Origin: Nocardia sienata NBRC 100364
Lineage (GTDB): Bacteria; Actinomycetota; Actinomycetes; Mycobacteriales; Mycobacteriaceae
DNA: 64,000 bases
Direction of reading: 5' to 3'
NCBI RefSeq assembly: GCF_001613205.1
Contig: NZ_BDBX01000003.1
Coordinates: forward strand, 310,001-374,000
The first letter of the stretch is position 1; every line of letters begins with the position of its first letter. Positions 1 to 64,000 of this stretch are shown here, piece by piece. A program made the translations under genes and the position numbers. Under the pieces are notes generated by a model that was not told the origin of the DNA, ran no database searches, and worked only from the letters and a program-made list of their open reading frames with translations.

Positions 1-1166
1 ACGACGTGGAGGTCTTCTCCGGTCAGCCCTATCCCGCCGACCTGGATCCGCGCGTAACCCTGACCGAGGTGCCCAGCCTGGACCTCTATCGCGACGACGA
101 CCCGTTCCGCACGCCGCATCCCCGCGAGATCCGGGACCGAATCGATCTGCTGGAACTGGCCACCATGTGGACCGCCGGCTTCCCGGAACCGCGCACCTTC
201 AGCATGCGCGCCGCCCGGCTGCTGCGGACACGGGTCCACGATTTCGACGTCGTGCACGACAATCAGTGTCTGGGCAGCGGGTTGCTCGATATCGCGAAAC
301 GGCTGCCGCTGGTCGCCACCGTGCACCATCCCATCACCAAGGACCGCGAAGTGGACCTGGCGGCGGCCGTCTGGCGGCGCAAACCGCTGGTGCGCCGCTG
401 GTACGGGTTTCTCGGTATGCAGGAGCGTATCGCCCGGCGGATCCCCGACCTGCTCACCGTCTCCTCATCGTCGGCCACCGATATCGCCGACGATTTCGGT
501 GTCGATCCCGGGCAGCTCAATGTTGTGCCACTGGGTGTGGACACCGAACTGTTCGCCCCGCGCGGTCCCCGCGTGCCAGGCCGGATCGTCGCCGTCGCCA
601 GCGCCGACAAACCCCTCAAGGGCATCACGCATCTGCTGCAGGCGCTGACCCGGTTGCGGATCACCCACCGGGTCGAACTGCAGCTGGTGGCGAAACTGGA
701 GCCCAACGGGCCCACCGAGAAGCAGATCGCCGAACTAGGCCTCTCCGATATCGTCACCGTCCGCGCCGGGCTCACCGATACCGAACTCGCCGAGGTTCTG
801 GCGTCGGCGGAGATCGCCTGCATCCCGTCCCTCTACGAGGGATTCTCGCTGCCCGCGGTGGAGGCCATGGCGTCGGGGACCCCGCTGGTGGTCAGCCGCA
901 CCGGCGCGCTTCCGGAGGTTGTCGGTGAGCCGGGCGTCTGCGCCGAACTCACCGAGCCCGGCGATTCCGCCGAACTGGCCCGGGTGATCGGGCAGCTGCT
1001 GGATTCCCCCCAGACCCGGCAGCGGATGCAGACCGCCGCCCGGAACCGGGCCGTCTCGGTGTTCAGCTGGGAATCGGTGGCCGCACAGACCGTGCAGGTG
1101 TACGAGCGGGCCATCGCCCGGCACACCGGATCGGCAGAATTCATCACAGGAGGCGTCTCGTGCTGA
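1..1166 (+). CDS. Glycosyltransferase family 4 (5' end outside window)
   Basis: GT-B fold retaining glycosyltransferase that probably moves a sugar from a nucleotide-sugar donor to a lipid or glycan acceptor in the cytoplasm. The reading frame is open to the left edge, and the first in-frame GTG (position 6) lies inside a conserved N-terminal strand, so the true start is upstream. The C-terminal half carries the GT4 nucleotide-sugar site: GVDTELF-type linker near residue 180 and the EX7E motif in PSLYEGFSLPAVEAMASG near residue 280. It overlaps the methyltransferase start by 7 bp, so the two are translationally coupled. With the toroid protein that follows it looks like a small glycolipid or glycan tailoring operon. 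The acceptor cannot be predicted. Family assignment is confident; the role is inference. Confidence 0.85.
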   Translation, partial: DVEVFSGQPYPADLDPRVTLTEVPSLDLYRDDDPFRTPHPREIRDRIDLLELATMWTAGFPEPRTFSMRAARLLRTRVHDFDVVHDNQCLGSGLLDIAKRLPLVATVHHPITKDREVDLAAAVWRRKPLVRRWYGFLGMQERIARRIPDLLTVSSSSATDIADDFGVDPGQLNVVPLGVDTELFAPRGPRVPGRIVAVASADKPLKGITHLLQALTRLRITHRVELQLVAKLEPNGPTEKQIAELGLSDIVTVRAGLTDTELAEVLASAEIACIPSLYEGFSLPAVEAMASGTPLVVSRTGALPEVVGEPGVCAELTEPGDSAELARVIGQLLDSPQTRQRMQTAARNRAVSVFSWESVAAQTVQVYERAIARHTGSAEFITGGVSC

Positions 1167-1891
1167 CCGTCGACTTCGACCGCGCCGGGATCGGTCCGGG
1201 TACCCGGGTCATCGATGTGGGCTGCGGTGCCGGCCGGCATTCGTTCGAGGCCTACCGTCGCGGCGCCGATGTCGTGGCCTTCGATCAGGACGCCCCCGAA
1301 CTCGCCGGCGTCGCGACCATGTTCGAGGCCATGGCCCAGGCCGGGGAAGCGCCCGCCGGAGCGAAGGCCGAAGCCGTCCACGGTGACGCTCTGGACCTGC
1401 CCTACGGCGCCGGGGAATTCGATGTCGTCATCGCCTCGGAGATCCTGGAGCACGTCCCCGCCGACGACGCCGCCATCGCCGAACTCGTGCGGGTGCTGCG
1501 CCCGGGCGGGCAGCTGGTGGTGACCGTACCGCGGTGGTTGCCCGAGCGGGTGTGCTGGGCGCTGTCGGACGAGTACCACGCCAACGAGGGCGGACATATC
1601 CGCATCTACAAGGCGGACGAGCTGCGGGACAAGATCACCGCGCGCGGCCTGCGGCACACCCACCGCACCCATGTGCACGCCCTGCACTCGCCGTACTGGT
1701 GGATCAAATGCGCGGTGGGCGTACACAAGACCGAGCATCCGCTGGTGCGCGCCTACCATCGGATGCTGGTGTGGGACATGATGAAACAACCGGCGCTGAC
1801 CCGGACGGCGGAGCGCCTGCTCGACCCGCTGGTCGGCAAAAGCGTGGCGCTGTACTTCAGCAAGCCGGCGGTGACCCGTGCCGGCGGGTGA
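1160..1891 (+). CDS. Class I SAM-dependent methyltransferase
   Basis: Rossmann-fold methyltransferase of 243 residues. Motif I (VIDVGCGAGRHS) starts near residue 17, an acidic residue ends strand 2 (VVAFDQD), and the motif around IASEILEHVP and the post-motif VLRPGGQLVVTVP follow in the usual order, which places it in the Methyltransf_11-like group. The GTG start overlaps the stop of the upstream glycosyltransferase, preceded by GGAGG. The C-terminal part is rich in aromatic and basic residues and may contact a hydrophobic acceptor. The gene overlaps the following toroid-protein gene by 14 bp. It probably methylates the product of the neighbouring glycosyltransferase, but the substrate is not visible from sequence. 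Confidence 0.85.
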   Translation: MLTVDFDRAGIGPGTRVIDVGCGAGRHSFEAYRRGADVVAFDQDAPELAGVATMFEAMAQAGEAPAGAKAEAVHGDALDLPYGAGEFDVVIASEILEHVPADDAAIAELVRVLRPGGQLVVTVPRWLPERVCWALSDEYHANEGGHIRIYKADELRDKITARGLRHTHRTHVHALHSPYWWIKCAVGVHKTEHPLVRAYHRMLVWDMMKQPALTRTAERLLDPLVGKSVALYFSKPAVTRAGG

Positions 1892-2939
1892 ACTCCCCTC
1901 GGTACCTTCGGTTCTCACCCGCCGCCAGATCCTGCAGACCGCGCAGTCCATCGCCGCCGCGCAGGAACCCGACGGCGCGATCCCGTGGTTCCCCGGCGGG
2001 CATACCGACCCCTGGGATCACATCGAATCGGCGATGGCGCTCACCGTCGCGGGGCTGCGCGACGAAGCCGTCTCCGCCTACACCTGGTCGGCGCGCACCC
2101 AGCGCCCCGACGGGTCGTGGCCACGGCAGTTCCGCGCCGGCGAGATCGAGGACCCGGCCACCGATGTGAACTTCTGCGCCTATCTCGCCACCGGAGTCTG
2201 GCACTACCTCGCGGTCACCGGCGATACCGCGTTCGCGGCCGATCTGTGGCCGGTGGTGGCCGCCGCGATCGACCTGGTCGTCGCGAGCCAGGGCGAGCAC
2301 GGTGAGATCTATTGGTTGCGCGACGGCGACAAGGTTTTGCCCGAGGCGCTGGTGACCGGCTCGGCGAGTATGTACCACAGCATCGGCGCCGCCCTGGCGC
2401 TCGCGCGCCGGCTCGGGGACCCCCGTCCGGAGTGGGAGACCGCCCGCGACCGGCTCGGCAGCGCACTGCGCGACCATCCGCAGGTGTTCACCCGCAAGGA
2501 CCGGTATTCGATGGACTGGTACTACCCGGTCCTGGGCGGGGCGCTGCGCGGACGCGCCGGGTACGACCGCATCGCCCAACGCTGGGACACCTTCGTGGTC
2601 GGCAATATCGGTATCCGCTGTGTCAGCGACCGGCCCTGGGTCACCGGCGCCGAAACCTGTGAACTCGTCCTGTCCCTCGACGCCCTGGGTGACCGCGACC
2701 GCGCCCTGCCCCTGCTGGCCAGCATCCAGCATCTGCGGGAGACCGACGGATCCTACTGGACCGGGCTGGTGTACGCGGACGGGAAACGCTGGCCGGTGGA
2801 ACGCACCACCTGGACCGGCGCCGCGGTGATCCTGGCCGCGGACGCCCTGTCCCGGGCGAGTGCCGGAAACGGGATCTTCCGAGATCTCGCCGCCGACGCC
2901 GTCCCGGGGCGGGCGGTGCCCGTGCGGGTCACCGGCTGA
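1878..2939 (+). CDS. Alpha/alpha-toroid prenyltransferase/terpene-cyclase-like protein
   Basis: A 353-residue protein built of repeating helical units of the (alpha/alpha)6-barrel type. Segments such as PDGSWPRQFRAGE, GSASMYHSIGAALALA and TDGSYWTGLVYADG resemble QW-like or glycoside-hydrolase-type toroid repeats. Databases often label such actinobacterial proteins 'prenyltransferase', but I see neither the DxDD acid of squalene cyclases nor a clear zinc site of protein prenyltransferases, so catalysis is unproven; a six-hairpin glycosidase role is equally possible. The GTG start overlaps the methyltransferase end, so it is the third coupled gene of the operon. It ends 21 bp before the convergent LLM oxidoreductase. 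Confidence 0.6.
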   Translation: MPAGELPSVPSVLTRRQILQTAQSIAAAQEPDGAIPWFPGGHTDPWDHIESAMALTVAGLRDEAVSAYTWSARTQRPDGSWPRQFRAGEIEDPATDVNFCAYLATGVWHYLAVTGDTAFAADLWPVVAAAIDLVVASQGEHGEIYWLRDGDKVLPEALVTGSASMYHSIGAALALARRLGDPRPEWETARDRLGSALRDHPQVFTRKDRYSMDWYYPVLGGALRGRAGYDRIAQRWDTFVVGNIGIRCVSDRPWVTGAETCELVLSLDALGDRDRALPLLASIQHLRETDGSYWTGLVYADGKRWPVERTTWTGAAVILAADALSRASAGNGIFRDLAADAVPGRAVPVRVTG

Positions 2940-2960
2940 CGCCCGGGACGACGTCACCGC

Positions 2961-3827
2961 TCAGAGTTCGGCGAGCTTCGGCACCACCGGGGCGAGTGTG
3001 TCCACCCATCCGGCCGGGGAGCCGCCGGGCGGCATGACGATCGCGGTGTGCACGCCGAGTTCGGCGTAACCCGCCATCTGGCGGACGAAGTCGTCGTGGG
3101 CGGTCGGGTCCGGGCTGCCCGCCAGGACCGTTTTGCGGATCCGGTCGTAATCGGTGCCCAGATCGTCGCAGTGGCGGCGGAGCACATCGAGTTTGTGCGC
3201 GACTTCCTCGGTGCTCGAGGCGAACAGATTGCAGGCGTCGCCGTAGCGGGCCACCAGCCGCAGGGTGCGCTTCTCCCCGCCGCCGCCGATCAGCACGGTC
3301 GGCCGGTGCAGCGGCTGCGGCGAACACAGGGTTTCCGCCAGCTGATAGTGCTTGCCCTCGAACGGCCCGTTGTTCTGCGGATCCCACATCTGCGCGCAGA
3401 TGCGCAGCGTCTCCTCGAGCCGGTCGAACCGTTCCCCGACCGGTGGATACGGCACCCCGAGCCCGTGGTGTTCGCGGTCGAACCAGGCGGCCCCGATACC
3501 GAGCGCGGCGCGGCCGCCGGAGAGCACATCGAGGGTGGTGACGATCTTGGCGAGCAGACCGGGGTGCCGGTAGGTCACGCCGGTGACCAGCAGGCCGAGT
3601 TCGATCGTGGAGGTGTGCGCGGCCATGTACCCCAGGCTGGTGTAGCCCTCCAGCATGTTCGCCTCGGCGGGCAGCCCGGTCGGTTCGATCTGGAAGAAAT
3701 GGTCCATGAACGACAGCCAGGTAGCCCCGGCCGCCTCCGCCGCCGCCCCGACGAGTGCCAGTTCACCGGCGATGGCGCCGGTACCGCCGTCGATCTCGAA
3801 AATCGGAATGTGCAACCCGAGTTCCAT
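2961..3827 (-). CDS. LLM-class F420-dependent oxidoreductase
   Basis: TIM-barrel oxidoreductase of the luciferase-like monooxygenase superfamily, 288 residues, probably using coenzyme F420. It starts MELGLHIPIFE and contains the expected DHFFQ, GRAALGIGAAWFDREH and VLIGGGGEKRTLRL segments. I chose the ATG at 3827 because a strong AAGGGGAGA ribosome site precedes it; an upstream in-frame ATG at 4019 would add 64 residues of low-complexity, unlikely N-terminus. A MerR-type promoter with 19-bp spacing lies about 45 bp upstream, suggesting induction by a MerR regulator encoded elsewhere. Substrate unknown. Confidence 0.85.
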   Translation of the reverse strand: MELGLHIPIFEIDGGTGAIAGELALVGAAAEAAGATWLSFMDHFFQIEPTGLPAEANMLEGYTSLGYMAAHTSTIELGLLVTGVTYRHPGLLAKIVTTLDVLSGGRAALGIGAAWFDREHHGLGVPYPPVGERFDRLEETLRICAQMWDPQNNGPFEGKHYQLAETLCSPQPLHRPTVLIGGGGEKRTLRLVARYGDACNLFASSTEEVAHKLDVLRRHCDDLGTDYDRIRKTVLAGSPDPTAHDDFVRQMAGYAELGVHTAIVMPPGGSPAGWVDTLAPVVPKLAEL

Positions 3828-4193
3828 CGGATTCGTCTCCCCTTGCCGTGGTGGATTATCCGTCGAGCACACGCTACGACCTGGAGAGCGCTCCAGGTCA
3901 AGCCGTGACGGGCGGGTCGGAAGGATGTATCCGGCCCGATACCGCCGTGTCCAGGTAGGGGCTCCGTCGCGTCGCCCGGTCGCTCGGCCGCCATGGTTTG
4001 CGGGTGCGTGGTCGATCATTCGAATCGGCCTGATCTCAACCCCGGTGGCCTTCGCGCGGGTGGCGTAATGACGAGATCGGCCCGGATCCGCGCTGGTCGC
4101 GTCCGTCGGTGCCCGGCGAATTGCGCCGGGCTGTCCGGCTGCCGCCCGTCGGCGGGCCCGGATCGTCCAGAAACGCAGCTATCGTCAGCGTTC
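3828..4193. other. Divergent intergenic region
   Basis: 366 bp between the LLM oxidoreductase and the GntR regulator. The left part holds the MerR-type promoter. The right part should hold the promoter of the gntR operon, but I see no convincing -10/-35 pair or GntR-type operator there; an ATTCGAAT palindrome at 4018-4025 is the only small dyad noted. No gene is apparent. Confidence 0.6.
3871..3901 (-). promoter_or_regulatory. MerR-type promoter with embedded inverted repeat
   Basis: On the minus strand a TTGACC -35 box (3896-3901) and a TAGCGT -10 box (3871-3876) are separated by 19 bp. A perfect 9-bp inverted repeat GACCTGGAG / CTCCAGGTC, with AGCG between the arms on the plus strand, occupies 3878-3899. 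Over-long 18-20 bp spacers holding a dyad are the hallmark of promoters remodelled by MerR-family activators. It points at the F420-type oxidoreductase. No merR gene is adjacent in the window. Confidence 0.7.
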
Positions 4194-4976
4194 ATGCAGG
4201 TCAGCGATACGAACACCGAGCGGGCAGGCGGTACGGCCGGTGTCCGCCGGCTCCGGGCCGACCAGGCCCGGCGCATTGCCGATATCCTCCGCCACCAGAT
4301 CCACGCCGGCACCCTGGGCGATACCCTGCCCAGCGAGCAGCGGCTGGCCGCCGAGCACGACACCTCTCGCAACACCATCCGCGACGCCCTGGCGCTGCTG
4401 CGCGACGAAGGCCTGATCGACCGCGCGCCGCGGCTGGGCACCCGGGTGACCGCCCGCAAGTACGACCACGGGCTGGACGCGCTGCTGGGCCTGCAGGAGA
4501 CCCTGGAGGGCCACGGCACGGTCCGCAACGAGGTGCGGGCCGGGCAACTGATCACCGCGCCGCCGGCGGTGGCCCGGCGGCTCGGGCTCGCCCCCGGCGA
4601 GCAGGTCGTCTACCTGGAGCGGCTGCGGTATCTCGGTGAGCAGCCGCTGAGCCTGGATCTCACCTACCTCGCTCCCGAGATCGGTGTGCGCGTTCTCGAC
4701 CACGACCTCGCGCACACCGATGTCTTCGTGCTGCTCGAACAGCTCAGCGGCCGGTCCCTGGGTTCGGCCGACCTCACCGTGGAGGCGATACCCGCCGACC
4801 GGCACACCGCCGCCACCCTGGACGTCCCCGACGGAGCACCGCTGCTCATGCTCGAACGCCTCACCCGGCTCGACGACGGAACCCCCGTCGACCTGGAATA
4901 CGTCCGGATGCGCGGTGACCGGATCACGCTGCGCGGCAGCCTGTCCCGCGGCATCCCCGAATGGAAGGTCCTCTAG
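4194..4976 (+). CDS. GntR-family regulator, HutC subfamily (UTRA domain)
   Basis: Transcription factor of 260 residues. The N-terminal winged helix-turn-helix (residues ~18-80) has the classic GntR features LPSEQRLAAEHDTSRNTIRDA and an LIDRAPRLGTRV wing. A UTRA small-molecule-binding domain follows (residues ~95-255) with VYLERLRYLGEQPLSLD and LEYVRMRGDRI. The ATG at 4194 gives a normal-length family member; the frame is open to 3993, but that extension resembles no regulator N-terminus. The stop is immediately followed by the ferredoxin ATG, so the regulator leads the transporter operon and probably senses the transported compound or its product. Confidence 0.85.
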   Translation: MQVSDTNTERAGGTAGVRRLRADQARRIADILRHQIHAGTLGDTLPSEQRLAAEHDTSRNTIRDALALLRDEGLIDRAPRLGTRVTARKYDHGLDALLGLQETLEGHGTVRNEVRAGQLITAPPAVARRLGLAPGEQVVYLERLRYLGEQPLSLDLTYLAPEIGVRVLDHDLAHTDVFVLLEQLSGRSLGSADLTVEAIPADRHTAATLDVPDGAPLLMLERLTRLDDGTPVDLEYVRMRGDRITLRGSLSRGIPEWKVL

Positions 4977-5204
4977 ATGGCATTGGCGAACCAGCGCACC
5001 GATATCCCCGTGACCATCGACGAATCCCTGTGTATCGAGGGTTGCACGCTGTGTGTCGAGATCTGCCCGCTCGACTCCCTGGCCATCAACCCCGAGAACG
5101 GGAAGGCCTTCATGCACGTCGACGAATGCTGGTACTGCGGGCCCTGCGCCGCCCGCTGTCCCACCGGCGCCGTCACTGTCAACATGCCGTATCTCCTGAG
5201 GTAG
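4977..5204 (+). CDS. 2x[4Fe-4S] ferredoxin, AprB-like
   Basis: Small iron-sulfur electron carrier, 75 residues, with two cysteine clusters: C-IEG-C-TL-C-VEI-CP near residue 15 and CWYCGPCAARCP near residue 44. The CW-C-x2-C-x3-CP-x-GA(V/I) pattern of the second cluster resembles the beta subunit of adenylylsulfate reductase, which partners a flavoprotein alpha subunit. The last gene of this operon encodes an AprA/FrdA-type flavoprotein, so the two are a likely redox pair. The ATG directly abuts the gntR stop, and the substrate-binding protein starts 7 bp downstream. Confidence 0.85.
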   Translation: MALANQRTDIPVTIDESLCIEGCTLCVEICPLDSLAINPENGKAFMHVDECWYCGPCAARCPTGAVTVNMPYLLR

Positions 5205-5211
5205 ACCTCTC

Positions 5212-6591
5212 ATGCCCACTCTGAAACGCCTGGCCGTCCTGGCCGCCACCGCGGCACTGGCCCTCACCGGGTGCTCGCTGGAAGAAGCCGCCGCCGGCGA
5301 TACCGTCACCGTCGTCGTCGGCTACCAGTCCAAAACCATCAACACCGTCACCGCGGGCACCCTGCTGCGCGCCCAGGGATATCTGGAACAGCGGCTGCGG
5401 CAGATCACCGAGAACGGCGGCCCCGCCTACAAGGTCGAATGGCAGGACTACGACACCGGCGCCCCGATCACCGCCCAGATGGTGGCCGAGAAGATCGATA
5501 TCGGCTCCATGGGCGACTATCCGCTGCTGATCAACGGCTCCCGCACCCAGGCCGGCGAACGGTCCCGCACCGAATTCCTGTCCGTCACCGGTTACAACCC
5601 CAAGGGCGCGCTGAACATGGTGGTGGTACCGCCGGACTCGCCGCTGACCGGAGTGGGTGAGCTGGCCGGGAAGAAGGTGTCGGCCAGTGTCGGGTCCGCC
5701 GGCCACGGCACCCTGGTGCAGGCCCTCACCCGCGCCGGGGTCGATCCGGTGGCCGGTGTGGAGGTGCTGAACCAGCAGCCGCAGGTGGGTGCCTCGGCGT
5801 TGGAATCGGGCCAGGTCGCCGCCCTGTCCCAGTTCGTGGCGTGGCCGGGGCTGCTGGTGTTCCAGGACAAGGCGAAACTGCTCTACGACGGCGCCGAACT
5901 GAATGTGCCGACCTTCCACGGCGTGGTCGCCCGCGGGCATTACACCGCCGAACATCCCGAGGTGGTGGACGCCTTCCTGCAGGCCCAGCTCGATGCCACG
6001 GAATTCCTGTGGCAGCAGCCGCTGGAGGCGGCGCGGATAGTGGCCGAGGATTCGGATCTGCCGCAGGAGGTCGTGTATCTCTACAACGGCCCGGGCGGCA
6101 CCTCCTTCGACACCACCCTGAAACCGAGTCTGATCTCGGCCTTAAAAGACGATGTGCGGTATCTGAAGTCGATCGGCGATTTCGCCGACCTCGATATCGA
6201 CGGTTTCGTCGACGACCAGCGGCTGCGCGCGGCGTTCGCCGCCCGCGGCCAGGACTACGAGAAGGCGCTCGCCGACACCGCCAACCAGACCGCCGGTTCC
6301 GGTTCCGAACTGTGGCTCGACGGCCAGGACAGCACGCGCCCCGCCGGTAACCCCACCGAGCTGCTGCGCGCCGTCGCGGCCGCCCGCGCCGAGGGGGCGA
6401 AGGTCCGTGCCGCCTATATCGTCGACACCGAACTGGGCACCCGCTGGTTCGCGGACAAGGCGGTCTGGCTGCGCGACGGAAACACCTTCCTGCCCTTCAC
6501 CACCCAGGCAGCCACGCTTCGCCACCGCCAGACCCACCCGACCGCGGTTCCGGTGACCTACGACCAGGCCGTCGCCGAGGTCCGGTCATGA
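5212..6591 (+). CDS. ABC transporter substrate-binding lipoprotein (sulfonate/nitrate/taurine type)
   Basis: Extracytoplasmic solute receptor of 459 residues. A lipoprotein signal peptide (KRLAVLAATAALALTGC) ends in the lipobox LTGC, so the mature protein is anchored at Cys21. The mature part is a periplasmic-binding fold of the SsuA/NMT1 type: VVVGYQSKTINTVTAGTLLRA, GDYPLLINGS and KKVSASVGSAGHGTLVQAL. It is longer than SsuA (about 320), with a C-terminal extension after about residue 360. It overlaps the permease gene by ATGA. The ligand is presumably a small anionic or sulfur compound, by family and not from identified binding residues. Confidence 0.85.
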   Translation: MPTLKRLAVLAATAALALTGCSLEEAAAGDTVTVVVGYQSKTINTVTAGTLLRAQGYLEQRLRQITENGGPAYKVEWQDYDTGAPITAQMVAEKIDIGSMGDYPLLINGSRTQAGERSRTEFLSVTGYNPKGALNMVVVPPDSPLTGVGELAGKKVSASVGSAGHGTLVQALTRAGVDPVAGVEVLNQQPQVGASALESGQVAALSQFVAWPGLLVFQDKAKLLYDGAELNVPTFHGVVARGHYTAEHPEVVDAFLQAQLDATEFLWQQPLEAARIVAEDSDLPQEVVYLYNGPGGTSFDTTLKPSLISALKDDVRYLKSIGDFADLDIDGFVDDQRLRAAFAARGQDYEKALADTANQTAGSGSELWLDGQDSTRPAGNPTELLRAVAAARAEGAKVRAAYIVDTELGTRWFADKAVWLRDGNTFLPFTTQAATLRHRQTHPTAVPVTYDQAVAEVRS

Positions 6592-7439
6592 CCGCGGCTA
6601 CCACCCTCGCTCCAGCCCCGCCCGCCGTGGCGCCCGCTCCGGCGCGCCGACCCGGGAGGTCGGTGTGGCCGGACCGGCTGCTGCGGGTCGGTTCCGTGCT
6701 GGCCGCGATCCTGCTCTGGCAGGTCCTGACCACCGCCGATATCCGGCTGTGGCTGCGTTTCGACACCCTGCCCTCGGTAACCGAGGTGATCACCGCGTTC
6801 GGCCGCCAACTCGGCACCGACGTCTACTATCTGGATCTGGCGCAATCCTTGATCCGCATCCTCACCGGATTCGGTATCGCCACCGTGCTCGGGGTGACCA
6901 GCGGTATCGCCCTGGGCCGGTCCCGCCTGTTCGCCGGAATCCTGGGCCCGCTCACCGAGCTGGCCCGGCCCGTCCCGGCCATCGCGGTGGTCCCGATCGC
7001 CATCCTGCTGTTCCCCGACGACGAAGCCGGCATCGTGTTCATCACCGGCCTGGCCGCCTATTTCCCGATCATGGTCAGCACCCGCCACGCGGTCCGCGCG
7101 CTACCCACCCTGTGGGAGGACTCGGTGCGCACGCTCGGCGGCAACCGGTGGGATGTGCTGCTGCGGGTGGTGTTCCCCGGTGCGCTGCCGGGCATCTTCG
7201 GCGGACTGTCGGTCGGGATCGGGGTGGCCTGGATCTGCCTGGTATCCGCGGAGATGATCTCCGGCCGCCTCGGTGTCGGCTACCGCACCTGGCAGGCCTA
7301 CACCATCGTCGACTATCCGGGTGTCTTCGTCGGGATCGTCACCATCGGCGTCCTCGGGTTCGGCACCTCCGCGGCGATCGAACTGCTCGGCCGCCGGGTC
7401 ACCCGCTGGCTGCCACGGGGAGAGGAGAACAACCGATGA
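6588..7439 (+). CDS. ABC transporter permease (SsuC/TauC-like)
   Basis: Integral membrane permease of 283 residues. A proline-rich cytoplasmic N-terminus precedes about six transmembrane segments (for example near residues 35-50, 85-105, 115-140 and 200-225). The ABC-coupling EAA-type loop lies around LPTLWEDSVRTLGGNRWDVLLRVVFPGALPG's region (residues ~165-200). Architecture and the IGVAWICLVSAEMI segment match the sulfonate/nitrate/taurine permeases. It is coupled by 4-bp overlaps to the binding protein upstream and the ATPase downstream, so the three form one importer. Confidence 0.85.
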   Translation: MTAATTLAPAPPAVAPAPARRPGRSVWPDRLLRVGSVLAAILLWQVLTTADIRLWLRFDTLPSVTEVITAFGRQLGTDVYYLDLAQSLIRILTGFGIATVLGVTSGIALGRSRLFAGILGPLTELARPVPAIAVVPIAILLFPDDEAGIVFITGLAAYFPIMVSTRHAVRALPTLWEDSVRTLGGNRWDVLLRVVFPGALPGIFGGLSVGIGVAWICLVSAEMISGRLGVGYRTWQAYTIVDYPGVFVGIVTIGVLGFGTSAAIELLGRRVTRWLPRGEENNR

Positions 7440-8203
7440 CCACCACCCTCACCACCGAAACCCACGCGTCCGGTACCGGCGCGCCGGGCATGAGCCTGCG
7501 GCTCGACGAGATCTCGCTGTCCTACACCGGCTACCCGGTGATCGACCGGCTGTCGCTGGAGGTGCGGCCCGGCGAAATCCTCGTGCTCACCGGCCCCTCG
7601 GGGTGCGGGAAGTCCACGGTCCTGCGCGCCCTGGCCGGCCTGCTGCCCCCCGACTCCGGCCGGGTCCTCGCCGACGGCGAACCCGTCACCACCACCTCCC
7701 GGGACCGCGCGGTGGTGTTCCAGGACAATGCCCTGCTGCCGTGGCGCAGTGTGCGCGCCAATATCGAACTGGCGCTGCGGCTGCGGGGTGAACCCAAGGC
7801 CGGGCGCCGCGCCGCGGCCGACCGCTGGATCGAGGAGGTCGGCCTCACCGGGTTCGCCGATTTCCTGCCCAAGAATCTGTCCGGGGGTATGCGGCAACGC
7901 GTCCAACTCGCCCGCGGCCTGGCCGGCGCCCCGCGCGCGGTGATGATGGACGAACCGTTCGGCGCCTTGGACACCCAGACCCGCGCCACCATGCAGCGGC
8001 TGCTGATCGAGACCTGGCGAACCCACCCCACAACGATCGTCTTCGTCACCCACGATGTGGATGAGGCGTTGCTGCTCGGCGACCGGATCGCTGTGCTGGG
8101 CCGCGCCGGGAAACCACTGCGCGCGCTGATCGATGTTCCGAACCCGCGCGTGGCCGCCGACCGGCAGCCGCAGCGCGACCGACTCGTGGAGGCCCTGTCG
8201 TGA
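7436..8203 (+). CDS. ABC transporter ATP-binding protein (SsuB/TauB-like)
   Basis: Cytoplasmic ATPase of 255 residues energising the preceding permease. It has Walker A GPSGCGKST, a Q-loop in VVFQDNALLPWRSV, the signature LSGGMRQRVQLARGLA, Walker B VMMDEPFGALD and the switch histidine in VFVTHDVDEAL. The start at 7436 is fixed by the ATGA overlap with the permease stop; the frame is open further upstream but only through permease-coding sequence. The stop overlaps the GTG start of the flavoprotein, so all six genes from gntR onward are probably co-transcribed. Confidence 0.9.
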   Translation: MTTTLTTETHASGTGAPGMSLRLDEISLSYTGYPVIDRLSLEVRPGEILVLTGPSGCGKSTVLRALAGLLPPDSGRVLADGEPVTTTSRDRAVVFQDNALLPWRSVRANIELALRLRGEPKAGRRAAADRWIEEVGLTGFADFLPKNLSGGMRQRVQLARGLAGAPRAVMMDEPFGALDTQTRATMQRLLIETWRTHPTTIVFVTHDVDEALLLGDRIAVLGRAGKPLRALIDVPNPRVAADRQPQRDRLVEALS

Positions 8204-10902
8204 CCGCACCCACCCTGTTCGCGGCTCCTGATCTCGCCGACACCGTGCGCCTGGACTGCGATGTGCTGGTCATCGGCGGCGGTACGGCCGGCACCATGGC
8301 CGCGCTCACCGCCGCCGAACAGGGCGCGAACGTGCTACTGCTGGAAAAAGCGCACGTCCGGCATTCCGGTGCGCTGGCCATGGGCATGGACGGGGTCAAC
8401 AACGCTGTCATTCCCGGGAAGGCCGAACCGGAGGACTACGTCGCCGAGATCACCCGCGCCAACGACGGCATCGTCGATCAGCGCACGGTATACCAGACCG
8501 CGACCCGCGGTTTCGCCATGGTGCAGCGGCTGGAGAAGTACGGCGTCAAATTCGAGAAGGACGAATACGGCGAGTACGCGGTCCGCCGGGTGCACCGGTC
8601 GGGCTCGTACGTGCTGCCGATGCCCGAGGGCAAGGATGTGAAGAAGGTCCTCTACCGGGTGCTGCGGCAACGGAAGATGCGGGAGAAGATCCGGATCGAG
8701 AACCGGCTGATGCCGGTCCGGGTGCTCACCGACGGCGGCCGCGCGATCGGGGCGGCCGCACTGAACACACGCACCGGTGAATTCGTGACGGTCGGCGCGA
8801 AGGCGGTGATCCTCGCGACGGGTCCGTGCGGTCGGCTCGGACTGCCGGCGTCGGGCTACCTGTACGGCACCTACGAGAACCCCACCAACGCCGGTGACGG
8901 CTACTCGATGGCCTATCACGCGGGCGCGGAGCTCAGCGGTATCGAATGCTTCCAGATCAATCCGCTGATCAAGGATTACAACGGTCCCGCCTGCGCCTAT
9001 GTCGCCAACCCGTTCGGCGGCTACCAGGTCAACGCGCGGGGGGAACGGTTCGTGGACTCCGACTACTGGTCGGGCCAGATGATCGCCGAGGTCAAACGGG
9101 AGATCGATTCCGCTCGGGGACCCATCTACCTCAAGGTGTCGCATCTGCCCGATGAGACGTTGACCGCGCTCGAAGACATCCTGCACACCACCGAACGCCC
9201 CACCCGCGGCACCTTCCACGCCAACCGAGGTCACGACTACCGGACGCACGATATCGAGATGCACATCTCCGAAATCGGTTTGTGCGGTGGACATTCCGCC
9301 TCCGGGGTGTGGGTGGACGAGAACGCCCGAACCACGGTGCCCGGCCTGTACGCGGCCGGTGATCTGGCGTGCGTGCCGCACAACTACATGATCGGCGCGT
9401 TCGTGTTCGGGGAACTCGCCGGCGCGCATGCCGCCGGCACCCTCGCCGAGACCGCGGCACCCACCGAGCTCCCCGCCGATCAGGTCGCCGCCGCCCACGA
9501 ACTGGTATACCGGCCGCTGCGGCACCCCGACGGCCCGCCGCAACCGCAGGTGGAATACAAGCTGCGCCGGTTCGTCAACGACTATGTCGCACCGCCGAAA
9601 ACCGCCGCGAAACTCTCGCTGGCGGTGGAGACCTTCGAGCGGATGCGCGCGGATATCGCCGAGATGGGCGCCCGCACCCCGCACGAACTCATGCGCGCCG
9701 CCGAAGTGTCGTTCATCCGTGATTGCGCGGAAATGGCCGCACGCAGTTCGCTGACCCGTACCGAATCCCGGTGGGGCCTCTACCACGAACGCGCCGATCT
9801 CCCGGACCGGGACGACGACACGTGGCGTTACCACCTGAACCTGCGCAAAACCGCCGACGGCAATATGGAGTTCCTCAAACGGCCGGTCGCCCCGTATCTG
9901 GTCCCCGTGCCCGGGTTGGATGATCTTCCGTCCCAGGGGGAGCCGGTGCCGGTCGAGCAGCCCGAACTCGTCGGGCACCGCCGCGCCCCGAATATCGCGG
10001 CCTCCGCGCCCCGTGCCGCGGTACCGGAGCCGGCACCGGTCGCCTCACCCCGGCTGCTCGCGCTGCTGACGCTGGACGCGCCCACCGCCGGGCAACTGGC
10101 GCCCTACCTGTCCGATACCGACGAACGTGTCCGGGTCGCCGCGATCGCGGCACTCACCGAGAACACCCCGGACGGATTCACGACGCTGCTGGTCGGCGCC
10201 CTCGACGACGCCGCGGCGCCGGTGCGGGCGGCGGCCGCGGCCGCACTTCGCGAACTGGTGGAGGTGCTGCCGTCCATCGACGGTCTCGCCGAACGGCTGG
10301 CTTCGCCCGACCCGGTGGTGCGGGCAGTGGTTCTCGACCTGCTGCGGTCTGCTCGGTCCGGTACGGCCACCGACTATCGTGCGGCGCTGGCCGACCCCGA
10401 TCATCGGGTGCGGATCGCCGCGGTGCGGGCGCTGGTCTCCCTCGACGAGTACGACGCACTGGCCGTCGCGGCCGCCGACGGCAACCGCGAGGTGCGGATC
10501 GCGGCCGCCCAAGGGCTGGCCACCATCGGTATCGGTGGCGCGGACACCGTCCGCGGGCTGGTCGCCGACCGTGACCCGCTGGTCCGGGCGGCGGCGCTGG
10601 CCGCGTTCGCCGATATCGGTGCCACCGAATCCGATATCGCGGCCTGTGCCGCGGCGCTGCGGGACACCGCCTGGCAGGTGCGGGTGGGCGCGGCGAAGGG
10701 CCTCGCCGGTGGCGAACCCGGCCCGGCCGTCACCGAATTGGCCGCCGCGCTCACCGACCCCCATCTGGATGTGCGCAAGGCCGCGGTCCTCACGCTGACC
10801 GCGTGGCCGGGTCACGAACGGGCCCTGGAACTGCTCCGGCAGGCCGTCGGCGATCCGGACGCCGACGTCCGCGCCTACGCCCGTCGCGCCGTGACGAACT
10901 GA
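8200..10902 (+). CDS. AprA/fumarate-reductase-like flavoprotein with C-terminal HEAT repeats
   Basis: 900-residue FAD protein. Residues ~1-620 are a fumarate reductase/succinate dehydrogenase/APS-reductase-type flavoprotein: dinucleotide fold VIGGGTAGTMAALTAAEQG, then HSGALAMGMDGVN, NPTNAGDGYSMAYHAGAE and a C-terminal FAD contact VPGLYAAGDLACVPHNYM. The RSGA-x2-QG-like loop and the NPT-x2-GDG motif are closer to APS reductase alpha than to succinate dehydrogenase. Residues ~640-900 form tandem HEAT-like repeats (DERVRVAAIAAL, DHRVRIAAVRAL, NREVRIAAAQGL, DPLVRAAALAAF, DLDVRKAAVLTL), an unusual appendage that may dock partners. The partner is probably the operon's 2x[4Fe-4S] ferredoxin. The reaction is not identifiable. 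Confidence 0.8.
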   Translation: MTAPTLFAAPDLADTVRLDCDVLVIGGGTAGTMAALTAAEQGANVLLLEKAHVRHSGALAMGMDGVNNAVIPGKAEPEDYVAEITRANDGIVDQRTVYQTATRGFAMVQRLEKYGVKFEKDEYGEYAVRRVHRSGSYVLPMPEGKDVKKVLYRVLRQRKMREKIRIENRLMPVRVLTDGGRAIGAAALNTRTGEFVTVGAKAVILATGPCGRLGLPASGYLYGTYENPTNAGDGYSMAYHAGAELSGIECFQINPLIKDYNGPACAYVANPFGGYQVNARGERFVDSDYWSGQMIAEVKREIDSARGPIYLKVSHLPDETLTALEDILHTTERPTRGTFHANRGHDYRTHDIEMHISEIGLCGGHSASGVWVDENARTTVPGLYAAGDLACVPHNYMIGAFVFGELAGAHAAGTLAETAAPTELPADQVAAAHELVYRPLRHPDGPPQPQVEYKLRRFVNDYVAPPKTAAKLSLAVETFERMRADIAEMGARTPHELMRAAEVSFIRDCAEMAARSSLTRTESRWGLYHERADLPDRDDDTWRYHLNLRKTADGNMEFLKRPVAPYLVPVPGLDDLPSQGEPVPVEQPELVGHRRAPNIAASAPRAAVPEPAPVASPRLLALLTLDAPTAGQLAPYLSDTDERVRVAAIAALTENTPDGFTTLLVGALDDAAAPVRAAAAAALRELVEVLPSIDGLAERLASPDPVVRAVVLDLLRSARSGTATDYRAALADPDHRVRIAAVRALVSLDEYDALAVAAADGNREVRIAAAQGLATIGIGGADTVRGLVADRDPLVRAAALAAFADIGATESDIAACAAALRDTAWQVRVGAAKGLAGGEPGPAVTELAAALTDPHLDVRKAAVLTLTAWPGHERALELLRQAVGDPDADVRAYARRAVTN

Positions 10903-10929
10903 CCGCGGCCGGCCCACGCCCCTCTCTAT

Positions 10930-13900
10930 TCACGGTCGGCCTCGAGCGTCTCGAACCACGACGGAGGTGGGCAGGACGCTGACCGTCAACGGATAGACCT
11001 GGTCACCGAAACGGGCACAGGATCCGGCGACGTCGGCGTGCACTTCGCTGGGATGGACGCCGAGCCTGCGGCCGATATGGTCCTTCATCGCGATCTGCGC
11101 CAGCCGGTCGGTACCGTCGAGGGCGTAGATCGCGGCGACAGTCCCGGTGAGCCAGTCGAGTTGGTCGACCTGCGCCCGGGTCACCCGGGTCTCCCCGTTC
11201 TCGGTCCGGGACAGGCCGGTGCCGGCGACGAACGCTCGATCTCGTAGGAACGACCGGCGCTCGGCATGGTCGAGGGCGGCCAACGGGCCGGTCGGCACGA
11301 GCGCGTCGACGAGGTGGAACGCGGCCAGCACCCGGTGCTCCTGGCAGACCTGGACATCGAAGCAGGGATGCATACGCTCGCCTTCTTCGAAATCGGCGAA
11401 TCGGGCTCGAACGGTCAGCTTTCCCTGCGCCGGTAAGGGCTCGTACAGGTCCAGTGTCGTGATGCGATGCGGGTAGCCGACCAGACCGCGGTCGATTTCC
11501 GGTGACCAACGCCAGAGTTCGGCGTGCGGAATGACGTGGGTGCACGCGTCGAGGAGCCCCTGGTGCAGTTCGCCGCGCGGGACGCCGCCGTGCGCCGCGT
11601 CGAGGATCCCCACCGCCTCGGTCGCGCCGAACTCCAGCGAGAGGAGGTAGCGGAAACGCGGTCCGTGGCTCAGCGCACCCGAGAGGTACGGATCCGGCGC
11701 CGGGTGCGGGTCGGCCGGGTCCGGCCAGGCGACCGGCGGGGGCGTGATGTGCTGGGGGAGGAGTACGGCGGTAGCGGTCGGCTCGAACCTCGACAGGACG
11801 GGGTTTTTCGCCTCGCGCCACACCGACACCGTCACCGCGAGTCCCGCACCGGTCCGCCGCACCTCGGTGCGCAGCTTCGTCGGGCCGGGTAGCGGGGTCC
11901 AGCGCTGCAGCCGCAACTCCCGCAGCGCGCATGCGGTACCGAGCCGGCGTGCGGCCGCGAACATCCGATCCACGGTGGACATCAGGGGGAGTGCCGGCAC
12001 GGTCCAGGTGGGACAGTGGTCGGTTACCCAGGTGTCGACGCCGGGGTCGAGAAGTTCCTCCGTCCGGTGCGGCTCCGCGGCCACCAGCCGGACCGACAGC
12101 GCCGGCACCTCATAGATTCTGGTCCCGTCGACCCACAGTGCCGCGTCGGCGACGGCCAGGCACGTGGTCTCGGCCCATTCGATACTCGAGACGGTCAGCT
12201 CGATCGTCACGAGTCGGCTGTCCGGAGTGACCTGCCCGCGGTACTTCCAGGTCAGGGGTTCACCGAGCGCGACCGACTCGAAGCGCATACCGGCGACCTG
12301 CTGCGTGTCCCGGAGTACGAACCGCAGCAGCCGGACCATCGCTTCGACACCGAGCGAACCCGGTTGCACCGGATCCTGGAAGAAATGCGCCCGAAAGTAC
12401 CATTCGCCTGCGGTGATCTCCTTGGTCGCGACGATGCGTCCCAGCCCGGCCGGCCCGCCGTCCGGATGGTAGGCGACGATCCGATCCCATAGGCGCAGTG
12501 TCGGTCCGGCCGACGCCGCGGCGTCCGGTTCGATCACCGGATCGCCGGTCGCGGCTAGGCTCGCGCGTTGTGCCCCGGTGGCCGGTAGGCCGGCCTGCTC
12601 GGCGAAAGCCTGTTGCGGAAAGAACCCGAAAACGGTCGACGCGGACAGCACCGGCTCGCCATCCGCCTCGCACACCACATCGAATGCGACGATGATCATC
12701 CCGGCATGGGTCGAGAGGTTGCGCAGCGCTGCTGTCGTCCGCACGATCCGGCTCGACGGCGTCACCTCGCCCACTACGGTCGCGGTGCCGTCGAGATTGC
12801 GGAACAGCACATCCTTGTCGGTGGACAGTGCGCACCCGGTGTAGGACGCCAGCCAGCCACACGGTTGGAGTGCGACTTCCATCAGCACCGACACCGGCAT
12901 CACCGGATAGCCGTTCTCCTCCCAGTACCACGCTTCCGGCGGCACGTCGTACTCCGCGACCACCCGGGCGCCCGGCCGCATCGTCGCCGGCGGGGTGTCG
13001 ACCGAGACGATCCGGGAGACGAAGAGATAGGGCGGACCCGGCAGGCGCGCCGCGCGCCGGGTGCCGTCGAACGGAACGTACATCGCGCCGAAGGCCGCAC
13101 TGGGCCGCCCCAGTGCCGAGGCCAGCAAGGCCGTCCGATCGGCCACGAGCGGACCGGGATCTCGGTTCTCGGTCACGGTGGGCGCGATACCGGTCAGCGG
13201 CCAGTCCGGTACGAGACGGAGTCCGGTCCGGCGAGCGTGGAACGCCTTGACCCCGTCGACGGTGCACAGCACATCGGCTATCAGCGTGGGTACGGCACCG
13301 CCGGAGACCTCCGCGACGAACACCTCGTACACGATCTCCCGGCTGCGCGGAGTGACCTGGCCGCGACACCGCATCGGCACCGTCCGGCCGGGTACCGGCT
13401 CGAACCGGTATCCGTCCGCGTCGATCGTATGACCGAGCGCGGACAGGTAGAAGGCCATCGCCTGCAGGCAACCTTCGAGCATCAAGGTGCCGGGCATGCA
13501 CGGATCGCCCTTGAAATGCCCGTCGAAATACCAGTCATCCGGTGATACCGGAGCCGTGGCCCGCAGATATCCGCGCCGCCACGGCCCACCGTCGGGCGCG
13601 AACTCGGTGATCTCACCCAGGAAAAGCATGCGGCCGCCGGCAATCCGTGGCGTGCGGACATGCGCCCGGGTACGCCGCCATCCGGGGCCGAAACATTCAT
13701 CCGGCCGTCCGCTGGCGAAGGCGGCGATCTGCGCGGCGGTGAACGCGCGGTGCACGCTTTCGCGGACCGGCGGGTCGCAGGGGCGGGCCGGGTCCGGTTC
13801 GTCCGCGGCCGGATCCCACAGCACGCCGCTGGTGGCCGCGAGTTCCGCGTCGCTGAAGAAGCCGGCCTGACCGCCGCGCACACTGAGCCGAAGGCTGCCG

Positions 13901-16900
13901 TTCACATGGCAGTCGTAGCGAAAGAAGCACAGGCGCGTACCACCGTGTTCCCCGTGACCGTCGATATGGATATCGAAGGTCAGTGTCTCCCCGGGTTCCG
14001 GTGGGCTGCCGTGGAAGGTGACCTCACAGCCGAGCAGCCGGTACACCCGCTCGCCGCGGTTGATCAGGTCGATACCCATCCAGCTGATCAGCAGCAGATC
14101 CGCCTGCCCTGCTTCGATCATCAGGCCGGCGGGCATCCGGCCGGCCGGATCGAGGTACCAACTGTCGGTGGTGACGTCGGTCTGGGTGTGGATCGTTCCG
14201 GTGCCCAGGCGCCCCGGCTCGGCGTCGATACCGGTGACGCGGTCGGCGAGCAGCATCGGTGGTGCCGGCATGCGCACCTGCCGGCGGAATCCGTCCTGAG
14301 CCCGGAACAACGGGCCGAAAACAGCCGAGACGGGTCCGGTGGCCAGGGCTTCCAGCTGGGCCCGGTCGAACGACGGCAGCCGCCGCGACGCCACCGGGTC
14401 GCCCGGCGCGGCCCGGCCGGCGGTCCCCGCAGCACCGGCCGCGGTGAAAACGCTCCTTTCAGAAGGAATAGTCGGCGGCACCGGAACACTCGTTCCGGTG
14501 CCGCGCAGCGTCGCGCGCAACAATAATTCCTGTGCGTATCCGGTCACTGCCAGATAGCGCCGGTGCGCTGCGGCCCGCTCTTCGAGGTGCTGTCGATGCA
14601 CTAGTGCGACCTCGGCGAGCAGGACGTTCGCCGGGATATCGGGGACCGGTGCCGCAAGGAGGTGTGTGGTCGGCGGCGCGGCGTCGACAGGAGCGACCGG
14701 GGATACGACGCGAGTGGGGAGAGGCACCGGTGGTAGAGCCGGAGCGGGTCCCATCGTCTCCGCGGGCAACAGTTCGGGCAGGGTGATCGGCGGCGGGTGT
14801 GCGGCGACACGAATGCACCGATCCGTGTGCGAGGCCGTGGTATCCACGGCACCCAGCCGCTCGAGGAGGTCGGTGTAATGCGCCTCGACACCGGCCGCAC
14901 GCAGTTCACCGAGCGCTCGGACCAGGCTGCGCTGCGCGCGACCGTCCGCGGAGTCCAGCGCGACGGCCACATGATCGCGGTCACCGAGGATCTGGGAGAT
15001 CCAGCCGGTGCACAACGCACGCGGACCGTGTTCGATGAAGACCCGGACGCCGTCGGCCCACGCCTTCTCCACCGTGGCCACGAAATCGATCGTGCCCACT
15101 GCCTGCTCGGTGATCGCGTCCGCGGCGGCCTTCCGCGACATGGTGTAGGACGATGCGCTCGCACAGGAATAGAAGCGAATCCCGGGCACGTCGGTGGTCG
15201 GCCGGTCGTGCAGCCGCCACCAGGCGTCCCGCACCTGCTCGACTTCCGGGATATGTACGGCGATGTCGTAGCCGAGCGGCAGCGCGGGTGCCCCGTCCAG
15301 CCTGGACAGCACGCGGGCACAGCTCCCGGCTTCCCCGCCGATTACGCACGTTCGCGGCGCGCTGATCGCCATGAGCCGAACGGTGGGCTCCCCGTCCAGC
15401 GCCGCGCGCACGGTGTCGGCGTCGGCGCTGACGAGGTAGCTGGTCCACCGGCCGTCCGCGATCCCGTGTTCGCGCCAAGCCCGGCGCACGATATCGAGGT
15501 CGCCGGCCACCTCCCGGGTGAACAGCGGTGACCGTTGGGCGTCGGCGACCAGCCGTGGCACCTCGTCCCATGCCCCCATCGCCACGAGGGAATTGGTCTC
15601 GCCGGACGAGTAGCCCAGCACCGCCACCGGTTCGAGGCCGAGGATGCCGCGGGTCAACTCCGTATGGAACTGGCCGAGCAGGGACGCACCCCAGATCTGA
15701 TCGAGCACATGAGTCGGGTCCGCGCCGTCCCCTGTGTAGGCCCAGCCGGCGAAATCACGGAGCGGACCACAGCGGCGTGCCAATCGACCGACGATTTCCG
15801 GGAAGGCCAGCAGTACATCCCGGCCCATCCGGGGATAGCATGCGGAACCGTTGGTGTAGACGAACGCGACCTCGCCGTCGATCGGCCGGTCCCGGAAGGA
15901 GACACCCTCCGGACGTACGCCGCGCTTTTCGAGCCAGCGGGCCGCGCCCGCGAGGCGGGCCGCGAGTTGGTCCGCGTCCGCGGCCGCGACGACCAGCCGA
16001 GCGGGACCGTGGTCCGCTTCGGTTCCGGCGCGAGCTGCGGCGAGCGCGCCGTGCATATCGGTGCCGGAGTATATGTATTGGCGCACTGTGGGTTCCGTGG
16101 TCCACGGCACGACTTCGGCAGCGGTCAGCATGGTGACGGCGGGGGTGGTACCGAGCGTTCGGACGGCGACGGTGGCCTGCCGGATGCCCAGTGCCGGATC
16201 GGCGGTACGGCCCGCCCTGGGTACGGCACCATGGCGCAACGCGACGGTCGCGCAGGCAACCGCCAGCAGGCCCTTCGCCGCATGTGGGGCACCGAAGAGC
16301 GCGGCCGGGTCGAACCATTCGCTGTGCGCATCATCGGCCGGCGGCACATCCCCGACAGCCAAACCACCCGGTGCGCCGGAGTCCGCGACGATGGCGAGCA
16401 GCTCGTCGCCGTCGCGGCGGGCATCGGCGGCTCGTTTGAGGATGAGCACGACCGCCGCATCACCCGGTTCGGTGTCGATACCCACTTCGTGCGCCGCGCT
16501 GCGATGGACCGGTTCGTGCGACAGGTCCACCGCCCCCACGAGCACCGCGTCCGCCGAACCGTCGCGCAGTGCCCGGCAACCCAGCTCCAACGCGACGAGG
16601 CCGGACGCTTCTTCGGCCGAGACCGTGAAGCCGGGCCCGGACAGATCGAGATGGGAGTTGATCCGGTTGGCGACGATATTGGGCATCGTGCCCAGTACCG
16701 CGGGGGCGGCCAGCGGCGCGGCGAAGGCATCGGCGACAGGTTCGCGCACACCGACTTCCGCGCAGTGCGCGGCAACCCGCACCCGGGCCGGATGGCGGGC
16801 GACCTCGGCATCGCAACCCATACCGATCAGCACCGTCGTCCGCTCCCGCGGCAAACCGACGCGGCCCGCGGCCTCCCGGGCGGCCTCCAGAACGGCGACC

Positions 16901-18435
16901 TGCTGCCCGAGCGTCTGCCGCAGGTCGGCCGGCGGTGTGCGCAGGCCGTCCAACGCCACGTCGTACTCGGTGACCGGCTCGCGGCGGCGTACTCCGCCCA
17001 GCAGGCTCTCACGAAATTCCGCGTAGTCGCGGCAGGACCCGACCCGCGCGCCGATCGCGACGATCGCCACCTCCGCCTCGGCCTCGGGGGGCGGGCTCGC
17101 GAGGCGGGGTGGGACAAGTGCCGCGGCGCTGTCACCCGGGCCCGGGTCGAGTACCAGGTGGGCGTTGTTGCCGCCGAAACCGAAGGCACTGATGCCCGCA
17201 CGGCGCGGGCCGTCCCAGGGTTCGGATTCGCGCAGCAACCGCAGCGGGGTGCTGTCCAGGGCCGCGACCGGTTCGTCGGCCTGAAGCGTCGGCGGCCGGA
17301 TACCCGTCTCGAAAGCACCCAGCACCTTCAGGAGCCCGGCCATGCCGGCAGCGGTGACGAGATGCCCCGTATTGGATTTGACCGAACCGATCGGCAGGTC
17401 GGTCGCCGCCCCGAAGACCTCCGCCATACTGCGCACCTCGGTTTCGTCGCCGAGCGAGGTGCCGGTGGCGTGGCATTCCAGCAGTGATACCGACTCGGGT
17501 GCGATCCCGGCCGTAGCGTAGGCGGATCGGATCGCCCTGAGCTGACCGGCCCGGGAGGGGACGAGGAGGCCGGCGCCACGGCCGTCGTTGGACAAGCCGA
17601 TCCCGCGGATCACCCCGAACACCCGCACACCCGCCGCCAGCGCGTCGGACAGGCGCATGAGCGCCACGAATCCACAGCCCTCGGCGGGGACCAGACCGTC
17701 GGCGTCGCGGTGGAACGGCCTGCTACGCCCGGTGGGGCTCAGCGCTCCGAGAGCGCTGAAAGCCAAGTGCACCGCGAGGTCGTCGACACGGTTCACCGCG
17801 CCGGCCACCATCATGTCCGCGGTACCGGCATGGAGCCGGTCGCAGGCGAGCTTGATCGCGTACAGCGCGGAGGCACACGCCGCGTCGAGCGCGAACGCGC
17901 CACCACCGAGTCCCAGCGCGGCGGCGGCGAAGTGGGCCGGCATGGCCGAGGAGAACCGGTTCAGCGCGGTCGGTGTGTCCGAGAGCAGCGTTCGCAACTC
18001 CTCGCGTTGTCGCGACAGCCAGATATGCTCCGCGTACCGTGTCAACCCGTCCGTGGGCATGGACAGATTGCCGAGGACGAGACCGGTCCGGTCCCGGGGC
18101 CTGTCCTCTCCGACTTCCCGCAGAGCTTCCCGGACGCCGTGCAGCACCCAGCGGAACGACGGGTCGAGCCCGGCGATCTCGTCGCGCCCGACCCGGAACC
18201 CGTCCGGCCGGAAGACGGCGTCGAACCCGTGCACATAGCCACCGGCGGCGCTGCGCACCGGCGCGGGCGCCGGCCCGACGACGTGCGCCATCGCCGCACC
18301 CGGCAATCGCCATCGGAGCGGGGTCGCGGTCGAGATACTGAGCCGGCCGGTAACGATGTTGTGCCAGAACGCATCGGGCGTGAGCGCATCGGGCAGCACA
18401 CACCCCCGGCCGACCATCGCGATGGGCTCGAACAC
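10930..18435 (-). CDS. PfaC-like PUFA/secondary-lipid synthase: KS-CLF-AT-DH-DH-(PS-DH)-PPTase-like tail
   Basis: 2501-residue iterative megasynthase. KS (residues 1-430) has Cys187 in LDAACASAL, His322 and His358. A second KS-fold (455-850) is a chain-length factor: its cysteine position reads VSAEEASG, giving Glu609. The AT (855-1200) has GYSSGE (Ser943). Two FabA-type double-hotdog dehydratases follow: a pseudo-half at 1425-1450 (no His) with active half GHFKGDPCMPG (His1640), and a pseudo-half at 1835-1860 with active half AHFFQDPVQPG (His2017). Residues ~2145-2390 resemble a PKS-type hotdog; the end (~2425-2501, IAMKD) recalls the degenerate PPTase-like tail of some iterative PKSs. The GTG at 18435 follows AGGAG, which overlaps the upstream stop. 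Marine PfaC lacks the AT and the tail. It ends 27 bp from a convergent gene. Confidence 0.85.
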   Translation of the reverse strand: MFEPIAMVGRGCVLPDALTPDAFWHNIVTGRLSISTATPLRWRLPGAAMAHVVGPAPAPVRSAAGGYVHGFDAVFRPDGFRVGRDEIAGLDPSFRWVLHGVREALREVGEDRPRDRTGLVLGNLSMPTDGLTRYAEHIWLSRQREELRTLLSDTPTALNRFSSAMPAHFAAAALGLGGGAFALDAACASALYAIKLACDRLHAGTADMMVAGAVNRVDDLAVHLAFSALGALSPTGRSRPFHRDADGLVPAEGCGFVALMRLSDALAAGVRVFGVIRGIGLSNDGRGAGLLVPSRAGQLRAIRSAYATAGIAPESVSLLECHATGTSLGDETEVRSMAEVFGAATDLPIGSVKSNTGHLVTAAGMAGLLKVLGAFETGIRPPTLQADEPVAALDSTPLRLLRESEPWDGPRRAGISAFGFGGNNAHLVLDPGPGDSAAALVPPRLASPPPEAEAEVAIVAIGARVGSCRDYAEFRESLLGGVRRREPVTEYDVALDGLRTPPADLRQTLGQQVAVLEAAREAAGRVGLPRERTTVLIGMGCDAEVARHPARVRVAAHCAEVGVREPVADAFAAPLAAPAVLGTMPNIVANRINSHLDLSGPGFTVSAEEASGLVALELGCRALRDGSADAVLVGAVDLSHEPVHRSAAHEVGIDTEPGDAAVVLILKRAADARRDGDELLAIVADSGAPGGLAVGDVPPADDAHSEWFDPAALFGAPHAAKGLLAVACATVALRHGAVPRAGRTADPALGIRQATVAVRTLGTTPAVTMLTAAEVVPWTTEPTVRQYIYSGTDMHGALAAARAGTEADHGPARLVVAAADADQLAARLAGAARWLEKRGVRPEGVSFRDRPIDGEVAFVYTNGSACYPRMGRDVLLAFPEIVGRLARRCGPLRDFAGWAYTGDGADPTHVLDQIWGASLLGQFHTELTRGILGLEPVAVLGYSSGETNSLVAMGAWDEVPRLVADAQRSPLFTREVAGDLDIVRRAWREHGIADGRWTSYLVSADADTVRAALDGEPTVRLMAISAPRTCVIGGEAGSCARVLSRLDGAPALPLGYDIAVHIPEVEQVRDAWWRLHDRPTTDVPGIRFYSCASASSYTMSRKAAADAITEQAVGTIDFVATVEKAWADGVRVFIEHGPRALCTGWISQILGDRDHVAVALDSADGRAQRSLVRALGELRAAGVEAHYTDLLERLGAVDTTASHTDRCIRVAAHPPPITLPELLPAETMGPAPALPPVPLPTRVVSPVAPVDAAPPTTHLLAAPVPDIPANVLLAEVALVHRQHLEERAAAHRRYLAVTGYAQELLLRATLRGTGTSVPVPPTIPSERSVFTAAGAAGTAGRAAPGDPVASRRLPSFDRAQLEALATGPVSAVFGPLFRAQDGFRRQVRMPAPPMLLADRVTGIDAEPGRLGTGTIHTQTDVTTDSWYLDPAGRMPAGLMIEAGQADLLLISWMGIDLINRGERVYRLLGCEVTFHGSPPEPGETLTFDIHIDGHGEHGGTRLCFFRYDCHVNGSLRLSVRGGQAGFFSDAELAATSGVLWDPAADEPDPARPCDPPVRESVHRAFTAAQIAAFASGRPDECFGPGWRRTRAHVRTPRIAGGRMLFLGEITEFAPDGGPWRRGYLRATAPVSPDDWYFDGHFKGDPCMPGTLMLEGCLQAMAFYLSALGHTIDADGYRFEPVPGRTVPMRCRGQVTPRSREIVYEVFVAEVSGGAVPTLIADVLCTVDGVKAFHARRTGLRLVPDWPLTGIAPTVTENRDPGPLVADRTALLASALGRPSAAFGAMYVPFDGTRRAARLPGPPYLFVSRIVSVDTPPATMRPGARVVAEYDVPPEAWYWEENGYPVMPVSVLMEVALQPCGWLASYTGCALSTDKDVLFRNLDGTATVVGEVTPSSRIVRTTAALRNLSTHAGMIIVAFDVVCEADGEPVLSASTVFGFFPQQAFAEQAGLPATGAQRASLAATGDPVIEPDAAASAGPTLRLWDRIVAYHPDGGPAGLGRIVATKEITAGEWYFRAHFFQDPVQPGSLGVEAMVRLLRFVLRDTQQVAGMRFESVALGEPLTWKYRGQVTPDSRLVTIELTVSSIEWAETTCLAVADAALWVDGTRIYEVPALSVRLVAAEPHRTEELLDPGVDTWVTDHCPTWTVPALPLMSTVDRMFAAARRLGTACALRELRLQRWTPLPGPTKLRTEVRRTGAGLAVTVSVWREAKNPVLSRFEPTATAVLLPQHITPPPVAWPDPADPHPAPDPYLSGALSHGPRFRYLLSLEFGATEAVGILDAAHGGVPRGELHQGLLDACTHVIPHAELWRWSPEIDRGLVGYPHRITTLDLYEPLPAQGKLTVRARFADFEEGERMHPCFDVQVCQEHRVLAAFHLVDALVPTGPLAALDHAERRSFLRDRAFVAGTGLSRTENGETRVTRAQVDQLDWLTGTVAAIYALDGTDRLAQIAMKDHIGRRLGVHPSEVHADVAGSCARFGDQVYPLTVSVLPTSVVVRDARGRP

Positions 18436-18446
18436 TGTGGCGTCTC

Positions 18447-21400
18447 CTAACCGGCGATATCTGGCCGGGCGATGAGCCGGACCCCACCCAGTTCGAACAG
18501 TGGGTGCCCATCCGTCGCGCAGACCTGGACATCGCAGTGGGCTTCGCTGCGTCCCGCCGTCCGGCCGGCACGGACGATCACTCGCGCCGCGCCGTCGAGC
18601 GGACCGGGGACGAACAGGCGGAACTCCGCGACTCCCATGGGTAACACGGCGGTCCCGAGTACGTGTTCGGCCCACAGCGTCGCCAATTGCAGTGCTCCGT
18701 CGACCGCGGCCGGGTCGGTATACCGGTGGGCCTGTGGCCAGTTCCGCTCGCGGGTACCGGTCACCACGCCTGCCGCCCCGGCCGGGGCGACACCGTCGAT
18801 ACCGGTGAGAACCTGAAACGCGGGTCCGTGGAAGAGTACTTTCCCGTCGTAGGTGTCCCGGCCCAGCGGACGCAGACCGGTCGGTTCGGTCCACCGATGC
18901 GGCGCGGTGTCGGACACGGTCGCCCGCGCCCGGAAATGCGGGCGACCCGCCCGTCCGGATACGGTGAGCAGCAGTGTGCCTACCGGGTCCGGACGATCGG
19001 CCACGAGCCGTAAAAGCGTGGTGCGCGCCGCGAAATCGTCGAGCGCGATCTTGCTCAGCACTTCGAGGCCGGACAGGGTGAGAGTGCCGTCCGGCAGCGC
19101 GGCCCGCGCGGCCCCGGTGAACCACTCGAGTACCAGTGCCACCGGCACCACCGGCACCTCGCCGATCCGGTGATCGAAAAGGTACTCGTGGTCGCGGGCC
19201 GTCAAGGCCAGGTCTCCGCCGGCCCCGCGAGCATCGGCCGCGTCCGGGTGTCCCGCCGCCCGCACCACACAGACGGGTCCGCCTTCCTCGCTCAACTCCT
19301 CGACGAAGGCCGCGGCCCCATCCGCCGGTGATATCAGGGGGATACCCGCGGCACCGAAGTGCGCGGCGAGGGTTTCGTCCACCATGCCGCCGTCCCAGGG
19401 GCCCCAGGCGATAGCCCGCACCGAGCAGCCCGGCCGCCTGCGCTGTTGGATCGCCGCGAGTTGTGTGATCACCTCGTTCGCCATGGCGTAATCGCTCTGG
19501 CCGGCGTTGCCGTAGCACGCTGACACCGAGGAGAACACGCACAACAGTTCGAGCGGATCGTCGTCGACCGCGGTGAGCAACGAACGCAGTCCGCCGACCT
19601 TCGTCTCGAAGACCCGGTCGAACTGCTCATCACTCTTGTCACCGATCGTTTTGTCGGCGAGCACACCCGCGCCGTGTACGAGCCCGGTGACGGGCCCCCA
19701 TTCGGCGCGGATACCGGCCAGGGCGATGCGCACGGCTTCGGTGTCGGTCACGTCCACGGTCACATAACGCACCGGGGAGCCGGCGGTTTCCACCGCACGG
19801 AGCGTTTCGCGGATCTCCCGGGCCGCCATGGCCGCGCCCACCTCGGCCCGGATGCGCCGGGGATCGGGTGTGGTGCCCTCGGCCCGCAAGTGTGCTATGA
19901 CGGCTTCCCGGACCGCCGTCTCGTCATATGCCGCGGACAGCCAGGCCGGTTCGTCGGTGAGCGGTGTCCGGCCGAGGAGAACCAGCTTCGGCGCAGCGGC
20001 CCGGGCGAGCGCCCGGACGGCCGCAGCGGTGACCCCGCGTGCCCCACCGCTCACCACGATCACCGAATCCGGCCCGACCGCCGGTCCGGTTGCCCGGTTC
20101 GGCGCGACCTGAACGGTTTCCAGTACCGTGCGCGTGCCGTCCACGGCCAGGCCGACGTCGGTCGCGGTGCCGCCACCGAGCAGTTCTCCCGCGATCGCCC
20201 GCGCGATATCGGCGTCGGTGCCGCCGCGGGCATCGCAGTCGATCGCCTTCACGGTGACGTCGGGCCACTCCCGCCCGGCCGTCCGCGCCAAAGCGGCCAG
20301 ACCGGTCGGGGCCGGTGCGATCCCGGACAGGCCGAAGTCGCCTCCGGTGTCCTGGACGGTGACGAAGAACGCGGGCCCGGCGCTGCGCTCGGTAGCGAAG
20401 GACCGCGCCAGCCGGAAAGCGTCCCGGTCGGCGGTGAGCGCCGCGTCCACAGTGGGTGCCGTGCCGAGCATGCCGAGGTGGATCAGGCCATGGATATCGG
20501 CACTGGGTCCGGGGGCCACGCGGGCATCCACTCCGGATTCGACCAGTTCTTTCGCGAGCAGGTCGGCGATACCGGGCGTCCCGCCGGTGATGGCCACCCG
20601 GCTGCCCAGCAGACCGGGCAGTGCGAGCCCCGGCGCTACGCGCGGAGTCGGCCGGATCGTCAGCCGCAGCGGCGGCATACCGGCGTCGTCGAGGAAGGTT
20701 TCCGCCGGCAGCGCGCCGGCCATGGGTACGAGGGGTGCCGGGAGATCGTCGGGCGGTGGTTCGCCCGCCGGAAGGGTCGCCTCCGCCGAATCCTCGGCGC
20801 CGAGCAATCCGGCGACCTGCGCCAGGGTCCGCGCCGAACCCAGAGTGACCGCGTCCACTTCACGAATACCGGGGAAACGCTCCCGCACCGCCGACAGAAT
20901 CTCCACCCGTTTGATCGAATCGATACCGAGATCCGATTCCAGCTCCATATCCACATCGAGCACATCTGCGGGATAGCCGGTCTTTTCCGCCACCACCGCC
21001 AGCAGACCGGCCACATCCACCGAGGTGGGGGAGTCCGGCGACGGCGCCGGTACATCGGCCGGCGACGGCTGCGGGCTACGGATTTCGGGTGCGGCGGGAG
21101 GGATATCGGGAGCGGCCGGCATCGGCTCGGCCCGAGGCAGTTCGCGTGCGATCGCGGCCGGCCCGGGGGTGCCGTTCGCCGTCGGCGGGCGGTGGGCCGG
21201 CGCGGCGGTTCCGTACATCACCGAAGGAAGAGGAGCCGGCGTGGTCGTTCCACTCGTCAGGTGCTGGTGCGTCGGCGCGGCCGCCGGTGGCGGAAACGCC
21301 GAGGCGGCCGTTCCGCCCGCGAGCTGGACCAGCGCGGCTTCCGACATGCGCAGAAACGCCAGATGGGATTCCGTCATCGTCCGCTGGTAGGCGCTGTGGG

Positions 21401-24400
21401 CTTCGCCGGCGAGCCGTTGTGTTTCGCGTAGCGCATCGAGCCATTCGGAACCGCTCGCGGCGGGCCGGCTCGGCGCGGGCGCCGGTACGGGCCCATGGCC
21501 GGCCGGCGGTGAGACGAATCCGTCGCGGTATGCCGGCGATACGGATTCGTCCTGGGTCGCCGGTGGCGCGGTCCAGCCGCCGGCCGCCCCGGTAACCGCG
21601 GCGTCTGCCGGCACCGCGTGTTCGTTACCGGCCGGCGGTGCCGACGTGGGCGGGTTCGGTGGGGGCAGAGCGGCCGAGCCGCCCGCCGGTGGGTAGGGCT
21701 TGCCGTAGTTGGCGCCGAGCAAGTTCACGGCTGCCGGCGACGGCTTGCTGCTCACTTTGTCCTCCTCCGGTTGTAGGTCGTAGGCGCTCCACAATGCTGT
21801 GAATTCCATGCGCAGACCCCCGACGGCCAAGCGCGCCAAGGCATCGGGCAGGTTGTCCGCCCCGCGGGCCGCGCGGTCGAGGCTCACCGCCAGGTGCTCG
21901 CGTCCGGCAAGAACCTCACCCGCCAGCCGGGTGAGCGTCGCGCCCGCACCCACCTCGATGAACGTCCGGATCCCGGCCGTGTACATGGCTTCGATCTGAT
22001 CGACGAATCGGACCGGGACCGCGAGCTGCTCGGCCAGACCGGCCCGCACCGCGTCCGGATCGGCCGGATACGGTTCGCCGCGGGCGTTGCCGTACACCGG
22101 AATGCGCGGGGCCCGCACGGCAAGAGAGTCGAGGGTTTCCCGCAACGGCGCGGCCGCGGCGGCGACGAGCGGGGTGTGAAACGCGCCCGCCGCCGCGACG
22201 CGGCGTACGGTGTGCCCGGCCGCGGCTGCCTGCCGTTCGAACGCGGCCACCGCGCTCAGCGCACCGGAAACGACGACCTGTCTGGGCGCGTTGTGGTTGG
22301 CCACCCACAATCGGCTGTCTGCGGCGGATTCGACCAACGCCCGAACTTCCGCGAGGGTGCCGACCACCGCGACCATGGCACCCGGCTCGGTCGCGGCGTC
22401 TCGCATCAGTTCGCCCCGCCGGCGAGCCAGTTTCAACAAGGTCGCGTTGTCGAAGCATCCCGCCGCGTGCAATGCGACCAGCTCACCGAAACTGTGCCCG
22501 CCCAGAGCATCCGGCCGCACGCCGAGCGTATCCAGTAACGCGAGCGCGGCGAGGCTCTGCGCGGCGAGCGCCGGTTGCGCCCATTCGGTCTGTGTGAGCC
22601 GGGCTCGCTGCGCCGCGCGTTCCTCCTCGGTGAACGCCGGCGGCGGGAATACGACCCGATGCAGCTGCTCCTCGCCGGAGCGGTCCAGGGCCGCGACCGC
22701 ATCCCAGCTCTCCCGCGCGGCGGGCAACACCATGGCCAGTTCGGCGCCCATACCGATGTACTGGCTTCCCTGACCGGAGAACAGGAACCCGACCGGCCCG
22801 GGTTCGGCGACGTACGCGCCGTAGTACATCCCACCGGGGCCCGTGAACGATTCCGTGGGTTGCGCCGCGATCCGGTCTGCCGCCGCACCCAGTGTCGCCG
22901 CGAGATCGTCGGCGGTGACGACGACGCCGAGGCGGACGGCTGCCGCCGGATCGAAGGACTCCTGGGTCCTTCGTGCCACGGCGACCACTCCATCGGTCGT
23001 CTCGGCGAGTGAGCGGGCCGCGGCCACCAGCGCGGCCGGTGAGTCCGCGGACAGCAGTACCAGTTCGCTTCCCGCCGCGCGCAGCAGCGGGGCCGGGCGG
23101 GTCGACTGTTGCGTCGGCGTGTATTCCTCGAGCGTGACGTGAAAGTTCGTGCCACCGAATCCGAAACTGGACACGCCGGCCCGCCGCGGATGGCTGCCGT
23201 CGCTGATCCACGGCCGCGCCGCCGTGTTCAGATAGAACGGGCTGTCGTGCAGTTCGAGCGCCGGGTTGGGCCGATCCACTTTGATGGTCGGTGGAAGGAC
23301 TCGATGGTGCAGTGCGAGCGTCGCCTTGAGCAGCCCGGCCGCGCCCGCGGCGTTCTTGGTATGTCCGACCTGTGATTTCACCGACCCCAGCGCGCACCAT
23401 CCGGTGTCGGCGCGGCCGGTCTCACCGAATACCGTCCGCAGGGCGGCGACCTCGGCCGCGTCACCCGCGGCTGTGCCGGTTCCGTGCGCCTCGACCAGCT
23501 CGACCGTGTCCGGGCCGTAGCCGGCCATCGCGTAGGCACGCCGCAGCGCTCGTGCCTGTCCGGTGGACCGGGGCGCGTAGATGGCGCCACCACGTCCATC
23601 GGATGCCGTGCCTATACCCCGGATCACTGCGTAGACCGGGTCGCCGTCGCGTTCGGCTTCGGCCAGCCGCCGCAGTGCGAACATCACCACGCCCTCACCG
23701 AGGATCATGCCGTCGGCGTCCGCGGAAAAGGGGCGGCAGTCCCCGGTCGGCGAGAGCGCAGGGGTCTTACTGAACGAGGTATAGGTGACCGGATCGTTCA
23801 AGGTGTCCACACCACCGGCCACCACGAGATCGGCCTGGCCGAGCGCGAGCTCGTTGATCCCACTCGACAGCGCCGCCAAGGAACTCGCGCAGGCGGCGTC
23901 GGTGGTGTAGTTGCTGCCGTGCAGGTCGAACCGGTTCGCGATCCGGCCCGCGACGACATTGCTGAGCATGCCGGGCAGGCTCCCCTCCTGCCACGGCACG
24001 TAGTGCTCGGCGATCCGGTCGCAGATCTGCAGGGCTCGGTCCTCGGGGATACCGCTCTCGCGCAGCGCGGCGAGCCACACCGGTCGCTCCATGCGCGCGG
24101 CCATCGTGGTCAACAGCTCCAACGCGGAGGTGCCGAGGACAACGCTGACCCGCTCCCGGTCCACACCCGACATCCGGTGCGGTTCGAGCGAGGACAGCAG
24201 GCGTTCGGCCACGACCAGCGCCAGCAGCTGACTGGTATCGGTGGCCTCGATCGCCTTCGGTGGGATACCGAAGGCCAGCGGATCGAACGGTACCGGTGAG
24301 AGGAAAGCCCCGCGCCGGGCATAGGTTTTGTCGGTCGCCGCCGGGTCGGGGTGGAAGTAGTCGTCGACGAGCCAGTGTGTCGCCGGGATATCGCTCACTC

Positions 24401-24518
24401 GATCGGCGCCGGAGACGACCGTTCGCCAGAACCCGTCCGCGCCGGGTTCTCCCGGGAGCACCGCGCTGACACCGACGATGGCGACCGGCGGTACGGTCCT
24501 GGCAGCACTCTCGGACAT
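18447..24518 (-). CDS. PfaA-like PUFA/secondary-lipid synthase: KS-AT-ACP-KR-DH
   Basis: 2023-residue iterative synthase. KS (1-465): Cys210 in TTDAACASSL, His345, His386. AT (575-870): GHSFG with Ser676 and GAFHT with His781, a malonyl-type motif. A long Pro/Ala linker (920-1165) leads to a single ACP with LGIDSIKR (Ser1201); marine PfaA usually has five or more tandem ACPs. KR (~1300-1755): SGGARGVTA nucleotide site, and S-Y-N in FSSVSACYGNAGQSDYAMAN (Tyr1677). The C-terminal DH has H1783 (FDHRIGEVPVVP) and D1940 (VDGALQ). The ATG at 24518 follows a GAAAGAAG site, 28 bp after the PfaD-like gene; an upstream open frame is antisense to nothing recognisable and was rejected. Confidence 0.88.
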   Translation of the reverse strand: MSESAARTVPPVAIVGVSAVLPGEPGADGFWRTVVSGADRVSDIPATHWLVDDYFHPDPAATDKTYARRGAFLSPVPFDPLAFGIPPKAIEATDTSQLLALVVAERLLSSLEPHRMSGVDRERVSVVLGTSALELLTTMAARMERPVWLAALRESGIPEDRALQICDRIAEHYVPWQEGSLPGMLSNVVAGRIANRFDLHGSNYTTDAACASSLAALSSGINELALGQADLVVAGGVDTLNDPVTYTSFSKTPALSPTGDCRPFSADADGMILGEGVVMFALRRLAEAERDGDPVYAVIRGIGTASDGRGGAIYAPRSTGQARALRRAYAMAGYGPDTVELVEAHGTGTAAGDAAEVAALRTVFGETGRADTGWCALGSVKSQVGHTKNAAGAAGLLKATLALHHRVLPPTIKVDRPNPALELHDSPFYLNTAARPWISDGSHPRRAGVSSFGFGGTNFHVTLEEYTPTQQSTRPAPLLRAAGSELVLLSADSPAALVAAARSLAETTDGVVAVARRTQESFDPAAAVRLGVVVTADDLAATLGAAADRIAAQPTESFTGPGGMYYGAYVAEPGPVGFLFSGQGSQYIGMGAELAMVLPAARESWDAVAALDRSGEEQLHRVVFPPPAFTEEERAAQRARLTQTEWAQPALAAQSLAALALLDTLGVRPDALGGHSFGELVALHAAGCFDNATLLKLARRRGELMRDAATEPGAMVAVVGTLAEVRALVESAADSRLWVANHNAPRQVVVSGALSAVAAFERQAAAAGHTVRRVAAAGAFHTPLVAAAAAPLRETLDSLAVRAPRIPVYGNARGEPYPADPDAVRAGLAEQLAVPVRFVDQIEAMYTAGIRTFIEVGAGATLTRLAGEVLAGREHLAVSLDRAARGADNLPDALARLAVGGLRMEFTALWSAYDLQPEEDKVSSKPSPAAVNLLGANYGKPYPPAGGSAALPPPNPPTSAPPAGNEHAVPADAAVTGAAGGWTAPPATQDESVSPAYRDGFVSPPAGHGPVPAPAPSRPAASGSEWLDALRETQRLAGEAHSAYQRTMTESHLAFLRMSEAALVQLAGGTAASAFPPPAAAPTHQHLTSGTTTPAPLPSVMYGTAAPAHRPPTANGTPGPAAIARELPRAEPMPAAPDIPPAAPEIRSPQPSPADVPAPSPDSPTSVDVAGLLAVVAEKTGYPADVLDVDMELESDLGIDSIKRVEILSAVRERFPGIREVDAVTLGSARTLAQVAGLLGAEDSAEATLPAGEPPPDDLPAPLVPMAGALPAETFLDDAGMPPLRLTIRPTPRVAPGLALPGLLGSRVAITGGTPGIADLLAKELVESGVDARVAPGPSADIHGLIHLGMLGTAPTVDAALTADRDAFRLARSFATERSAGPAFFVTVQDTGGDFGLSGIAPAPTGLAALARTAGREWPDVTVKAIDCDARGGTDADIARAIAGELLGGGTATDVGLAVDGTRTVLETVQVAPNRATGPAVGPDSVIVVSGGARGVTAAAVRALARAAAPKLVLLGRTPLTDEPAWLSAAYDETAVREAVIAHLRAEGTTPDPRRIRAEVGAAMAAREIRETLRAVETAGSPVRYVTVDVTDTEAVRIALAGIRAEWGPVTGLVHGAGVLADKTIGDKSDEQFDRVFETKVGGLRSLLTAVDDDPLELLCVFSSVSACYGNAGQSDYAMANEVITQLAAIQQRRRPGCSVRAIAWGPWDGGMVDETLAAHFGAAGIPLISPADGAAAFVEELSEEGGPVCVVRAAGHPDAADARGAGGDLALTARDHEYLFDHRIGEVPVVPVALVLEWFTGAARAALPDGTLTLSGLEVLSKIALDDFAARTTLLRLVADRPDPVGTLLLTVSGRAGRPHFRARATVSDTAPHRWTEPTGLRPLGRDTYDGKVLFHGPAFQVLTGIDGVAPAGAAGVVTGTRERNWPQAHRYTDPAAVDGALQLATLWAEHVLGTAVLPMGVAEFRLFVPGPLDGAARVIVRAGRTAGRSEAHCDVQVCATDGHPLFELGGVRLIARPDIAG

Positions 24519-24546
24519 GGTCGAGCTTCTTTCGGTCGAGCTTTCG

Positions 24547-26091
24547 TTACACGAGTCGTCGGGGCGCGAAATCGAACGCGGTCGACGGCACCGGCACCCC
24601 ATACGTACGCAGCTGGTGCGCCCTGGTGAGTACGGCCGCGCCCTCCAGCAGATTGCGGGCGACCTGCACGGCGTGGCGCTGCGCGGGGTCGGCCAGGAAG
24701 CTGCCCGCCACCCAGTCGTTGAACGCGCCGACCGCCGGTCCACACCACAACTGGTAGTCGGCGCACCGGGAGTCATCCCCCTCGATCGCCCACCAACTGG
24801 ACCGGCCCAGATACCAGCGGAAAACCAGTGCCATGCGGTGCTTCGGTTCGGTGTCGGCACGAGCGACCTCGGTGGGATCGCGGTCGAGCCAGTAACGGCG
24901 CGTTCGATCCCAGATCTCGGCGAGCGACGCCCGGAAAATCGTCCGCTCCAGTTTGTCGCGTTCCGGCGCGGGAATCGCTTCGAGCGACTCGAAGTCCCGA
25001 TAGAGCTCGTAGAGCAGGTTGGCGCGGTTACCGAAGAGCGTGCCGCGGCGCAGCACCTGCACCTTCACGCCGAGTTCGAACATATCCGACGCGGGTGCCA
25101 TGATCACATCCGCAATATCCGCCTGCGCGAGTAGCTGCTTGGCCGCCGCGGACACCCCTGCCTCGACACAGGTCTGGTTGACCGACCCGGTCACGACGTA
25201 GGCGGCCCCGGCCGCGAACGCCGCCGCCATGCTGTGCGGGGTGCCGATACCACCGGCCGCGCCGATCCGCACGAGGCGCTGGTACCCGGCTCGTTCGGCG
25301 ACCCGCGCCGCGAGGGAGAGTATCCGCGGCAGCAGCGATACCAGCGGCCGGTTGTCGGTGTGTCCGCCGCTGTCGGCCTCGACGGTCAGGTCCTCGGCCA
25401 CCGGAACGTGCGCGGCCAACTCCGCCTCGGTGGCGGTGAGCCGGCCCTGCGCGCACAGCATGGCCACTATGTCCGGAGGCGCCGGCGACAGGAACTTCTC
25501 GGCGACCTCGGGCCGCGAGACCTTGGCGAATACCTGCCGGGGGCGGACGATACGGCCGTCCGGATCGAGGCGTAGCCCGCTCGTGGCGAGTTGCACCACC
25601 GGTGGCGTCAGCTCCATGAACGCGGACGCGGACACGGTGGGAACACCTTCCCGGATGAGCAGATCCGCCATACCTTGTTCCCACTCCGGATGCTGCGGCG
25701 CGTGGATGAGATTCACACCCCAGTTCGTCCGGCTGCCCAAAGCCGCCCGGATCATGACGATGGCCTGCTCCACCCGCGGCAGAGACAGGCCGGCGGCGCC
25801 GAAAAAGCCCAGCATATCGGCCTTGCCCATGGCGACAACCAGATCCACCGTCGCGATGCCGTTGGCCATTTCCCCGGCCACATAGGGAAACCGAGTGCCG
25901 TGCCGTTCGTTGAACGACCGGTCACCCAGCCATTCGGGGTACAGCGGCGGCAGGGTCGCGAGTACCCGATGCCCGCCGGGCTCGCCCGTCATCGCGGTGA
26001 TCCCACCCTCGGGCTCGGCCACGACGTGCACTTGTTCCCGTATCCGCCGAACGACCTGCTCGAGCGGCATCGGGTGCAGCGACGCGGTCAC
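24547..26091 (-). CDS. pfaD: PfaD-like FMN enoyl reductase
   Basis: 514-residue FMN-dependent TIM-barrel enoyl reductase of the 2-nitropropane-dioxygenase-like fold that acts in trans with PfaA/PfaC, reducing selected enoyl-ACP intermediates. Diagnostic segments are GADML-type GKADMLGFFGAAGL, the histidine site TVEADSGGHTDNRPL, and the FMN phosphate site GAAGGIGTP...AYVVTGSVNQ. The length is typical of PfaD. The GTG at 26091 is preceded by GGAGGCGGC at good spacing and overlaps the stop of a 42-residue ORF; an ATG seven codons later (26070) is the alternative. The assignment depends on its motifs and on sitting between the synthase genes. Confidence 0.9.
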   Translation of the reverse strand: MTASLHPMPLEQVVRRIREQVHVVAEPEGGITAMTGEPGGHRVLATLPPLYPEWLGDRSFNERHGTRFPYVAGEMANGIATVDLVVAMGKADMLGFFGAAGLSLPRVEQAIVMIRAALGSRTNWGVNLIHAPQHPEWEQGMADLLIREGVPTVSASAFMELTPPVVQLATSGLRLDPDGRIVRPRQVFAKVSRPEVAEKFLSPAPPDIVAMLCAQGRLTATEAELAAHVPVAEDLTVEADSGGHTDNRPLVSLLPRILSLAARVAERAGYQRLVRIGAAGGIGTPHSMAAAFAAGAAYVVTGSVNQTCVEAGVSAAAKQLLAQADIADVIMAPASDMFELGVKVQVLRRGTLFGNRANLLYELYRDFESLEAIPAPERDKLERTIFRASLAEIWDRTRRYWLDRDPTEVARADTEPKHRMALVFRWYLGRSSWWAIEGDDSRCADYQLWCGPAVGAFNDWVAGSFLADPAQRHAVQVARNLLEGAAVLTRAHQLRTYGVPVPSTAFDFAPRRLV

Positions 26092-26216
26092 GACGCCGCC
26101 TCCGGCAGCACACGGCCCTCGGCAGGCATCGCACACACACCCGCGGTTCCGGGGTCGAAACGGATAGCGATGTCGTTGCCGGGTACTCGTGATATCGGGT
26201 TGCGGAGTGCCGTCAC
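26088..26216 (-). CDS. 42-residue coupled ORF between the fusion protein and PfaD
   Basis: A small ORF with start GTG at 26216 overlapping the stop of the heme-FAD-ACP-TE gene (GTGA) and a stop overlapping the GTG start of the PfaD-like gene (GTGA). A GGAGA ribosome site lies 8 nt before its GTG. The protein begins MTALRNPISRVPGNDIAIRF and ends in EGRVLPEAAS; it has no signal peptide or membrane segment, and two Pro/Gly-rich turns. I do not recognise a family. Double coupling with no untranslated gap argues that it is translated, at least as a ribosome bridge; whether the peptide has a function is open. Confidence 0.55.
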   Translation of the reverse strand: MTALRNPISRVPGNDIAIRFDPGTAGVCAMPAEGRVLPEAAS

Positions 26217-29200
26217 AGGGTGGTCTCCGATAGTGCCCACCGCCTGCCCGTGAGCACTTCGCGCAGTGCGTCGGCCAACTCGCCCACCCGGGCCTCGGAG
26301 AGAATGGTGAAATGGTTGCCGGGCACATCCACTATCCGGAACCGGCCGGTCCGCACCGTGTCCCAGCCCTGGGCCGGGTCGCCGAGCGGTACCCGGGGGC
26401 CCCGCTCCGGGCCGAAGACGATCGGAAACGCGCCCTCGGCCCGCAGCAGGGTGACGGGCAGGTCCGATCGTGGTGGCCGGTAGCGGACGTTCGCTTCGAG
26501 GTTCGCCTGGTACACCCGCAGGATGAACTCCAACTGACGGCGGGCGCCGCTGCCCCGGCTCCTGGTCAACTCCTGACATACCGCGTCGCGCCGCTGTTCG
26601 AGCGGCAGCTCGGGATCGAGGACCAGCTCGTTCCCCGTCGCACCGGCCGCCGCCCGCAACATCGCCGCCAGCTCGTCCAAGGCGGCGCGCTCGTCCCAGG
26701 GGGGTGTGGATTGGCCGGCCAGCGGAACGTAGGTATCGATCAGCACGACCTCGCCGACCTTCTCCCCGGCAGCGCGCAGCCGACAGGCCGTCTCGTAGGC
26801 GATCAATCCGCCGAGCGAATATCCACCGAGCAGATACGGCCCGTGTGGCTGCACCGCGCGGATATCCCGGAGATAGCGCTGCGCAAGCGCCTCCACCGTG
26901 TTCAGGGTCGGTTCCGCTCCGTCGTGACCGGGCGCCTGCAGCGCGGTGAACGGCCACCACGGGCCTAGGGCAGCGGCCAGCGTCCGGAACTGGTAGGCGA
27001 TGCCGTTCACGCCGGGTATGCAGAAGAAGGGGCGTGGCGGCGTCAACGGAACGGCCAGCAGCGGGACCGGCGCCGCGGCGGAGGCGGTATTCGGTGCGGC
27101 GGGAACCGCCTCGGCCAGCCGTCGCGCCGCGTCCTCGATCGTCGGGTTCTCCAGCAGGATCGTGGGGTGCACCCGGCAGCCGAGCCACGCGGAGAGATCC
27201 AGGTGCAGCGCGGCGACGGCCAACGAATCGAGGGCGAAATCATCCAGAGAGGCCGCCGGGTCGATCTCGGCTTCGGCCAATTCGAACTCCCTGGCCAGCC
27301 GGCCGACCAGCCATGCGCTGATCTCCGCGGCAGTGCGACCGGGAACGGGGGCATGCCCACCGTCCGGGCCGGATACCTCCTCGCTGTCTTCAGGGGCGAA
27401 ATGCCTGGTGACCAGGTCGCGTGCGTGCGCGATCGTCGTTTCGATCATCTCGAAGCCGAGTAGCCCGCCCACATGGTAGGTCCGGCGAACGCCCTGCCGT
27501 CCCTCGAACTTGTCGTAGACACCTTCGGCCAGATCCGCACTCGCGAAATGCGGGAAGTACGGCCAGCGCCGCACGAGTAGCACCTCGGTCACCGCACCAC
27601 CGAACCCGATCACATCGTCGCGCAGGTTCGCCACGATATCGTCGGGTCCCAGACCGTCGGCACCGTAGGAGTAACAGATGTATACATCGGTCCCGGGGTA
27701 CCGGTGATGGAAGGAAACGCAATGCCCCGGACCGGGGCTGGCGTCCCCGGACCGCACGGTGTAGTGCCCGTCGCGGGGTAACCCGGTGATCCGGCACAGC
27801 ACGGTATAGAAGTCCAGGCGCCGAATCCGCCGGGCGAGCGCGCGCTCGGCCAGCGACATGTCCAGAACACCATCGAGCCGATCGAGGGGGACGGCCAGCA
27901 CGAGGTCATCGGCATGTACGGTCCCGCCGTCCGCGAGTCGTACGGACACGCTGTCACCGCGGCGGTCGATCGAGGTGATCTCGACACCGGTCCGCACATC
28001 GGCCAGCTTCGCCGCGATACGTTCCCACAGTGCGCCGAGGCCACCGGCGATCGTGAACGCGTTGGCGTGGCGGGTACGGGTCGGCTCGACCGACAGCTGA
28101 CTCACCGTCTCCGAGACCTTGAGAAAATACAGGGCGGGCAGATCGTCGGTGAGGTAGCCGTATCCGGCCGAGGTGTACACGGCTCCGAGAGACGCGCCCA
28201 TCGCCTCGAGATCGTTGTCGCGCAGCCATTCTCGTGTCGGCACGGACAGGGCCCGGGCGGAGTGCGCCAAACCCGGACGGCCGATATCGGGAAAGGTCTC
28301 GGCGCGCAGCCGCATATACCGTCCGACGACGTCACGGGTGGCGAACGCCGTCTTGGGCATCGCGGCCGTGAAGGTCTGCGTATCGAAGATGTGCGGGGCG
28401 ATGATGTCCTCGGTATCCAGGCCGAATTCGTCGGCGAGGGCGATGACGTGCTCGTACCGGTCATTGCACAGGTGCGCCCCGAGATCGTAGGCCCGTCCGT
28501 CGATCTCCACCGAGACCGACTTGCCACCCACCACCGGCTCCCGCTCGAGTACCACCACGGTGTGCCCGAGCCGCTCGAACTCGTGCGCGGCCGCCAAGCC
28601 GCCCGGTCCGGCGCCGATCACACAGACGGTCCGGCCGCCTTCGGCGCCGTTCGCGACGCGCGGGGCGGACAGTGCGGGGGAACCGGTAGCGATGGGTTCG
28701 GGCCGGAAGGTTCGCGCGGCGTATCCGGCGCGGTAGACGAGGGCGCGGGCGTGATTCATCGACGCCGCTTCGAAAGGAGAACGAGCGAGCGCGATCCCGA
28801 GGCCCTGCGGGGCGTCCGCCGGATCGAACGGTAACTCGGCGGCGGGATCCTCCTCCGCTACCAGATCCAGACGCAGCTCACCGATTGTCCGGAACGGATA
28901 GGATGCCGCCGACCAGTCGGCGGACGGTGACAGCGCGGCCTGGTTCGCCGCGGCATCGTCACCGAGCGGATGCAATTGGATCTGGAACAACCCGCGCAGG
29001 GAGCCCTCCGAGGCCATGCGGCGGACCTCGTCACGCAACAAGGTCGACGAACGTCGTTCATCCGGCGCCCGCATCAACCGCTCGATCGGTGGCACCACCC
29101 ATCCCCGGGGCGTGTGGTGGCCGATATCGGGCATCTCTTCCCCGGGCACCAGCCGGTAACGCACCAACCAGGGTCTGCCTGTTCCGTCGACGTACTGCTG

Positions 29201-29731
29201 CGGCACCTGTGAGTTGAGGTGATAGCGGTGGTACGGATGTGGATCCCGGATCGCATCCAGCGCCGGCGCCAACGCTCCGGGGGTGGCACGAACGAGTTCT
29301 TCGCGCGCGGCGTCGTCGCGGAGCATGAAGAACTTCATGAATGTCCACGCGTTCGGGGCGAATACGCGATAGCCCGTGTTGAACGTCAAGTTGAACGGCG
29401 AATCGCCGGATCCGTCCGGATCGAACCAGCGCAGCGACAGCCCGCGGATTCCGGGGGCGAGGTCGTCACTGGATACACCGTTGCTGTACCGTGCCAGCAC
29501 CGGGTACCGCTTGCCTCCGCCGAAGAACGGGTGCACCGGCGTACCCGGGGCGTCGAAGAAGTCGATATGGCCGCGAACCACGATCCCGGGTGCGTGGAAG
29601 GTTCGGGTGCGGGTCAGTTTCCCCATCGCCGTCACCTGCGCGAACTCCGTCAGCAGTTGCTGGAAGTCGTCGTCGATATCGGCGAGCCGAGGATCGCTCG
29701 CGCCGGTGGAGAAGATCAGGCCACGACTCAT
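26213..29731 (-). CDS. Four-domain fusion: catalase-like heme domain, FAD fatty-acid isomerase-like domain, ACP, thioesterase
   Basis: 1172 residues. (1) 1-350: catalase-related heme fold with distal His46 (TFHAPGIVVRGH), RYSNG...PGIRGLSLRW, Asn118 (NLTFNTGYRVF) and the proximal R-x3-Y ligand motif RALVY (Arg329, Tyr333); the size matches small catalase-related and allene-oxide-synthase domains, not full catalases. (2) 368-780: FAD domain (VIGAGPGGLAAAHEFERLG). The segments AGYGYLTDDLPALYFLK, LVLAVPL, YFPHFASADLAEGVYDKFEG and ARDLVTRHF match, from memory, the Propionibacterium acnes polyunsaturated fatty acid isomerase. (3) 798-875: ACP, Ser836 in LDSLA. (4) 895-1172: alpha/beta-hydrolase thioesterase, GYSLGG (Ser972) with a late His (PGNHFTIL). 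The ATG at 29731 overlaps the FAAL stop (ATGA). Confidence 0.85.
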   Translation of the reverse strand: MSRGLIFSTGASDPRLADIDDDFQQLLTEFAQVTAMGKLTRTRTFHAPGIVVRGHIDFFDAPGTPVHPFFGGGKRYPVLARYSNGVSSDDLAPGIRGLSLRWFDPDGSGDSPFNLTFNTGYRVFAPNAWTFMKFFMLRDDAAREELVRATPGALAPALDAIRDPHPYHRYHLNSQVPQQYVDGTGRPWLVRYRLVPGEEMPDIGHHTPRGWVVPPIERLMRAPDERRSSTLLRDEVRRMASEGSLRGLFQIQLHPLGDDAAANQAALSPSADWSAASYPFRTIGELRLDLVAEEDPAAELPFDPADAPQGLGIALARSPFEAASMNHARALVYRAGYAARTFRPEPIATGSPALSAPRVANGAEGGRTVCVIGAGPGGLAAAHEFERLGHTVVVLEREPVVGGKSVSVEIDGRAYDLGAHLCNDRYEHVIALADEFGLDTEDIIAPHIFDTQTFTAAMPKTAFATRDVVGRYMRLRAETFPDIGRPGLAHSARALSVPTREWLRDNDLEAMGASLGAVYTSAGYGYLTDDLPALYFLKVSETVSQLSVEPTRTRHANAFTIAGGLGALWERIAAKLADVRTGVEITSIDRRGDSVSVRLADGGTVHADDLVLAVPLDRLDGVLDMSLAERALARRIRRLDFYTVLCRITGLPRDGHYTVRSGDASPGPGHCVSFHHRYPGTDVYICYSYGADGLGPDDIVANLRDDVIGFGGAVTEVLLVRRWPYFPHFASADLAEGVYDKFEGRQGVRRTYHVGGLLGFEMIETTIAHARDLVTRHFAPEDSEEVSGPDGGHAPVPGRTAAEISAWLVGRLAREFELAEAEIDPAASLDDFALDSLAVAALHLDLSAWLGCRVHPTILLENPTIEDAARRLAEAVPAAPNTASAAAPVPLLAVPLTPPRPFFCIPGVNGIAYQFRTLAAALGPWWPFTALQAPGHDGAEPTLNTVEALAQRYLRDIRAVQPHGPYLLGGYSLGGLIAYETACRLRAAGEKVGEVVLIDTYVPLAGQSTPPWDERAALDELAAMLRAAAGATGNELVLDPELPLEQRRDAVCQELTRSRGSGARRQLEFILRVYQANLEANVRYRPPRSDLPVTLLRAEGAFPIVFGPERGPRVPLGDPAQGWDTVRTGRFRIVDVPGNHFTILSEARVGELADALREVLTGRRWALSETTL

Positions 29732-31482
29732 CGGGTGGCCGCCGCGGTGGGCCGGTCCTCGTTCTCCCGGCGCAGGAACTCCGCGCGGCACACGGGACGG
29801 CGGACCTTTCCGCTGGTCGTCTTCTGCACCAGTTTCGGGCCGACGAGCACTTCGTGGCAGGCGAGGCCGTGATCGTCGCGCACCCGACGGCGGACCGCGC
29901 GACGGATATCGGCGGCGGTGGCCTCGTCGAGTTCGGTGCCCGTGGTCTCGACGAGCACGATCAATCGCTCCGAGGCCGCACCGGGCAATGGCGGCACCGA
30001 GAAGGCGGCGATCCCGCCGGGACGAATCCGAGGATGCGCGGAGCGGACACTGGCCTCGATATCCTGCGGCGCGTAGTTGCGGCCGTGGACGATGACCAGA
30101 TCCTTCAGCCGGCCGGTGACGAACAGTTCGTCCTCGTGCAGGAAACCGAGGTCGCCGGTGCGCAGGTAGCGCCGCGGGTCACCGTCACCGACCACAGCGT
30201 GGAACGTTTCGCGCGTCTGTTCCTCGAGCGACCAGTAGCCGCGGGCCTTGGTGGGGGAATCGACCCAGATCTCCCCGATTTCCCGAGGCGCGCACGGCCG
30301 GCCGGTCTGCGGGTCGACGATGCGTAGCCGAGCGTCCGGTTTGGTGACCCAGCCGCTACCGTACAGAAGCACCGGTTCACGGCCGTCGTTCGCGGTGGCC
30401 GGCACGGCCCGGCCCTCTTCGAGTTGGTCACGATCGAAGGCCACGGCGCCTCCGCTGCCGACGGTGACACTGAGCGTGTGCTCGGCGAGTCCGTAGCCGG
30501 GATGGAATGCCTGCCGGGACGCGTCGCTGCATTCGAAAGCCGTGAAGAACGCCTCGACCGTCGACGCGAGAACGGTTTCCCCCGCGGTGCCGAACCTGCG
30601 CACCGAACTGAGGTCCCAGCCGGCGCGCTGTTGCGGAGTCGTCTTACGGACGATGAGGTCGTAGGCGAAGTTCGGCGCGGTGGTATGTGTGCCGCCGACC
30701 CGGGAGAGCACCTCGAACCAGATCGCCGGCCGCTGCAAGAAGTGCAGCGGTGAGATCAGGTAGGTGCGATCAGCGTTTCCGACCAGCGTGTTGAGCAGGA
30801 CACAGACCAGTCCGAGGTCATGGAAATGTGGTAGCCAGCTGACCGCGACGGTGTCGTCCCCGAGTTCGAAGTCGGCGGCGAGAGCGGCGAGTTCGTGGTG
30901 GATATTGCGATGGGTGACCACCACCCCCTTCGGCGAGCCCGTCGATCCCGAGGTGTACTGCAGGAAGGCCGGTTCGTCCGGATCGTTGGGCCGGTACCAG
31001 GAGCGAGGTGACTCGCCCGATCGGTCCGGGACATCAACGGGCCACAGCCAGGGCAGCTCCGGCCACTGTGCTCCCTCCGGTGGAAGCGGTACCGCATCCA
31101 CCATGGTGCGGTAGCCGGCGTGCGTCAGGATCGCCCGCGCACCGCAGTCCTGCGCGATACCCGATACCGCGCCGACTTCTTTCGCCAGGGCGAACGGGTT
31201 CGGCGGCGGGAGAGGAACCGGAATCACACCGGCGGCCAGGCAGCCGAGGAAGGCGACGATGAAATCCAACGAGGGCAGGTGCAGCAACAGCACCCGATCA
31301 CCGGGTTCCATCCCGGCTCGCCGCAACAGGGCCCGGACGTCTTGTGCTCGCTCCGCGAGCTGGTGGACCGTGAGGTGTTCGCCGTCGTGACCGTGCTCGT
31401 CGACGAAGACGAACAATGTGCGCCGCGGGTCTTCGGCATGGAGGGTGGCGAAAGCCGATACGACAGCGATTTCGGGCTCCAT
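29728..31482 (-). CDS. Fatty acyl-AMP ligase (FAAL, FadD-type)
   Basis: 584-residue acyl-adenylate-forming enzyme that activates a fatty acid as acyl-AMP and passes it to an ACP. The adenylation signature LQYTSGSTGSPKGVVVTHRN lies at residues ~174-193, the FAAL-type lid and insertion region around VSWLPHFHDLGLV and FLQRPAIWFEVLSR, YGLAEHTLS replaces the usual GxTE, and the late lysine is in KTTSGKVRRP. The length and absence of CoA-ligase features favour FAAL over FACL. It is the first gene of the 20-kb lipid operon, preceded by a GAAAGGATC ribosome site, and overlaps the fusion gene whose ACP domain is the most plausible acceptor. It probably supplies the starter chain. Confidence 0.88.
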   Translation of the reverse strand: MEPEIAVVSAFATLHAEDPRRTLFVFVDEHGHDGEHLTVHQLAERAQDVRALLRRAGMEPGDRVLLLHLPSLDFIVAFLGCLAAGVIPVPLPPPNPFALAKEVGAVSGIAQDCGARAILTHAGYRTMVDAVPLPPEGAQWPELPWLWPVDVPDRSGESPRSWYRPNDPDEPAFLQYTSGSTGSPKGVVVTHRNIHHELAALAADFELGDDTVAVSWLPHFHDLGLVCVLLNTLVGNADRTYLISPLHFLQRPAIWFEVLSRVGGTHTTAPNFAYDLIVRKTTPQQRAGWDLSSVRRFGTAGETVLASTVEAFFTAFECSDASRQAFHPGYGLAEHTLSVTVGSGGAVAFDRDQLEEGRAVPATANDGREPVLLYGSGWVTKPDARLRIVDPQTGRPCAPREIGEIWVDSPTKARGYWSLEEQTRETFHAVVGDGDPRRYLRTGDLGFLHEDELFVTGRLKDLVIVHGRNYAPQDIEASVRSAHPRIRPGGIAAFSVPPLPGAASERLIVLVETTGTELDEATAADIRRAVRRRVRDDHGLACHEVLVGPKLVQKTTSGKVRRPVCRAEFLRRENEDRPTAAATR

Positions 31483-31767
31483 CGTGAGCAGATCCTTTCA
31501 CCACGGCGGCAGGTAGTGCTTGCCCGGCCCTGGGCATCCCGCGCGGCGTCAAGTTAACTCGTCGTCTGCTCGGATCTGTTTTCACGCTTGGGAAGAGATC
31601 TCGCAGCTACCACCACGGGCACAACCTCCACACGGGCCGAACCGTGCCCGTGCGGGTTTTCCGCAAAACAGCAGAGTCGGCGGTGGTGGCGACCGGCTCG
31701 CAGTGTGTGCGGTGATCGACCGCGACGGCGAGGGCCCTCGAGGCAGCGCTGGGTGGTGGCCAGATCA
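31483..31767 (-). promoter_or_regulatory. Presumed promoter region of the lipid operon
   Basis: 285 bp between cyp51 (ending left at 31768) and the FAAL gene. It holds the FAAL ribosome site and must hold the promoter of the 20-kb operon if the operon is not read through from cyp51. I see an AGTTAACT palindrome at 31552-31559, about 70 bp upstream of the FAAL ATG, but no consensus promoter. No ferredoxin or other small gene is present; the short frames crossing it are not supported. Confidence 0.4.
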
Positions 31768-33123
31768 TCACGCCTTCTGCCGGCGGCGGTACCGTACCCG
31801 GCACGGCTGCTGTAGTTGCACCACCATCTTCGAGTGATCGTTGCGGTATGACTCCGTCGGCTGCGCCATCTCGAATTCCCAGTCCCGCAGGAGAACCGAG
31901 AAGATCGCTTTGAGCTGCATCAGCGCGAACGCCGCGCCGACGCAGCGGTGCCGGCCCGCGCCGAATGGGATCCACGTCCATCGATTGACCAGGTCTTCCT
32001 GGTTGGGGTCGATATAGCGGCCGGGATCGAAACTGTCCGGGTTCGGGAAGTCCTCGGGTAGCCGGTTGGAGATCGCCGGGGTCGCCGCCACATGATCGCC
32101 GGGCTCGATCCGGTTCCCGCACACCTCGAACTCGCCCTGGGCCACGCGCATCAGGATGATGAGCGGGGGATGCAGCCGAAGCGTCTCTTTGAGAACCGCT
32201 TCCAGGCGCGGGATCTGGCGCAGCGCGTGGAAACTCACTTCCTGGCCGTCGGCGTAGAGTTCGTCGAGTTCCTTCACGACTCCGGACAGCACCTCCGGAT
32301 GCCGCAGCAATTCGATGACCGACCAGGCGGCGGTGCCCGAGGTGGTGTGGTGGCCGGCGAACATCATCGAGATGAAGATGCCGGTGACCTCGCTGGCACT
32401 GAAATGCGGTGTACCGTCCTCTTTCTGCACGGAGACCAGCACATCGAGCAGGTCGCGGTCCGCTTTGCCGGCGGGCGGGTTCGCGATGCGCCCGTTCATG
32501 ATCTCCTGGACGAGTTCGACCAGGGCCGCGCGGGATTCGTCGCGGATCCGGAAGCTTTCGATCGGCAGGTACGGGTCCACATACGCCAGCGCGTCGGTGC
32601 CGCGTTCCAGGTTGTGGTACAGATGCGCGAAGCGGCTGTCGAGTTCCTCGCGGAACTTCGTCCCGATCAGGCAGGCCGAGGAGGTGTAGATGGTGAGTTC
32701 GGCGAAGAAATCGAGCAGATCGATCTCGCCTTCCTCGTCCCAGCTCGCCAGCATCCGGTCGACCTCTTTTTCGATGGTCGCCGCGTGCCCGCGCATCTGA
32801 TCGCCGCGCAGCGCGGAGTTGTGCAGCATCTCCTTACGGCGTTCCGGGCTGGCGTCGAACACCACGCCTTCACCGAAGATCGGTTTCATGAAGGGGTAGG
32901 CGGCGGCTTGATCCAGTTCTTCGTCGGTGGCGCGGAAGAAGAACTCGTTCGCTTCGGCGCCGGTGAGCAGGACGACGTGGCGTCCGGCGAGGTCGAACCG
33001 GCCGACGTCGCCGCATTCCTGCCGGACCCGGCGCATCAGCGCGATCGGGTCGGTCCGGAATTCTTCGAGGTGGCCGTATTCGTGTTCGCCTCCGGACACC
33101 CGCGGCGGTTTCACCGAAGTCAT
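31768..33123 (-). CDS. cyp51: Cytochrome P450 CYP51, sterol 14-alpha-demethylase
   Basis: 451 residues, collinear with mycobacterial CYP51 from the N-terminal PRVSGG..HEYGHLEEFRTDPI to the end. Diagnostic features are the CYP51 B'-helix region YPFMKPIFGEGVVFD, the I-helix MMFAGHHTTSGTAAW (CYP51 has HT in place of the usual acid-Thr pair), ETLR (Glu313-Arg316) and the heme loop PFGAGRHRCVG with Cys394. It should demethylate sterols such as lanosterol or dihydrolanosterol in vitro; actinobacteria of this group do not generally make sterols, so the native substrate is unclear. In mycobacteria a ferredoxin gene follows cyp51; none does here. It is divergent from an SDR operon across a 185-bp region rich in GACAC half-sites. 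Confidence 0.93.
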   Translation of the reverse strand: MTSVKPPRVSGGEHEYGHLEEFRTDPIALMRRVRQECGDVGRFDLAGRHVVLLTGAEANEFFFRATDEELDQAAAYPFMKPIFGEGVVFDASPERRKEMLHNSALRGDQMRGHAATIEKEVDRMLASWDEEGEIDLLDFFAELTIYTSSACLIGTKFREELDSRFAHLYHNLERGTDALAYVDPYLPIESFRIRDESRAALVELVQEIMNGRIANPPAGKADRDLLDVLVSVQKEDGTPHFSASEVTGIFISMMFAGHHTTSGTAAWSVIELLRHPEVLSGVVKELDELYADGQEVSFHALRQIPRLEAVLKETLRLHPPLIILMRVAQGEFEVCGNRIEPGDHVAATPAISNRLPEDFPNPDSFDPGRYIDPNQEDLVNRWTWIPFGAGRHRCVGAAFALMQLKAIFSVLLRDWEFEMAQPTESYRNDHSKMVVQLQQPCRVRYRRRQKA

Positions 33124-33145
33124 GTGGAAATCCTTCCCCAGATTG

Positions 33146-33266
33146 CTGTCCAGGATCTATGGTAGACACCTGTCTGGACAGTACTACGGGGTGTTGTCCG
33201 CGAGCAAGATGTGTCCGGTTGTGACACCGGGCCGCCGTGGGGATGCCATACTGCCTGGACACCTGT
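33146..33266. promoter_or_regulatory. Cluster of GACACC/TGTCC half-sites in the cyp51-SDR divergent region
   Basis: The region holds a short palindrome CTGTC-TG-GACAG (33170-33181), an inverted pair CTGTCCAG (33146-33153) / CTGGACAG (33174-33181), a GTGTC...GACAC pair (33211-33215 / 33223-33227), and a repeated GACACCTGT (33165-33173 and 33258-33266). The pattern suggests a TetR- or MarR-type operator array serving both directions. No such regulator gene is adjacent. The sites are read directly; the regulatory role is inference. Confidence 0.45.
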
Positions 33267-33308
33267 ACGGAGTAGTGTTCGGCCGAGCGAAGCGAGCGAG
33301 AACAGGCG

Positions 33309-34205
33309 ATGAGCGGAAACCAGACCCTGTGGGGACGCGGCGCCGTGGTCGTCGGCGCCACCAGCGGCATCGGCTACGCCGTCGCGCACGCACTGGCCGG
33401 GCACGGCGCCGGCGTGGTGGTCAACAGTCGCAACGTCGCCGCGGTCGAACGCACCGTGAATTCGCTGACCCTCGCCGGTCACCGCGCGGTCGGCGTCGCC
33501 GGCAGCGCCGCCGACGAATCCACCGCCACCGAACTCGTCGACGCCTGTATCCGTACCTTTGGTGCCGTCGACGTGCTCGTCAACTGCGCCGGAATCGCCG
33601 AACCGGCCGGCTCCTCGATCCTCGACGTCAGCACCCGCGACTGGCGTGCCCTCCTCGACTCCCACCTCACCACCACGTTCAACACCTGCCGCGCCGCCGC
33701 CCCGAGAATGGTCGCGCAGGGCCGCGGCAGCATCATCAACACCAGTTCCTTCGCCTACCTCGGCGACTACGGTGGCACCGGCTACGCCGCCGGGAAAGGC
33801 GCGGTCAACTCCCTCACTCTCGCCATCGCCGCCGAACTGGCCGAACACAAGGTGCGCGCCAATGTCGTATGCCCCGGCGCGAAAACCCGGCTCTCCAGCG
33901 GATTCGCCTACGAAGCCAAGATCATGGAACTCTACCGGCGCGGCATGCTCGACGAGATCAGCAAGAACGCCGCCCTCGACGCGCCACCCGCCGACTACGT
34001 CGCTCAGCTGTACCTGTACCTCGCGGGTGCGGCCGCCGAGCGGGTCACCGGCCAGATCTTCGTCGCCGCCGGCGGATTCGTCGGCCGCTACGACAGGACC
34101 ACCCCCGGCATCCTCGGCTTCCGCGACCACAACGACACCCCGCCCTGGACCCAGGACGAACTACACCGCATGATCGGCGGCCGCGAACAGAGCAGGACGG
34201 TATGA
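33309..34205 (+). CDS. Short-chain dehydrogenase/reductase (SDR)
   Basis: 298-residue NAD(P)-dependent oxidoreductase. The Rossmann glycine motif reads VGATSGIG near residue 17, NCAG is present near residue 92, and the catalytic Ser and Y-x3-K are in INTSSFAYLGDYGGTGYAAGKG (residues ~137-158). A longer-than-usual C-terminus (FRDHNDTPPWTQDELHRMIG) resembles SDRs that act with bulky substrates. It begins a three-gene set coupled by ATGA overlaps (SDR, LLM oxidoreductase, phosphotransferase), divergent from cyp51. An SDR also neighbours cyp51 in mycobacteria, so a shared sterol or terpenoid-type substrate is possible but unproven. Confidence 0.85.
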   Translation: MSGNQTLWGRGAVVVGATSGIGYAVAHALAGHGAGVVVNSRNVAAVERTVNSLTLAGHRAVGVAGSAADESTATELVDACIRTFGAVDVLVNCAGIAEPAGSSILDVSTRDWRALLDSHLTTTFNTCRAAAPRMVAQGRGSIINTSSFAYLGDYGGTGYAAGKGAVNSLTLAIAAELAEHKVRANVVCPGAKTRLSSGFAYEAKIMELYRRGMLDEISKNAALDAPPADYVAQLYLYLAGAAAERVTGQIFVAAGGFVGRYDRTTPGILGFRDHNDTPPWTQDELHRMIGGREQSRTV

Positions 34206-35362
34206 GCGAATCCGGCCCGGACGCGGTAGCGGATCCCGGTCGCGCAGGGCCCCCGGCGGCCCCGGTCGGGCAACACCGGCCCGAGTTCCCCGAACTCGGT
34301 TGCTACGGCCTCGCCGGCCACGCCACCGACCCCCACATCCTGCTCGACGAAGCCCGCGCCGCCGAACGCCTCGGACTGGGTGCCATGTTCCTGTCCGAAC
34401 GGTTCAACACCAAAGAAGCGTTCGCCCTCGCCGCCGCCGCGGGCGCGGTCACCACCGGCCTCGGCATCTGCACCGCCGCCACCAACCACAACACCCGCCA
34501 CCCGCTGATCACCGCTTCCGCCGCGGTCACCCTGCACCGGCTCACCCGTGGCCGCTACAGCCTCGGCCTCGGACGCGGGTTCGGTGCCCTCTTCGACGTC
34601 ATCGGCCTGCCCCGCATCACCTCCGCGCAGCTGCGCGACGCCGTCGAGCTCTACCGGCGCCTCTGGCGCGGCGATACCGTCGCGGGGCACGACGGACCGG
34701 CCGGGAAATACCCGGTCCTGCACCTCGACCCCACCTACGACGAAGCCATCCCGATCACGCTCACCGCGATCGGCGCCGATACCCTGCGCCTGGCCGGGCA
34801 GATCGCCGACGCCGTAGTACTGCACACCTTCTTCACCGACGACACCACCGCTCGCGCGGTGCGCGCCGTTCGCGGTGCCGCCGAAGCCGCCGGCCGCGAC
34901 CCCACCGCCCTCCGTATCTGGTCGGTGCTGGCCGTGGTGGACGACACCCAGGGCGAGATTGCCCGGCTACGCAAACTCGTCGGCCGCCTCGGCACCTATC
35001 TGCAGGGGTACGGCGAGATCCTCGTCCAGGTCAACGGATGGGACGAGCGAGCGCTCGACGAATTCCGGACGCACCCTCTGGTCCTCGGTGCCGGCGGGGC
35101 GCTCGACGCAGTCGCCGACCCGGCGACCCTCGCGGCGATCGAAGACCTGATGCCCGCGGAATGGCTCACCGCCTCCGCCGGCGGCACCCCCGAACAGTGC
35201 GCTGCGCGAATCGCCGACCAGTTCGCGACCGGCGTCGACGGCGTCATCCTGCACGGGAATACCCCCACCGAACTCGTACCCACCCTCGATGCGTGGCGAC
35301 GGCGCCGTGACCCGGCCCGCTTCGTGGAGCTGCCGTCCAACCCCGGCAGGAGCCGTCGATGA
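34202..35362 (+). CDS. LLM-class flavin/F420 oxidoreductase (TIGR03857-like)
   Basis: 386-residue TIM-barrel oxidoreductase of the luciferase-like family. It has the expected RAAERLGLGAMFLSERFNTKEA at the first strand-helix, TAATNHNTRHPLITASAA, GRYSLGLGRGFG and the C-terminal TPEQCAARIADQFATGVDGV. It most resembles the subgroup of mycobacterial F420-dependent enzymes I know as TIGR03857. The ATG overlaps the SDR stop and its own stop overlaps the phosphotransferase start, so the three enzymes are made together. The proline-rich first ~25 residues are probably disordered. Substrate unknown. Confidence 0.82.
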   Translation: MSESGPDAVADPGRAGPPAAPVGQHRPEFPELGCYGLAGHATDPHILLDEARAAERLGLGAMFLSERFNTKEAFALAAAAGAVTTGLGICTAATNHNTRHPLITASAAVTLHRLTRGRYSLGLGRGFGALFDVIGLPRITSAQLRDAVELYRRLWRGDTVAGHDGPAGKYPVLHLDPTYDEAIPITLTAIGADTLRLAGQIADAVVLHTFFTDDTTARAVRAVRGAAEAAGRDPTALRIWSVLAVVDDTQGEIARLRKLVGRLGTYLQGYGEILVQVNGWDERALDEFRTHPLVLGAGGALDAVADPATLAAIEDLMPAEWLTASAGGTPEQCAARIADQFATGVDGVILHGNTPTELVPTLDAWRRRRDPARFVELPSNPGRSRR

Positions 35363-36423
35363 CCATCCCCACCGGTATCGCCGACCTCACCGCCGAGTGG
35401 CTCACCGCCGTTCTCGGCCGTCCCGTCCACCACGTCACCGCCGAACCCGCGGGTACCGGCCAGATCGGCACCGTGTACCGGCTCCGGCTCACCGGCGACG
35501 CCGTCCCGGCCCGGCTACTGGCCAAACTCCCCGCCGCCGATCCCGGCGTACGCGGCATGCTGTCGGGAGTCTATCGGCAGGAAGTCCGGTTCTACACCGA
35601 GATCGCCCACACCGTCACCGTCCGCACACCGCACTGCCACCACGCAGAGATCCACGACGACGGCGCCGAATTCGTTCTACTGCTCGAAGATCTCGCCCCG
35701 GCCCGCCCCGGCGATCAGATCGGCGGCTGCCCGGTCGCGCATGCACACGCCGCGGTCGCCAACCTCGCCGGCCTGCACGCCCCCCGCTGGTGCGACGAAA
35801 CCCTGCTCGAGATCGAAGGATTCAGCCGTAACGGTCCCGCCGAGGCCGAGATACTGCGGGAACTCTACGGCCCCGCCACCGATATCTTCCTCGACCGCCT
35901 CGGTGACCGGCTCGCCCCCGAAGACCACGACACCCTGCGCGCCTGCGGCACGGTGATCGCCGACTGGATGCTGGCCCGTCCCGAACGTTTCGCGCTCGTG
36001 CACGGCGACTACCGCCTCGACAACCTGCTGTTCGACGCCGGGGACCCCCCGGTGGTCACCGCCGTCGACTGGCAGACGGTGAACCTGGGCCTGCCGGCCC
36101 GCGATCTCGCCTACTTCATCGCCACCGGCCTCGACTCCGGGGTCCGGCGCGCCACCGAAGACGACCTCGTCGCCACCTACCATCAGCGGCTCACCGAACA
36201 CGGGGTCAACGGTTATACGCTCGACGACTGCCGCCAGGACTACCGGTTCGCGACCCTGCAGGTTCCGCTGGTCGCGATCTTCGGCGCCGCGTACGGCACC
36301 CCCACCGAACGCGGTGACGCCATGTTCGCTGTGATGATCCGCCGCGGTTGTGCTGCCATCCGGGACCTCGATTCGCTGACCGCTCGGCCCGCGCCGATCC
36401 GGGCACACATCGATAAACGCTGA
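35359..36423 (+). CDS. Aminoglycoside-phosphotransferase-family kinase (APH-like)
   Basis: 354-residue small-molecule kinase of the APH/choline-kinase/ecdysteroid-kinase fold. Near residue 36 GTGQIGTVYRLRL is a glycine-rich loop, LLAKLP supplies the ATP-binding lysine, VHGDYRLDNLLFD (residues ~213-225) is the catalytic Brenner motif, and VDWQTVNLGLPARDLAY is the metal-binding DxD/E segment. Proteins of this group in nocardioforms often sit with SDR and lipid or steroid genes, and the ecdysteroid-kinase branch phosphorylates steroid alcohols, which fits the CYP51-SDR surroundings. That link is inference; antibiotic resistance is not indicated by context. Confidence 0.8.
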   Translation: MTIPTGIADLTAEWLTAVLGRPVHHVTAEPAGTGQIGTVYRLRLTGDAVPARLLAKLPAADPGVRGMLSGVYRQEVRFYTEIAHTVTVRTPHCHHAEIHDDGAEFVLLLEDLAPARPGDQIGGCPVAHAHAAVANLAGLHAPRWCDETLLEIEGFSRNGPAEAEILRELYGPATDIFLDRLGDRLAPEDHDTLRACGTVIADWMLARPERFALVHGDYRLDNLLFDAGDPPVVTAVDWQTVNLGLPARDLAYFIATGLDSGVRRATEDDLVATYHQRLTEHGVNGYTLDDCRQDYRFATLQVPLVAIFGAAYGTPTERGDAMFAVMIRRGCAAIRDLDSLTARPAPIRAHIDKR

Positions 36424-36535
36424 CCCGGCTCCGTCTTCTGGGGGACCACACTCGTGTCGGTATCGTGCGAAGCGCAAACAAAACCGCAGTAATTCACATC
36501 CGGTCCCGTCGGGGCCGTGGGGGAGGGACTCGCTC

Positions 36536-37126
36536 ATGTATCCGCACCAGCCGTATTCGCCGCAGCCGAGCCCGGGGGGACCGGCATATCCGGCCCCGCC
36601 CGCACCGGTGCCACTCGATGTCGCCTTCGTATCCGACAACACCACCACCGGCAAGCTCAGCCGCGTCACTGCCCTGATGACCTGGCGCCTACCGGCCATC
36701 TGGATCTTCCTCGCCATCCTGCCGGTCCTGGTCCTGGGCGGGGGCATCGCGAAATCGTTTTCTCGTGGCGCCGGCGAAGAGGTCGATTTCGGCGAGTTCT
36801 TCGGTGCCTTTTTCGTGGTTCTGGCTTTCGAACTGGTGGTATGCGTGCTCCTCACCGGCTGGGGGATGCTGCGTGGCAACGCCAATGTCCGCCGGTACAC
36901 CCGGCCCGGCACCCTCATGGCGGCCCGTTACGGCCACGACGCCGTGCAACTGCGACTGCCGCAGACCGTGGAGATCCACCTTCCGTACGGCAACATCAAA
37001 CGCCTCTGGGTCTTCCAGGAGGTGGTGTACCTGCGTAAGAGCGACGGCACCGGGTTGCCCGTGCCGCGGCAACTGGTCCCGGACCCGGCCCTGGCGCTGA
37101 TGCGGACCGCCGGCGTGCGGTCGTGA
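36536..37126 (+). CDS. Small membrane protein with proline-rich N-terminus
   Basis: 196 residues. A Pro/Tyr/Gln-rich cytosolic N-terminus (YPHQPYSPQPSPGGPAYP) precedes two hydrophobic segments, about residues 52-70 (LPAIWIFLAILPVLVLGGG) and 88-112 (GAFFVVLAFELVVCVLL). A C-terminal beta-rich soluble domain follows (ARYGHDAVQLRLPQTVEIHLPYG...VYLRKSDGTGLPVP), resembling the YcxB-like pattern of small bacterial membrane proteins. I do not recognise a specific function. A strong GGAGGGA site precedes the ATG, and a perfect GC-rich palindrome follows the stop, so it appears to be a single-gene transcript. Confidence 0.75.
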   Translation: MYPHQPYSPQPSPGGPAYPAPPAPVPLDVAFVSDNTTTGKLSRVTALMTWRLPAIWIFLAILPVLVLGGGIAKSFSRGAGEEVDFGEFFGAFFVVLAFELVVCVLLTGWGMLRGNANVRRYTRPGTLMAARYGHDAVQLRLPQTVEIHLPYGNIKRLWVFQEVVYLRKSDGTGLPVPRQLVPDPALALMRTAGVRS

Positions 37127-37135
37127 GGTGAACAG

Positions 37136-37161
37136 CCGCTGCCGGCCCGGGCCGGCAGCGG
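37136..37161 (+). terminator. Perfect 26-bp GC palindrome after the membrane protein gene
   Basis: A 26-nt sequence identical to its reverse complement (CCGCTGCCGG arm, CCGGCAGCGG arm) starts 9 bp after the stop codon and is followed by AATAACC, not a T-run. It should fold into a very stable hairpin and is the likely terminator or transcript end-protector of the upstream gene. Confidence 0.6.
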
Positions 37162-37192
37162 AATAACCCCCCTGCCCCTGCCGTTCAGGTAG

Positions 37193-37204
37193 ATGCAAAC
37201 GCAT
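37193..37204. promoter_or_regulatory. Possible MarR operator before the luciferase-like gene
   Basis: ATGC-AAAC-GCAT dyad about 30 bp before the ATG of the luciferase-like gene, whose operon encodes its own MarR regulator. Short and weak; listed because of the autoregulatory habit of MarR proteins. Confidence 0.3.
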
Positions 37205-37231
37205 AGAACCCTACGGTGGGAGTGACACACC

Positions 37232-38407
37232 ATGCAGTTCGGAATCTTCTCGGTCAGCGATATCACCCGCGACCCCGTGACCGGCGTGACGCCCAGCGAG
37301 GCCGAACGGATCGACGCGATCGTGCAGATCGCGCGGAAAACCGAAGAGGTCGGCCTCGACGTCTTCGCCATCGGCGAGCATCACAACCCGCCGTTCTTCT
37401 CCTCCTCACCCACCACCCTGCTGGGCCATATCGCCGCCACCACCGAGCGACTGATCCTCACCACGGCGACCACTCTGATCACCACCAACGACCCGGTGAA
37501 GATCGCCGAGGACTACGCCATGCTGCAACACCTGTCCAGAGGTCGCATGGATCTCATGCTCGGCCGCGGCAACACCGGCCCCGTCTACCCCTGGTTCGGT
37601 AAGGACATCCGCGCGGGCCTGCCGCTGGCGTTGGAGAACTACAACCTCCTGCACCGGCTGTGGCGCGAGGACGTCGTCGACTGGGAAGGCACCTACCGCA
37701 CCCCGCTGCAGGGCTTCACCGCCACCCCGCGCCCGCTCGACGGTGTGCCGCCGTTCGTCTGGCACGGCTCCATCCGCACCCCGGAAATCGCCGAACAGGC
37801 CGCCTACTACGGCAACGGTTTCTTCGCCAACCACATCTTCTGGCCGACCGCGCACTCACTGCAGCTCATCGAGTTCTACCGGCAGCGCTTCGAACACTAC
37901 GGTCACGGCACCAAGAAGCAGGCCATCGTCGGACTCGGCGGACAGGCCTATATCGCCAAGAAATCCCAGGACGCCTGGAACGAATTCCGCCCCTACTTCA
38001 ACGAGGCCCCCGTCTACGGTCACGGCCCCTCCCTGGAGGACTTCGCCGAAATGACTCCGCTGTCGGTCGGCAGCCCGCAGGAGGTCATCGACAAAACCCT
38101 CACCTTCCACGACACCTTCGGCGACTACCAGCGCCAGCTGTGGCTCATGGACCACGCCGGGCTGCCGCTGAAAACCGTGCTGAACCAGCTCGACCTGCTC
38201 GGCGAGGAAGTCGTGCCGGTACTGCGCAAGGAACTGGAGGCCCGCCGCGACCCCGAATCGGCCCCGGCGCCCACCCATCGGGCGCGCGTCGCCGCCGAAT
38301 ACGGCGACGCGCCCGCCCGGCAGGCCCGTCCCCACGCCAACCAGGGCGACAACCTGGCCGGCGCCAGCCCCTACCAGGACACCGCGAAGACCCTGGCCGA
38401 CAAGTGA
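37232..38407 (+). CDS. Luciferase-like FMN-dependent monooxygenase (CE1758 family)
   Basis: 391-residue LLM protein. The N-terminus MQFGIFSVSDITRDPVTG, the EHHNPPFFSSSPTTLLGHIA segment, GRMDLMLGRGNTGPVYPWFG and the VWHGSIRTPEIAEQAAYYG region fit the CE1758-type luciferase-like monooxygenases, which are habitually encoded with a CE1759-type FMN reductase. That partner is present three genes on. The C-terminal ~50 residues are Pro/Ala-rich and probably flexible. The stop overlaps the MarR GTG start (GTGA). It probably oxygenates a small organic compound with reduced FMN from the reductase; the substrate is unknown. Confidence 0.85.
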   Translation: MQFGIFSVSDITRDPVTGVTPSEAERIDAIVQIARKTEEVGLDVFAIGEHHNPPFFSSSPTTLLGHIAATTERLILTTATTLITTNDPVKIAEDYAMLQHLSRGRMDLMLGRGNTGPVYPWFGKDIRAGLPLALENYNLLHRLWREDVVDWEGTYRTPLQGFTATPRPLDGVPPFVWHGSIRTPEIAEQAAYYGNGFFANHIFWPTAHSLQLIEFYRQRFEHYGHGTKKQAIVGLGGQAYIAKKSQDAWNEFRPYFNEAPVYGHGPSLEDFAEMTPLSVGSPQEVIDKTLTFHDTFGDYQRQLWLMDHAGLPLKTVLNQLDLLGEEVVPVLRKELEARRDPESAPAPTHRARVAAEYGDAPARQARPHANQGDNLAGASPYQDTAKTLADK

Positions 38408-38856
38408 CCAGAACCAGCGGACGGCTCGCCAACGACGCCTGGGAGGCAGTGCTCACCGCCCACGCCGTACTGATGAAACAGTTCGCGGCCCAAGACGTGT
38501 GGCACGGACTCACCATGCGCGAATACGACGTCCTCTACACGCTGTCCAAATGCCCCGAACCCATCCGCCCCGCCGAACTCAACCGGCACGTCCTGCTCAC
38601 CCAGCCTGCACTGTCGCGGATGGTGGACCGGCTCGTCGACCGCGGCCTCGTGCAACGCACCCCCGACCCGCACGACGGCCGCGGGGTCCGGCTCTCGCTC
38701 ACCGACGAGGGCCGGACCCGGCAGCGCCGCATCGGCGGCCGCCACGCCGTCGGCGTCGCCCGCGCCCTCACCGGCGCCCTCACCGACGACGAACTACGCA
38801 CCCTCGAACAGCTCTGCGGCAAACTCGCCGACACCACGCAAAGGAACGAGATATGA
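38404..38856 (+). CDS. MarR-family transcriptional regulator
   Basis: 150-residue winged-helix regulator. The DNA-binding core is LTMREYDVLYTLSKCPEPIRPAELNRHVLLTQPALSRMVDRLVDRGLVQR (residues ~38-87), and the wing motif PDPHDGRGVRLSLTDEG is typical of MarR. The GTG at 38404 is fixed by overlap with the upstream stop; the frame is open earlier only through monooxygenase sequence. The stop overlaps the FMN-reductase ATG. It probably represses this operon and responds to the substrate of the monooxygenase or to an oxidant. Confidence 0.88.
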   Translation: MTRTSGRLANDAWEAVLTAHAVLMKQFAAQDVWHGLTMREYDVLYTLSKCPEPIRPAELNRHVLLTQPALSRMVDRLVDRGLVQRTPDPHDGRGVRLSLTDEGRTRQRRIGGRHAVGVARALTGALTDDELRTLEQLCGKLADTTQRNEI

Positions 38857-39557
38857 ACACCACCAACGGCCAGGGCACGACCCCCTACCGACTGGTCGTG
38901 GTCAGCGGCGGCACCAGCAACCCGTCCTCGACCCGCATGCTCGCCGACCGGGTCGCCGCCCGCGTCGGCACCCTCGCCGGCCGGCGCGGCGCCACCGCCA
39001 CCGTGCACGTCATCGACCTCCGCGAACTCGCCACCGAGATCACCACCGCGCTGGTCTCCCAGCTCATGGGCCCCAAGATGACCGCCGCCATCGAAACACT
39101 CGCCGCCGCCGACGGCCTGATCGTCGCCGCCCCCGTCTACAAGGCCGCCCCCAGCGGACTACTCACCTCCTTCTTCCACGTCCTCGACAACGACCTGCTC
39201 ATCGCCAAACCGGTGATCCTGGCCGCGACCGCCGGCAGCTCCCGGCACGCCCTGGTCGTCGACGAACAGATGCGCGCCCTGTTCGCCTTCCTGCGCACCA
39301 TGACCGTGCCCACCTCCCTGTTCGCCGCCTCCGAAGACTGGAGCGACACCGACCTCGACAAACGCATCGACCGCGCCGCCCTCGAACTGGTGCTGCTGAT
39401 GGAGAGCGGTTTCGCGCACAAGGTCAAAGACGAATCGTGGAACAGCTACCAGCACAGCTTCGGCAGCGCCGGCGGGAGCGTTACCGCCGTCGACCTCGAC
39501 ACCGACCTCATGAGGCTGGCAGCCGGTGGGAGTGCGGCCGTGAATACCCGCGCCTGA
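38853..39557 (+). CDS. NAD(P)H-dependent FMN reductase (CE1759 family)
   Basis: 234-residue flavodoxin-fold reductase. VVVSGGTSNPSSTRMLADRV is the FMN phosphate-binding loop, followed by LIVAAPVYKAAPSGLLTSFFHVLD and LAATAGSSRHALVVDEQMRALFAFL. It should supply reduced FMN to the luciferase-like monooxygenase encoded by the first gene of the same operon, a pairing known as CE1758/CE1759. The ATG at 38853 overlaps the MarR stop. The C-terminus (SFGSAGGSVTAVDLDTDLMRLAAGG) is complete, and the operon ends just before a region of gene debris. Confidence 0.87.
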   Translation: MNTTNGQGTTPYRLVVVSGGTSNPSSTRMLADRVAARVGTLAGRRGATATVHVIDLRELATEITTALVSQLMGPKMTAAIETLAAADGLIVAAPVYKAAPSGLLTSFFHVLDNDLLIAKPVILAATAGSSRHALVVDEQMRALFAFLRTMTVPTSLFAASEDWSDTDLDKRIDRAALELVLLMESGFAHKVKDESWNSYQHSFGSAGGSVTAVDLDTDLMRLAAGGSAAVNTRA

Positions 39558-39609
39558 CGGATGCGGCTTGTGTGTGTGGGGGGGATGTGTTGTTTGCTCT
39601 GCGGAGTGG

Positions 39610-39744
39610 ATCGCCCGGCCGCGCGCCGTCGGACAGCCCTGCCTCGTAGGAGTTTCCGTTGTGCACGATCAACCCCCTGACCCATTCCGGGTGGCGCTCG
39701 GCGAGCCGGAGGCCGATCGGAGCGCCGAAGTCGAAGACATACAT
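39610..39744 (-). pseudogene. Fragment of an alpha/beta hydrolase
   Basis: About 45 codons on the minus strand read YVFDFGAPIGLRLAERHPEW, then VRGLIVHNGNSYEAGLSD, which is the nucleophile-elbow region of an epoxide-hydrolase/haloalkane-dehalogenase-like alpha/beta hydrolase (nucleophile Asp in the FDFGAPIG turn). No flanking N- or C-terminal domain survives on either side in any frame. It abuts a broken CGNR regulator gene of opposite orientation, suggesting that deletion fused the remains of a former divergent regulator-hydrolase pair. Confidence 0.6.
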
Positions 39745-39747
39745 GGC

Positions 39748-40145
39748 GAAACGGCCCAGGCCGAGCTGCTGAGTACTCCCGATCAGTTGGCCGACTGGCT
39801 CCGGCAACAAGCCGATCGGCTGCCGGAAAACCCGCCGGAAAACCTGACCGCCGAGGCTCTGCGAGAGGTGCAGCAGGTCCGCGACCATATCTCCACGGTG
39901 CTCGAGGCGTTGCTGTCCCACCGCCCCCCGCCGGCCGCCGCCCTGGCCGAATCCGCCGTCGAACTGCTCTCCGATCCGGCGATCGCCCGCCTCAAACAAT
40001 GCGAAGCCGACGACTGCGTCCTGCTGTTCATCCCCGCCGCCGCTGGTGCTCGCCACAACGCAGCGGCAACCGAGTCCGCGTAGCCCGCTACTACGACCGC
40101 CACCACCCGGCGAAGACCCCCGAGACCCGCGACGTCATGGGCTGA
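39748..40145 (+). pseudogene. Frameshifted CGNR zinc-finger regulator remnant
   Basis: The first frame encodes ABATE-domain-like sequence (AELLSTPDQLADWLRQQADR ... AVELLSDPAIARLKQCEADD) and reaches CVLLFIPA. The frame that should continue (RRWCSPQRSGNRVRVARYYDRHH, to a TGA at 40143-40145) is displaced by a shift in a CCG repeat near 40034-40044, and the CGNR cysteine has become serine. The N-terminal part is missing. Both lesions indicate a dead gene. An intact CGNR regulator lies 2.3 kb downstream. Confidence 0.7.
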
Positions 40146-40304
40146 ACCAGCGCGCCCGTACAACCCACGTCACCCCGGGGTCGGAGTCGGTCGGCACATC
40201 GTCGAGATGGCGGGACTCACGGGCTCATCTGCTGTCCGGAGATCGAGAGGATCGGATACCACCAGTCGTACGCTGTCGGTGACGTGCGCCGCCTGAATCA
40301 CAAC

Positions 40305-41564
40305 TCAGTCGGTTTTGCGTGCGGCGGTGACCGCGGGCACGATGGCCAGCGCCAGGATTCCGCCGCCGACGGCCAGCCGGGGATAGCCGGCAGCAGCGAC
40401 GATCAGCCCTGAGGCCATGCCGCCGCCGGCGCCCGCGATGGCGATGCCGACGTCGACCAAACCTTGGGTTCTGGCGCGTGTAGCCGGCGGTACGGCGTCG
40501 GTGATTATCGCGGTGCCCGCGACGAGGCCGAAATTCCAGCCGAGACCGAGCAGTGCGAGGGCCACGGTCAACAGGACGACGGAGTCGCCGGGAGCGCAAG
40601 CAGCGACGATTCCGGCGCCGAGCAGGCCCGGTCCGGAGATGGCGGCGATGGTGAAGCGGCCATAGCGATCTACGAGCCAGCCCGTCAGCGGCGACGGCAA
40701 GTACATCGCACCGATGTGGATGGCGATGAGGAGGCCGACGGCGGCGGTGCTGTGGCCATTGCTGCGCATGTGCACGGGCGTCATGGTCATGATCGCGACC
40801 ATCACGAACTGAGTGAGCACCATTACCAGCGCACCGACCAGTACGCCGGAGCCGCGTCTTTCGACCGGAGGGCGCGGCAGGCCGTCGGCATCATCGAGCT
40901 GTGCGCTGATGCTGTCGGTCTCGCGCGTTCGTGCGAGTAGTAGCGGGTCGGGGCGCAGCCAGATGGCAAGCACCACGGCTGCCAACGCGTATGCGCCGCC
41001 GGCCAGCAGGAACTGACCGGCCAGGTCGGGGATACCCAGTTCGTGTGCGAGGTCGCTGGTGGGTGCGGTGAGGTTGGGACCCACCACTCCGCCGAGTGTG
41101 GTGGCGACCAGCACGGTGGATACGGCACGGGCGCGGCGCTCGGGGCGAGCGAGATCAGCTCCGGCATACCGGGCTTGCAGATTGGTGGAGGTACCGGCGC
41201 CATAGACGAACAGGGCGGCGAACAGGAGGAACGGATTGTCCACGACCGCGGCGGCGACGACTCCGAGGCTGCCGAGGGCACCGGTGAGATACCCGGTGAC
41301 CAGGCCGGGGCGGCGGCCGCGGGCTTGCGAGATCCGTCCGACGGCGGCGGCTGCCAGCACGGACCCCGCGGTCCCGAGCGCGCTGGGCAGACCGGCCAAG
41401 CCGGTTGAGCCGAGCATGTCCCGCGCGAGCAGTGCTCCTACGGTTACCCCCGCCGCCAGCCCCGCGCCGCTCAGCGCTTGGGCGGCGACCAGGACCACCA
41501 GGGTGCGGCGCTGCGCCCGGGCGCCGGGGAAATCATCGATCCGGGCAGGTACTGAGGTCGCCAC
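40305..41564 (-). CDS. MFS transporter
   Basis: 419-residue major-facilitator protein with about 12 transmembrane helices (TLVVLVAAQALSGAGLAAGV, FLLFAALFVYGAG, GVLVGALVMVLTQFVMVAI and others). A cytoplasmic loop (residues ~205-235, Asp/Arg-rich) separates the two halves, and a GRISQARGRRPGLV loop follows helix 2. It is probably a drug or metabolite exporter of the DHA1 type. It is 7 bp downstream of the MBL-fold gene and shares its transcript, so both are likely controlled by the divergent CGNR regulator via the inverted repeat at 42387-42425. Confidence 0.85.
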   Translation of the reverse strand: MATSVPARIDDFPGARAQRRTLVVLVAAQALSGAGLAAGVTVGALLARDMLGSTGLAGLPSALGTAGSVLAAAAVGRISQARGRRPGLVTGYLTGALGSLGVVAAAVVDNPFLLFAALFVYGAGTSTNLQARYAGADLARPERRARAVSTVLVATTLGGVVGPNLTAPTSDLAHELGIPDLAGQFLLAGGAYALAAVVLAIWLRPDPLLLARTRETDSISAQLDDADGLPRPPVERRGSGVLVGALVMVLTQFVMVAIMTMTPVHMRSNGHSTAAVGLLIAIHIGAMYLPSPLTGWLVDRYGRFTIAAISGPGLLGAGIVAACAPGDSVVLLTVALALLGLGWNFGLVAGTAIITDAVPPATRARTQGLVDVGIAIAGAGGGMASGLIVAAAGYPRLAVGGGILALAIVPAVTAARKTD

Positions 41565-41571
41565 GACAGAG

Positions 41572-42360
41572 TCAGCCCAGCTCGACCAGGTCGAGGCGGT
41601 CGCGGAGTCCGGCAGCAGTGAAAGCCTCGATCAATTCGGCACGGCCTTCGGTGAAATGGGCCCACCCCTCGTAGTGCACGGGAATCACACGACGCGCGCC
41701 GAGGAGCTCGGCGGCCTCGGCGGCCTGGGTACTGTCGAGGACGATCGGCGCACCGTCGAAGAGAACAGAGAAGCGAGGCGCGCCGGCGAAGAGGATGGCG
41801 GTGTCCACCGGTGCGAAACGCTCGGCGATCTCCTCGACCGCGTTGAGCGAGGCATTGTCGCCGCTGACATAGACGGTGGGCAAGCCCTTCCCGGTCAGTA
41901 CGAATCCGACGACCTGGCCGGTGATCTGTTCGACCTCTTCGCGTGCGCCCGGTCCGTGGATGGCAGGCGCGCCCGTCACGGTAATGGTGCCACCACCAGG
42001 GCGATTAAGCGTGATCGACTCCCAGTCGACCAGCCCTGTCGCCCCGTCCCCGAGGCGTTGTCCGCCATTCGGTGTGGTGAGGGTGAGCGGCACATCGGCG
42101 AGCATGGCGCGACCGGCGTCGTCGAGGTTGTCGGGGTGCTCATCGTGGGAGAGCAGAACCACATCGATGCGGCCGAGATCGGCCGGCGCTGCGGCGGCCG
42201 GCGCGGTTTTGGTCAGCGAGCCGCCGGGCTGCTGGTAGTCGCGGGGTGCGTCGAAGGTCGGGTCGGTGAGGAACCTCAGTCCGCCGTATTCGAAGAGGGC
42301 GGTCGGGCCGCCGAATACACGAACGCGGATGTGTGGATCGGCTGTGCCTGCGGAAGTCAC
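41572..42360 (-). CDS. MBL-fold metallo-hydrolase
   Basis: 262-residue metallo-beta-lactamase-fold hydrolase. The metal motif appears as LLSHDEHPDNLD (residues ~69-80), a variant of HxHxDH found in some actinobacterial MBL proteins. The later ligands are probably in AIHGPG (~134), VYVSGDN (~165) and VIPVHYEGWAHF (~227), the last typical of UlaG-like lactonase-type enzymes. Its substrate is unknown. With the exporter downstream and the CGNR regulator upstream, a detoxification role is plausible: hydrolyse and expel a compound that the regulator senses. Confidence 0.8.
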   Translation of the reverse strand: MTSAGTADPHIRVRVFGGPTALFEYGGLRFLTDPTFDAPRDYQQPGGSLTKTAPAAAAPADLGRIDVVLLSHDEHPDNLDDAGRAMLADVPLTLTTPNGGQRLGDGATGLVDWESITLNRPGGGTITVTGAPAIHGPGAREEVEQITGQVVGFVLTGKGLPTVYVSGDNASLNAVEEIAERFAPVDTAILFAGAPRFSVLFDGAPIVLDSTQAAEAAELLGARRVIPVHYEGWAHFTEGRAELIEAFTAAGLRDRLDLVELG

Positions 42361-42386
42361 TGAAACCCCTAACGGATGAAACTCGA

Positions 42387-42425
42387 TTTATCCGTGAGAA
42401 ACGGTAAGCCGTTCTCACGGATAAA
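42387..42425. promoter_or_regulatory. 39-bp inverted-repeat operator between the MBL and CGNR genes
   Basis: Two perfect 14-nt arms, TTTATCCGTGAGAA (42387-42400) and TTCTCACGGATAAA (42412-42425), flank an 11-nt centre that itself continues the dyad with ACGG/CCG. It lies 27 bp from the MBL start and about 15 bp from the CGNR start, covering both promoters. It is almost certainly the binding site of the divergently encoded CGNR regulator or of another dimeric repressor; a hairpin in the leader RNA is a secondary possibility. Confidence 0.8.
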
Positions 42426-42438
42426 AGCAAGTCGTACC

Positions 42439-43056
42439 ATGAGAGGCGTGAGCATCGCACGAGAGACCTCGACCACTGGGTTGTCTGGGTTGCCACCCGC
42501 ACCGGGAGCCGAGCAGTACCTCGCGCTGGACTTCGCCGACAGCGCCTATGTACTGCCCGGTGGACACCTCATCGATCTGCTCGGCACCCCCCAATCGACG
42601 AATCGATGGCTCGCCGATCGCGGCCTCGCTCCTGCCGATGCCGGCGTACAGGAGATGTGCGCAACGCAGCTGCGCGTGCTGCGCGAACACGTCAGGGCAT
42701 TGTTCGCCGCCCGCGTCGAGCGGCATCCGGTATTGCCCGCAGCGCTGTCCGCCGTGAACGACGCGCTGAGCCGGACCCCAACCGCCGCCCTGCTGCAATG
42801 GGATGAGACGAACGGCCCCTACCGTGCCGCGCTGTGTCCGCCCAACGAGATCCTCGACCGCGCGCTCGCGACACTCGCCGAAGATACGGCGGATCTACTC
42901 ACCGGCTCCGACGCCGACTTCCTCACAACCTGCGACTCCGACCCGTGCAACCGGTACCTGATCTGCCGCGGCCGCCGCCGCTGGTGCTCGACGCGCTGCG
43001 GCGACCGCGCTCGCGCGGCTCGCGCCTACGCGCGCGCGAAGTCCAAGGCCGGCTGA
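42439..43056 (+). CDS. CGNR zinc-finger transcriptional regulator
   Basis: About 205 residues. The N-terminal ABATE domain (LALDFADSAYVLPGGHLIDL ... LCPPNEILDRAL) is the presumed ligand-binding or stress-sensing part. The C-terminal zinc finger has Cys pairs in CDSDPCNRYLIC and WCSTRCGDRARAARAYAR, where the name-giving CGNR reads CGDR. The ATG at 42439 is just after the inverted repeat; a GTG at 42448 is an alternative, while the ATG at 42376 lies before the operator and is unlikely. It probably autoregulates and controls the divergent MBL-MFS pair. Confidence 0.85.
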   Translation: MRGVSIARETSTTGLSGLPPAPGAEQYLALDFADSAYVLPGGHLIDLLGTPQSTNRWLADRGLAPADAGVQEMCATQLRVLREHVRALFAARVERHPVLPAALSAVNDALSRTPTAALLQWDETNGPYRAALCPPNEILDRALATLAEDTADLLTGSDADFLTTCDSDPCNRYLICRGRRRWCSTRCGDRARAARAYARAKSKAG

Positions 43057-43250
43057 CCACGGCGCATCTCGCACACGACCCCCGTACCACTGACCGCCAA
43101 CGCCTTCGTGGGCGAGACCGGTCGAAGTACTCGGTCCAGGACCGGCCTCCGAATGACCCGCTCGACCAACGCGGGCAGCCATATCCGCCCGAAATTCGGC
43201 CGCTGCCACGGCTGCCCCGCGCCTACTCCCGCGCGTGTTAGTTTGCTGCG

Positions 43251-43973
43251 GTGACCGCACCCGCCGAAACCATCGACCAGGTCACGCGATATCTCGACCT
43301 CGCCGGCGTCTTCGCCTGCGCGATGCTCGGCGGCGCTGTGTCCCGTACCGAGAAACTCGACCTGTTCGGGTTCCTCGTCGTCGGTATCGTCTCCGGCCTC
43401 GGCGGCGGCATCATCCGCGACACCCTGCTCCAGCAAGGCCCCCCGGTAGCGCTCACCGACTACGCCTACCTGCCCACCGCCGTAGGCGGCACGCTCATCT
43501 CGTTCCTAATCCATCTGAGCGAACACGCCTGGGATCGCCTCTTCACCGCACTCGACGCCGCCGTCATCGGATTCTGGGCGGTCACCGGCGCACAGAAAAC
43601 CCTCGCCGCCGGCCTCGGCTGGCTCCCCGCCGTACTGCTCGGCATCACCACCGCCGTCGGCGGCGGCGCCACCCGCGACGTCCTCCTGCGACGGGTCCCG
43701 GCCGTCTTCGGCGGCAACGGTCTCTACGCCACCGTCGCCGCCGTGGTCGCCGGCACCATGGTCGTCTGCACCTACCTCGGCGCGCCCGCGATCGGGATCG
43801 TCGCCGGCATCGTCTTCTCACTCGCTCTCCGACTCGCCGCTGTCCGCTACGGCTGGGGCCTGCCCAACGGCCTGGACTGGCAGCCACACACCCGCCTGGC
43901 CGCCGCCGTCCGCGGCGTCCGCACCACCCGTCGCGGCCGTACCCGCGACCCCGGCACCGAAGACAGCAGCTGA
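43251..43973 (+). CDS. TRIC-type cation channel family protein (UPF0126)
   Basis: 240-residue membrane protein with two tandem UPF0126/TRIC domains, each carrying the glycine-rich GGG-x2-RD motif: LGGGIIRDTLLQ near residue 44 and VGGGATRDVLLR near residue 131. About seven transmembrane helices span residues ~12-205, and a basic Arg-rich C-terminal tail lies in the cytosol. Prokaryotic TRIC channels conduct monovalent cations as trimers. The GTG at 43251 is favoured because it gives the usual N-terminus before the first helix. It stands alone, 30 bp before the M20 gene. Confidence 0.85.
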   Translation: MTAPAETIDQVTRYLDLAGVFACAMLGGAVSRTEKLDLFGFLVVGIVSGLGGGIIRDTLLQQGPPVALTDYAYLPTAVGGTLISFLIHLSEHAWDRLFTALDAAVIGFWAVTGAQKTLAAGLGWLPAVLLGITTAVGGGATRDVLLRRVPAVFGGNGLYATVAAVVAGTMVVCTYLGAPAIGIVAGIVFSLALRLAAVRYGWGLPNGLDWQPHTRLAAAVRGVRTTRRGRTRDPGTEDSS

Positions 43974-44002
43974 CACCGACCCCGAGCAGAGAGGCACTAC
44001 CG

Positions 44003-45325
44003 ATGAATCGTGACGCCGCCACTGTTCTGACCGGCCTGGACGCCGCCCGCGAGGAGATCGAGAACCACTACCGCGACCTGCACGCCCACCCCGAGCTCGG
44101 TATGAGCGAACACCGCACCGCCGCGCTCGCCGCCACCGCGCTGCGCGGCTACGGCTACGACGTCACCACCGGCATCGCCGGCACCGGAGTCACCGGCGTC
44201 CTCCGCAACGGCCCCGGCCCCACCGTGCTGCTGCGCGCCGATATGGACGCCCTCCCGGTGAAAGAAGCCACCGGCCTGCCCTACGCCTCCACCGCCACCG
44301 TCGACCGCAACGGCGTCCCGCAACCGGTCATGCACGCATGCGGACACGACGTCCACGTCGCCTGCCTCCTCGGATCCGCCCGCCTGCTGGCCGCGGCCAG
44401 GCAGGCCTGGCACGGCACGCTCATCGCACTGTTCCAGCCCTCGGAAGAAAACGGTGACGGCGCCCGCGCCCTGGTCGCCGACGGACTCACCGGCAAGATC
44501 CCCGCCCCCGACGTCGTCCTCGGCCAGCACGTCCTGCCCTATCCCGCGGGCTCCGTCGGCACCTGCCCCGGACCGTTCCTGTCCGCCGCCGACAGCCTCC
44601 GCGTCACCCTGCACGGCCGGGGAGCCCACGGCTCCCAACCCCAGGCCGCCGTCGACCCGGTCGTCATGGCGGCGATGTGCGTGCTGCGCCTGCAGACCGT
44701 GGTATCCCGGGAGATCGCGCCCACCACCCGCGCGGTCGTCACCGTCGGCAGTATCCACGCCGGCACCGGACCCAACCTCATCCCCGACGACGCCGTACTC
44801 GAAATCAATATCCGCACCTACGAGCCGGAAGTCCGCGAGCACGTCCTCAACGCCATCGAACGGATCGTGCGCGCCGAAGCCACCGGAGCCGGCGCCCCAC
44901 GCGAACCCGACTTCGAGCCGATCACGACGTTCCCGCCCACCATCAACGACCCCGAAACCACCCGCCGGGTCGCCGCAGCCTTCACCACCGCCTTCGGCGA
45001 CGCCGCCCACACCATCGAGCCCCAGACCGCCAGCGAGGACATCAGCGAAATACCCGCCGCGTTCGGCGTCCCATTCACCTACTGGGGGCTCGGCGGCACC
45101 GACCCGGCCGCCTTCGCCGAAGCCGTCGAAAAAGGCACCCTCTTCCAGGACATCCCGGTCAACCACAGCTCCCGCTTCGCGCCCGTACTGCAACCCACCC
45201 TCGACACCGGAGTCACCGCGCTCATCGTCGCCGCGCTCGCCTGGCTCGGCACAACGGACGACGCCGGCAACCCACCACCGGGAACTGGGCAACCCGAGCA
45301 CGATATGGGACGATCGGCCACGTGA
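44003..45325 (+). CDS. M20-family amidohydrolase
   Basis: 440-residue zinc-type peptidase/amidohydrolase of the M20D group (hippurate or N-acyl-amino-acid hydrolases). It begins with the typical HAHPELGMSEHRTAALAA, then ADMDALPVKEATGLPYAS, the metal motif HACGHDVHVACLLG and a catalytic glutamate in FQPSEENGDGARAL, with a lid domain from ~185 to 305. The final metal histidine is expected in IPVNHSSRFAPVL. The ATG at 44003 follows GAGAGG; earlier in-frame sequence is antisense-like. The stop overlaps the AraC GTG. It probably hydrolyses an N-acyl amino acid; the specific substrate is unknown. Confidence 0.88.
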   Translation: MNRDAATVLTGLDAAREEIENHYRDLHAHPELGMSEHRTAALAATALRGYGYDVTTGIAGTGVTGVLRNGPGPTVLLRADMDALPVKEATGLPYASTATVDRNGVPQPVMHACGHDVHVACLLGSARLLAAARQAWHGTLIALFQPSEENGDGARALVADGLTGKIPAPDVVLGQHVLPYPAGSVGTCPGPFLSAADSLRVTLHGRGAHGSQPQAAVDPVVMAAMCVLRLQTVVSREIAPTTRAVVTVGSIHAGTGPNLIPDDAVLEINIRTYEPEVREHVLNAIERIVRAEATGAGAPREPDFEPITTFPPTINDPETTRRVAAAFTTAFGDAAHTIEPQTASEDISEIPAAFGVPFTYWGLGGTDPAAFAEAVEKGTLFQDIPVNHSSRFAPVLQPTLDTGVTALIVAALAWLGTTDDAGNPPPGTGQPEHDMGRSAT

Positions 45326-45771
45326 CCAGCAGACCCACCGCGGAGCAACACCTCCGCGACCTCGCGCTGTTACGCCGCGTCCGCGACCGGATGGACCGCG
45401 AATACGCGCAACCACTCGACGTCGAGGCGCTCGCCCGGGGCGTCAACATGTCCGCCGGACACCTCAGCCGCCAGTTCCGCCTCGCCTACGGCGAATCCCC
45501 GTACGGATACCTGATGACCCGCCGCATCGAACGCGCGATGGCCCTGCTACGCCGCGGCGACCTCACCGTCACCGAAGTCTGCTTCGCCGTCGGCTGCTCC
45601 TCACTGGGCACCTTCAGCACCCGCTTCACCGAACTCGTCGGCATGCCGCCCAGCGCCTACCGGCGGCAACAAGCCGACGCCACCGCCGGCATCCCGTCGT
45701 GCACCGCCAAACAGGTGACCAGACCGATCAGGAATCGAGAAGCCCCGGTGACCACCCCACAGTTAGCGTGA
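45322..45771 (+). CDS. Short AraC-family regulator
   Basis: 149 residues consisting almost only of the AraC double helix-turn-helix DNA-binding domain: PLDVEALARGVNMSAGHLSRQFRLAYGESPYGY (first helix-turn-helix) and TVTEVCFAVGCSSLGTFSTRFTELVGMPPSAYRR (second, ending in the family signature). A separate ligand-binding domain is absent, so activity may depend on level and not on direct effector binding. The GTG overlaps the M20 stop and the gene runs into the VOC protein, so it probably regulates this three-gene unit. Confidence 0.87.
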   Translation: MTSRPTAEQHLRDLALLRRVRDRMDREYAQPLDVEALARGVNMSAGHLSRQFRLAYGESPYGYLMTRRIERAMALLRRGDLTVTEVCFAVGCSSLGTFSTRFTELVGMPPSAYRRQQADATAGIPSCTAKQVTRPIRNREAPVTTPQLA

Positions 45772-45776
45772 TCGGC

Positions 45777-46187
45777 ATGGACATCACCATTCACGCCAGC
45801 TACCTGCCCCAGGACGATCCCGAAGCCGCCATCGGGTTCTACCGCGACACCCTCGGCTTCGAGATCCGCAACGATGTCGGCTACAACGGCCTGCGCTGGA
45901 TCACCGTCGGCCCCGTCGGCCAACCCGGAACCTCCATCGTCCTGCACCCACCGGCCGCCGACCCCGGCATCACCGACGAAGAACGCGCGACCATCGCCGA
46001 AATGATGGCCAAGGGCACCTACGCCGGAATCAATCTCGCCACCGAAGACCTCGACGGCACCTTCGAACGCCTGCAGGCCGGGGACGTGGAAGTGGTCCAG
46101 GAACCGACCGAACAGCCCTACGGCATCCGCGACTGCGCCGTCCGCGACCCCGCGGGCAATATGATCCGCATCCAGCAACTGCGCTGA
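45777..46187 (+). CDS. VOC-family (glyoxalase/dioxygenase-fold) protein
   Basis: 136-residue vicinal-oxygen-chelate protein: MDITIHASYLPQDDPEAAIGFY opens the first beta-alpha-beta-beta-beta unit and DVEVVQEPTEQPYGIRDCAVRDPAGNMIRIQQ closes the second. Metal ligands are expected at the early His and the C-terminal acidic residue. The ATG at 45777 is chosen by family length; a GTG at 45768 overlapping the AraC stop is an alternative that would keep strict coupling. Many homologues confer resistance or act as lyases or dioxygenases, and none can be chosen here. It is followed by a hairpin terminator. Confidence 0.82.
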   Translation: MDITIHASYLPQDDPEAAIGFYRDTLGFEIRNDVGYNGLRWITVGPVGQPGTSIVLHPPAADPGITDEERATIAEMMAKGTYAGINLATEDLDGTFERLQAGDVEVVQEPTEQPYGIRDCAVRDPAGNMIRIQQLR

Positions 46188-46218
46188 CCGCAAACCCACC
46201 CACCGATCCGGCATGCAC

Positions 46219-46245
46219 ACCGGCCCGCCCACCGGACGGGCCGGT
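46219..46245 (+). terminator. Hairpin after the VOC gene
   Basis: ACCGGCCCG (46219-46227) pairs perfectly with CGGGCCGGT (46237-46245) around a 9-nt loop, 31 bp after the VOC stop and before the UvrA-like gene. No T-run follows. It probably ends the M20-AraC-VOC transcript. Confidence 0.55.
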
Positions 46246-46315
46246 CGGTAACACTCGACCGCCAGGAACCGAACAGGCCGATGTCGACGACCGCGACCGC
46301 ACCACAGGGAGACAG

Positions 46316-48706
<2,391 letters not shown>

Positions 48707-48714
48707 CGCCGAGA

Positions 48715-50307
48715 TCAGCGCACGAACGTACCGCACCCCTCGGAGTCGTAGAACTCCAGCCACAACCGGTCCCCGTCGAACCGGGCCTGCGAGATACTGC
48801 CCGGATTCGCGCTCTCGCCCACCGGGGAGAAGACGAACGTGTCACCGTCGCGATGCCGCAGCGGCATCGCGACGTGGCGCGGCCCCATCGTCAACAGCAG
48901 CGCGTCACCGTCCACCGCCACCGACGCCGGACCGAAGTAGTCGTTGCCGTACTCACCCGCATAATCCTGCAGCGGTCGCGCCGGCACCGGATTCGGCGGC
49001 GGCTGAGCCCCGACCAACTCGCCGACCGGTGCGTTCAACTGCTCGAACGCCTTCGAATAGAGCTCCCACCAGTTCTGCCGCACCTCACCGAACTGCACCA
49101 GATCGGCGAACTCGGCGTTCAATGTCTCCGGCACCCCGATCGGCGCGGCATTGGTCAGCGTCACGATGCCCACGTTCGCCGACGGGATCATCGTCATCGC
49201 GGTCGCCGCACCCTGATCGAATGCCCCCGAATGACTCAGCACCACCCGGCCCGCCGCCGAATTCCCCACATTGAAACCGAACCCGTACTGACCCGCCCGA
49301 GCATCCGGCTCGGCCGGTGGAGACGACACCGACTGCGGGGTCAACGCCGGCAGCAGCGCCTCGGGCGCCACCACCTGCTCACCGCCGTGCTTCCCGTTCG
49401 CCAGCACCATCATCATCCATTGCGCCAGATCCGTTACCGACGAACTGACGCCTCCGGCGGGGGACTGGGCATCCGGCTGCCGTCCCGGCTGCGCCGGACG
49501 GTATTCGCCGTCCACGAGCACATGCCCGGAGGCGCGGTCGCGCGCCGCGACGAAATCGGCGTACCGGGAACTGGTCGAAGACATACCCAGCGGACGATAG
49601 ATGCTCTGCTCCGACAGCGCCGACCAGCGTTGCTTCGACGCATCGGCGACCGCGATCGCCGCCGCGGTGAGCCCGAAATTGGTGTACGCGTAGGAATCGC
49701 GGAACGGCGTCAACGGCAACATCCGCAATCGCTGCAGAATCGTGGTCCGATCGAACCCCAGATCCTCCAGCTTGTCCCCGGCGTGTTCGGGCAACCCCGA
49801 ACGGTGCGCATACAGGTCGCCGATGGTCACATGGTCGCTCACATACGGGTCCTGCAACGCGAACCACGGCGCGGGTTCACGGACCGGCGTATCCCACTTC
49901 GCCACTCCCTGCTGAACCTGACGCGCGACCACCGTGGCCCCCACCGGCTTGGACAGCGACGCCAACTGGAACACCGTCTCCGGATTCACCGGCTGCCGTC
50001 CGTCGACGTCCCGCACTCCGAAACCCTTCTGGAACACCACCTCGCCGTCGTAGACGACAGCGACCGCCATCCCCGGAATATCGGTGTCGCGCAGCAACTC
50101 CTCGGCACGATATTCGAGCGTGCCCAGAATATGGTCCACGCGTCCGCCGGGTATGGCGACTCCGGCCGCCTGATCGGGCCGCGGGTCCGAGGGAGAGGGC
50201 GCGACCGCCCCCGGTACCGGCGTCGGTTCCCGGTCCCCGCACCCCGACACAAGTCCTGCGGCGGTCACCGCCGAGACACAGAGAACTACCAGCCGACGTC
50301 TGCGCAT
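48715..50307 (-). CDS. Beta-lactamase-family serine hydrolase lipoprotein (class C / PBP fold)
   Basis: 530-residue extracytoplasmic protein. The signal peptide [22 protein letters not shown] ends in a lipobox VSGC, giving a lipid-anchored Cys. The S-x2-K active site is in [15 protein letters not shown] (Ser in SLSK), the second motif is YTNFG (Y-x-N), and the third is probably HSGAFDQ. A C-terminal lipocalin-like beta domain ([20 protein letters not shown] onward) is common in esterase or D-aminopeptidase-type relatives. The ATG at 50307 has a perfect GGAGG site. It faces the UvrA-like gene with only 8 bp between stops. It may be an esterase or a peptidoglycan-related enzyme; true beta-lactamase activity is not implied. 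Confidence 0.87.
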
Positions 50308-50763
50308 AGCTCGCCTCCGGGGGTCGTCGCTGATACGAGCCCAGTCCGTCCCGAGCCTAGCTCTCGTCCACCCCCACACCCGGTACGTGGCAGGCTGTGT
50401 TTCCGGCCGGACGCGGGGGAGAACAGGGGAGGGGCGCCTTGGTGGGATCGAGAGCGCAGCGAGCTTGCAGCCGGGACCCTCTCCGCCGTAGCGCCGGGAT
50501 GACGTCGGCGAACTTGTAGACAGGGTCCCCAATCCGGGCGGCCAGGCTGGCAAAACAATAGTCTTACTACGATATGCGCATCCAACTATGTAATTATCTT
50601 GCTACCTCGTGCCAATCGGCGAACCAAAAAGAACAAAGGAAAAGGCTACATATACAAAGGGGCTGCCTATGGGTCATCGAATCGGAGATGGACGAGGGGA
50701 GGGGCAAGCTCTTCCTCCATCCCGGAGGATTCGTTCGCGGAACTTCGAAGCGAGATGGAAGGC

Positions 50764-50787
50764 GGAGCCGGCGGTATCGCCGGCTCC
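50764..50787. repeat. Perfect 10-bp hairpin with GTAT loop
   Basis: GGAGCCGGCG and CGCCGGCTCC flank a GTAT tetraloop. It is followed by GGACTCGAACCCC, which on the minus strand reads like a tRNA T-loop. Without a T-run it may be a relic terminator or part of a decayed mobile element. Confidence 0.5.
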
Positions 50788-51438
50788 GGACTCGAACCCC
50801 GAAGATCGCAGCCGATGAGTCGCGTGTCAGCAACAACCCACCCCGACCGCCGCAATACGTCATGTGACGAATTATCGAGTGGGTCCGTCAATCCATCGCC
50901 GCGATACAAATCAACAACATGGGCAGGGAAAAAGATCGGCACTCACCGCATACGGCGAGTGCGTCGTGACTATTTGCTGCGGCCAAGTGACAGGGCTGCG
51001 ATCATCACAGCGCGCGACGGCAGGCCACGCCGTCGAGCTCGCCTGCTTAGGAACGCCGATAATCTACATTATGTCAACTAGAGGAGCGGCCTCGCCTCCC
51101 CGGCTATCGAAGCGCCCCCGGGCGCTCGCTTCGAGCTGATCACGAGCGCTCGGCCTCAACGGTCCACGGCCAGGCGGGGGCTTTCAGATATCGACGCGGC
51201 CCACCTGCCCGTGACCCGCCCGGCGTCGATCACGCGGATCGACCGATCAACGGTGTATGCCGAGTTCACTGAAATCCACAAACAATACCGATCGTTTGGT
51301 CTGCCAATACTTCTAGCGAATTCACAGACAGGCGAGATGTCTCGTCGTGTCGGAGTATGGCCTGGTCAGCCGACTATCCGTGGAATGCCAGGTCATAGGC
51401 CTAGACCAATTGTTGTGTTCGTTCACTATGCGTGTGCA

Positions 51439-51499
51439 GACCGATTGTGAGACAATACTTTTCGTGCCCCGGTCGATCAATAGCAACTGCGTGGCAACG
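51439..51499 (+). promoter_or_regulatory. Upstream module A, shared with module B (54189-54249)
   Basis: 61 bp that align without gaps to 54189-54249 at about 74 percent identity by eye, with conserved cores GACCG, ACAATA, TTTCGTG, CGGTC and GCAACTG-GTGGCAACG. It lies 418 bp before the start of the first oxidase-like gene; module B lies 405 bp before the second. It is probably a promoter or operator with an ACAAT(A) -10-like element, or a relic of duplication. Confidence 0.5.
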
Positions 51500-51916
51500 A
51501 TAATGCCACAATTCGAAGCGACCGCAACATCAGCTCGGCGATACGGCCAGGCACACGAGCCCGCCGCCCCGAATCGACTACCCACCAACCACTCCGGATG
51601 GTCCGGTTGCGGCCGTTGGAACTTCCCTCTGCCTACCGCTATTCGCGAGGCGACCGGATTTCGCGCGCGCCCAGTAACGGGCTGCAGTGCGCGGCCGCCA
51701 TCGGTCGGTCCGCGGCACGAAGCTCCACGCGGTGAAGGTGGGGCGAATTGATCTGTTGACAGGTGATCCGTCCGGCTCCTCGGCTCCGGTCCCGGCGGCG
51801 TCCGCGTGACAGTGCGATGGCCGCCCGGTTCGTTCGCGTCGAGGTCCGGAGGCGATGACCCAGCATGCCCACCGGTGAACGATGGCCGTTGGGACGGAAT
51901 CTAGTAGGAGGCGGTT

Positions 51917-53701
51917 ATGGCTACCGACGCGTACGTGGACCAGGCTTCGCTGGCCGAGGTCATTCGGCACGGCAGTCCGGAGTTTCATCAGCAGCTGCAG
52001 AAGATCCTGAGCAACCCGGACTACGCCGTCACGGAGCAGCAGAGCCAGGAGCAGCGGCGTCTCAACGCCTACGATCAGTTGGGCGACCTCGTCCGGCAGA
52101 TCGGCGCCCGTGCTGTCGCGACCGACCTCCCCAAGCTGTTCGCGGTGTTCGATCAATGCGCGGTGCTGGCGACGGACCTGATTCCATTGATCTCCGGCCA
52201 TTACAACCTGGCCACGGGGAGCTTGGCCACGCTCACCGACTCCGATTCGGCCGCGCCGTATCTGCTGGATCTCGACGATGGCACCGCTGTCGGCGTCATC
52301 CTGCTGACCGAGTACGAGTGCGGCTCCAATATCCAGTTCATGCGGACCACCGCGACCTGGGACGGCGACGGGTTCGTGCTCAATACGCCTGATCCGAAAG
52401 CCCGCAAATTCATGCCCAGCGTCGGGATTCCGGTGTCCCGGGTCTGCGTCGTCGGTGCCCGGCTCGTCGACTCGGCAGGTGCCGATCAGGGCGTCCACCT
52501 GTTCACCGCACGTCTGCGCGATGCCGATGGCGCCCCGGCTGCCGGTGTGACGATCACTCAGCTCGGTCATCAGCCGCTGGTGATCATGGATAACTCGGTG
52601 ATCAGCTTCGACAACCTGCGGGTCGACCGCGATGCCTGGCTGAGCAACGACCTCGCCACCATCGACGAGCACGGCGTACTGACCTGGCGCGACGAGGCTA
52701 GCCGTAAGCGCGCGTTCGCTTCGGCGAGTAGTCAGCTGACCGTCGGACGTCTGGCGCTGTCCTCGTGCTTGAACGCCGAGGCCCGGGCCTCCCTTTACAT
52801 CGCCCTGAACTATGCGAGCAAGCGAGTGGTGCCGATGACGCCCACCGACAAGCCGACCATGCTCGACATCCCCCACGTGCGTGACACACTGCTCACCGAC
52901 CTGGCCGGCACCGTCGCCCGCACCCTCTATGGCAACGCGGTGAAGACCTCGCTTGTGGGTGCAGATCTCACCGCTCGCGAGCCTGTGGTGGCGGTCATGC
53001 TGGCCAAGGACTTCATCCAGCGGCACGCGCTGGAGACGGTCACCGACTGCCGCGTGAAGATGGCTGCCCAGGGTATGTTCAGCGCCAACCGGGTCGCCGG
53101 CTACCTGGGGGTCTGTCACGCCGCGATGACCGGTGAGGGCGATGTCTCCGTCATGGGGTCGGTCGCAGGTCGGGTGCTGGCCAAACAGCTGGCGGGCACA
53201 CCGCCGCCCGAACCCGTCCTCCACGATCCCGCCGATCCGGCGGACCGGGCCCGCTTGCTCAGTGCCCGGACACTGACGATCTCCCAGGAAGCACAGCCAC
53301 ACCTGGGTGTCCCCACACTGGAAGCCCGGCTCGAGGTGATTCCGGATGCGCTTGAACTCGCTGAGGCATACTCCGCCGAACAAGCCCTGCTGGCGCTCGA
53401 AGAGCATGCCGGTCATCCTGAGATAGCGGCGGTACGGGACGTTTTCGCGCTGGACCAGCTCCACCGGCACGCGTCGTGGTACCTCACCCACGGACTGCTC
53501 GATCTGGATGCGGTGAAAGCGATCAAGCAGCAGCTTCGCGGCGGACTGCTCTACGAGGCCATCGACGTACTCGCCGGTCATCTGCCTGCCCTGCTGGCTG
53601 CTTTCGAGTTCGACGATGAGGTGCTCGGCGCACCGGTACTGGCCGATGATCTGGCCGCGGCGTGGGAGGCCCGCTGCCGTGATGACCGGCTCCGGCGCTG
53701 A
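51917..53701 (+). CDS. Acyl-CoA oxidase/dehydrogenase-like flavoprotein (paralogue 1)
   Basis: 594-residue FAD enzyme of the acyl-CoA oxidase branch. The N-terminal helical domain is followed by the FAD/substrate strand motif LTEYECGSNIQFMRTTATWD (residues ~129-148, where relatives have TExGHGS), VLNTPDPKARKFMP and DNLRVDRDAWLSN; the C-terminal helical half carries CRVKMAAQGMFSANRVAGYLG. Length and layout recall HxcO-type acyl-ACP oxidases of lipopeptide clusters, known to dehydrogenate or epoxidise a carrier-bound fatty acid. GGAGGCGG precedes the ATG. It is a diverged paralogue of the gene 1 kb downstream; with the P450 and NRPS it probably tailors a lipid or amino-acid side chain. Confidence 0.8.
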   Translation: MATDAYVDQASLAEVIRHGSPEFHQQLQKILSNPDYAVTEQQSQEQRRLNAYDQLGDLVRQIGARAVATDLPKLFAVFDQCAVLATDLIPLISGHYNLATGSLATLTDSDSAAPYLLDLDDGTAVGVILLTEYECGSNIQFMRTTATWDGDGFVLNTPDPKARKFMPSVGIPVSRVCVVGARLVDSAGADQGVHLFTARLRDADGAPAAGVTITQLGHQPLVIMDNSVISFDNLRVDRDAWLSNDLATIDEHGVLTWRDEASRKRAFASASSQLTVGRLALSSCLNAEARASLYIALNYASKRVVPMTPTDKPTMLDIPHVRDTLLTDLAGTVARTLYGNAVKTSLVGADLTAREPVVAVMLAKDFIQRHALETVTDCRVKMAAQGMFSANRVAGYLGVCHAAMTGEGDVSVMGSVAGRVLAKQLAGTPPPEPVLHDPADPADRARLLSARTLTISQEAQPHLGVPTLEARLEVIPDALELAEAYSAEQALLALEEHAGHPEIAAVRDVFALDQLHRHASWYLTHGLLDLDAVKAIKQQLRGGLLYEAIDVLAGHLPALLAAFEFDDEVLGAPVLADDLAAAWEARCRDDRLRR

Positions 53702-54653
53702 TCCTGCCAGGACGGACCTGTCGAGGGGCTGCTGCTCGGCGAGATCCTGACGGTCGCTCCTGTGGGGTGTGGCCTGCGCTACCCGCTTGACGCCCCAGCG
53801 TCCGGCTGCGCGGGCTCCATACCTGCACTCCTGTGCAGGGCGGGTGGCCGTGGGATCGGACCCGTCTTGGTCGAGCGGTCTGGGCCGTGGATTCGGTGTC
53901 GCTGTCTGTGCGGGCGCCCGTGCGTGGTGCCTGCGCAGACAGATTTCGGCCTCGATCTTTCTCAGGGGTGACGTGTCGGCTCGATCGGAGGTGACCGGGG
54001 CTCCGCAGCGGCCCCCGCCTCCGCGGCGTAACCAAGCCATAGGCCACCGCGATCCAGGCGTGGCGAACTTACAGAAAGCGCGTTCTACCGTGCGGATCCC
54101 ATGCTGACTGGATTGGCCCAACCAGCCAGGGAAGTCCTATTCACAGGCCAGACCGTTGGGGCGGTGGCTGGTCCGGGATGCCGTTGTGGACCGTCTGTGG
54201 CACAATATGTTTCGTGTATCGGTCTGCCAGCGGCAACTGGGTGGCAACGGGGTTGCTGCCGGATGACGCACCGGCGCAGGTACTGTACGGGCACGCACCG
54301 ATGGCCCCGATGACCAAATTTGGTCAGGGAGAGCATTCGAGGCGCGTGCGGTTTCCAGGCATGGTGTGCGCTCGGGGATTCCGAGGAGCAGGGCCCCTGG
54401 AGTGTACATCGGGCGAGTCGAGCGTCGAACCGCGTCGGCCGGGCCGCCGAACGAAGCCTCATGTGAGGGTGCGTGGTGCATTGACTTCTTGAAGGTGGTC
54501 GTTCGGCATCTACGCACTATGTTTCCAGCTCGCTCTACCGCGTGAGATATTCGCGGCCGTGGCCATGCTGGGTGCTTTCACGCTGACGACGACCTCCGTA
54601 TGCCCGGCGGCCGATGGTCAGCTGCCGGGGCTTGGAAATAGGCAGGAGGCATT
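53702..54653. other. 0.95-kb intergenic region between the two oxidase-like genes
   Basis: No supported coding sequence. The first half has coding-like composition in several frames but no recognisable domain. The second half holds module B (54189-54249) and a long AT-richer leader ending in the ribosome site GGCAGGAGG before the ATG at 54654. Its length and the module suggest that the second gene has its own promoter. Confidence 0.55.
54189..54249 (+). promoter_or_regulatory. Upstream module B, related to module A (51439-51499)
   Basis: Gapless relative of module A: GACCG...CACAATATGTTTCGTG...CGGTC...GGCAACTGGGTGGCAACG. It lies 405 bp before the second oxidase-like gene, nearly the same distance as module A from the first. 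Either a shared operator/promoter or a trace of tandem duplication. Confidence 0.5.
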
Positions 54654-56486
54654 ATGGTTTCGCATGGGTTCCCGGGTCAGTTTGCGAGCCTGTTGTTCGG
54701 AGATCGGCGTAGCGATGCGCAGGACTACAACAGGATTTTCGGCGGGTCCGACTTCGACCAGGATTGGTGGGAGGCCACGAAGGACCCCGGGAAGCGGGCC
54801 TACGAGCGGTACCTGCGCCTGTTGCCCCAACTCTCGGCCACCGACACTATCTCTGATATTCGCCGCCTCGTTGCCCTGCACGAGCGGGCCACGGTCGTCG
54901 ACCCGCACCTCGGTGCGTTGCTGACCGTCCAGGTCAATCTCGTTCTCGGCACCCTGTTGGAGCAGAAGGCTCCCGGCGAGGAGGTCAAAGCCTGTCTCGA
55001 GGACTTGCTGGCCGGTCGCGCGGTGGGCGCCTACGTGCTGACCGAGGCCGGTCATGGCAGCGACCTGCCGAACCTGGAGCTCACGGCCACCTACGATCCC
55101 TCCGACGGCGGCGGATTCATCATCCATACGCCGACCGATGCGGCAGTGAACTACATGCCGACCACCGCGCCGCCGCCTGTGCCGGGGATCTCGAGGTTCG
55201 GGATCGTGTTCGCCCGCCTCGTCATCGATGGTGAGGGCCGCGGCAACTACCCCTTCCTCGTACGGCTGGTGGACGCGGACGGAACGGTCCGCCCGGGTAT
55301 CACGATCCGTCGTCTGCCCGACAAGACCCTGGGCATGGACAACTCGATCACCCGTTTCGACAATGTGCGGGTGTCGAAGGACTGCCTGCTGTCGCACACC
55401 GGGACCCGTATCGACGAGAACGGACAGCTGGTCGAACCGATCCCCGCAGACAATCAGGTCTGGCGGGCGATCAGCCGGGTACGTGTGGGCCGGCTGGCGA
55501 TCTCCGCGATGTCGGCGGCGGTCTCTCAGGGCGCGCTGTCAATCGCCCTTCAGCATGCCGGACAACGCGATATCGCCAGCCTGGACCACGATGCCCCGCG
55601 GCTTCGGCTCTTGGAGGTCCCCGCGCACCGAGATCGGCTCATCGATGCCATGGCAGACACTTATGTCGCGACTACGGCAGTGGAGATCGCACTCGCAGCG
55701 TTTGTCGCGGCCGCCGAGTCCGGCGCAGACGAGCAGGCGCCGGAGCTGACCGACCTGGTATCGCTGACCAAGTACCTTACGACTTCGACGGCTCTGAAAG
55801 TCACCAGCGAAGTGCGGGACCGGATGGGCGCCCAAGGGGTGTTCGACCACAACCTGGTGGTGGTCTACCGCGCGTTGCGTGATGCTGCGGCGACGGCGGA
55901 GGGCGACTCCTACGTCATTGCGCTGCAGGCCGCGTATCGATATCTTCGGACCTCGGTCAGCGAGTGGACCCCCGAGTCCTGGGACGAAGTGCTCTGCGAT
56001 GTCGACACCCCGAAGAACTGGATCGCCTGGCTGGATGCACGGGCGCGCTTCCTGCAGCACCGGATGGTGGAAGCCTACGCCGGCGCCGAGGGGTCCCGGC
56101 AGGCGCGGTGGGATAAGACGTACAAACTTGCGCTGGCTGCGGCCGAAGCGCGTACCGTGCACCGGGCCGTCGAAGCTCTTGCCCAGCGTGCCCGGCAACT
56201 TCCTGCCGAGCCGCGGGAAGTGATATCGCAGATCATCACTCTGTTCGCCATCGGCCAGTACGAGGTTCACGGAACCGACCTGCTCCCGGACGGTCCGGCG
56301 CCGAAGACGGCGAAGCCGCTGGTGGAGCTGCGGCAGCAGCTTCACGAGTCCCTGGCTGTGCACCTGCCGGATCTGGCGGGTGCGTTCGAGCTGCCACCGG
56401 AGCTGTTGCGGACAGCCTTCAGCGGCGACTTCGTTGCACAGCACGCTGGTGCCTTGACAGGCGTCGCCGATCCGGCTGCCTCATAG
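54654..56486 (+). CDS. Acyl-CoA oxidase-like flavoprotein (paralogue 2)
   Basis: 610-residue member of the acyl-CoA oxidase family with a more canonical motif than its neighbour: VLTEAGHGSDLPNLELTATYDP (residues ~126-147), IIHTPTDAAVNYMPTTAP, DNVRVSKDCLLSHTG and VRVGRLAISAMSAAVSQGALSIAL. The C-terminal helical domain includes VRDRMGAQGVFDHNLVVVYR. It resembles HxcO/HcmO-type acyl-ACP oxidases of lipopeptide pathways. The ATG at 54654 follows AGGAGG. It is convergent with the P450 gene and separated from it by a strong terminator. Tandem paralogues imply successive or alternative oxidations of one carrier-bound chain. Confidence 0.82.
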   Translation: MVSHGFPGQFASLLFGDRRSDAQDYNRIFGGSDFDQDWWEATKDPGKRAYERYLRLLPQLSATDTISDIRRLVALHERATVVDPHLGALLTVQVNLVLGTLLEQKAPGEEVKACLEDLLAGRAVGAYVLTEAGHGSDLPNLELTATYDPSDGGGFIIHTPTDAAVNYMPTTAPPPVPGISRFGIVFARLVIDGEGRGNYPFLVRLVDADGTVRPGITIRRLPDKTLGMDNSITRFDNVRVSKDCLLSHTGTRIDENGQLVEPIPADNQVWRAISRVRVGRLAISAMSAAVSQGALSIALQHAGQRDIASLDHDAPRLRLLEVPAHRDRLIDAMADTYVATTAVEIALAAFVAAAESGADEQAPELTDLVSLTKYLTTSTALKVTSEVRDRMGAQGVFDHNLVVVYRALRDAAATAEGDSYVIALQAAYRYLRTSVSEWTPESWDEVLCDVDTPKNWIAWLDARARFLQHRMVEAYAGAEGSRQARWDKTYKLALAAAEARTVHRAVEALAQRARQLPAEPREVISQIITLFAIGQYEVHGTDLLPDGPAPKTAKPLVELRQQLHESLAVHLPDLAGAFELPPELLRTAFSGDFVAQHAGALTGVADPAAS

Positions 56487-56503
56487 CCCTACACCGTCGG
56501 CTT

Positions 56504-56554
56504 CCGGGTCGGCTTCGGGTTGACGCCGACGGCGTCAACCCGAAGCCGACCCGG
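56504..56554 (+). terminator. 25-bp perfect-stem terminator
   Basis: Arms at 56504-56528 and 56530-56554 are perfect reverse complements with a single A between them, followed by TTTT. It sits between convergent genes, 17 bp after the oxidase stop and just before the P450 stop at 56558. It is an intrinsic terminator for the plus strand and probably insulates both transcripts. Confidence 0.85.
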
Positions 56555-56557
56555 TTT

Positions 56558-57820
56558 TCAGAATCGACCGGCCGGAGCAGGCACGGGCGCGAAACGCCGG
56601 ACCGGTTCGAACACGACAGGCAGCTCGGCCAGTGAGCGATGGAATGGCCCCGGCCGGTAGCCCAAGTCATCGGCCGGGCGAGCCAGCCCGATATCGGGCA
56701 GCTTGTCGAGGAGCTGATCAATCGCGTTTTTCGCCACCGCGTATGCGACCTGCTGAGCTGGGCAGGCGTGCGGGCCGGTGCCCCATGCCAAATGCGAACG
56801 ATTGTCCGTGAACTCGCCGGCGATCTCCGGGTCGTTGTTACACGCCGACAGGCTGGTGACGACTGGTTGGTGTGCGGGCAACCAGACCTCGTCGATGAGG
56901 ATGGGTTGCGGTGGATAGGTGATGAGGAAATTCGCCAGCGGCGGGTCCTTGAACAGCAGCTCGTTGAGCGCGTCAGTCGTCGTCAGCGCGTTGTCTCCGT
57001 GGAACCGATCGTCCCTCATGATCAGCAGCAGAGTATTGCCGATCAGGTTGGCCAACGGTTCGATCCCCGCGCCGTAGATAGTGACCAGCTGATGCACGAG
57101 CTCCTCGGGGCTCAGGCCGGCCTCATGGCGAATCAGTCTCGTGGTGACGTCGTCGCCGGGCTCCTCCTGCTTCAGACGAATCAGATCCGACAGCGCGTTG
57201 ACGAACAGCGCGTTGCCTTTGCCGCTCGGATCGCCTTCGAACATCAGCGCCATGCCCTGTTTGACGCGGTCGCCGAGGTCCGTGGGGCAACCGACCATTC
57301 GGTTGAGGTAGGCGAAGGTGACAGGAACAGCGTACTGATTGACCAGGTCGGCGGATCCGAGCTCGCAGAACTCGTTGACTGCCCGGAGAGCGATGTCCTC
57401 GATCTCTTCGTGCAGGTTGTACAGGTTGATTCTGTCGATGCTGGCCACGCTGGCGTCGCGGTAGCGCCGGTGTTCTGCGCCTGCGCTACGAAGAGCATTC
57501 GGGCGATACTGCATCATCGACTTCACCGGGCACGAATCGGGGATGTCTCGCTCCCATGTTCGCGGATCGGCCGGAAAATGGGCGGCATCGTTGCCGATGT
57601 GCACCGCTGTGCGATAGCCGATCACGAGCGTGGCCGGGACACCGGGCGACACTTCCACCGGTGCCAAGGAAGGGTGAACGCGACGCATCTCCCGATAGGC
57701 GTCGTGCGGGCGGTTCGCGAAATCTTTCTCCCACATCGGGAAACGTGGCGGGACAGATCGTGGCGGTTGTGGAGCTGCGTGCCGGGGTTGCCGATACGGT
57801 GGTTCGAAAGGCGTGGTCAA
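56558..57820 (-). CDS. Cytochrome P450 of CYP157-like type, lacking the ExxR motif
   Basis: 420-residue P450. The heme loop is HLAWGTGPHACPAQQ (Cys353). The I-helix reads YGAGIEPLANL (residues 249-259), where the usual acid-Thr is Glu-Pro. The K-helix position that should hold ExxR reads NELLFKDPPLANF, giving E287-L-L-F290, so the universal arginine is absent as in Streptomyces CYP157 (ExxW) enzymes. The TTG at 57820 follows GGGAG at good spacing and gives a proline-rich leader; an ATG at 57736 (MWEKDF) is the alternative. It lies between the oxidase pair and the NRPS and probably belongs to that pathway. Confidence 0.82.
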   Translation of the reverse strand: MTTPFEPPYRQPRHAAPQPPRSVPPRFPMWEKDFANRPHDAYREMRRVHPSLAPVEVSPGVPATLVIGYRTAVHIGNDAAHFPADPRTWERDIPDSCPVKSMMQYRPNALRSAGAEHRRYRDASVASIDRINLYNLHEEIEDIALRAVNEFCELGSADLVNQYAVPVTFAYLNRMVGCPTDLGDRVKQGMALMFEGDPSGKGNALFVNALSDLIRLKQEEPGDDVTTRLIRHEAGLSPEELVHQLVTIYGAGIEPLANLIGNTLLLIMRDDRFHGDNALTTTDALNELLFKDPPLANFLITYPPQPILIDEVWLPAHQPVVTSLSACNNDPEIAGEFTDNRSHLAWGTGPHACPAQQVAYAVAKNAIDQLLDKLPDIGLARPADDLGYRPGPFHRSLAELPVVFEPVRRFAPVPAPAGRF

Positions 57821-58466
57821 TGGGTGACTCCCAAATGCGTAACAGGAATACGAACATGCTGATTTGCCGGGGAACCGACTGCGCCGGCCGAGAGCAACAT
57901 AGGGACACGTCAGCAAACGGTATGGACCGTATATCCCTACACCTGCGCGACCGGAGTGCGGCAGGAGCGCAGCTCGCTACGGAAACCGAGAGGATCCCGA
58001 TGGAGTGACGACGCCTGCGTTCCTACGCGGTGAGATAAATGTCAACGCCGAGCCCGGCCGGTTTCTCACGCCAAGGCTTTCGCGCATATCAGGTTCCACG
58101 TCGGCTGATCATACTCACTGTCATCATCCGCGGCAGCGGCAGCGCTCGACAACCGGAATTGTTGATTCTACTTGCAGCCCAACCGGTTCCGGCCAACGGT
58201 AGGCCTTGGAACAGCATCCCACATCTCTCTGCGGCAGTTGACCGAGCATGTCGACAGCGCGGGGCGATGCGGCTGATCGAACCAGGCAGCCCGGCCTCGC
58301 GCCGAGCGGGTCGCGTCTACGGGCGGTCCGGCACTTCGACTCACCGGGCGGCCCGCGTGGCGGGCGCCTGTCCCGAAAGTGATTCGGCTGTCTATGCGGT
58401 CGAGGTCCGGCGGCGCCTTGCTTGGCCGAGAATTACCGTAGGTAACGGTCGGTGTTGTCCACGGAT
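57821..58466. other. 646-bp intergenic region between the P450 and NRPS genes
   Basis: Upstream of the P450 (minus strand). It contains an inverted repeat ACGGT-ATGG-ACCGT at 57917-57930, about 97 bp before the TTG start, a plausible operator. Two short plus-strand frames meeting at a GTGA overlap near 58005 have no recognisable product. The rest shows nothing identifiable. Confidence 0.5.
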
Positions 58467-61400
58467 TCATCGATGGAGCCGTTCGTCGAGGATCCGAGCG
58501 ATCTCCTCGGCCGCCGCCGGCTCGGTCATGGCCAGGTGGGCCGCATCGATATCGATATTCGTGATCTGCCCGCCGACGACCGGCGCCCACCCCGCCCAGC
58601 CGGTGGCGTCGGGACGGCGATCCACCGTCGCCGTGAAGTACAGCAGGTCACCGTCGAGAACCTGTGGCCGCCAGATGCTCGCCGCCCGCATGGACTGGTT
58701 GTAGGCGTCGGTCATCCGCTCGATCATGTCGGCGTCGACCGGGAAGCCTTCGCCGAGGTGCCGCCTGATGAGGTCTGCCGCCTCCTGCGGGGTAGCGTCC
58801 TGGTCCACGAAGTCGATGCCCAGGACCGGGCCGAGGTTGCTGATCAGTTCTCCGGCGGTGACCGTGACGACCTCCGCGGGGTCGATGTTGGCGGCTTCGG
58901 CGTCCAGCAGTGCCAGCAATGCGACCTCCTCCCCCGCTGCCCGCATCTCGACGGCGATCGCGTGCGCGATCTGACCGCCCAGCGACCAGCCGAGCAGATG
59001 GTAGGGCCCGTGGGGCTGGACGGCCCGGATCTCGGCGAAGTACCGGCGGGCGGTTTCCTCGATGGTGGCCGGCCCGGGGACTTCGCCGCCGATCTGGGGC
59101 GCCTGGATGCCGTAGATCGGCCGACCGGGTGTCAGGTACTCGGCGAACGGACGGTAGCTCCAGGCCAGACCCGAGGCGGGATGGATGCAGAACAGTGGTG
59201 GCAGGTCACCGCCGGCCCGGATCGGCAGCAGAACATCGAAACCGAAGGCGGCGACCGCGTCGGGGTGGGTATCGCCGGAGCGCATCCCCGATTCGATGCG
59301 TGCGGCCAGGTCGGCCGGGCTGGGAGCGGACAGGATCCAGCTGACCGGAACGTCGTAGTCGAGTTCCTTCTTCAGTTCGCTGACCACTTGCACCGACCGC
59401 AGCGAGTTACCGCCGAGGGCATAGAAATCGTCGTCGGCCCCGACGCGCTCCACACCGAGTACGTGCTCGTACGCGCGGGCCACTTCGTTCTCCAGCCAGG
59501 ACGCCGGTTCCCGGTATTCACCGGCCGCGAACTCCGGTTCGGGCAGGCGCGCGCGGTCGAGTTTGCCCGAGGGTGTGAACGGCACGGTGTCGAGCACCAT
59601 GACGGTGCCGGGCACCATGTAGCCGGGCAGTTCGGTGGCGGCGTGGGCGAGGACCGCGGCGGTGTCGAGGGTGGCGCCGGTGGTGGGGACGAGGTAGGCG
59701 ACGAGCCGGTCCCCGGCCGCGGCCGTGTGCACGGTGACGATCGCGCGGGCGACGCTGTCGTGTTCGGCCAGCACTGCCTCGATCTCGCCGAGTTCGATAC
59801 GCAGACCGCGCAGTTTCACCTGGGAGTCCGTGCGGCCGAGGTATTCCAGTTCTCCGTTGGGGAGGCGTCGTGCCAGGTCACCGGTGCGGTAGAGCCGTTC
59901 ACCCGGGGTGAACGGGTCGGCGACGAATCGTTCCGCGGTGAGGCCGGGACGATTCTGGTAGCCGCGGGCGATCTGATCACCGGCCAGGTACAGGTCCCCT
60001 GCCACTCCGGGCGGTGCGGGTTGCAGCCGGCTGTCGAGGACGTAGGCGCGGACGTTCCAGACCGGTGTGCCCATGGGGACGTTGCCGTGGTCGGCGTCGG
60101 TGACCAGATGTTCGGTGGCGTGCAGGGTGAATTCGGTCGGCCCGTACAGGTTGTGCAGTTCGGTGTCGGGCATCACCCGGCGGGCGGCGGATACCACGTC
60201 CTGACCGAAGGCCTCACCACCGACGAGTAGCGCCCGCAGCGAGGTCAGGGACGAGGCGGGGGCTGTGTCGGCGAACGCGGCCAGCATGGAGGGTACGAAG
60301 GAGGTGAGGGTGACCCGGTGGGCGGCGATGGTGTCTGCGAGGTAGGCGGGGTCGCTGTGCCCGTACGGTTGCGCGATGATCATCCGGGCGCCGGCCATCA
60401 GGGTGGCGAACAGTTCCCACACCGAGACGTCGAAGGTGGCGGGGGTCTTCTGCAGCACCACATCGTCCGGGGTCAGGGAGTGGGCTCCGACGATCCAGCG
60501 CAGTTGGTTGAGCGCCGCGCGGTGCGATACCGCGACCCCTTTGGGTCGTCCGGTGGAGCCGGAGGTGAACAGGACGTAGGCGATGTTCTCCGGCCGCAGC
60601 GGCGCGAGGCGTTCGCGGTCGGTGACGGGTCCGTCGTCGAAGCCGGTGAGATCGAGGTCGTCGAGGGTGGACAGGACGGCGACGGGGTTCGCGGTGGCCA
60701 GCATGTAGTCGATGCGTTCGGCCGGGTGGTCGGGGTCGATCGGGACGTATCCGCCGCCGGCGGCGTGTACCGCGTACATCGCGGTGACCTGGTCCAGCGA
60801 GCGCGGCATCCGCAGCGCCACCAGGGTTTCGGGACCGACGCCGCGGGTGATCAGCAGCCGGGCGAGGCGGTTGACGCGGGACGCGAACTGCGCGTAGGTG
60901 AGCGTCTCGTCCGCGGTGGTCACGGCGGGCAGGTCGGCGTGCCTGTGGACCGATGCGGTGACTGCGGAGGCGAGTGTTTCGCCCTGTGCGAGTTGGTAGG
61001 CGGTGGTGTTGCACCAGATCAGTTCGGCGTCGCGTTCGGTGGGGTCGAGCAGGTCGACGTCGTGGACGGGCCGGGTGGGGTCGGTGGCCATCGCGTCGAG
61101 TACGCGCAGCAGGCGGTCGACGATGCCGGTGGCGGTCGCTTTGTCGAACAGGTCGGTGGCATAGGTGATTCCGCCGCTGATACCGGTCGGTGTGCCGGCG
61201 TCGTCGTAGGTGTCGGAGACGGTGACCTGCAGATCGAACAGGGAGGTTCCGGTGTCGGCTTCGACGGCCGACACCGACAGTCCCGGTAGTTCGAAGTCGG
61301 TGGTCGTGAGGTTCTGGAAGGCCAGCATCACCTGGAACAGCGGGTGGTGCGCGGGGGTGCGTACCGGGTTGAGTTCCTGGACTAGCCGTTCGAAGGGGAC

Positions 61401-64000
61401 GTCGGCGTGCCCGAACGCGGCCAGGTCGGTTGCGCGTACGTGTTCGAGCAGTTGGGTGAACGACATTCCCGCGGTGAGCCGGGTGCGGAGTACGAGGGTA
61501 TTGACGAACATGCCGACGAGGTCGTCGAGTTCGGGTTCGCCGCGGCCCGCGTAGGGGGTGCCGATCGCGATATCGTCGGTGTGCGCGAGCCGGGCCAGAG
61601 TGGCGGCCAATGCCGCGTGGAAGACCATGAACAGGGTGGTGTTGTGGGCGCGGGCGACTCGCTCCAGTTTCGCGTGGAGTTCGGCGTCGAGTTCGATCGG
61701 CATGTTGGCGCCCGCGTAGGTCGGGGCGGGCGGACGTGGCCGGTCGGTGGGCAGTTCGAGCAGGGCGGGCAGGTCGGCGAGCTGCCCGGTCCAATAGTCG
61801 ATCTGGGCGTGCAGTAGCGAATCGGTGTCGTGCTCGGTGCCCAGTACGGTGTGCTGCCAGATGGCGTAGTCGGCGTACTGCACCGACAGCGGCGGCCAGG
61901 CGGGGGGTTCGTGGTGCAGCCGGGCCGAGTAGGCGGCCATCATGTCGCGGGCCAGCGGGGCCAGCGATGATCCGTCGCCGGAGATGTGGTGCAGTACCAC
62001 GGCCAGGATCCACTCGCCGTGGTCGAGTTCGTACAGCCGCACCCGGAACGGTACCTCGGTGGTGAGGTCGAACACCGTGGAGACGAAGGTGGAGAGCCGG
62101 TCCACCAGTTCGGATCGGTCGACGCGGGCGACGGCCATGGGCGGTACGGCTTCTTCGGCGGGCAGTACGACCTGTGCGGGTTCGCCGTCGTGGTGCGGGT
62201 AGACGGTCCGCAGTACTTCGTGGCGGGTCATCACATCGTCGACCGCGGCGTGCAGGGCGTCGATGTCGAGTTGCCCGGTGAGCCGGATGACGATCGGGAT
62301 GCTGTAGGCGGCGGAGTCGGGTTCGAACCGGTTCAGGAACCACATCCGCTGCTGCGCATAGGACAGCGGGACGTGCTCGGGGCGGGGTTGGGCGGTGAGC
62401 GCGATGCGGCCGGTGTCGGTGTGCGATTCGGCGCGGGCGGCGAGTTTCGCGACGGTGGGTGCTTCGAAGATCATCGCGACGGGCACGGACGCGTCGAGTG
62501 CGGCGCCGATGCGGGCGGCGACACGGGTGGCGATCAGGCTGTTGCCGCCCAGTTCGAAGAAGTCGTCGTCGGCGCCGACGGGGCCGTCGGTGCCGAGCAC
62601 TTCGGCGTACACTCCGGCCACGATCTCTTCGACCGGTGAGGACGGCGCCCGGAACTGCCTGGCCTGCAGGACCGGCGCCGGCAGTGCTTTGCGGTCGAGT
62701 TTCCCGTTCGGTGACAGCGGTATCGCGTCGAGCACCATCACCGCGGCGGGCACCATGTAGGACGGCAGTGTCGCGGCGACCGCGGTGACGAGTTCTTCAC
62801 TGGAGATACTCGCGCCCGGCGTCGGGACCACATACGACACCAGCAGTACGGGTCCCGCGCCTTCGCGGCGTGGCACGGTGACCGCGAACGATACGTCCTC
62901 GCGTGCGCTGAGGACGGCGTCGATTTCGCCGAGTTCGACCCGGAAGCCGCGGACCTTGATCTGGAAGTCGTTGCGTCCGACGAATTCGAGGTCGTGGTCG
63001 GCGGTCCAGCGCACGACGTCACCGGTGCGGTACATACGTTGCCCGGGTTCGCCGTAGGGGCAGGCGACGAACCGGGCGGCGCTGGTCGCGGTCCTGTTCA
63101 GGTAGCCGCGTGCCAGGCCGGGACCGGCCAGGTACAGCTCCGCGGCCACTCCGACCGGTACCGGTCGCAGCCGGGAGTCCAGGACGAGGGCTCGCATACC
63201 CGCGCGGGGGGCGCCGATCCGGACCCGGTCGCCGGGAAGCATGTGGGGGGCGGCGGTGGCCACGACCGAGGTTTCGGTCGGCCCGTACAGCACCCGGAAT
63301 TCGCGGGTGCCGGCGCGGTCGGTGCCGGCCCACCGGTTCACCAGATCCGAGGGCACTTCCTCACCGCCGGACATGACGACCTGCAGATCGTCGAGGCCGG
63401 CGGGGTCGAGGGAGGCCAGCGCGACGGGGGTCACGAAGGCGTGGGTGACGTGCTGGGTGCGCAGTAGGTCGGCGAGTTCGCTGCCGCCGTACATTCCGGC
63501 CGGGGCGAGGACGAGGGTGGAGGCGCCGCCGGTCGCGAGCATGATCTCCAGCAGGGAGGCGTCGAAGGACGGGGAAGCGAAGTGCAGGACGCGGGAGGTG
63601 TGGCCGGTGTGGTGGGCCGCGTGCTGGGCGGCGAGGAAGTCGGCGATGGCGCGATGCTCGACGGCGACACCCTTGGGTACGCCGGTGGAGCCGGAGGTGA
63701 AGATGATGTAGGCGGTATCGGTGGCCCGCAGTGGTGCGCGCCGGTCGTCGTCGGTGACGGGGTCGCCGGACAGGGTGTCGATGTGCGCGGCGACGGTGTC
63801 GTCGTCGAGGACGAGCCAGTTCACGGAGTCGGGTAGTTCGGGTCGCGCCGCGGCGACTGTGACGCCGAGTGCGGCGCCGGAGTCGGACACCATCTGTTCG
63901 ATGCGGCTCGCCGGGTAGCGGGGGTCCACCGGCACATAGGTGGCGCCGGATTTCACGACCGCCCACCACATGATCACCGAGGCCACCGACCGGGTGGCGG
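58467..64000 (-). CDS. Non-ribosomal peptide synthetase, C-terminal part: (A)-PCP-C-A-PCP-TE (5' end outside window)
   Basis: The frame is open to the right edge; the window holds the last ~1844 residues. Counted from position 63986: partial adenylation domain 1 (IIFTSGSTGVPKGVAVEH, FDASLLEIM), carrier protein 1 (LGGNSL, Ser483, near nt 62540), condensation domain with HHISGDG (His666/His667, near nt 61990) of LCL/DCL type and no epimerase before it, adenylation domain 2 (VLFTSGSTGRPKGVAVSH, FDVSVWELF, NLYGPTEFTLH), carrier protein 2 (LGGNSL) and a type I thioesterase (LLGWSLGGQIAH) ending in LDERLHR. It assembles and releases a peptide; the pocket of A2 reads D-V-W-S-L-G-L-L-H by eye, loosely like threonine codes. 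More modules must lie upstream. Confidence 0.92.
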   Translation of the reverse strand, partial: ATRSVASVIMWWAVVKSGATYVPVDPRYPASRIEQMVSDSGAALGVTVAAARPELPDSVNWLVLDDDTVAAHIDTLSGDPVTDDDRRAPLRATDTAYIIFTSGSTGVPKGVAVEHRAIADFLAAQHAAHHTGHTSRVLHFASPSFDASLLEIMLATGGASTLVLAPAGMYGGSELADLLRTQHVTHAFVTPVALASLDPAGLDDLQVVMSGGEEVPSDLVNRWAGTDRAGTREFRVLYGPTETSVVATAAPHMLPGDRVRIGAPRAGMRALVLDSRLRPVPVGVAAELYLAGPGLARGYLNRTATSAARFVACPYGEPGQRMYRTGDVVRWTADHDLEFVGRNDFQIKVRGFRVELGEIDAVLSAREDVSFAVTVPRREGAGPVLLVSYVVPTPGASISSEELVTAVAATLPSYMVPAAVMVLDAIPLSPNGKLDRKALPAPVLQARQFRAPSSPVEEIVAGVYAEVLGTDGPVGADDDFFELGGNSLIATRVAARIGAALDASVPVAMIFEAPTVAKLAARAESHTDTGRIALTAQPRPEHVPLSYAQQRMWFLNRFEPDSAAYSIPIVIRLTGQLDIDALHAAVDDVMTRHEVLRTVYPHHDGEPAQVVLPAEEAVPPMAVARVDRSELVDRLSTFVSTVFDLTTEVPFRVRLYELDHGEWILAVVLHHISGDGSSLAPLARDMMAAYSARLHHEPPAWPPLSVQYADYAIWQHTVLGTEHDTDSLLHAQIDYWTGQLADLPALLELPTDRPRPPAPTYAGANMPIELDAELHAKLERVARAHNTTLFMVFHAALAATLARLAHTDDIAIGTPYAGRGEPELDDLVGMFVNTLVLRTRLTAGMSFTQLLEHVRATDLAAFGHADVPFERLVQELNPVRTPAHHPLFQVMLAFQNLTTTDFELPGLSVSAVEADTGTSLFDLQVTVSDTYDDAGTPTGISGGITYATDLFDKATATGIVDRLLRVLDAMATDPTRPVHDVDLLDPTERDAELIWCNTTAYQLAQGETLASAVTASVHRHADLPAVTTADETLTYAQFASRVNRLARLLITRGVGPETLVALRMPRSLDQVTAMYAVHAAGGGYVPIDPDHPAERIDYMLATANPVAVLSTLDDLDLTGFDDGPVTDRERLAPLRPENIAYVLFTSGSTGRPKGVAVSHRAALNQLRWIVGAHSLTPDDVVLQKTPATFDVSVWELFATLMAGARMIIAQPYGHSDPAYLADTIAAHRVTLTSFVPSMLAAFADTAPASSLTSLRALLVGGEAFGQDVVSAARRVMPDTELHNLYGPTEFTLHATEHLVTDADHGNVPMGTPVWNVRAYVLDSRLQPAPPGVAGDLYLAGDQIARGYQNRPGLTAERFVADPFTPGERLYRTGDLARRLPNGELEYLGRTDSQVKLRGLRIELGEIEAVLAEHDSVARAIVTVHTAAAGDRLVAYLVPTTGATLDTAAVLAHAATELPGYMVPGTVMVLDTVPFTPSGKLDRARLPEPEFAAGEYREPASWLENEVARAYEHVLGVERVGADDDFYALGGNSLRSVQVVSELKKELDYDVPVSWILSAPSPADLAARIESGMRSGDTHPDAVAAFGFDVLLPIRAGGDLPPLFCIHPASGLAWSYRPFAEYLTPGRPIYGIQAPQIGGEVPGPATIEETARRYFAEIRAVQPHGPYHLLGWSLGGQIAHAIAVEMRAAGEEVALLALLDAEAANIDPAEVVTVTAGELISNLGPVLGIDFVDQDATPQEAADLIRRHLGEGFPVDADMIERMTDAYNQSMRAASIWRPQVLDGDLLYFTATVDRRPDATGWAGWAPVVGGQITNIDIDAAHLAMTEPAAAEEIARILDERLHR

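What the first reader, a model, noticed from the sequence alone, without database searches (positions are those of the whole stretch)
26213..29731. Catalase-like heme domain fused to a fatty-acid-isomerase-like FAD domain, an ACP and a thioesterase
The sequence shows a distal His46 motif, a proximal R-x3-Y ligand motif (329-333), a Rossmann FAD site and long collinear matches (recalled from memory) to the P. acnes polyunsaturated fatty acid isomerase, then an ACP and TE on one chain. Small catalase-related proteins include allene oxide synthases that act on fatty acid hydroperoxides, and those are known fused to lipoxygenases. A fusion to a PUFA isomerase plus carrier and release domains, inside a PUFA-synthase-like operon, is one I know no described example of. 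Inference: the chain is isomerised to a conjugated polyene and/or oxygenated while tethered to the ACP, giving a bacterial oxylipin-like product.
Basis: partly seen in the sequence, partly recalled or inferred. Interest (0 to 1): 0.93.

Follow-up and report, generated by a model that had tools for sequence, protein, structure and literature searches.

The report
Carrier-tethered heme–flavin fatty-acid tailoring enzyme
A Nocardia-like bacterium encodes one protein that joins a predicted catalase-shaped domain carrying the usual heme-binding residues, a flavin domain resembling a bacterial fatty-acid isomerase, an acyl carrier and a thioesterase, beside genes predicted to make polyunsaturated fatty acids; it would likely rearrange and oxidise a fatty acid held on its own carrier, a route to hormone-like oxidised lipids that might need no lipoxygenase.

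The parts
26213..29731 (-). Four-domain protein CAT-PAI-ACP-TE, 1172 aa
   Evidence: Translation; ATGA overlap with the upstream FAAL stop
28697..29731 (-). CAT: predicted catalase-fold, cAOS-like domain, aa 1-345 (R43, F45, H46, R81, V86, N118, F131, R329, Y333, R340)
27392..28636 (-). PAI: FAD domain of the fatty acid isomerase / amine oxidase fold, aa 366-780
   Evidence: 2B9W 1.1e-34 over aa 368-778; 2B9W ranks first for the full-length model, E 4.6e-30, TM 0.87 by target; Pfam Amino_oxidase
27092..27334 (-). ACP, aa 800-880, phosphopantetheine Ser836
   Evidence: PP-binding 7.9e-10; Ser in 40 of 40 rows of alignment A1
26213..27031 (-). TE, alpha/beta thioesterase, aa 901-1172, by motif Ser972, Asp999, His1140
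   Evidence: Thioesterase 4.4e-35; triad by motif only
29728..31482 (-). FAAL, fatty acyl-AMP ligase, overlapping the CAT-PAI gene by the ATGA junction
   Evidence: AMP-binding 7.2e-64; best NCBIfam match is a fatty-acid--AMP ligase model, under its cut-off like all 25 shown; upstream in 8 of 8 full loci
24547..26091 (-). PfaD-type enoyl reductase
   Evidence: TIGR02814 643 bits, cut-off 449
18447..24518 (-). PfaA-type PUFA synthase subunit KS-AT-ACP-KR-DH, one ACP motif
   Evidence: Pfam; one LGIDS motif
10930..18435 (-). PfaC-type subunit: KS, second KS-like (CLF) part, AT-like part, FabA-type DHs
   Evidence: Pfam: ketoacyl synthase N-domain in 2 stretches, FabA in 4, acyltransferase 25.8 bits, under its cut-off of 32.7; motifs
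31768..33123 (-). Separate cytochrome P450, likely accessory
   Evidence: p450 1.2e-64; Cys motif FGAGRHRCVG; tblastn finds only 25-27% identical P450s in 2 of 7 other full loci, and a Pfam p450 gene lies by the FAAL of a third, G965

Best explanation
The gene encodes one chain with a domain predicted to have the catalase fold of coral allene oxide synthase, an isomerase-type FAD domain, an acyl carrier and a thioesterase, and with the fatty acyl-AMP ligase whose gene overlaps it, it would likely bind a polyunsaturated fatty acid to its own carrier and there isomerise and oxidise it before release. Steps, all inferred: (1) the PUFA synthase makes a chain with 1,4-diene units; (2) FAAL adenylates the acid and loads it on Ser836; (3) the flavin domain takes a hydride from a doubly allylic carbon, as the P. 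acnes isomerase is thought to (recalled), and gives a conjugated diene or polyene; (4) the heme domain, with Tyr333 as predicted iron ligand and His46 as predicted acid-base, oxygenates the chain or rearranges a hydroperoxide of it; (5) the TE hydrolyses the product, an oxylipin-like acid. In relatives without TE or PUFA synthase, a fatty acid from elsewhere would be loaded and another enzyme would release it.
For: Both catalytic domains have as nearest solved structure an enzyme that acts on polyunsaturated fatty acids: cAOS and the CLA-forming isomerase. ACP serine in 40 of 40 rows of A1. Heme-site residues: in the wider alignment of 50 proteins, R329 and Y333 in 43 of 43 that reach there, H46 in 37 of 41, N118 in 35 of 41; in A1, R43 and R81 in 34 of 34, R340 in 36 of 36. 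FAAL directly upstream in 8 of 8 loci whose hit spans CAT and PAI, window included; FAAL-CAT-PAI-ACP and FAAL-CAT-PAI single chains exist (P0048, P0049). PUFA synthase seen in 5 of 8, the same five that keep TE; G965, without TE, has a free 4HBT-type thioesterase gene just downstream. K107 of cAOS, the lysine docked to the free carboxylate (PMC5617202, passages), is a Lys in 0 of 34 rows, as a thioester-bound substrate would allow.
Against: No source of a hydroperoxide or of H2O2 is identified; searches of this genome for lipoxygenase and animal-type heme peroxidase families found nothing, but their controls rang nowhere, so they decide nothing. cAOS Thr66 is Phe45 (F 25, L 7, M 2 of 34 in A1; Ala and Gly in P0048 and P0049). 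Four relatives have Phe or Tyr in place of the distal His (P0039, P0040, P0042, P0049). In the flavin site the family has His420 (47 of 49 fused, 62 of 62 stand-alone, 6 of 8 outgroup rows) where P. acnes has Ile61, so the flavin chemistry may differ. My first reading that the P. acnes carboxylate anchor Arg88 (role recalled) is lost throughout did not survive a second alignment: there the column is Arg in 22 of 49 fused and 58 of 62 stand-alone proteins (window: His447). The three loci without TE and PUFA synthase are of one family (f31), so that coincidence may be descent; one of them, G805, sits on a 19.7-kb contig. P0029 and P0049 show no ACP. The full-length model gives no confident domain packing (pTM 0.47). 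CAT needs at least 9 gains or losses on the PAI tree, so many relatives work without it.
Confidence: 0.5

Rival explanations
1. Coupled oxidase-peroxygenase. The flavin domain is likely an oxidase or desaturase that makes H2O2 from O2 while adding double bonds, and the heme domain spends that H2O2 to epoxidise or hydroxylate the same tethered chain.
Confidence: 0.25
2. The heme domain works as a hydroperoxide lyase or epoxyalcohol synthase on a tethered hydroperoxide, giving an aldehyde or epoxide and not an allene oxide.
For: cAOS Leu150, which in the coral enzymes is Phe150 in the lyase and steers the product (PMC5617202, passages), is Phe131 here and Phe in 33 of 34 rows.
Against: In the paper the reverse change L150F did not turn cAOS into a lyase; the other steering pair (176-177) falls where my alignment and the paper's numbering do not agree; source of the hydroperoxide unknown.
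Confidence: 0.12
3. The heme domain is a plain catalase that protects the polyene or disposes of H2O2 and does not touch the fatty acid.
For: Catalase fold with His, Asn and Tyr kept in most; a relative passes Pfam Catalase.
Confidence: 0.06

Closest known systems
Plexaura homomalla allene oxide synthase-8R-lipoxygenase (1U5U, 3DY5); catalase-lipoxygenase fusion of the cyanobacterium Acaryochloris (PMC11719350, passage)
   Same: N-terminal catalase-fold domain of the cAOS kind followed by an enzyme whose class attacks doubly allylic carbons of PUFAs; heme-site residues kept
   Different: Partner is a flavin isomerase-type domain, not a lipoxygenase; ACP and TE on the chain; Thr66 to Phe, K107 to Val; 23% identity
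Cutibacterium (Propionibacterium) acnes polyunsaturated fatty acid isomerase PAI (2B9W)
   Same: FAD domain collinear over the whole length, best PDB match by sequence and fold
   Different: P. acnes enzyme is free-standing and takes free linoleate; Ile61 is His420 here; 26% identity; isomerase activity untested here
Mycobacterium avium paratuberculosis catalase-related protein (3E4W)
   Different: Single chain of 320 residues; weaker match than cAOS
PUFA synthases / secondary lipid synthases (pfaABCD)
   Same: PfaD, PfaA-type and PfaC-type genes next door
   Different: Single ACP motif, AT-like part inside the PfaC-type protein, FAAL and CAT-PAI-ACP-TE added; the word catalase does not occur in the main text of PMC3098273, PMC13291983, PMC12964715 or PMC4035055
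Furan fatty acid pathway (UfaD flavoprotein plus oxygenase; recalled, no call)
   Same: Works alike: flavin enzyme makes a diene in a fatty acyl chain, then oxygen is inserted
   Different: Separate proteins on phospholipid chains, different oxygenase

Membership tests
Catalase-related allene oxide synthase (cAOS) | Catalase fold nearer to cAOS than to catalases | tested here: met
Catalase-related allene oxide synthase (cAOS) | Heme residues R64, R102, R360, distal H67 and N137, proximal Y353 | tested here: met
   R43, R81, R340, H46, N118, Y333 (R340 taken from the family alignment, beyond the end of the phmmer match); residue list from PMC5617202
Catalase-related allene oxide synthase (cAOS) | Distal Thr66 | tested here: not met
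   Phe45; F 25, L 7, M 2 of 34 rows
Catalase-related allene oxide synthase (cAOS) | Carboxylate-binding Lys107 | tested here: not met
   Val86; no Lys in 34 rows
Catalase-related allene oxide synthase (cAOS) | Fusion to lipoxygenase | tested here: not met
   Partner is an FAD domain
Catalase-related allene oxide synthase (cAOS) | Turns fatty acid hydroperoxides into allene oxides | not testable with these tools
   Needs enzyme assay
Heme catalase (Pfam PF00199) | Match over the Pfam cut-off | tested here: not met
   No match for the window protein; relative P0017 does match, 30.5 bits over 25
P. acnes-type polyunsaturated fatty acid isomerase | Collinear match over FAD and substrate domains, better than to other amine oxidase-fold enzymes | tested here: met
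   2B9W 123 bits over 368-778; next 48 bits; gamma-carotene desaturase 31 bits; rank 1 by fold
P. acnes-type polyunsaturated fatty acid isomerase | Carboxylate anchor Arg88 (role recalled) | tested here: inconclusive
   Ala445 in one alignment, His447 in another
P. acnes-type polyunsaturated fatty acid isomerase | Makes conjugated dienes from 1,4-dienes | not testable with these tools
   Needs enzyme assay
PUFA synthase (pfa) cluster | PfaD, PfaA (KS-AT-ACP-KR) and PfaC (KS-CLF-DH-DH) type genes together | tested here: met
PUFA synthase (pfa) cluster | Tandem ACPs in PfaA | tested here: not met
   One ACP motif and one PP-binding stretch

The most novel reading that the evidence does not exclude
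A lipoxygenase-free oxylipin synthase: the isomerase-type flavin domain stands where corals and cyanobacteria have a lipoxygenase. It takes a hydride from the doubly allylic carbon of a carrier-bound PUFA; the pentadienyl cation, or the reduced flavin, is then trapped with O2 to give a hydroperoxide or H2O2 in place of simple double-bond return, and the catalase-fold heme domain turns this into an allene oxide, epoxide or cleaved aldehyde while the chain is still on the ACP. Oxylipin making and polyketide-style carrier chemistry would be one assembly line.
Probability: 0.2. Interest if true: 0.92.

Novelty: new variant of a known kind. Interest (0 to 1): 0.74.

Why it matters
The oxylipin pathways known to me work on free fatty acids or lipid esters and begin with a lipoxygenase, dioxygenase or P450 (recalled). 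A chain that holds the fatty acid on an acyl carrier and joins a fatty-acid isomerase fold to a cAOS-like heme fold would be a different solution, found in several actinobacterial genera, with an assignable starting unit (PUFA synthase plus FAAL) and a thioesterase that lets the product be collected. It would give a handle on what orphan PUFA synthases of actinobacteria make, and a new heme chemistry on ACP-bound substrates.

Tried and rejected
Pfam on the heme domain alone, up to E 10, gave only a weak DUF1780 match and the edge of the FAD domain; these and the weak matches to PA4535 and a type II secretion protein were discarded. A carotenoid-desaturase or protoporphyrinogen-oxidase reading of the FAD domain was rejected on scores, though databases name many stand-alone relatives so. 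The argument from loss of Arg88 was tried and dropped as alignment-dependent. Lipoxygenase (PF00305) and An_peroxidase (PF03098) searches of this genome were empty, with silent controls, so they prove nothing. The genome-contig scan returned one spurious 52-residue match (Mesorhizobium). A search with the heme domain alone found just three proteins. The separate P450 and the divergent SDR (33309-34205) were considered as cluster members; tblastn shows no close relative of either beside the other full loci, so the P450 is listed as accessory and the SDR left out. Rows dropped before counts: alignment A1 holds 40 of the 50 proteins; left out were P0010, P0019, P0021, P0023, P0029, P0042 and P0048-P0051, of which P0042 and P0049 lack the distal His and P0029 and P0049 the ACP; the wider counts are therefore given too (P0050 and P0051, which have no CAT, set aside). 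P0052-P0067, NRPS- or PKS-type hits through the ACP/TE part, were not examined for domain order. Papers: passages only were seen of PMC13291983, PMC12964715, PMC3098273, PMC5617202, PMC13365329, PMC11719350 and PMC4035055; the rest were seen as search listings, and five of the ten searches listed only part of their matches.
Full report
1. The thing itself. The window lies in contig 3 of a 6.84-Mb, 135-contig genome. The nearest relatives are Nocardia proteins (96, 83 and 77% identity), so the host is inferred to be a Nocardia. The ORF 26213-29731 on the minus strand gives 1172 aa. Its ATG overlaps the stop codon of the upstream gene as ATGA. In its own genome the other 16 matches to it are pieces of the ACP/TE part or of the FAD site.

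3. Flavin domain. Residues 368-778 match the P. acnes fatty acid isomerase 2B9W at 1.1e-34; the next PDB match is a monoamine oxidase at 5.7e-12, and gamma-carotene desaturase is at 1.5e-6, on the nucleotide-binding part only. For the full-length model 2B9W is the first Foldseek match and 1U5U the second. That model has mean pLDDT 84.0 but pTM 0.47, so nothing is claimed on how the domains pack. His420 stands in place of P. acnes Ile61 in 47 of 49 fused and 62 of 62 stand-alone relatives and in 6 of 8 outgroup rows.

4. Carrier and release. PP-binding and Thioesterase are over their Pfam cut-offs. Ser836 is kept in 40 of 40 rows of A1; P0029 and P0049, not in A1, show no ACP. Ser972, Asp999 and His1140 form a likely thioesterase triad, by motif only.

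5. Neighbours. Same strand, in order of reading: P450 (31768-33123), FAAL (29728-31482), CAT-PAI-ACP-TE, PfaD, a KS-AT-ACP-KR-DH protein, and a protein with two KS-type parts, an AT-like part (under Pfam's cut-off) and FabA-type dehydratases.

6. How common. A protein search gave 65 relatives. Of 71 proteins examined for domain order (the window's, 49 of these 65, and 21 of the 105 from the flavin-domain search), 43 have CAT and PAI; two of the 43 (P0045, P0047) hold only the end of CAT. The named holders among the 49 are actinobacteria: Nocardia, Amycolatopsis, Pseudonocardia, Saccharopolyspora, Streptomyces, Lentzea, Streptomonospora, Nocardiopsis, Actinorugispora, Actinospica, Sphaerisporangium. 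In drawn genome sets a match (CAT+PAI, PAI alone or, once, CAT alone) was found in 1 of 151 of the family (E 1e-60), 1 of 150 of the genus (1e-30), 4 of 397 of the order (1e-30), 5 of 394 of the class (1e-60), 18 of 278 in the family of G600, 6 of 246 in the genus of G815, all PAI only, and 3 of 100 in the family of G965, the last three at 1e-80. The sets overlap. So it is rare and patchy.

7. Gene order elsewhere. These searches gave 33 distinct places; gene order was looked at in 22, the window included. All 8 places whose hit spans CAT and PAI were looked at. FAAL is directly upstream in 8 of 8. PUFA synthase genes are seen in 5 (window, G600, G1182, G1184, G1112) and not in 3 (G805, G965, G1447); the TE domain is found in exactly the same 5. 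The three are of one family (f31) and G805 lies on a 19.7-kb contig, so this coincidence may be descent and is weak. G965 has a free 4HBT-type thioesterase gene just downstream and a P450 gene beyond its FAAL. Of 13 PAI-without-CAT places, 8 have FAAL next door and 7 a P450 after TE; four (G845, G815, G1052, G1039) show neither. One place (G1037) has CAT alone. P0048 and P0049 are FAAL-CAT-PAI(-ACP) single chains. G1112 and P0014/P0015 have both CAT and a C-terminal P450. On a tree of 70 flavin domains the CAT label needs at least 9 changes, 7 forced by well-supported branches; several long branches make parts unsure. The picture is a FAAL + flavin-ACP core to which a cAOS-like or P450 heme domain has been added, lost or swapped.

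8. Mechanism. Both catalytic folds point to PUFA chemistry; the ACP and the FAAL next door in every full locus looked at point to a tethered substrate; PUFA synthase and TE in this locus point to a made-and-released fatty acid. These are associations and inferences. The loss of cAOS Lys107 fits a thioester-bound chain; the parallel argument from P. acnes Arg88 failed a second alignment and is not used. What is unknown: whether heme and FAD are bound, whether the flavin domain only shifts double bonds, where a hydroperoxide or H2O2 would come from, and the product.

9. Known or new. Ten full-text searches of the held open-licence library (two of them, 63 and 81, aimed at the isomerase's residues) and passages of seven papers gave no description of such a protein; subscription papers are mostly not held and some listings were cut, so this is not proof. 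PMC4035055 reports predicted pfaA-type clusters in other Nocardia with two ACPs and no known product (passages). PMC11719350 mentions the cyanobacterial catalase-lipoxygenase fusion (passage). I file the finding as a new variant: known folds in an architecture for which I found no description, outside cAOS by two tested residues and by its partner.

Noticed in passing
window 58467-63998, minus strand: NRPS protein with PP-binding, condensation, AMP-binding (two stretches) and a thioesterase domain; its frame stays open to the window's end.
   Followed up: no
window 51917-53701 and 54654-56486, plus strand: Two long neighbouring ORFs; the first has no Pfam match at 1e-8, the second only an acyl-CoA oxidase C-alpha1 domain.
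   Followed up: no
window 46316-48706, plus strand: UvrA-like ABC ATPase of 796 aa (ABC_tran; UvrA likeness judged by eye), beside a Pfam Beta-lactamase-family protein at 48715-50250.
   Followed up: no
window 4194-10902, plus strand: GntR regulator, a substrate-binding-like protein (by eye), permease and a 900-aa flavoprotein with C-terminal HEAT repeats; the HEAT fusion looks unusual.
   Followed up: no
L062 (G1037) 16024-17046: Free-standing relative of the heme domain (52% identity) next to a P450 gene, with no FAAL, PAI or ACP found in the 30 kb looked at.
   Followed up: partly
L058 (G1112) 3300-6000: PfaA-type protein of this CAT-PAI-P450 locus matches the ACP part several times in a row, so it likely has tandem ACPs, unlike the window's single one.
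   Followed up: no
L017, L026-L029 (G815, G845) and proteins P0072-P0129: Stand-alone flavin relatives, the named ones mostly Streptomyces, many called protoporphyrinogen oxidase or amine oxidase in databases although 46-51% identical to the isomerase-type domain.
   Followed up: partly
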